This document shows, piece by piece, positions 1-24,142 of a stretch of DNA of 24,142 bases. The notes beneath the pieces are model-generated. The model did no database searches and was not told where the DNA came from. It worked only from the letters and a program-made list of their open reading frames with translations. Origin of the DNA: Candidatus Zipacnadia bacterium. Lineage in GTDB: Bacteria > Armatimonadota > UBA5377 > JALGUK01. The stretch lies in contig JALGUK010000005.1 in NCBI GenBank assembly GCA_029820875.1, positions 1-24,142 of the forward strand, in the 5' to 3' direction. The position numbers were made by a program, and so were the translations under genes. Each line of letters starts with the position of its first letter. Position 1 is the stretch's first letter.

Positions 1-3
1 CGC

Positions 4-711
4 TCAATCTTCACTGCGCATCGCCGCCTTTCTCAACCGCGCGATGGCATCCGCGATGGGAACTTCCGCCCGCATCACGGCAGTGCCGGCGACAAGAATG
101 TCGGCGCCTGCCTCCGCGACCCTTCGCGCGTTTTCAGGCCCGATTCCGCCATCCACCTCAATCTCGCACTCCAGCCCGCGGCGGTCTATCATGGAGCGCA
201 GGTTCTCTATCTTTTGCAGGCAGCCCGGGATGAATGACTGCCCGCCGAAACCGGGATCAACCGTCATAACAAGCACCTGCCCGACCTCCTCCAGCACATA
301 CTCGACGGCTGACTCCGGCGTTGCGGGATTAAGCACAATGCCCGGCTTGACGCCGAGGCTGCGGATATGGCGCAGGAGCCGCGTAGGATGCATGACCGCC
401 TCAATCTGCACGAGGATGATGTCAGCACCTGCCTCAGCGAACTCGTCCACATACATTTGCGGCTCAACAATCATCAGATGAGTGTCAAAGGGCAGGGCGG
501 AGGCATCACGAAGGGCGTGCAGGACAATAGGACCGTGCGTGATGTTGGGCACGAAACGGCCGTCCATCACGTCGAAGTGCAGCATGTCCGCGCCGGCGGC
601 AGTCACTTCCTGGGCGACCTCGCGAAGACGGCCGAAATCGGCCGATAGCATCGAAGGAGCAATCTTCAGTTGCGGCACCTCCTCATCGGGCGCAATGGAC
701 TGCGCTCTCAT
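4..711 (-). CDS. rpe: Ribulose-phosphate 3-epimerase
   Basis: Interconverts ribulose 5-phosphate and xylulose 5-phosphate in the cytosolic pentose phosphate pathway. The 235-residue frame has the family signatures in order: IAPSMLSADF (17-26), HFDVMDGRFVPN (45-56, metal and catalytic residues), DTHLMI (76-81), VDPGFGGQSF (151-160, phosphate loop) and EVDGGI (185-190). The length is normal for Rpe once the N-terminus is considered. The ATG at 711 has no Shine-Dalgarno and abuts a GC-rich palindrome. A strong GAGGAGGT (677-684) instead lies 7 nt before a CTG at 669, which would give the canonical start MKIAPSMLSADF. The outer ATG is listed conservatively, so the first 14 residues are doubtful. 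It is the last gene of the minus-strand series, 114 nt after the dehydrogenase. Confidence 0.95.
   Translation of the reverse strand: MRAQSIAPDEEVPQLKIAPSMLSADFGRLREVAQEVTAAGADMLHFDVMDGRFVPNITHGPIVLHALRDASALPFDTHLMIVEPQMYVDEFAEAGADIILVQIEAVMHPTRLLRHIRSLGVKPGIVLNPATPESAVEYVLEEVGQVLVMTVDPGFGGQSFIPGCLQKIENLRSMIDRRGLECEIEVDGGIGPENARRVAEAGADILVAGTAVMRAEVPIADAIARLRKAAMRSED
677..684 (-). promoter_or_regulatory. Shine-Dalgarno inside the annotated rpe N-terminus
   Basis: GAGGAGGT on the minus strand, 7 nt before a CTG codon at 669-667. Translation from there gives MKIAPSMLSADF, the usual start of Rpe proteins. This suggests a non-AUG (CUG) start rather than the ATG at 711. Read directly from sequence; use of CTG is inferred. 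Confidence 0.5.
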
Positions 712-718
712 ACGGTAG

Positions 719-737
719 CGCGGGCGTCCCGCCCGCG
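719..737. repeat. GC-rich palindrome upstream of rpe
   Basis: Perfect 7-bp inverted repeat CGCGGGC / GCCCGCG around the 5-nt loop GTCCC, immediately 5' of the rpe ATG in the dehydrogenase-rpe gap. It has no T-run, so it is not a standard terminator. Its form (gcgggcgtcccgcccgc) resembles dispersed REP-like palindromes of GC-rich genomes; that comparison is from memory. Confidence 0.5.
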
Positions 738-825
738 GCGGGAGACGGCATGACCGTCGGTATCGGCAGGGAGCTGTATGACAAAGATAATCTGCCGGTA
801 TCCGTAATTGTGGGGATATTCTCCG

Positions 826-1854
826 TCAGGGTATAATCAGCCCCTTGAGTATCCGCTCTTTCTTCTCCGTGGCTGTCTGGAGGGCGATGAGCGTATCCTC
901 GAGCGGGAAGTGGTGTGTAATCAGCGGGTCGAGCTGGACCTGGCCCGTGGCCATCAAGTGGATAGTAGTCGGGAAATCGCGGCAGTAAATCACGGACCCC
1001 ATGACGGTTTTCTCAGTGATAGTGATATTCGTAAGGTTGATTTCATCACGGTCGCTTCCGGTGAAACCAAGCAGCAAAGCCGTGCCGCCCTTGTGAAGCA
1101 CCTCGATGGACTGGGCCAGGGTTTGTTCGGCCCCGGCGCACTCGACGGCCAAGTCCGCGCCCCAGCCATCGGTCAGGTCATGCACGAATTCAACTACGCT
1201 CGCCTCGCGGGCGTTCACAACATGCTCGGCCCCGAAGCTCTTCGCAAGCTCCAGCTTGAAAGGCTCCAGGTCGCTTACGATAAGCCTACAACCAGCCACC
1301 TTCAGGACCTGCATCGTCAGCAGTCCGATGGGCCCGGCTCCCAGCACGACCGCCAACTCTCCGACCTTCGGGTTTAGACGCTTGACCGCATGGACCGCAA
1401 CTGCCAGCGGCTCAGCAAGTGCAGCCTGCTCGAAGCTGAGACTCCCCGGCATCGGGTGGACAAAGCGCGAGAGTACAATTGCATATTCAGCGAACGAGCC
1501 GGGTTTGCGATGCCCGTTGAGGGTCAGGTTCCGGCAAAGGTGATAATCACCCGCATTACACGCAGGGCAATCGCCGCAGACGAAAAGGGGTTCTATGATT
1601 ACGCGGTCTCCTGGCGCACATTCCCGGACATCCTTCCCGACTTCGGCGACAATCCCTGAAAACTCGTGGCCGAGAATCACGGGGTATTGGTCTATCTCGG
1701 GATGCGTACCCAGAAACCCCCGAACATCGGAGCCGCATATGCCGGAGGCCCGGACCTGTATAAGCGCTTCACCCGGACCCGGCGCCGGCTTCTCGACATC
1801 CTCGATGACAATCCGGCCCGGCTCGGGGCAGACAGCGGCCTTCATCGTCTCCAT
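826..1854 (-). CDS. Zinc-dependent medium-chain alcohol/polyol dehydrogenase
   Basis: A 342-residue member of the zinc MDR superfamily (threonine/sorbitol/butanediol dehydrogenase-like) that oxidises a secondary alcohol with NAD(P). Visible elements are GICGSD with catalytic-zinc Cys40, GHEFSG with His63 and Glu64, structural-zinc cysteines 93, 96, 99 and 107, AEPLAVAVHA (147-156), and the Rossmann glycine motif GAGPIG (172-177). The ATG at 1854 is preceded by AGGGAGGT at good spacing, favouring it over the second Met (codon 4). It lies 145 nt after the sigma-GGDEF gene and 114 nt before rpe, which suggests a sugar or polyol role. The substrate cannot be read from sequence. Confidence 0.93.
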   Translation of the reverse strand: METMKAAVCPEPGRIVIEDVEKPAPGPGEALIQVRASGICGSDVRGFLGTHPEIDQYPVILGHEFSGIVAEVGKDVRECAPGDRVIIEPLFVCGDCPACNAGDYHLCRNLTLNGHRKPGSFAEYAIVLSRFVHPMPGSLSFEQAALAEPLAVAVHAVKRLNPKVGELAVVLGAGPIGLLTMQVLKVAGCRLIVSDLEPFKLELAKSFGAEHVVNAREASVVEFVHDLTDGWGADLAVECAGAEQTLAQSIEVLHKGGTALLLGFTGSDRDEINLTNITITEKTVMGSVIYCRDFPTTIHLMATGQVQLDPLITHHFPLEDTLIALQTATEKKERILKGLIIP

Positions 1855-1936
1855 TGCACGACCTCCCTCGACCTGCTCTTGCTGTTGCTGTCACAGTTGC
1901 TTCGCCGTGATGTCCACATCTCCTCCTCAAGCACCA

Positions 1937-1963
1937 GCGCGCCCTGGAAACCCCGGGGCGCGC
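1937..1963. repeat. GC-rich hairpin between sigma-GGDEF and dehydrogenase genes
   Basis: Perfect 8-bp inverted repeat GCGCGCCC (1937-1944) / GGGCGCGC (1956-1963) with an 11-nt loop. It sits 37 nt past the sigma gene's stop in the direction of transcription. No U-tract follows on the minus strand, so an intrinsic terminator is not supported. It may be an mRNA 3'-end stabiliser or a repeat element separating the pilus genes from the metabolic genes. Confidence 0.45.
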
Positions 1964-1999
1964 GAGATCGGAATGACCGGCAGCAACGGCCGGCCCCTC

Positions 2000-3361
2000 T
2001 CAGGTAGCAGCGGTTGCTCTCAGCGCCTGTTTGCTCTCCTGCATTCTCCTAATGGCCGTATTCAACAGCCCGTCCCGCGTATTATCATCCTCAGGGTAGA
2101 CCGCAAATCCCACACCGACTGCGACATGCAGGTTCTCATCGCCCAACTCCGCTTCGTTGATTTTCGCCTGAAGCCGCTGCGCCACCAACCGGGCGTGCTC
2201 GCCGGTATTCGGTAAGACAGCAACAAACGTACCGCCTTCATATCGAGAGAGGATGTCAACCTTACGAAGATTCTGCGCGGCAATGGACGCAATCTGCGCC
2301 AGCATACGATCCCCCTCTCCGAAGCCGTGCGCGTCATTGTAACTCCCCAGGTCCAATACATCGAAGACAACCACACTCACGGGATGACCATACCGTTCGG
2401 CTCTGAGAAGTTCCTCCTGGAGCCTTTCGCGCAGGCGCCGGCCGGTCAGCAGACTGGTCACATCATCATTGACACGCTGTTCCTCAAGCGTTCTGGCGAG
2501 TTGCTCCTGGCGTTCCAGTACCGTCTTGAGCCTTAGGTGGCTCTCCCTAAGTTCATCGGCAGCCAGGGATTTGCGCAACTTTTGAAGGGAGTGCCGGACG
2601 ATGTGCGACACATAATTGCACGAGATATTAAGCTTCTTGGCGATTTCGGTTTGGCTCAGGTCCTTGTAGAAAAGATAGTGGATGACATCCCGTTCAATGG
2701 CTTTGAGCTTTCGCAGTGCCTCATCCAGAACGATGCGGTCTTCGATGGGCAGGTGTCCTGTTTCGATACGTCGGCTGCGGATTTTCGTCCGATCAATGTC
2801 TATTGTCGGGCCGTCATCACTGCCATCTGCATCGTAGGAGGAAACCGCGAACAGCTCGCGCGCGCGAAGCACTTCCATTACAGCTTCTGCTGTCAGGTTG
2901 GTTTCGTCTGCGATCTCCTCCGGGGTCGCATCGCGGCCAAGTCGCTGCGCCAGTTCGTTCTGCGCACGACTCACCCGCTGGCTCAATTCGTGAAGCCAAC
3001 CAGGCTGTCGAATCATACCCCTTCGGTCACGCAAATAGTGGCGGATTTCACCGGAGATGGCATGACTGGCATAGGTGGAGAACTTAACTTTGCGCCGCAC
3101 GTCGTAGGAGTCGATCGCCTTCATCAATCCGACGAACCCCTCTTGCATCAGGTCTTCAAAGGGCTCGCCGGCAGCAGTGAACGTTCGGGCGATCTTCTCG
3201 ACCAGATCGGAATAGGCGTAAATCAGCTTCTCTCGCAAGTGGGGGTCATGTGTGCGCGCATACTCACGGAAAAGCTCAATCTGGTCGGACTCGCCAGCCG
3301 CTGCGGTATCGTGCGGACGCGTTGTTGTGGTCTTCACAGCGGGCTTACGTGCCACGTGCAA
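2000..3361 (-). CDS. Sigma-70 factor (FliA/SigF-like) fused to a degenerate GGDEF domain
   Basis: A 453-residue fusion. Residues about 45-115 are sigma region 2 (EPFEDLMQEGFVGLMKAI; VKFSTYASHAISGEIRHYLRD). About 118-170 is region 3, and about 205-268 is region 4 with the helix-turn-helix SQTEIAKKLNISCNYVSHIV. A short coiled coil (270-297) leads into a GGDEF fold (298-450). There the N-terminal DxxTxLxxRR-like segment, Asp334 and NDAHGFGEGD are recognisable. The signature is EGGTF (375-379) instead of GGDEF, so cyclase activity is unlikely. The inhibitory-site motif RxxD is intact as RKVD (366-369), exactly five residues before the signature. The start is TTG with AGGAG 5 nt upstream. It follows pilC by 75 nt and is probably co-transcribed with the pilus genes. 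Its regulon is unknown. Confidence 0.9.
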   Translation of the reverse strand: MHVARKPAVKTTTTRPHDTAAAGESDQIELFREYARTHDPHLREKLIYAYSDLVEKIARTFTAAGEPFEDLMQEGFVGLMKAIDSYDVRRKVKFSTYASHAISGEIRHYLRDRRGMIRQPGWLHELSQRVSRAQNELAQRLGRDATPEEIADETNLTAEAVMEVLRARELFAVSSYDADGSDDGPTIDIDRTKIRSRRIETGHLPIEDRIVLDEALRKLKAIERDVIHYLFYKDLSQTEIAKKLNISCNYVSHIVRHSLQKLRKSLAADELRESHLRLKTVLERQEQLARTLEEQRVNDDVTSLLTGRRLRERLQEELLRAERYGHPVSVVVFDVLDLGSYNDAHGFGEGDRMLAQIASIAAQNLRKVDILSRYEGGTFVAVLPNTGEHARLVAQRLQAKINEAELGDENLHVAVGVGFAVYPEDDNTRDGLLNTAIRRMQESKQALRATAAT

Positions 3362-3436
3362 TATACTCCTAATCGCAACATCCGAACGGGCATGTCACGC
3401 CGAGGCTGCCATTGAAGCCGCCACGGAACCGCTGGT

Positions 3437-4657
3437 TTACAACTTGCCGCTGGAGGCCTGACCCACCAGATTGTAAATCGGCATGATTACAGAGATAGCC
3501 ACGAAGCCGACCAAAACGCCCAGGCCGACAATCATAATCGGCTCAATCAGTTTAGGCAACGACTCGAGCGCCTGCTCGACCTCTCGGTCATAGAAGTCGG
3601 ATATCTTCTCGAGCATTTCGTCAATGTGACCTGTCTCCTCGCCGACAGCGATCATTTGCGTCACCATATCGGGGAATACGCCATCCTCTATCAGCGGCGT
3701 TGAGAGTTTATCTCCCTGCATCACGGCCTGTTGGGCGCGCTCGACACTGCCAGAGATGACCGCATTCCCTGCGGTTGACGCCACTATCTCAAGCGCCTGC
3801 GGTGTCGGCACGCCGCTCTTTACGAGGGTGGCGAATGTCCGTGCAAAGCGTGAGATCGCCATTTTCTTCGAGATTGTCCCTGCGATGGGCAAGCGCAGCT
3901 TCAGACTGTCAACCTGATACCGCCCGCTGGGTATCTTTACATACGCGCGATACAGGAACACGAACGCTACAATCGCGATAATCGGCACGTAGAAGTACTT
4001 GGCGGCGTAAGTGGATGAGTTCATCAGGATCTTCGTGTAAATCGGCAGTTCAGCCCCGATTGACTCGAAGACCTCCTTGAACTTGGGGAGAATGAAGAAT
4101 GTCAGTACCATCATCATGCCCACGGCGAAAACCAGGACAACCACGGGATAGACCATTGCGCTCTTGACCTGCCCCTTGATTTCCATCTCGTATTCGAGGT
4201 ATCCGGCGAGGCGGTCCAACACGATGTCCAGAATCCCGCCTGCCTCCGCAGCCTTAACCATGTTAATGTACAGGTCCGAGAATACGGCCGGGTGTTTTCG
4301 AAGCGCATCAGTGAGGCTGCTCCCGCTGGCGACATCATCCCGTGCCTGCTGGATAACCTCCTTAAGGCGCGTGTTGGACGTTTGCCCCTTAAGAATGTCC
4401 AAGCACTTCATCAAGTTCATGCCGGCGTTGATCATCGTTGAGAATTGCCGGCTGAACACCACCAGCTCGCGCAAAGGAACCTTGCGAAGATTGGACAATC
4501 GGTCCGCGATGCTGGCTCCACGGCTTTCGCCAATCTTGAGCACATACAACCCTTGTTCCCGTAAATGCCCCTCAGCCTGTTCTCGGGTCTCCGCAACTGT
4601 CCGTCCCCGAATCGTCTTCCTGCTTGCATCCATCGCTTGGTAGGCAAATGTTGGCAT
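3437..4657 (-). CDS. pilC: Type IV pilus inner-membrane platform protein PilC
   Basis: Polytopic inner-membrane platform on which PilB and PilT act to add or remove pilin. The 406 residues contain two T2SSF domains: the first begins around FSRQFSTMINAGMNLMKCLDIL and the second around FARTFATLVKSGVPTPQALE. Hydrophobic segments start at MVYPVVVLVFAVGMMMVL, YFYVPIIAIVAFVFLY and PIMIVGLGVLVGFVAISVIM, the usual three-TM layout. The frame extends 13 codons upstream, but the ATG at 4657 (MPTFAYQAMD, typical of PilC) has AGGAGGG 8-9 nt before it and is chosen. It starts 45 nt after pilT. Confidence 0.96.
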   Translation of the reverse strand: MPTFAYQAMDASRKTIRGRTVAETREQAEGHLREQGLYVLKIGESRGASIADRLSNLRKVPLRELVVFSRQFSTMINAGMNLMKCLDILKGQTSNTRLKEVIQQARDDVASGSSLTDALRKHPAVFSDLYINMVKAAEAGGILDIVLDRLAGYLEYEMEIKGQVKSAMVYPVVVLVFAVGMMMVLTFFILPKFKEVFESIGAELPIYTKILMNSSTYAAKYFYVPIIAIVAFVFLYRAYVKIPSGRYQVDSLKLRLPIAGTISKKMAISRFARTFATLVKSGVPTPQALEIVASTAGNAVISGSVERAQQAVMQGDKLSTPLIEDGVFPDMVTQMIAVGEETGHIDEMLEKISDFYDREVEQALESLPKLIEPIMIVGLGVLVGFVAISVIMPIYNLVGQASSGKL

Positions 4658-4702
4658 CGCGTTCCGCCCTCCTGTTGAACCTGAAATCGGTCTCACTCGC
4701 CC

Positions 4703-5854
4703 TTAGCGCCGTCCGCCCATACCCCCTCCAACCAGAAGCCGGCGGAAGTTATCCGGATCCATGCAATGCGTAAGGGCAGTTTCTTGATCTATCTCGCCCT
4801 GCCTTACCAACTGGGCGAGGTGATAGTCCATCGTTTGCATCCCGAGGTCGCCGCCCGTTTCGATGACGTTATAGATCTGCGCGGTTTTCGCCTCGCGGAT
4901 CAAGTTGCGAGCCGCCGAGTTACAGATGAGGATTTCCATGACAGGCAGCCGCCCTCTCCCGGAGCGCCGGGGCAGGAGCTGCTGGGCGATGACAGCCTCG
5001 AGGACGTTGCCCAGGAGCACTCGAATCTGCTCCTGCTGATGGGGTGGGAAGACGTCTACGATACGGTCCACGGTCTGCGGGGCGTTGCGTGTGTGCAGTG
5101 TCCCGAATACCAGGTGCCCTGTTTCAGCCAGCTCCAGAGCCGCTTCGATAGTTTCCAGGTCGCGCATCTCACCGACCAGGATCACATCCGGGTCCTCCCG
5201 CAGAGCGGACCGCATCGCGTTTGCGAAGGACTCCGTATCAGCGTGCAGCTCGCGCTGGTTGACCATCGCCTTCTTGTGGCGGTGTAGATACTCGATCGGG
5301 TCCTCGATGGTCAGAATGTGGACAGGGCGCGTTTCGTTGATGTGGTCAACCATGGTCGCGAGGCTTGTTGACTTGCCGCTTCCCGTCTGGCCTGTAAAGA
5401 GCACAAGCCCGCTTGTACGCGTGCAAAGGGAGCGCAGCACATCCGGGCGCGCCAGGTTGATGTCCTCCATTGACGGGATTTCACTCGGGATGGCTCTGAG
5501 CGCGGCCGCCACAGAGTCCCGCTGCATATACATGTTTACACGGAAACGACCGACGTCCCGCACACCATAAGACAAGTCAACATCATGTGTTTGCTCGAAT
5601 TGCTCAAGCTTGGCGTCCGTCAAGATATCAAACATCAAGCGCTGAGTGTCATGAGGTGTCAGCGGCTGATAGTTCAGCGGCATCAATCGTCCATCCACGC
5701 GAATCGTCGGGGGCAGACCGACTGTGATGTGCAGGTCCGACGCCCCGTGCTCGACCGTTTCGGCGCAGAGGGTGTCCAAATCGGCTTCATCAATCGGGCG
5801 GAGCTCTCCACCCGCCGCCTGCATCTGAGACTCCAAATCTGTCGAGTCAATCAC
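4703..5854 (-). CDS. pilT: Type IV pilus retraction ATPase PilT
   Basis: Hexameric cytoplasmic ATPase that powers pilus disassembly and twitching motility. The 383 residues include an N-terminal PAS-like region (HGASDLHITVG, 36-46), Walker A GQTGSGKS (155-162), Asp box IEDPIEYLH, Walker B DPDVILVGEMRD (221-232), His box GHLVFGTLHT (246-255) and the PilT-specific C-terminal AARNLIRE (314-321; AIRNLIRE in the family). That last motif separates it from PilU and PilB. The start is GTG at 5854, with AAGGAG about 10 nt upstream. The C-terminus ends in a Gly/Arg-rich tail. It lies 68 nt after pilB. Confidence 0.96.
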   Translation of the reverse strand: MIDSTDLESQMQAAGGELRPIDEADLDTLCAETVEHGASDLHITVGLPPTIRVDGRLMPLNYQPLTPHDTQRLMFDILTDAKLEQFEQTHDVDLSYGVRDVGRFRVNMYMQRDSVAAALRAIPSEIPSMEDINLARPDVLRSLCTRTSGLVLFTGQTGSGKSTSLATMVDHINETRPVHILTIEDPIEYLHRHKKAMVNQRELHADTESFANAMRSALREDPDVILVGEMRDLETIEAALELAETGHLVFGTLHTRNAPQTVDRIVDVFPPHQQEQIRVLLGNVLEAVIAQQLLPRRSGRGRLPVMEILICNSAARNLIREAKTAQIYNVIETGGDLGMQTMDYHLAQLVRQGEIDQETALTHCMDPDNFRRLLVGGGMGGRR

Positions 5855-5922
5855 GCAAGTAGCACTCCTTCTCGCATTCAGTGTTGCGATTATCGCGCAA
5901 CCGTCCCGGCGCAGGGATTCCC

Positions 5923-7647
5923 TTACTCACCGGTGTGCACAACTCGAAGAGCCTCTTCGATTGTCGTGATACCTTGAAGCACCTTCGAGATCGCGTCCTG
6001 CTTCAGCGTTACCAGCCCGAAATTCTTAATCGCCGTCTCACGAATTTCATGCGCTGGCGCCTCGCGTAAAATCATATCCCGGATAGTATCGTTGATGGTC
6101 AACAATTCGTAGATGCCAATCCGCCCGCGGTAGCCGTCGTGACACCGGTCGCAACCCTTGCCCTTGTAAAAGGTCACGCCTTCAGTGTCGGCGAGTGACA
6201 CCCCCAGCTTCTCGAACGCCTCCTTCGGGGGCGCATAGCGCTCCTTGCAATGAGGGCAGATACGTCGGACCAGGCGTTGGGCCAACACCCCGATAACCGA
6301 CGAAGAGACCAGGAACGGCTCAACGCCCATCTCGATCAGTCGCGGGAGTGCACCGCACGAGTCATTGGTGTGGAGGGTGCTCAGGACAAGGTGCCCGGTC
6401 AGGGCCGCTTCAGTGGCAATCTTTGCAGTTTCTCCGTCGCGGATCTCACCCACCAGAATGATATCAGGGTCCTGCCGGAGGAACGTCCGGAGGATGGCCG
6501 GAAAGGTCATCCCCGCCCGTTCGTTGACGTTCGCCTGCGTGAGGCCGCGGACCTGGAACTCCACGGGATCCTCTGCGGTACAAACATTGACCTCCGGCGT
6601 ACTGATCTGCTGGAGCGCCGAATACAACGTGACCGTCTTTCCGCTACCGGTCGGCCCGGTTACCAGCACGATTCCGAAGGCGCGACCGATTAGGCCTTCA
6701 AACTTCTGCAGGGTCTCAGTGGACATCCCGAGCTTGCTGAGGCCCAGGCTGATGGTCGCCTTGTCCAGAATTCGCATGACGATCTTCTCGCCATTGGCAC
6801 CCGGAAGACTCGAAACGCGAAAGTCATAGTTCTTCCCGCCGATAACCAATGAGATTCGACCGTCTTGCGGCGCCCGCTTCTGGTCTATCTTCATATCCGC
6901 CATGACCTTCACACGGGAAATCACCGCCGGCTGCGCCGCCTTGGGAACCGACATCACGTCACGCAGAACCCCGTCTGCACGGTACCGGACCCGCAACTCA
7001 TCATCTTCCGGCTGCAGATGTATATCGCTGACTCCCTCCTTTACGGCGCGGGTAATCAGCATGTTGACCAGCCGGACGATAGGCGGTTCGCCGCTGAGCG
7101 AGTCGAGGTCCTCCAGACTCAACTCCTCGTCTTCGATCTTCTCCTGTACATCCAGTTCCTCGGTGCCCATCTCACCGAGAACGTCCTCCAGCTCTTCGGA
7201 CACGGTTGTCGTTTCACCGCCGAGGTCGTTGATGGCCTGCATCACGTCATCCTCGGTGGTGATGACCGGTTCCACCTCATACTCATAATTGGTGTGGAGG
7301 CGGATCTGGTCGATGGCCATAACGTCAATCGGATTGACCATCGCTACCGTGAGCTTCCCGTTGTCCTTCGCGATCGGAATCATCTTATAGCGCTTGAGCA
7401 GGCTCTGGGGTAACAGTGTTGCGGCCTCGTGATCCACTTCGATCTCGTCAAGCGCTATGAAGGGGACGCCCCATTGCATCCCGAGGCACATCTGGTTCTC
7501 GGTCTCCGTGATGTAGCCCATGTTGACCAAGATCTTGCCCAGGAACTCGCCCGTCTCTTCTTTGATTTTGAGAGCTTCCTCGAGCTGTTCCTGGGTCAAT
7601 TCTGTGTTGTCAACAAGGATTTGACCCAGCAGTTTTGTGTCAAGCAC
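5923..7647 (-). CDS. pilB: Type IV pilus extension ATPase PilB
   Basis: Hexameric cytoplasmic ATPase that drives pilin polymerisation. It is 574 residues long. Residues 1-140 are a T2SSE N-terminal (MshEN-like) domain with two LGxIL-type repeats (7-29 and 36-58). About 145-185 is a very acidic linker. The ATPase core has Walker A GPTGSGKT (331-338), AEDPVEF (358-364), Walker B DPDIILVGEIRD (393-404) and His box GHLVLSTLHTND (418-429). Zinc cysteines are 464/467 and 499/502, as in PilB/GspE but not PilT. The GTG at 7647 has GAGGA about 5 nt upstream. The MshEN domain binds c-di-GMP in some homologues; here its first repeat lacks several consensus residues, so binding is uncertain. Confidence 0.96.
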   Translation of the reverse strand: MLDTKLLGQILVDNTELTQEQLEEALKIKEETGEFLGKILVNMGYITETENQMCLGMQWGVPFIALDEIEVDHEAATLLPQSLLKRYKMIPIAKDNGKLTVAMVNPIDVMAIDQIRLHTNYEYEVEPVITTEDDVMQAINDLGGETTTVSEELEDVLGEMGTEELDVQEKIEDEELSLEDLDSLSGEPPIVRLVNMLITRAVKEGVSDIHLQPEDDELRVRYRADGVLRDVMSVPKAAQPAVISRVKVMADMKIDQKRAPQDGRISLVIGGKNYDFRVSSLPGANGEKIVMRILDKATISLGLSKLGMSTETLQKFEGLIGRAFGIVLVTGPTGSGKTVTLYSALQQISTPEVNVCTAEDPVEFQVRGLTQANVNERAGMTFPAILRTFLRQDPDIILVGEIRDGETAKIATEAALTGHLVLSTLHTNDSCGALPRLIEMGVEPFLVSSSVIGVLAQRLVRRICPHCKERYAPPKEAFEKLGVSLADTEGVTFYKGKGCDRCHDGYRGRIGIYELLTINDTIRDMILREAPAHEIRETAIKNFGLVTLKQDAISKVLQGITTIEEALRVVHTGE

Positions 7648-7715
7648 CGTTCCTCACCGCCGATACAATTGTAAGGGTGGCGTGAGGGGCACCGCTGCAC
7701 CGCAAACAACAAGCG

Positions 7716-7779
7716 GGGCATCAGGGATGAGGTGCCCGCTCCAAGCTGCCTGCCATCCTGACAACACCTCGGAGCGGGC
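7716..7779 (-). other. Competing hairpins in the pilQ-pilB gap
   Basis: This 174-nt gap (7648-7821) contains two mutually exclusive stems. One is GGGCATC (7716-7722) with GGTGCCC (7731-7737), 7 bp including a G-U pair, with an 8-nt loop. The other is GCCCGCTCC (7734-7742) with GGAGCGGGC (7771-7779), a perfect 9-bp stem with a 28-nt loop. A further 6-bp pairing, GAGGTG (7729-7734) with CACCTC (7765-7770), is also possible. The arrangement could modulate pilB expression relative to the upstream genes; no function is demonstrated. Confidence 0.4.
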
Positions 7780-7821
7780 CATCTTTCCCCAACAATACAG
7801 ACAAGTCGCCAGGGACAGAGG

Positions 7822-10791
7822 TTATCCTTCCGAGGGCGCCCGGGGGCTGACAGCGCGCGTGTCCTTCACACTTTCAGACGTCTTTGACAGTTGACTGTTC
7901 AATAATGACTCGGACGAGGCCGTACTCGCCTGTTTCTGCCCGTCCAAGACCTCGATAGTCGCAATGATGACCAGTTCAGTCGTGCGCTTTGTGTGGCGAC
8001 GATGCTCAAACAGCTTCCCGAAAATCGGAATCTTGCGCAGGAAGGGTATTCCTTGCATCGTCTCCAAGTCCTCTTCCTGAAGCAGCCCGCCGATTACGAT
8101 GGAGTCACCGTCGTGCAGCCGCATGTATGTGCTCGCCTGGCGGGTGGAGACGTCGGGGTACCCCTGCGGCGTGAACCCGAGAATACTGCTGACCTCCGGG
8201 GCTATATACAGAGTCACCGAATTGTCGGATGCCACCGTCGCGTTGAAATTGAGCTTCACACCGACCTCTTCGAACGCCACGCTGCGAGTCACCGTGCCGG
8301 CCGCTGGGATTGAGATTTCGTACGGGATTCGCTCACCGACGAGAAGCGTGGCATCCTTGCCGTGCAATGCAATCAAAGTCGGCCTGGCCAGAATCTTGTT
8401 GTTCTGATCGCGCTGGACCAGATCAAGGATGGCTGAGAAGTCGAATGCGCCGCGACTGTATTTCCCGAAGCTCATGCCGTTGGCCGCAACGCTCTCGTTC
8501 AGCACTACCCCGGGTAAGGTCCACTGCAGACCCTTGGTGCTGTCCTTGCTGCGCACCATGTCTACAACGAGCGTGCGTATGCGGACCTGCTTGGGCGGGA
8601 CATCCATCTTCTTGATGGCGGCTTCAACCTCGTCGACAACATCTTTCGGTCCGCTTACAATCAGCCAGGCGCCTTCAGGTGCCTCGCCGCCCTTTGCTCC
8701 GGTCTTGGTCGGGATGCCCACCGCTGCGGGTGCAGTGGTAGCTGGCAAGTAAGGCAACGCAGGCGCGGCTGCTGGAGCTGCCGCCCCTCCCTCGCCTGCA
8801 GGTGCTGTGCCGCCTGCCCCTTGAGCACCGGCTCCAGGCGTCATCGGGAGAGCCACCTTCTCGCCGGGAATGGTCACCTGGACGCCCTGGCTGGTATATT
8901 GGGTCATAATCCGCAGCTTCACCACTTCGGGCTTGGCATAATCAACATAGACAACCCGTGCGATTCTCGGCTGAGTGCTGACGACCGGCCGCGGAGTCAC
9001 TTCCGCGGGGTTCTTATCCACCATCGCCAGATAGTCGGCCGCCCGCTTTATGTCATCTTCGAACCCCTTAAGCGTGATTACCTTCCCCGCCACATATGTC
9101 ATTGCGGGGCCTACCTGCTGCACGTTCTCAGCTGTGATGACCTGCACATCCGGCACTTGATTCGCGAGGAGCGCCTTCGCCTCGCTCGGCAGCAGGAAAT
9201 TCAACTCGTAAAGCTGGTCGGCCTGGTTCTCAGGCACATCCAGGCTCGCAAGGCGCCGGTCTATCCACTCCCGGACGGGGCCTTCGGGCGCGTTGGTGAA
9301 CAGCACAGTCTTCTTACTGGTCTTGCGGACACCGAGATTGGGATAGGCAGTCGCATTCGCGAACTCTTCCAGAACCTTTTCGGGGCTGACGTACTTCAAT
9401 GGGGGCGGAATGTACTCCGCCTCAACCTTTTCCTTTTGGACAGCAAGCTCCGGGAATTGAGCAAGTTTTTCCGGGGGCGCGATAATATATGTGCGGTTGT
9501 TCCGCAGAGCGTATGCATAGCCGTAAAGGCGAGTTATCAGGTCCAGAGCATCCTCGAGCGTCACCTGTGAAAGATGAACGGTGACCTCGCCTGTAACATC
9601 CGGACTGGCAACGATGTTCTTATCGCTATAGGCTGCCAGGGCCGATAGCACATCAACGATGTCCGCCTTGTAGAAGTCAATGTCTATCAGCTCTTCGCCT
9701 TTGGCCGCCGACGGAGCCTTCCGAGGCCTCTGGGCAACCTTTGGCCCGGTGGTTCCTGTGAGGACCGTCCCGCCTTCCGAGGGAGCGGCCGAGGCGAGCC
9801 TTGTCGGCCGTTCGCGCACTTCGGCAACAATTCGATTCTTACCGGGGAGCGTGAACGCGCTGCAAGATGCAGGCCGAGTGAGAACAAGTGTCACTTCCAC
9901 CGAACCATTGGCCTGGTTCTGGGTAGCCGTAACACTCTCGACCAGCTTGCCATCACCGTTTACTGTGTTTGGACAGTCCGGTGCAAGGGACGCCCCGTGC
10001 AGAACGACCACATACCGAAACGGATTGATCATCCTGCGGGTATTGTAGTCCTGCAATTCCCCGGTGAAGTCTACATCCAGTCGGAAATGCTTCGCACCGG
10101 TCTCAACGGCCACGCCAGTCACGGATGCTGTAGTCTCCGGCGCGCTGGGCCGTCCGACCGACGCCGACTGCGCCTTAGCCACCTTTGCCCGGGCGGGGGC
10201 TTCGGTTGACAGGTCTGTCGAGGGCTTAGGAGCTGCCTCCGGTTCCTGGACAACCAAAGATGGCGGCACATCGGCGCTTGCAACCGGCTTTGCGGGTGCC
10301 GGCTTGCTTTCAGCGGGCCGTCCAAGGGCACCGATTTCAATCGCCAAGACGGTGCCATCTTTACTTGGATTGACGCTCCAGGGCATATCCTTGCTAAGGA
10401 GCGTTACCACGCGCGTAACCGGTGGGCGGGTCTTAAACAGACCTGCCTTCACATACTTGATCAAGCGCGTATTCGGGTTTCGGATGGTCTTGGTGCGCCC
10501 ATCACGGAACACGGCATTCGGGATGTCCACGATGAGACGGACCGGGGCTTTGTACGTTGTTGTCTTGTACTTGACCGGCTTCGTGGACTCGATGACGACA
10601 GTTGCACCGCTTCCCGTCTCGGCCACGGTAATGTTTGTGAGATTCGCCGGGCCATTGGAGCTGGCGACCGCGGGGCTGCTAAATCCTCCCACAGCCAGGG
10701 CCATTACCGTGAGGAAGACGACGAGTGATAACACTGGCATCATCGCCGGCGCACGGTGCCCCCGGTCTTGGTAGCTCGATTGGAGTTTCAT
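7822..10791 (-). CDS. pilQ: Type IV pilus secretin PilQ (two AMIN domains)
   Basis: Forms the outer-membrane channel through which the pilus exits. The 989 residues comprise a long-n-region signal peptide (hydrophobic MMPVLSLVVFLTVMALAVGGF, likely cut near AVAS at about 44) and two AMIN peptidoglycan-binding domains (about 50-154 and 222-326). They are followed by an STN/N0-like domain (368-440), NolW/N1-type domains (about 463-733) and the secretin core (736-950) with ILARPTLIALHGKDATLLVGERIPY and HDGDSIVIGGLL. A Gly/Ala/Pro-rich insert (about 651-696) interrupts the last N-domain. The frame is open to 10887, but AGGAGGG at 10800-10806, 8 nt before the ATG at 10791, and the signal peptide fix the start there. 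An ATG at 10851 with GGAG upstream is a weaker alternative. Confidence 0.93.
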   Translation of the reverse strand: MKLQSSYQDRGHRAPAMMPVLSLVVFLTVMALAVGGFSSPAVASSNGPANLTNITVAETGSGATVVIESTKPVKYKTTTYKAPVRLIVDIPNAVFRDGRTKTIRNPNTRLIKYVKAGLFKTRPPVTRVVTLLSKDMPWSVNPSKDGTVLAIEIGALGRPAESKPAPAKPVASADVPPSLVVQEPEAAPKPSTDLSTEAPARAKVAKAQSASVGRPSAPETTASVTGVAVETGAKHFRLDVDFTGELQDYNTRRMINPFRYVVVLHGASLAPDCPNTVNGDGKLVESVTATQNQANGSVEVTLVLTRPASCSAFTLPGKNRIVAEVRERPTRLASAAPSEGGTVLTGTTGPKVAQRPRKAPSAAKGEELIDIDFYKADIVDVLSALAAYSDKNIVASPDVTGEVTVHLSQVTLEDALDLITRLYGYAYALRNNRTYIIAPPEKLAQFPELAVQKEKVEAEYIPPPLKYVSPEKVLEEFANATAYPNLGVRKTSKKTVLFTNAPEGPVREWIDRRLASLDVPENQADQLYELNFLLPSEAKALLANQVPDVQVITAENVQQVGPAMTYVAGKVITLKGFEDDIKRAADYLAMVDKNPAEVTPRPVVSTQPRIARVVYVDYAKPEVVKLRIMTQYTSQGVQVTIPGEKVALPMTPGAGAQGAGGTAPAGEGGAAAPAAAPALPYLPATTAPAAVGIPTKTGAKGGEAPEGAWLIVSGPKDVVDEVEAAIKKMDVPPKQVRIRTLVVDMVRSKDSTKGLQWTLPGVVLNESVAANGMSFGKYSRGAFDFSAILDLVQRDQNNKILARPTLIALHGKDATLLVGERIPYEISIPAAGTVTRSVAFEEVGVKLNFNATVASDNSVTLYIAPEVSSILGFTPQGYPDVSTRQASTYMRLHDGDSIVIGGLLQEEDLETMQGIPFLRKIPIFGKLFEHRRHTKRTTELVIIATIEVLDGQKQASTASSESLLNSQLSKTSESVKDTRAVSPRAPSEG

Positions 10792-10879
10792 CGCGGAATC
10801 CCTCCTCTGGAGTGGGCCCTGCTGCATCATTTGTCTCGTCTGGTTCTGCATGGTAGCACTCCGCCTCCAACGAACGGGT

Positions 10880-10900
10880 TTCGCCAAAACTGCCGGCGAA
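10880..10900. repeat. Small hairpin in the pilP-pilQ gap
   Basis: Perfect 6-bp inverted repeat TTCGCC / GGCGAA with a 9-nt loop, just past the pilP-like stop. No U-run follows. It lies between two co-directional pilus genes and may affect mRNA stability; nothing more can be said. Confidence 0.3.
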
Positions 10901-10919
10901 GTGCGACCCGATGAGCGGT

Positions 10920-11813
10920 CTAACGGCTTCGATTAATATGTTGTGATTCTTTCTGCTCTACCGGAACGACCTCATGCGTAAAATCATTGCTAAGAACAAC
11001 CTGGCCAGTCTTTATTCGCCGGACCTTCGTTCGGCTTGAGCCTACTCGCTCCCCTTCACGCACATTGTACGGGCGAGCGGTGCCGTCCGCTCCATAACGG
11101 AAGGTCGCGATGGCTTTCCGCGCGCCTCGGACCGTTCCCACAAGTTGCAGGTCCTTCCCCGGCGGTGTTGCCCGCTCGGGAAGGCTCCTGGGATACCACA
11201 GCCCCGGAGAGGACGCTGCAGCGAAACTTTGCGGACCGTAACCACCCGGCGACGTGGCCATAGCCGGTTGCCCTGCCCCCGGCGTCGTAACTGACGGCTG
11301 CGGCGGCGTGAGAATCGGTGGTACCTGCTGCGGTTGCGTCGCGGCCTGACCCGCTGGCGCCTGTTGTGTCTGCTGCGATTTCGGTGCAGGCGGAGGTGCA
11401 CCAATTCGGGCGAATGGATCGCGCTTGGGCAGCGGTATGGATACCACGCTCAGAGTTTCCTTCTTTGGCGCAGCAGCAACGATTGTCTTCTTCTCAGTTG
11501 CTTTTTTCTCCTCGCCTCCCGCCTTGGTGACGCGTACGGGCGGCTTCTCGGAGGCTTTTTTTCCCTTGGTGGCCGGTGCCTTGGACGGCTTCTCGGACGG
11601 CGCAACCTTTGCTTTCGTCACCTTAGCCTTTTCGCCCTTCGCAGCAGGTGTTTCCGCCTTTTTCGCCTGCTCTGCTGGCTTTGCCTGCGTGGTAGAGGCG
11701 GTTGCCTGCGGCTTGGCAGGGGGCTTCTTGGGTGCCGTCAGGAAGTAGGCTGCCGGCCCAAGGACAATCACCGCTACAATCGCGATGATAATCGTTCGCT
11801 TGCTATCTTGCAT
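10920..11813 (-). CDS. pilP: PilP-like type IV pilus alignment protein
   Basis: A 297-residue probable periplasmic link between PilNO and PilQ. It has an N-terminal membrane anchor (TIIIAIVAVIVLGPAAYFL), then about 80 residues rich in Lys, Ala and Pro, an RDPFARIG motif typical of PilP, and a Pro/Gln-rich stretch. The C-terminal beta domain reads LVGTVRGARKAIATF ... PYNVREGERVG ... VRRIKTGQVVL. Standard PilP is a lipoprotein, but no lipobox cysteine is present here, so a transmembrane anchor replaces it. The start is the ATG at 11813 with GGAGG 8 nt upstream; three extra codons before it overlap that site. The assignment rests on the RDPF/LVG pattern and the position between pilO and pilQ. 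Confidence 0.8.
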   Translation of the reverse strand: MQDSKRTIIIAIVAVIVLGPAAYFLTAPKKPPAKPQATASTTQAKPAEQAKKAETPAAKGEKAKVTKAKVAPSEKPSKAPATKGKKASEKPPVRVTKAGGEEKKATEKKTIVAAAPKKETLSVVSIPLPKRDPFARIGAPPPAPKSQQTQQAPAGQAATQPQQVPPILTPPQPSVTTPGAGQPAMATSPGGYGPQSFAAASSPGLWYPRSLPERATPPGKDLQLVGTVRGARKAIATFRYGADGTARPYNVREGERVGSSRTKVRRIKTGQVVLSNDFTHEVVPVEQKESQHINRSR

Positions 11814-11882
11814 CAACACCACCTCCGAGGCCGCATTATAAGTCGGGCGGCGCGGCCGTTCGGATCCGTGTGCTCAAATGGC

Positions 11883-12515
11883 CTAACGCGACGCCACCGC
11901 CACAAACTTGCCAGGGAACCCCCCGCCCTCCATGATGAACGCTGTCAAATCCAGCACTGTGTCGAGCTTTGGAGATGTCCCGGCAGGTACCTGGACAGTC
12001 GTGACTGCCTTGAAATCAATGTCATTGACGGTAACCATTTGCGGCATCTGGCCAAGCTGTTTAATCGTGTTGAATACGGCCGAAAACGGCCCTGACAAGC
12101 GGAATGTAATATCATACTCGCCGTACTTGCCCAGAGGTGCGTTGCCTTCGCCCGACCCGAGCTTCTTGCCCTTACGATATTCCCGAGGGCGCAGTTCCTT
12201 GAACTCAGCCCCGGTGAGACTTGCAACGCTTTCGATTCGTTTTGTGAACGCAGGTATGTACTCCCGCTCAGTCTGCTTTATATGGATTCCGGCCAACTGC
12301 GCGTTAAGCTTTCGGAGTTGCTCCTCCAGTTGAGCAATCGGTTTGGACTCCACTTCTTTCTTGAGTTCCTTGCGCTGCTTGTCCAGCCTGCTGTATTCGG
12401 AGTCGGCCTTGAGCAGCCGAGCATTCAGGTACACCAGGCTTACAACCACAATAACAAGGCACACCGCTGCGGAGACTCCAAAGAGCAGAGCTGGTTTCGC
12501 CTTGGCGGCGCTCAT
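11883..12515 (-). CDS. pilO: Type IV pilus alignment protein PilO
   Basis: A 210-residue bitopic inner-membrane protein that pairs with PilN in the alignment subcomplex. It has one N-terminal TM segment (LLFGVSAAVCLVIVVVSLVYL), then a coiled coil of about 50 residues, then a ferredoxin-like PilO domain (YGEYDITFRLSGPFSAVFNTIKQL, then a VNDIDF strand). Its ATG overlaps the pilN stop in an ATGA, showing translational coupling and supporting the identification. Sequence similarity alone is weak, as usual in this family. Confidence 0.88.
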   Translation of the reverse strand: MSAAKAKPALLFGVSAAVCLVIVVVSLVYLNARLLKADSEYSRLDKQRKELKKEVESKPIAQLEEQLRKLNAQLAGIHIKQTEREYIPAFTKRIESVASLTGAEFKELRPREYRKGKKLGSGEGNAPLGKYGEYDITFRLSGPFSAVFNTIKQLGQMPQMVTVNDIDFKAVTTVQVPAGTSPKLDTVLDLTAFIMEGGGFPGKFVAVASR

Positions 12516-13126
12516 TTGCTCTCAACTCCTATCAGCTTACCCAGGGTGGCCACCAGCTCAAACTGGTATATCTGCCTGTTCTGCATCTTCTGCGACATAA
12601 TGGAGTTGATGTAGGCGTTCTGGACGCTGTCAGTCCGCTGCAAACGCTTGACGAACTCAGCGACGCTGTCCGGGCTGACGGCCTGGCCGCGCAGCGTGAG
12701 ATTATGCTGCTTCTCGACCCTTCTCGACCCGCCGCTTGCCGACTTCACCCTCGGGCCGCCGCCGGTGCCTGAGCTTAATGTGGTCAGCCATACGCCCGGA
12801 GGAGTGGCATTGCCGACATCTCGCAACACCTCTAACCACTCCCGTTCGCTCTTACGGGCGTTTTCCAGAAGCTTCACTATGGGCCTTTTTAGCTGAATCT
12901 CAGCTTCCTTGGCGTCAATCAGCTTCTTGGCTTCTTGGAGCTTCGCAATCTCCTTGTGTGCGCTCTTGATTTGCGCACCTTTCACCGCAAGCCGGGCACC
13001 GTAGCTCAACCACACGACAATAAGTGAAACAAGCAGCAACGCGGTGACCATCAGGAATGTAAGCGCGATTTTCTGCTCGCGTTGTTGAGCCGCCCGCCGT
13101 TCGGCAATTAGATTGATATCAATCAT
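12512..13126 (-). CDS. pilN: Type IV pilus alignment protein PilN
   Basis: A 204-residue bitopic inner-membrane protein. Its cytoplasmic N-terminus (MIDINLIAERRA) matches the INLLPxR-type segment that docks into PilM. A TM segment follows (IALTFLMVTALLLVSLIVVWL), then a coiled coil and a PilN ferredoxin-like domain (WLEVLRDVGNATPPGVWLTTLS ... LTLRGQAVSPDSVAEFVKRLQ). The start is the ATG at 13126, about 10 nt after GAGG; a GTG three codons earlier sits too close to that site. It lies 48 nt after pilM and overlaps pilO by 4 nt. Confidence 0.93.
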   Translation of the reverse strand: MIDINLIAERRAAQQREQKIALTFLMVTALLLVSLIVVWLSYGARLAVKGAQIKSAHKEIAKLQEAKKLIDAKEAEIQLKRPIVKLLENARKSEREWLEVLRDVGNATPPGVWLTTLSSGTGGGPRVKSASGGSRRVEKQHNLTLRGQAVSPDSVAEFVKRLQRTDSVQNAYINSIMSQKMQNRQIYQFELVATLGKLIGVESK

Positions 13127-13174
13127 TACGTCCACACCTCGCTCGTGGTGCGGCGTTCGGCTTATCCTATTGCA

Positions 13175-14371
13175 TTAGGTAACTGCAGCCGTTGCTTCGG
13201 TTTCCGCTGCCGGCGGCGGCACTATATACTGGGGCCGGCCAGAGAAAGGATACTTCCCCTTCTGCATCACGTTTGTGAGTGCCAGCCCCATCGCTACAGG
13301 CATAATAGGAGCCAGTTGGCCCAATGTAGCTGCATCAAATTGGCTCGTCTGGATGGCTAAGTCGCGGAAAACGTCACCCTTCTCTACGCGTGCCCCCAGT
13401 TGCGCTTCCAGATATTTGTCTAAATTCTTGAGATTGGCAGTGCCACCGGTCAACACTATTTTATGAACCACGGGTTGCGACGGATCAAGCTGGAACTGCG
13501 CTGCCAAGAAGTTGAAAGACCGCCTGACATCGCGAACGATTTCTTCAAGCGTGGGAGCAATAATCTGACTGAGTTGCCGTGCATTCGGGGCCAGTGACGC
13601 AGCTTCTTCACGTGTGGCAGCGATGCCGTGCTCGATCTTAAACGCCTCTGCCTGGGCCTCGTCACTCTTGAGGGCTGTGGCGATGGCTTTCGTCAGGTTG
13701 TTGCCGGCAATCGCAACCGTGCGCGGAAGCACGAATGCCCCGTTGCGCACCATCGTCATTTCAGTGAAACTGGCTCCCACACGGATAAGGGCAATGGTTT
13801 GCTGGAATGTCGCCGCATCACGGTGGCCATATATCTGCGACCGCAGGCTGGCGAATTGCTCGGTATCAACGATAGCCGGCGTAAGGCCAGCCGCCAGGAT
13901 CGTGTCAACATAGCTGTTGACGATCTCGCGCCGAACCGCAACCAACAGCACGTCCATCTGAGGACCCTTATCTTCGGGATTCAGAACCTGAAATTCGATT
14001 ACACAGTCGGCAATATCGAAGGGGACATGGGCGCGAGCTTCAAATGTGACCGCACGCCGGAGTTCCTTCTTGGGGGTTCGGGGCATCTTGATAGGCTGGA
14101 CAAACAGCGAGGGGTCAGTGACGGCAGTGGCAACTTCGGTGCCCTGGAAGTCGTTTTCCTCAACCAGCTTGCGTACGGCTGCCGCTACTGCTTCTTGTTC
14201 AACAATAACGCCATTTTGAACCGCGCCAGGAGGTGTGGGTATAACACCTACGGCCCTCAGCTCTATTCCGCGCTTGGCATCAACCTGGGCGCCCTTAATC
14301 GAATGGCTCCCGATGTCGAGACCAATCAGCGGTCCTCCACCAAAAAGCTGCGACAAAGGACCTCCTGCCAC
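13175..14371 (-). CDS. pilM: Type IV pilus assembly protein PilM
   Basis: An actin-like cytoplasmic ATP-binding protein that recruits the PilN N-terminus. The 398 residues include phosphate-1 motif IGLDIGSHSIKGAQV (about 16-30), KKELRRAVTFEARAHVPFD (typical PilM subdomain 1C), TIALIRVGASFTEMTMVRNG and the adenosine motif VLTGGTANLKNLDKYL. The start is GTG at 14371 after GGGGGGATTGAT. The C-terminal 25 residues are Pro/Ala-rich. It is the first pil gene, 269 nt downstream of the pseudo-GTPase gene, and has its own candidate promoter. Confidence 0.95.
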   Translation of the reverse strand: MAGGPLSQLFGGGPLIGLDIGSHSIKGAQVDAKRGIELRAVGVIPTPPGAVQNGVIVEQEAVAAAVRKLVEENDFQGTEVATAVTDPSLFVQPIKMPRTPKKELRRAVTFEARAHVPFDIADCVIEFQVLNPEDKGPQMDVLLVAVRREIVNSYVDTILAAGLTPAIVDTEQFASLRSQIYGHRDAATFQQTIALIRVGASFTEMTMVRNGAFVLPRTVAIAGNNLTKAIATALKSDEAQAEAFKIEHGIAATREEAASLAPNARQLSQIIAPTLEEIVRDVRRSFNFLAAQFQLDPSQPVVHKIVLTGGTANLKNLDKYLEAQLGARVEKGDVFRDLAIQTSQFDAATLGQLAPIMPVAMGLALTNVMQKGKYPFSGRPQYIVPPPAAETEATAAVT

Positions 14372-14462
14372 ATCAATCCCCCCAGTGCTGCGACGTTGTG
14401 CTACGGTTGTGCGCTCGTGAAGGCTGTCACCACGGAACGCAGAGGGGCTTGCATCTCCAAAC

Positions 14463-14491
14463 TTATTACATTAGTTTCCGCTTTTTGTCAA
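14463..14491 (-). promoter_or_regulatory. Candidate promoter of pilMNOPQBTC
   Basis: On the minus strand a perfect -35 TTGACA (14491-14486) is followed after 17 nt by TAATAA (14468-14463), or after 15 nt by TGTAAT (14470-14465). The leader to the pilM GTG would be about 85 nt. A 12-bp imperfect palindrome AGTACATGTGCT (14491-14502) abuts the -35 box on its upstream side and could be an activator or repressor site. This is the most convincing sigma-70 promoter in the window. The rest of the 269-nt gap shows no ORF or terminator. Confidence 0.55.
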
Positions 14492-14640
14492 GTACATGTG
14501 CTACATCAACTATACACTTTGGGCCGGTGACCCTACTCCGCGTCACACCCGCTAACCTTCACCGGTGCCAAGTTGGGCCGGAGTATAGCACACTCACGAG
14601 AGGAAGTCAAGACGACTGAACTTTTCTTCTCGGCCCGACC

Positions 14641-15198
14641 CTATTCCCCTGCGTTCACCGGCTTACCGGCAGGACGTTTAAGTGAGGCCGCGATACACCG
14701 AAACAATTCGCAAAGCAACGCCTTAACGCTTTCTCGATCGGTGCAATCGCAAGCCCGCGTCACGACACCCGGGCCCACATCAAGACCTTTCCGCACCTGC
14801 TCGATGATGGCCTCGTCGTCACTCTCCGCGCCGTTGACACCGACCACGAAAGGAATCGAATTGCGCGAAAGGACGCTCAGCATATGACGTGTATCGTCCA
14901 GTTCCGTAACGTGATCGGCGCTGGCCAACATAACGAATCCTACTGCATCCTGACCGAGAATCTGCCACATGAAGTCGGATTCTCGATCGGAGGGCAACAC
15001 GTAAAGCTGCAAAACAGTGGATGAGTCAATAACAATCTGTCCGAACTCGAGAGCGTGATGTGCACGCGTGCGCTTGGCGCGGTCAAAACGACTCGCCCCC
15101 ATAGATGACGGGGCAGTAGTAACATCGCTGATGCTTTCCACCAGCTCTCTCTTCCCCGAGCCTTCCGCACCCGCGATAAGAATCTTGACGGCTGCCAC
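14641..15198 (-). CDS. Degenerate MglA/CvnD-type small GTPase
   Basis: A 185-residue Ras-superfamily G-domain by pattern: VKILIAGAEGSGKREL (P-loop), HHALEFGQIVIDSSTVLQLYVLP, FMWQILGQDAVGFVMLASAD, IPFVVGVNG and a C-terminal VTRACDCTDRESVKALLCEL. It resembles the CvnD-like GTPases encoded beside roadblock proteins. Key residues are altered. The P-loop reads GAEGSGKR, with Arg in place of the Mg-binding Ser/Thr. The switch-II PGQ/DxxG is replaced by LPSDRE, and G4 is VNGAESD rather than NKxD. The GTG at 15198 has GGAG 6 nt upstream and is preferred to the GTG at 15210, which has no clear site. It lies 105 nt after the DUF4388 gene. Probably a nucleotide-insensitive or slow scaffold; this is inference. 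Confidence 0.75.
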   Translation of the reverse strand: MAAVKILIAGAEGSGKRELVESISDVTTAPSSMGASRFDRAKRTRAHHALEFGQIVIDSSTVLQLYVLPSDRESDFMWQILGQDAVGFVMLASADHVTELDDTRHMLSVLSRNSIPFVVGVNGAESDDEAIIEQVRKGLDVGPGVVTRACDCTDRESVKALLCELFRCIAASLKRPAGKPVNAGE

Positions 15199-15303
15199 GA
15201 GCTTCTCCACCCGGCTTTCATTTCTCGTCCCGCCAGCCTTCCGCCCGGATTCGACACCCCTCTGAACGAGTCTGAGCAGCTCTTGTAGCTGGTAGGCTCA
15301 AGT

Positions 15304-15954
15304 TCACAGGCTCTGGAGCCGTGCTACAATCCTGTCCAACAGTTCGGGCGTGAGGTCGGCAAATCTGATGCTCTCCGTTGAGATATCGCGCTTGGGCTCA
15401 GTCTCAGACGCCACCCTGGCACCCGCCTTCACGAGACCCGCATTCATCAACTGATAAACTGCATCGCAGACCGGAAACTTTGCAAGGCCGCTTTCGCGTA
15501 TGACATCACCAAACGTCCGCTGTCCGTCAATCAGGGAGCGCACCTTTTCGATCTCAGGTGTAACCTCTTCCAATTCTCCCGTCGCTTGCTCTTCCGGCAC
15601 GGGTACCAGGCACACGTTTTCGGGCGGTAGGGCATCCTTCATCCGCTCCCAGTGGTCCATGCGTCGGGCGCCTTCGAGCATGAGGTTCTCGGCGCTCTCA
15701 CGGACCGTTACGGGACAATCCACCTCGGTCGCGTCGAAGGAAAACTTACCCGAGGTCCGTGTGAACAACTCGTAGATCACCTCTTCCCCCTCTACCTGGC
15801 CCGAGACCGCGTGACAGATGTTTCCGTCCCGGAAGTAGACGGAGATTACTTCGCCTTTCTCCGTGACCGTCAGAATACCGGTCTTGCGGCCCATCGCAAT
15901 CAATTGGACGACATCAGTAGGCCCGATTTCGCGCAGAGACCCGGATAAGGCCAT
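15304..15954 (-). CDS. DUF4388 (PATAN) domain protein
   Basis: 216 residues. Residues 1-100 form a DUF4388/PATAN domain: MALSGSLREIGPTDVVQLIAMGRKTGILTV, VYFRDGNICHAVSG, GEEVIYELFTRTSGKFSFD. About 105-185 looks like a winged-helix-type module (IEKVRSLIDGQRTFGDVIRESGL ... VYQLMNAGLV), and a short C-terminal helix follows. The protein is cytoplasmic and has no receiver domain. From cyanobacterial work known to me, PATAN response regulators contact the pilus motor (PilB1/PilC). The location between mglB and the pilus genes makes a motor adaptor role plausible but unproven. The start is the ATG at 15954 with a weak GGGGA about 12 nt upstream. Confidence 0.85.
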   Translation of the reverse strand: MALSGSLREIGPTDVVQLIAMGRKTGILTVTEKGEVISVYFRDGNICHAVSGQVEGEEVIYELFTRTSGKFSFDATEVDCPVTVRESAENLMLEGARRMDHWERMKDALPPENVCLVPVPEEQATGELEEVTPEIEKVRSLIDGQRTFGDVIRESGLAKFPVCDAVYQLMNAGLVKAGARVASETEPKRDISTESIRFADLTPELLDRIVARLQSL

Positions 15955-16038
15955 GCTGAAAAGTTTCCCCTTCGTGATTGGTTCTCATGTGTGCCGCTTC
16001 GCCTCCCGACAACGCGCCTGCGCCGCAACTGACCGGCA

Positions 16039-16047
16039 ATTGTAGCA
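16039..16047 (-). promoter_or_regulatory. Candidate extended -10 promoter before the DUF4388 gene
   Basis: Minus strand TGCTACAAT, an extended -10 (TGnTACAAT), about 85 nt upstream of the DUF4388 start within the 187-nt mglB-DUF4388 gap. No good -35 was found, which is acceptable for an extended -10. The rest of the gap shows nothing else recognisable. Confidence 0.35.
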
Positions 16048-16141
16048 AGCGGCGTATAACTTTTGCGGTCACCCGACTCATGCGCTTTTTATCGGGCAAA
16101 TTTGGCGGGCATGCCTACTCTTCAATGGGCGATGAGGCAGG

Positions 16142-16627
16142 CTACTTTTGCTCCGGGAACAGATCTGTGGGCACATCGGCGTGAACCGCTTCGCCGAAGA
16201 TGTCAGGCGGTTCACGTTCGGATGCTTGCTCAAAGACTTTGCCGAGCCGCTCCGCCGTCTGGGCTGCATACAGGCGTACCATTCCGAGTGTCGTCTGTTG
16301 GTCGAAGACCGTCACCATGATTGTTTCCTTGCCGGCGAGCGTAACATAGATGTGCTCGGTCTTCCCTTCATGGACCAACGAGGAAAACTCGTCCTCGCCG
16401 ACCAGGCGGGCGATTTCCTTGGTTGAGGCAAAGGCCCCTGCTGCTAATGCAGCCAACGATGTTGTATCAATGTTAGTCGTGAATCCTTGTTTTGCGACCA
16501 GTTGACCGTTTCTGTGCACCAGCAGACAACACTTGCACTCAGACTCTTCGACAAACTCCTGGAGGGTCTGGTCAATGAGTTCCAAGTCCTCGGGGTAAAT
16601 GACGAAGTTGTCGCCGTTCACGGCCAC
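16142..16627 (-). CDS. mglB: MglB, roadblock/LC7 GAP partner of MglA
   Basis: 161 residues. MglB is the GTPase-activating and polarity partner of MglA in myxobacteria and Thermus. The roadblock/LC7 fold covers about 8-135 and is close to characterised MglB at NGQLVAKQGFTTNIDTTSLA, LVGEDEFSSLVHEGK and FDQQTTLGMVRL. A variable acidic C-terminal tail (136-161) follows, as in MglB. The start is GTG at 16627 with GGAGG 7 nt upstream. It lies 138 nt after mglA; the order mglA-mglB is the reverse of Myxococcus mglBA. Confidence 0.9.
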   Translation of the reverse strand: MAVNGDNFVIYPEDLELIDQTLQEFVEESECKCCLLVHRNGQLVAKQGFTTNIDTTSLAALAAGAFASTKEIARLVGEDEFSSLVHEGKTEHIYVTLAGKETIMVTVFDQQTTLGMVRLYAAQTAERLGKVFEQASEREPPDIFGEAVHADVPTDLFPEQK

Positions 16628-16765
16628 TCAATCCCCTCCGAGGTTACCCCCGCGATTCGCCTGCAAACTGTCTCCTTCGAAGCGCTGAACCAAAATCTCT
16701 CGTCCTCTTCGCCCGCGATGTAGATGTCCGTACACGTACCGCCGGCATCCGTCCGGCCCCGAACC

Positions 16766-17359
16766 TCAGCTCTTCTTCCTCAGTTTGTTAAGCACCAGCC
16801 GACACACAGCGTTGAGGCAGTCGAACACGCCGTCGCCTTTGATCGCGATGGCCGGCAGTGCCAGCACCTTCTTTTTGCGGTTGTTCAGCGTGTAGTCCAT
16901 GTACTCAATAGGCGCGATGTTGGGCATGTCGCGCTTGTTGTACTGCAGGACGTACGGGATATCGTCGAGGTTATAGCCGTATTCGTCCAGGTTGTCGAGC
17001 AGATTGGCAAAGCTGTCAACGTTATCTTTCATACGGCTCCACTGGGAATCCGCGACGAAAACGATGCCATCCACGCCCCTGAGCACGAGCTTACGAGTCG
17101 CATTATAGAAGACCTGGCCGGGAACTGTATAGAGTTGGAACTTGGTCTTAAATCCACCCACGGTCTGGACTTCCAACGGAAGGAAATCGAAAAAGAGCGT
17201 GCGGTCTGTCTCGGTAGCCAGAGAAACCAGGTTGCCCCTGTCACGGACCGGCATCTTCTCATGGACGTACTGCAGGTTGGTCGTCTTGCCACACATAGCA
17301 CAGCCGTAGTAAACGATTTTGCAGGAGATCTCCTTCTGCGCATAGTTGATCGACGCCAT
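16766..17359 (-). CDS. mglA: MglA, Ras-like polarity GTPase
   Basis: 197 residues, the normal MglA length. It acts as a GTP-dependent switch that marks the leading pole and stimulates T4P or gliding machinery. Visible motifs are P-loop GCAMCGKTT (19-27), LATETDRTLFFDFLPL with Arg53 (the intrinsic arginine finger position in M. xanthus MglA), switch II TVPGQVFYNATRK with Gln82, GVDGIVFVADSQ and G4 NKRD (141-144). All catalytic positions are kept, unlike the second GTPase at 14641-15198. The start is the ATG at 17359 with GGAGGT about 10 nt upstream. It is followed by mglB and preceded by a roadblock gene. Confidence 0.96.
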   Translation of the reverse strand: MASINYAQKEISCKIVYYGCAMCGKTTNLQYVHEKMPVRDRGNLVSLATETDRTLFFDFLPLEVQTVGGFKTKFQLYTVPGQVFYNATRKLVLRGVDGIVFVADSQWSRMKDNVDSFANLLDNLDEYGYNLDDIPYVLQYNKRDMPNIAPIEYMDYTLNNRKKKVLALPAIAIKGDGVFDCLNAVCRLVLNKLRKKS

Positions 17360-17493
17360 CGCGTCGCGTACCTCCGAGGCTGACGTTACCGGCTATAACT
17401 GCACCCGCATTATCTCATTTCGCCGCAGTTCCCCCTCTACCTGCCCCACATAACCCCGAATAGCTCCAACCCCGCTATAAGAGTGCAACGGCT

Positions 17494-17829
17494 TCACAAC
17501 TTCAGTCGTTCGACTGCGCTCCGCATTTCCAGACGCACAAGCCCGACATTGACGTCACTATCGGCAATTAGGACCAAAATGCCTTTCTCTGCCTCGCTCA
17601 TGAACACCTTCCCCGCGGTCGCGTCCAGCATAGCCTGGACAAGGCTGCCGCGGTCTGTCCTTTGGAGGCAATCATTGGTTCGCGCCGCCAGCGTGGCCGC
17701 CATCGCGGCGATTCTATCGCTGTCAATGTTGGCGTCCACGTCCGAAACCACCACCATCCCGTCTCGGGTGACGAACATGCTTCCGCGGACACCGGAGACC
17801 CGATTCAGAGCTGAGAGAACTTCTTGCAC
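17494..17829 (-). CDS. Free-standing roadblock/LC7 domain protein
   Basis: 111 residues forming one roadblock/LC7 domain: VLSALNRVSGVRGSMFVTRDGMVVVSD, RIAAMAATLAARTND, GKVFMSEAEKGILVLIAD, VNVGLVRLEM. It is distinct from MglB and shorter. The frame stays open to 17907, overlapping the upstream gene, but GTG at 17829 has AAGGA 8 nt upstream and yields a standard-length domain, so it is preferred. It lies 43 nt after the giant repeat gene and 134 nt before mglA. It is likely a dimerising partner for one of the GTPases or the other roadblock proteins. Confidence 0.85.
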   Translation of the reverse strand: MQEVLSALNRVSGVRGSMFVTRDGMVVVSDVDANIDSDRIAAMAATLAARTNDCLQRTDRGSLVQAMLDATAGKVFMSEAEKGILVLIADSDVNVGLVRLEMRSAVERLKL

Positions 17830-17872
17830 GTCCAGTTTCCTTCCCAACGCCGACCCCCTGGTCCGGGTCGCG

Positions 17873-20800
17873 CTACCAGCGAATGCCGCTGAGCGCCTCT
17901 GCAGCATCTTCCAGCTCCACCGCCGCCTTAGCCGGTCGCAGCGGCTCCTCAGCGCCGGCGCATAGTACGGCTCGCCGCGTTTTGCAATCCAGTACCGCGA
18001 CTCCGATAGCGGTATCGGTCGTGCAAATCACAATCCGCGCGGCGGCACCCAAGCCGGCCACCTGTGCACATTGAATCGCAGCATCTGCAATGTCACTGCC
18101 TGCAGCGGACAGCCTCGCCGTCACCGAACGTGCAGCGAAGGTGATTACCTTACGCCCGTCTGCACGTCCAAAAAGCTTTGCTTGCATCGCGCCCATCGGC
18201 TTGTGGCTGCGTGTGAGGCTAACCGTTGCCGCTTGCGCCTCTGCTGTCATCTCCTGAACCGAGAAATCGGCTGAGCGATCCCACGGCTCCAGTTCGATGA
18301 ATGGTGTCTCGCTCCAATCGAAATCCTTCAGTGCGGACAGAGCTCGCTTCGCCAGCAACTCGGCCTTGCCCAAGTTTGTACCCTCAAGAGCCTCCACGCA
18401 AACATTCATCGTGAGGCCTTCAGGCCCGGCCGCACCATAGGCGAGTAATGCCCCATTCTCGGCCTGTAACAATATCGCGGTGACGTCGCCCGCATTGAGA
18501 GCCCAGGACAGCCGCTGAACATGGGTGAGGAGGTTGCCGACGTTGTCTCGAGCTGCTTGCGCGTCAGCAGTTGCAGGCGCTAATAATGCAACGCGCGCTC
18601 CATGGGGAGCTACGAAATACGACGGTTCGAGACGTTCGGGTGCTATCTGCGCGAGTCCCGCAGGAATACGCTCAAGAACTCCCGACCTCTCCATATCTGC
18701 AATCCGCTCACGGTCGCTGGCGCTGAGTCCTATCTCTTCGAATACAAACTCCACCAGCTCCGGAGCTTCTTCCTCCGCAACCCGGTGCTCCTCGCCGGCG
18801 GGCGCAGCCGCGGGCTCTGGTTTCTCCTCCACGGCCGCGGGTGCCGATGGCTGCTCGAACAGCGGCTCCTCTATAAACTCTGCAGCTTCCTCGGCTTTCG
18901 AGGGGGCAGCCTCGACTATGTGCTCTTTGACCTGTGGGACAACTTCTCCCAGCGGCAGCTCAAACGTGCCATCCGGCAACTCGTTGACCAGCGTGGCCAA
19001 GGGTATTGTCAAAGCCGCCTCCGGGATTTGCTCTGCAATTACGTCGGCATCCACACGAATCTCGCCGGCCGTAAGCTGACCCAAGACCAGCTTCTCGTCA
19101 ACCAAAAACACGCCGTGTTCCAACTGGGCTATGATTCTCGACGGCTCCATAGCCAACACATCCGTCGGGATCTGTGAGAGGATTGCTTCGGCACTCACGC
19201 TGACCAGCGCTTCCGCTTCGGTTGGCTCTTCTACCTCCGCAGCCTCCGCCGCCGGAGCAAACAATGGGACTTCCTCTTCCTCAGGAGCCTCCTCTTCCAG
19301 TACAGGTGCCTCCTCGGCAGGCGCAAACAACGGCGCCTCCTCTTCCACCTCGGTTGGCTCTTCCGCTTCCACAACTTCCGCCGCCGGAGCAAACAATGGG
19401 TCCTCTTCCGCTTCGGAGGGTTCTTCCGCTACCTCCTCCGGCGCTGCAGGCTCCACCTCAAAGCTGAATAACGGCGCAGACAACTCTTCAATCTCCTCTT
19501 CCGGAGCCTCCTCCGCCTGCGAAGTCATTACAGATGTGAGTTGTGGGACGACTTCTTCGAGCGGGAGTTCCACGTTCCCGTCCGGCATGGCTTCGAGTAA
19601 TTCCTGCTCGGATTTCACCAGGGCATGGGAGGGGAGCTGAGCGACAATAATGGAGAGCGGCACGCGAACCTGCCCTTCGCCAAGCTGCGGGAGCACATGG
19701 CTGGCATCCACCTCAAAGCAGCCGTCCGGCAGCGTTGCCGCGATTTCATCAGGGGCCATTCCCAGCGCATCCGAGGGGAATTGTGCAAGGATTGATTCGG
19801 CATGGACTCGAACCCGCTCCACCGACGGCGCTGTCGGCGGCACCGCAGTCACGGCCTCCGCCTGCGGTTCCTCTGCAGCTGGAGTTGGAGCTTCCTCGGC
19901 GAACGGCTGGAAAAGAGGCTTAGCCTCTTCCTCTGCGACCTGCTCAACAGAAGCCTGTTCCTCGACGGCGGCCTCCGGTTCGGGGGCCGCCTCCTCTGTC
20001 TCGCCGGCGACCGGAGCAGCCTCTTCGCCTTCTTCAATCTCAAATTGGAAGAGCGGTTCCTCACCGAGGTCGAATTCTTCCACGACCTGATCTGTGCGGG
20101 TGAGCATGGCAGGGCTAATCTGAGGTACGATTTCCTCCAGGGGCAGCTCAATCAGACCATCGGGAACCTGCTCGCTGAGATCTGCCTCAGAGACTGCTAG
20201 TGCACCTGGCGGCATCTGCCCGATAACAAGCGAAGCAGGCACGCGCACCTCGCCCTCGGAAAGCTGTGGCAATACCTCGTCGACAGGTATGCGAAAGACC
20301 CCATTATCGAGTTGCTGCTGGATGGCCTCCGCGTCCATGGCAAGCGCATCCGGCGGGAACTGGGATAGGATGGACTCGGCCGACACCCGAATCGCTTCAC
20401 CTTCGGCTACGGCACCCGCCGGTGCCTCCTGTGGCGCAGCCTCCTCGGCTACAGGCGCAGGCGCCTCAGGCACAGGCGCTTCTTGCTCAGTAAGAGGCGC
20501 CGGTTCCTCCGGAGCTACTTCGAAGGTGAATGCGGTCTCCTCTTTGGCCTCGGTTTCCTCAACTTCCGGAGGCGCAAACAATGCCTCCTCTTCGGCTGCA
20601 CCCTCTTCGGTAAACAGGAGGGCCTCCTCAGCGGCTTCGGCGGGCGGCGAAGGCAGGGGGCCGGCCTCCTGTTCGGGGACCGTAAGCGTTTGAGCAAATG
20701 GGGAAGGAGTCTCTTCCTTTTGCTCCTCTTCCGGCTCGGCCGCCTCTTGAGCCGCCAGCGCCGCTAACGCTCCTGCCAGCGCATCCTCCGTTCCCGTTTC

Positions 20801-21418
20801 CGCCTCCGCCGGCTCGGCCTGGATAGCCTCGGCGGTCTCAGGCTCAACCGGTGGCGGTGCTTCCTCTTCGGTGACAGGCACCTCAGGCGCAGCAGCTTCG
20901 GGCGCTTCCGGTGGTGTCGGAGGGACGGCTTCGACTGCTGGTGGAGGTGCGGCCGCGGGCGGTGCATAGCTTTCGGCAGGTGCCGCCGGAGCGACTTCCT
21001 TGGGGAAGAAGCGCCGACGTATAATGGCCAGGGCGATGATGTTGAGGGCTATAGTCACTGCAACGGGGATAACAGCCCTCAGGTACACGGTTGCGAAGCC
21101 CTCGGAGATAGGAACGCTCTTGTTCAACCCCGCTGCGGCCCCGGCCATAGCCGCTCGCCACACAATCGCGAACAGCAGCGCTCCTACGCTGCTTTTGAAG
21201 CTGGCTCCCCGTCCCCAGAGACCGATAAGAACGATGTACAGGAGCAACTCGGCTGCTGGAACGGCGTAAACCAAGGGGTCTTTGAGCACAGGGCCGAACG
21301 GCTTCCCGCTTTTGGTCAGGAACCATGCCGCCGCGGCACCGAGCAAAAGCAGTATAACGGCAATAATAGTTGCGGCCTTGCTGCCGCTCTGTACAGAGGG
21401 TGCTTGTGGTTGCGCCAT
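17873..21418 (-). CDS. Giant membrane-anchored acidic repeat protein, 18 x 16-residue motif
   Basis: 1181 residues; I do not recognise the family. There are four N-terminal TM segments (about 15-35, 48-69, 77-98, 109-134). A long Pro/Ala/Glu-rich, probably disordered region follows, then three homologous 96-residue blocks at 344-439, 537-632 and 740-835. Each block is exactly six 16-residue units, such as RIPVDEVLPQLSEGEV and RVPASLVIGQMPPGAL, with consensus [R/E]-V-P-x3-[IV]-[LV]-x-Q-[LI]-P-x-G-x-[VLF]. Acidic linkers carry about ten PLF-type motifs. A folded C-terminal region (about 888-1181) has beta/alpha segments such as VTAILLQAENGALLAYGA and IVICTTDTAIGVAVLDCKTRRAVLC, possibly two divergent roadblock-like domains. 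The start is the ATG at 21418 with GAGG 6 nt upstream. It sits between two roadblock genes upstream of mglAB, suggesting a membrane scaffold for that system. Confidence 0.88.
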   Translation of the reverse strand: MAQPQAPSVQSGSKAATIIAVILLLLGAAAAWFLTKSGKPFGPVLKDPLVYAVPAAELLLYIVLIGLWGRGASFKSSVGALLFAIVWRAAMAGAAAGLNKSVPISEGFATVYLRAVIPVAVTIALNIIALAIIRRRFFPKEVAPAAPAESYAPPAAAPPPAVEAVPPTPPEAPEAAAPEVPVTEEEAPPPVEPETAEAIQAEPAEAETGTEDALAGALAALAAQEAAEPEEEQKEETPSPFAQTLTVPEQEAGPLPSPPAEAAEEALLFTEEGAAEEEALFAPPEVEETEAKEETAFTFEVAPEEPAPLTEQEAPVPEAPAPVAEEAAPQEAPAGAVAEGEAIRVSAESILSQFPPDALAMDAEAIQQQLDNGVFRIPVDEVLPQLSEGEVRVPASLVIGQMPPGALAVSEADLSEQVPDGLIELPLEEIVPQISPAMLTRTDQVVEEFDLGEEPLFQFEIEEGEEAAPVAGETEEAAPEPEAAVEEQASVEQVAEEEAKPLFQPFAEEAPTPAAEEPQAEAVTAVPPTAPSVERVRVHAESILAQFPSDALGMAPDEIAATLPDGCFEVDASHVLPQLGEGQVRVPLSIIVAQLPSHALVKSEQELLEAMPDGNVELPLEEVVPQLTSVMTSQAEEAPEEEIEELSAPLFSFEVEPAAPEEVAEEPSEAEEDPLFAPAAEVVEAEEPTEVEEEAPLFAPAEEAPVLEEEAPEEEEVPLFAPAAEAAEVEEPTEAEALVSVSAEAILSQIPTDVLAMEPSRIIAQLEHGVFLVDEKLVLGQLTAGEIRVDADVIAEQIPEAALTIPLATLVNELPDGTFELPLGEVVPQVKEHIVEAAPSKAEEAAEFIEEPLFEQPSAPAAVEEKPEPAAAPAGEEHRVAEEEAPELVEFVFEEIGLSASDRERIADMERSGVLERIPAGLAQIAPERLEPSYFVAPHGARVALLAPATADAQAARDNVGNLLTHVQRLSWALNAGDVTAILLQAENGALLAYGAAGPEGLTMNVCVEALEGTNLGKAELLAKRALSALKDFDWSETPFIELEPWDRSADFSVQEMTAEAQAATVSLTRSHKPMGAMQAKLFGRADGRKVITFAARSVTARLSAAGSDIADAAIQCAQVAGLGAAARIVICTTDTAIGVAVLDCKTRRAVLCAGAEEPLRPAKAAVELEDAAEALSGIRW
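18914..19201 (-). repeat. Repeat block 3 of the giant protein (6 x 16 residues)
   Basis: Units in order: SVSAEAILSQIPTDVL, AMEPSRIIAQLEHGVF, LVDEKLVLGQLTAGEI, RVDADVIAEQIPEAAL, TIPLATLVNELPDGTF, ELPLGEVVPQVKEHIV. No gaps are needed to keep the 16-residue register. This block is the most diverged of the three. Confidence 0.9.
19219..19400 (-). repeat. 132-bp duplication in the acidic linker
   Basis: Two imperfect copies of about 50 bp (19219-19268 and 19351-19400) lie exactly 132 bp (44 codons) apart; the last 24 bp are identical. Both encode PLFAPAAE followed by an EVEEPTEAE-like stretch. The in-frame spacing and near identity indicate a recent tandem duplication of linker sequence. Confidence 0.75.
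19523..19810 (-). repeat. Repeat block 2 of the giant protein (6 x 16 residues)
   Basis: Units: RVHAESILAQFPSDAL, GMAPDEIAATLPDGCF, EVDASHVLPQLGEGQV, RVPLSIIVAQLPSHAL, VKSEQELLEAMPDGNV, ELPLEEVVPQLTSVMT. Unit n of this block is most like unit n of block 1, so whole 96-residue blocks were duplicated after the 16-mers had diverged. Confidence 0.9.
20102..20389 (-). repeat. Repeat block 1 of the giant protein (6 x 16 residues)
   Basis: Units: RVSAESILSQFPPDAL, AMDAEAIQQQLDNGVF, RIPVDEVLPQLSEGEV, RVPASLVIGQMPPGAL, AVSEADLSEQVPDGLI, ELPLEEIVPQISPAML. Block starts are 193 residues (1 to 2) and 203 residues (2 to 3) apart, separated by acidic linkers. Confidence 0.9.
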
Positions 21419-21507
21419 TGTCCGCCTCACCTCACACACACCGGATTCGAAACGCTCTGAACGGGCAAAACCACTGTCCTGAGCCTCACGGCCAGGCCTT
21501 GGGGCTT

Positions 21508-22377
21508 TTACAGCGACGCCACGTATCTGCGGCTTCTGTCAATCTGCACCTTAAGTAACCCCAGTTTGGCGTTCGGCTCGTTGACGACCACCAGAAAGAA
21601 TTCGTTCATCGGATACAGGACCATGTTCCCGTTCGTGCCGTCTATAGTGCCGCCCACGAACTCGCCAAGCTGCATGCCGCCAACGTATTTCTTTGCATTG
21701 TTGCCGATTTCCGCGACCATAGCGCTCATAACATTCTCTGGAAGGTCGGCGTTCAGTTCACCCGCGACCGGCAGACCGTCCTCCCCCACTAACAGTGCTC
21801 CCACTACACCCTCCGTATTCTTGAGGTCTGCAAGAAGCTGTTCAAGAGTGGCTGAGATACCAGGCGGCGCTTGCTCAGCTTCTGTATCTGTGACCGATTC
21901 ACGAGCCCTGGCCGGGGCTTGTGCTCTCGGCTGTTGCCGTACAGAGGATAGAGCACTGAGGGCCTCCTGAGCTTTTTCAAGCAATTGCTTGGCGGTGGGG
22001 TTACCCCGGTTCAGCAACAAAATGTGTTGAAAATGGTCCGCAGCCGCTTGGAATTCACCGCTGTCGAGGAGTATCCGTCCCAGGAACATACGCGCAACAA
22101 GGTTCTGCGGCTGTTGTCGAAGCACGTCCTCAAACTCCTGCCGGGCCTCCGCGATATCCCCTCCCTGCAGCAGTATCTGCCCCAGTATAATTCGGCCCGT
22201 GACATAGTTGGGATGAATGCGGATACCGTGCTGACAGACGCTCCGCGCTGTTTCCAGTTGTCCCGCCTCACGGAGCGCATCTGCCAGCAGTGCAAAAGTG
22301 AGCGACTTTGGGTCGCGTTGTAGTTCCTCGCTGTACTGGCGGATCCGTTCCGCCAACGCGGGCGCTGAACGCTGCAT
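21508..22377 (-). CDS. TPR protein with C-terminal roadblock/LC7 domain
   Basis: 289 residues. About 23-137 forms three to four tetratricopeptide repeats (e.g. LADALREAGQLETARSVCQ, LGQILLQGGDIAEARQEFED, LGRILLDSGEFQAAADHFQH). A charged linker (138-173) leads to a roadblock/LC7 domain (about 174-285; LEQLLADLKNTEGVVGALLV, EDGLPVAGEL, GTIDGTNGNMVLYPMNEFFLVVV, LGLLKVQI). No signal peptide or TM is seen, so it is cytoplasmic. TPRs usually bind peptides; here the acidic tails of the adjacent giant protein are a possible ligand (inference). The start is the ATG at 22377 about 10 nt after GGAGGTGA; nine upstream in-frame codons overlap that site. It is the first confident gene of the minus-strand series. 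Confidence 0.92.
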   Translation of the reverse strand: MQRSAPALAERIRQYSEELQRDPKSLTFALLADALREAGQLETARSVCQHGIRIHPNYVTGRIILGQILLQGGDIAEARQEFEDVLRQQPQNLVARMFLGRILLDSGEFQAAADHFQHILLLNRGNPTAKQLLEKAQEALSALSSVRQQPRAQAPARARESVTDTEAEQAPPGISATLEQLLADLKNTEGVVGALLVGEDGLPVAGELNADLPENVMSAMVAEIGNNAKKYVGGMQLGEFVGGTIDGTNGNMVLYPMNEFFLVVVNEPNAKLGLLKVQIDRSRRYVASL

Positions 22378-22387
22378 CGTGGCACGC

Positions 22388-22513
22388 TCACCTCCGCACG
22401 CCACCGATTGCCATCCAGTCCACCTGCACCGGCATAAGGATATCTAACAGCCTCACCGGCAATTCGGCGGAAGTCACAGCCGCTTCAAACGGTCCATTCA
22501 CTTTTTGATTCAT
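22388..22513 (-). CDS. Possible 41-residue leader ORF
   Basis: ATG at 22513 to TGA at 22390-22388. The peptide is mixed in composition (MNQKVNGPFEAAVTSAELPV, then about 20 more residues) and matches no family I know. Its stop overlaps the GGAGGTGA ribosome site of the TPR-roadblock gene, the layout of a translationally coupled leader. No good ribosome site precedes its own ATG, so it may be chance. Confidence 0.25.
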   Translation of the reverse strand: MNQKVNGPFEAAVTSAELPVRLLDILMPVQVDWMAIGGVRR

Positions 22514-22604
22514 GTTAGCACATGGCCCACCAAAAGTCAATATGACCGCAGGCGGCTCAGGCCTGCTCGCTCTGGGCTGACGGGCCTTGTACATATCCGT
22601 TGCC

Positions 22605-22634
22605 CGCTGCTGAGGTTCATATAATCCAGCAGCG
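22605..22634. repeat. Palindrome enclosing a TATAAT
   Basis: Perfect 8-bp inverted repeat CGCTGCTG (22605-22612) / CAGCAGCG (22627-22634) around a 14-nt AT-rich centre that contains a perfect plus-strand TATAAT (22620-22625). No convincing -35 lies at 16-18 nt. It could be an operator or an RNA hairpin in the leader of the minus-strand series. Confidence 0.35.
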
Positions 22635-22806
22635 ATAATCGTTCGGCTCTTCGGGGGAGACTCGAAGGAAGAGGGATTCATCCTCCGCCGCGCACTCCCC
22701 GAGGGCACTGGTATCATGCTAATGCTGCAACATTGTGCCAAAACTCGGCCATGACTTGCTGCAAACTTTGCTTCGATTTACCCCTCGAATGCGGGCGAAA
22801 AAAACG

Positions 22807-22836
22807 ATGCTACAACTCGTACGGCGCCGACGTCAA
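22807..22836 (-). promoter_or_regulatory. Candidate promoter of the TPR-roadblock/giant-protein/mglAB series
   Basis: Minus strand TTGACG (22836-22831), 18-nt spacer, TAGCAT (22812-22807). It is a moderate sigma-70 match (5/6 and 4/6). The leader to the TPR-roadblock ATG would be about 420 nt, long enough to include the possible small ORF. Confidence 0.35.
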
Positions 22837-22984
22837 CATCGCCATTATTTCACAATTGTACCACATTAATGCTCTACTGCACACCCACTGCGCCAAATTT
22901 TTTTTCGGGCAGGGAGGCAATATGGGCCGCGATGTCAAAGATTAACGTAATGAGAATTTATCAAAATAGCATGGGGGCTGCACG

Positions 22985-23830
22985 ATGAAAAAGGGAATCA
23001 GTTACTGGGCATTCGAAAACGCCCTGGATGGCTCAGCCGACATTGCGACAGCGATGAAACAAGCCAAGCAAGCCGGTTTCGAGGCGATTGAACTGGCACT
23101 CTCACCGGAAGGGGAGCTTACGCAGGAAACCGACCGCTCAGGCTGTGAAGCAATTGCGGCCGTTGCAAAGGACGTCGGCATTGACATAGCCGGCCTGGCG
23201 TCATTGATGCTCTGGGATGTCTCCCCGACTGATGACGATCCCGCCGTGCGGCAAAGGGCGCGGGACATCGCGCGGGCGCAGATAGAACGGGCCGTCTGGT
23301 TGGGAGTGGACGCGATTCTATACGTCCCGGGCTATGTTCATGTGACCTTCATGCCCGACTCGCCTGTAATTCCTTATGATGTCGTCTGGGACCGGGCTTT
23401 GGAAGCGCTCAAGGAGCTGGCCCCGTTCGCGGAGGAGCACGGCGTGAAGATCGGGGTCGAGAATGTGGGGAACATGTTCCTCCTCTCGCCGCTTGAGATG
23501 CGTGCATTCATTGACGAGGTGGGTAGCCCGAATGTCGGCGCGTACATGGACGTGGGCAACGCCGTTTACACAATGGGCTATCCGGAGCAGTGGTTGCGCA
23601 TCCTGGGCGAGCGAGTGGTGCGGATTCACTGGAAGGACTTCAAGCGTGATGTGGCCACTCTCGACGGCTTCTGCGCACTTGGCGAGGGCGATGTCAATTG
23701 GCCGGAGGTTATAAGCGCCTGCAAAGAGATAGGGTACGACGGGTACGTCGTCGCCGAGATGATTCCCTACGCCCCGGGCCAGCTTGAGCAAACATCGGAG
23801 GCGATGGATAGAATCCTCGGGCGCACATAG
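22985..23830 (+). CDS. Sugar phosphate isomerase/epimerase-like TIM-barrel protein
   Basis: 281 residues, AP-endonuclease-2/xylose-isomerase-like TIM barrel (IolE, UlaE and tagatose 3-epimerase relatives). Metal and substrate residues are visible at the usual strand ends: Glu159 in GVENVGN, Asp189 in YMDVGN, His215 in VRIHWKDF and Glu258 in YVVAEM. Acts on a small sugar or sugar phosphate; the exact substrate cannot be assigned. The ATG at 22985 has GGGGG 7 nt upstream. It is followed after 40 nt by a Gfo/Idh/MocA gene, a very common pair in sugar catabolic loci, and is divergent from the pilus-linked genes. Confidence 0.92.
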   Translation: MKKGISYWAFENALDGSADIATAMKQAKQAGFEAIELALSPEGELTQETDRSGCEAIAAVAKDVGIDIAGLASLMLWDVSPTDDDPAVRQRARDIARAQIERAVWLGVDAILYVPGYVHVTFMPDSPVIPYDVVWDRALEALKELAPFAEEHGVKIGVENVGNMFLLSPLEMRAFIDEVGSPNVGAYMDVGNAVYTMGYPEQWLRILGERVVRIHWKDFKRDVATLDGFCALGEGDVNWPEVISACKEIGYDGYVVAEMIPYAPGQLEQTSEAMDRILGRT

Positions 23831-23870
23831 TTCGCTTGCCGCCTACTTGCTTATATAAGGAGGCTGAACC

Positions 23871-24142
23871 ATGGTAAGAGTCGGACTTGTAGGCTTCGGT
23901 TTTATGGGACAGACGCACTTCGGAATCTACAAGAATCTGCCCGGCGCTGAGCTGGTCGCCATAGCCGACGTCCAGGCGCAGCGGCGTCAGGCGAATGTCG
24001 CCCCCGTGGGCGGGAATATCCCCGGTGAGGGCGACACATTCGACCTGAGCGGCATTCAGACCTACGAGAATCTGCAGGCCATGCTTGCAGGCACCGACGT
24101 GGACATCGTAGACATCTGCCTTCCCACGTTCCTGCACGCCGA
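23871..24142 (+). CDS. Gfo/Idh/MocA family oxidoreductase (3' truncated by window)
   Basis: The first 90 codons are present. The N-terminal Rossmann fold is clear: VRVGLVGFGFMGQTHFGIYK with the GxGxxG-type loop, then ELVAIADV, a DLSGIQTYENLQAMLAG segment and VDIVDICLPTFLHA. NAD(P)-dependent oxidation or reduction of a sugar or inositol derivative is expected. The ATG at 23871 has a strong AAGGAGG 6-7 nt upstream. The C-terminal substrate domain lies outside the window. It is probably co-transcribed with the upstream isomerase. Confidence 0.93.
   Translation, partial: MVRVGLVGFGFMGQTHFGIYKNLPGAELVAIADVQAQRRQANVAPVGGNIPGEGDTFDLSGIQTYENLQAMLAGTDVDIVDICLPTFLHA

Follow-up and report, generated by a model that had tools for sequence, protein, structure and literature searches.

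MglA-based polarity is known mainly from Myxococcus. Ragulator/LAMTOR has subunits of the roadblock type. The latter acts as a membrane-anchoring scaffold that docks small GTPases (PMC5680233), whereas in Myxococcus xanthus SgmX, FrzS and SopA link MglA to type IV pilus formation, SgmX being a protein with 14 TPRs (PMC11580455). For some MglA groups, genes of PATAN (DUF4388) proteins are found near mglA/mglB (PMC4316618).

The locus described here lies in a stretch of 24,142 nt from Candidatus Zipacnadia bacterium (Armatimonadota), referred to as the window. Like the MglA/MglB modules with PATAN it holds mglA, an mglB-like gene and a nearby DUF4388 gene. A block protein beside mglA, as encoded here, is however not among the partners described in the portion of PMC4316618 consulted, and the word stem Armatimon is absent from the main text of that paper. 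The role we propose for this giant protein, an MglA-dependent partner tied to type IV pili, resembles that of SgmX (PMC11580455), but the protein lacks a TPR match in the Pfam scan and has four predicted transmembrane (TM) helices, 16-residue repeats and roadblock-like ends. The likeness to Ragulator/LAMTOR concerns the plan only, namely several small roadblock-type domains on a membrane anchor. In contrast, the window protein is bacterial, belongs with MglA and not with Rag GTPases, and has a polytopic anchor and extra repeat domains. What is new is the domain family beside mglA, while the MglA polarity module as a kind is already known. Our literature searches found no paper linking Armatimonadetes with MglA and none linking DUF4388 with type IV pili.

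The features of the window are summarized in Table 1. A first-pass annotation, made from the sequence alone, had proposed a roadblock/MglA context for the giant protein. MglA and an MglB-like protein are indeed encoded in the window, and this context is consistent across genomes. The scaffold of a polarity complex that the annotation also envisaged is putative.

Table 1. Features of the window. All residue numbers of the giant protein count from the GTG start.
Feature	Position	Strand	Basis
AMIN-secretin, pilB-like, pilT-like and pilC-like genes	3437..10887	-	domain matches
pilM, pilN, pilO	11883..14371	-	domain matches
Small protein with GxxxxGK-like (P-loop-like) start	14641..15210	-	sequence read
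DUF4388 (PATAN) protein	15304..15954	-	domain match
mglB-like roadblock protein	16142..16627	-	E 3e-29 to MglB of solved structures; Robl_LC7
mglA, 197 aa	16766..17359	-	E 5e-74 to MglA of solved structures, residues 1-195
Second roadblock protein, overlapping 3' end of the giant gene	17494..17907	-	Robl_LC7
Giant block protein gene	17873..21439	-	ORF call; 1188 codons if counted from the GTG, with the ATG at 21418 as likely start
Roadblock-like domain 2, approx. residues 1075-1188	17876..18217	-	hhalign prob 96.2 vs the same 10 sequences as domain 1
Roadblock-like domain 1, approx. residues 945-1074	18218..18607	-	hhalign prob 85.6 vs 10 roadblock sequences of these loci
EPLF motif, 16-19 residues past block 3	18857..18868	-	motif search
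Block 3, six 16-mers, residues 747-842	18914..19201	-	repeat scoring, profile
APLF motif, 16-19 residues past block 2	19466..19477	-	motif search
Block 2, six 16-mers, residues 544-639	19523..19810	-	repeat scoring, profile
EPLF motif, 15-18 residues past block 1	20048..20059	-	motif search
Block 1, six 16-mers, residues 351-446	20102..20389	-	repeat scoring, profile, predicted structure
N-terminal region, four predicted TM helices, residues 16-140	21020..21394	-	hydropathy; profile match
Protein with TPR and roadblock domains, upstream of giant gene	21508..22404	-	domain matches

From the N-terminus the giant protein consists of four predicted TM helices, an acidic linker, the blocks and two roadblock-like domains. 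Its relative P0003, which is 95% identical, begins at an ATG matching codon 8 of the window gene; the first-pass annotation had counted residues from this in-frame ATG. The 18 repeats of 16 residues that it reported in three blocks of six at 18914-20389 turned out to be exact to the base, on the minus strand and all gap-free. Position 10 of the unit is Gln in 15 of the 18 units, position 7 is hydrophobic in all 18 and position 2 in 17, whereas Pro at position 12 and Gly at position 14 occur in 10/18 each. The mean unit-unit BLOSUM scores are 18.2, 10.3 and 11.4 for blocks 1 to 3, compared to means of -12 to -13 for residue shuffles (2000 per block, highest shuffle -1.1), resulting in z values of 13.7, 11.2 and 11.2. 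Among the shifts examined (8-39) autocorrelation is positive solely at 16 and 32.

Equivalent units correspond across the blocks, as had been claimed: in-register alignments of the three block pairs yield 51, 45 and 43 identities per 96 residues. Every block pair also has a weaker alignment peak when one block is displaced by 48 residues in either direction or both, which suggests duplication of a half-block of three units. The proposed history of an ancient six-unit domain that was later triplicated is a simplified story, since there are relatives with a single block, the number of blocks ranges from one to four, and units 2 and 5 are poorly kept in the short relatives. This tree (37 rows) groups orthologous positions within close relatives, but leaves 14 of 34 inner branches open, carries a long-branch warning and does not resolve a single triplication of window blocks 1-3.

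A first protein search matched 10 proteins including the window protein, and the iterated profile located 27 blocks in them; among these proteins P0003 all but duplicates that of the window. P0005 carries four blocks, P0007 and P0008 carry two, P0011 has a single one and the six others have three. The phylum-wide search moreover revealed short relatives of ~315 residues with a single block behind the TM region. When alignments of the short relatives served as queries in two more protein searches, 21 and 16 proteins were matched, some of them identical to loci already identified. A scan with alignment A2 returned 2 loci out of 67 candidate stretches (one pattern only). The two protein-search matches that bear an organism name are both from Armatimonadetes/Armatimonadota. 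The block is a real, previously unnamed domain with one to four copies per protein in its relatives.

The first-pass annotation did not recognize the repeat as a named family, and our searches agree, since no convincing match of the block was obtained in Pfam, NCBIfam or among PDB sequences. A Pfam scan of the window protein at E ≤ 5 gave 0 families, and the precomputed Pfam annotation is '-' for every protein from all three protein searches. Scanned singly, the 21 block rows of alignment A1 (from the 27 blocks, omitting three of P0003, two of P0010 and one of P0005) matched just MTH865 (0.013) and DUF5805 (0.14) in Pfam, with one row each, and in NCBIfam blaCME with three rows (best 0.0033) and PRK10869.1 with one (0.3). 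We read all of these as chance, including blaCME against the whole window protein (17.4 bits, cut-off 600). Scanning 45 rows singly against Pfam (alignment A7, which omits P0013, P0015, P0020, P0045 and the G191 and G194 loci, the latter two represented by their database copies P0035 and P0034) yielded weak matches to three transporter or DUF families, one row each. Alignment A5 comprises 46 of 52 listed pieces. Weak matches to bL9 (0.12) and a homeobox protein (0.64) were rejected as family identity, as were a designed protein (0.047) and a sliding clamp (0.45) among PDB sequences. A literature search found no paper on a 16-residue repeat as a novel fold in bacteria.

The structure of the window block was predicted using AlphaFold2. 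The model is a confident alpha/beta unit (pLDDT ~92). A regular fold of short strand and short helix had been anticipated. The predicted structure is regular, but real strands are confined to units 1, 3, 4 and 6, while units 2 and 5 show single bridge residues in their place. In the short relatives, likewise, units 1, 3, 4 and 6 are retained, units 2 and 5 being eroded or loop-like. In two models, built from different alignments (window block and short relative), strands and helices follow one another in largely the same way; the short-relative model lacks the final helix (97-104) of the window block. Foldseek with the predicted window block returned no match in the PDB or the viral library. 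With the short relative no row reached E ≤ 0.001; the TM part filled the results, VIA rows covering mainly residues 1-136, and no block match appeared.

Short-period alpha/beta repeat proteins, e.g. the LRR type, combine a short strand, a short helix and a turn with a recurring polar residue. The window block is similar in its strand-helix-turn unit with a repeated polar residue, here Gln, but differs in having a period of 16 and six units, and neither sequence nor fold searches gave a match. There is a fair chance that the block domain itself represents a new fold. If so, it would add a very short repeat unit, six per block, to the known repeat architectures.

The four TM helices named in the first-pass annotation appear as four N-terminal hydropathy segments, and the model of a short relative contains four long helices or paired helices. 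For the relatives, the hydropathy count of N-terminal segments varies with the cut-off between two and four, a range also obtained at the setting that gives four in the window protein; an additional weak segment occurs in the latter at residues 1132-1150. A profile comparison aligns the large-form with the short-form TM region over the last two thirds of each (prob 73.9; ≤0.4 for three controls). After the TM region the window protein reads RRRFFPK. By the positive-inside rule we thus infer that the remainder of the protein is cytoplasmic.

The linkers of the window protein consist of 28% Glu, 22% Ala and 15% Pro. Phe motifs in variants such as PLF, PDLF and EDIF stand behind the blocks at a fixed distance: a Phe is present at +17 to +19 after 26 of 27 large-form blocks, with 1.8 expected from the local Phe content. 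This count omits L001, a near copy of P0008, and the tail counts omit P0003. If L001 is included and the pattern changed a little, the result is 27/29, one of them at +14. PLF-type motifs recur in the acidic linkers (window 17876-20960). P[LDI]F is found seven times in the linkers of the window protein, compared to a mean of 0.2 and a maximum of 3 in 5000 shuffles. P0003 contains an extra linker stretch of the same kind, linker length varying by internal repeats between P0003 and the window protein. Hence the tether seems to grow by internal duplication.

The C-terminal segments matched the roadblock sequences of these loci in a profile-profile comparison, nine control families reaching ≤0.2 for domain 1 and ≤0.3 for domain 2 (hhalign). 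As the Pfam scan of the C-terminal 245 residues gave 0 families, we label these domains roadblock-like. The short relatives, made up of four TM helices and one block, end soon after the latter and lack this C-terminus, which is thus not essential to the family. An extra gene upstream of mglA with a roadblock match exists in G002 (L080, 10355-11524, minus strand) and in G001 (L032, 7470-8450, minus strand), in both cases preceded by a TM stretch as judged by eye. These loci therefore hold still more roadblock modules.

To relate the block to mglA, 291 Armatimonadota genomes were surveyed (mglA threshold E ≤ 1e-20); the block searches scored at most 14-17 candidates per genome, which makes absences soft. 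mglA is found in 19/291 genomes. A confident block gene (E ≤ 2.7e-11) is present in 14, and all 14 are among these 19. Moreover, divergent members lie just upstream of mglA in G191, G192 and G193 with family-profile E values of 3e-4, 4e-9 and 2e-7 for the fetched ORFs (the G192 match was weak in the genome search, 7e-4). With the divergent ones included, 17 of 19 mglA genomes contain a member of the block family, and 16 of 19 an MglB-like match. Fisher p-values are 4.5e-20 (14 genomes) and 1.3e-25 (17 genomes), but kinship is uncorrected and the 19 mglA genomes probably represent few clades, so that these values overstate independence.

In the other 272 genomes no block gene was accepted, six weak matches having been dropped, four of them without ORF inspection. 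None of the six (G093, G105, G121, G122, G145, G147) belongs to the 19 mglA genomes. The search at E ≤ 0.01 matched 20/291 genomes, of which G093, G105, G121, G122 and G145 (E 0.001-0.006) were dropped and only the G145 ORF was inspected; an earlier phylum search matched 15/291, of which G145 and G147 were dropped, as both ORFs resemble ComM/Mg-chelatase. Two mglA genomes have no detected block gene. In G061, mglA, roadblock genes and DUF4388 are present with no block gene nearby, nor elsewhere at E ≤ 0.01. In G275 the contig ends ~1.3 kb upstream of mglA. G194, G195 and G196 possess the block gene and mglA with no MglB-like or Robl_LC7 match at E ≤ 1e-4 (contig 1 of G194 comprises 4.9 Mb). 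Several short-form genomes have the MglB-like gene outside the locus together with further roadblock genes (e.g. G197 contig 1).

In 13 short-form genomes (G195 excluded) the stop of the block gene precedes the start of mglA by 2-45 nt on the same strand. The large-form loci with both genes on one contig show distances of 1247 nt (G001) and 1390 nt (G276) with roadblock-type genes in between, while in G002 block gene and mglA are on different contigs. Of the 16 loci that hold both block gene and mglA, 13 have DUF4388 and pilM on the same stretch as well. On the stretches from G191-G193 mglA has no neighbouring pil genes (for G192 the contig spans just 6 kb); PilM-family matches are located on other contigs. 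The genetic link between block and MglA is strong and specific; the function is putative.

We lean towards the view that the window family is a membrane-anchored MglA partner for type IV pili that is new in sequence. The blocks would be copies of a new small alpha/beta domain, borne by a family of polytopic Armatimonadota proteins of the inner membrane whose partner is the Ras-like GTPase MglA. The four N-terminal helices would serve as anchor, and one or more blocks, each with its Phe motif at a constant spacing, would be carried on a flexible acidic tether in the cytoplasm. In the large forms the two terminal roadblock-like domains may offer extra docking sites for MglA-class GTPases or other roadblock proteins. 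The block domain would recruit or read MglA, most likely MglA-GTP, at the membrane; MglA or its signal would then be passed to the adjacent type IV pilus machine (on its PilM/PilB side, together with the PATAN protein). Valency would be set by block number and the roadblock-like ends, rising as blocks are added. In this way the block protein would fill an SgmX-like role through an unrelated protein; it is probably a local partner of the MglA switch helping to control pili, and may thereby take part in polarity. Such a dedicated, operon-linked membrane family in a distant phylum would show the same GTPase wired differently, and the short relatives represent a short testable module of ~315 residues with one domain. 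A bolder version is tentative: the block, with its six 16-residue units arranged as two halves of three, could be a new fold that arose in Armatimonadota as a membrane-bound receptor dedicated to MglA. In that case a second bacterial lineage would have devised an MglA effector of its own to act on type IV pili, and the large forms, fused to roadblock domains, would be a one-chain multivalent Ragulator-like GTPase platform.

The gene neighbourhood cannot separate effector, regulator and client. The main rival to an MglA partner acting on the pili is a regulator upstream of MglA, whose four-helix part would sense a membrane or envelope signal while block and roadblock-like domains govern exchange or hydrolysis of the nucleotide or store a pool of inactive MglA. 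A membrane part common to large and short forms would suit such a sensor, as would a block gene directly preceding mglA; roadblock proteins are known as regulators of MglA (MglB is both GAP and GEF, PMC11016934), and in the three genomes with neither MglB-like nor Robl_LC7 match another regulator of MglA may act. Considering that the block has no convincing Pfam, NCBIfam or PDB-sequence family match and that 16 of 19 mglA genomes do have an MglB-like match, we rate a regulator as unlikely. Less probable still is a structural or assembly part of the inner-membrane platform of the type IV pilus with an incidental closeness to mglA. Although the block gene shares a gene run with pilM in 13/16 loci, a PilM-family match exists in 278/291 genomes and a block in only 14-17, every one with mglA. 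The block thus follows MglA and not pili in general, and a general pilus part was rejected on these grounds. The block-mglA pair of G191-G193 without adjoining pil genes on the stretches examined, but with PilM-family matches on other contigs, points in the same direction.

The linker could also be the working part, its PLF motifs turning the acidic tether into a sticker-and-spacer chain that clusters partners, with the blocks as passive spacers. The excess of P[LDI]F motifs over shuffles and the internal repeats that alter linker length between P0003 and the window protein would be expected from such a chain; in the short relatives, however, the single block is conserved, the linker is short and a Phe is found solely close to the C-terminus, which leaves this idea very improbable. 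Finally, a chance or low-complexity origin of the repeat, to which the Ala, Glu and Pro richness outside the blocks might point, is refuted by z values of 11-14, conservation across many relatives and the confident predicted structure. We thus retain a membrane-anchored MglA partner for type IV pili as the preferred reading.

Some further genes of the window deserve mention. The secretin (7822-10887, minus strand) carries an AMIN domain at its N-terminus as well as STN and GspD N0-type domains and is situated within the pilMNO cluster. The small protein with the P-loop-like start gave no significant Pfam or PDB match and is possibly a degenerate second GTPase. Its relatives are found beside pilM in L020, L032, L078 and L080, and between pilM and DUF4388 in G001, G002, G275 and G276.

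At 2000-3361 (minus strand) the window encodes a Sigma-70 factor (regions 2, 3 and 4) fused to a C-terminal GGDEF domain. A GGDEF signature normally reads GG[DE]EF. As YEGGTF takes its place here, the domain is probably inactive. A literature search found no paper on such a sigma-GGDEF protein in Armatimonadetes. In G276 a relative closes the run of pilus genes.
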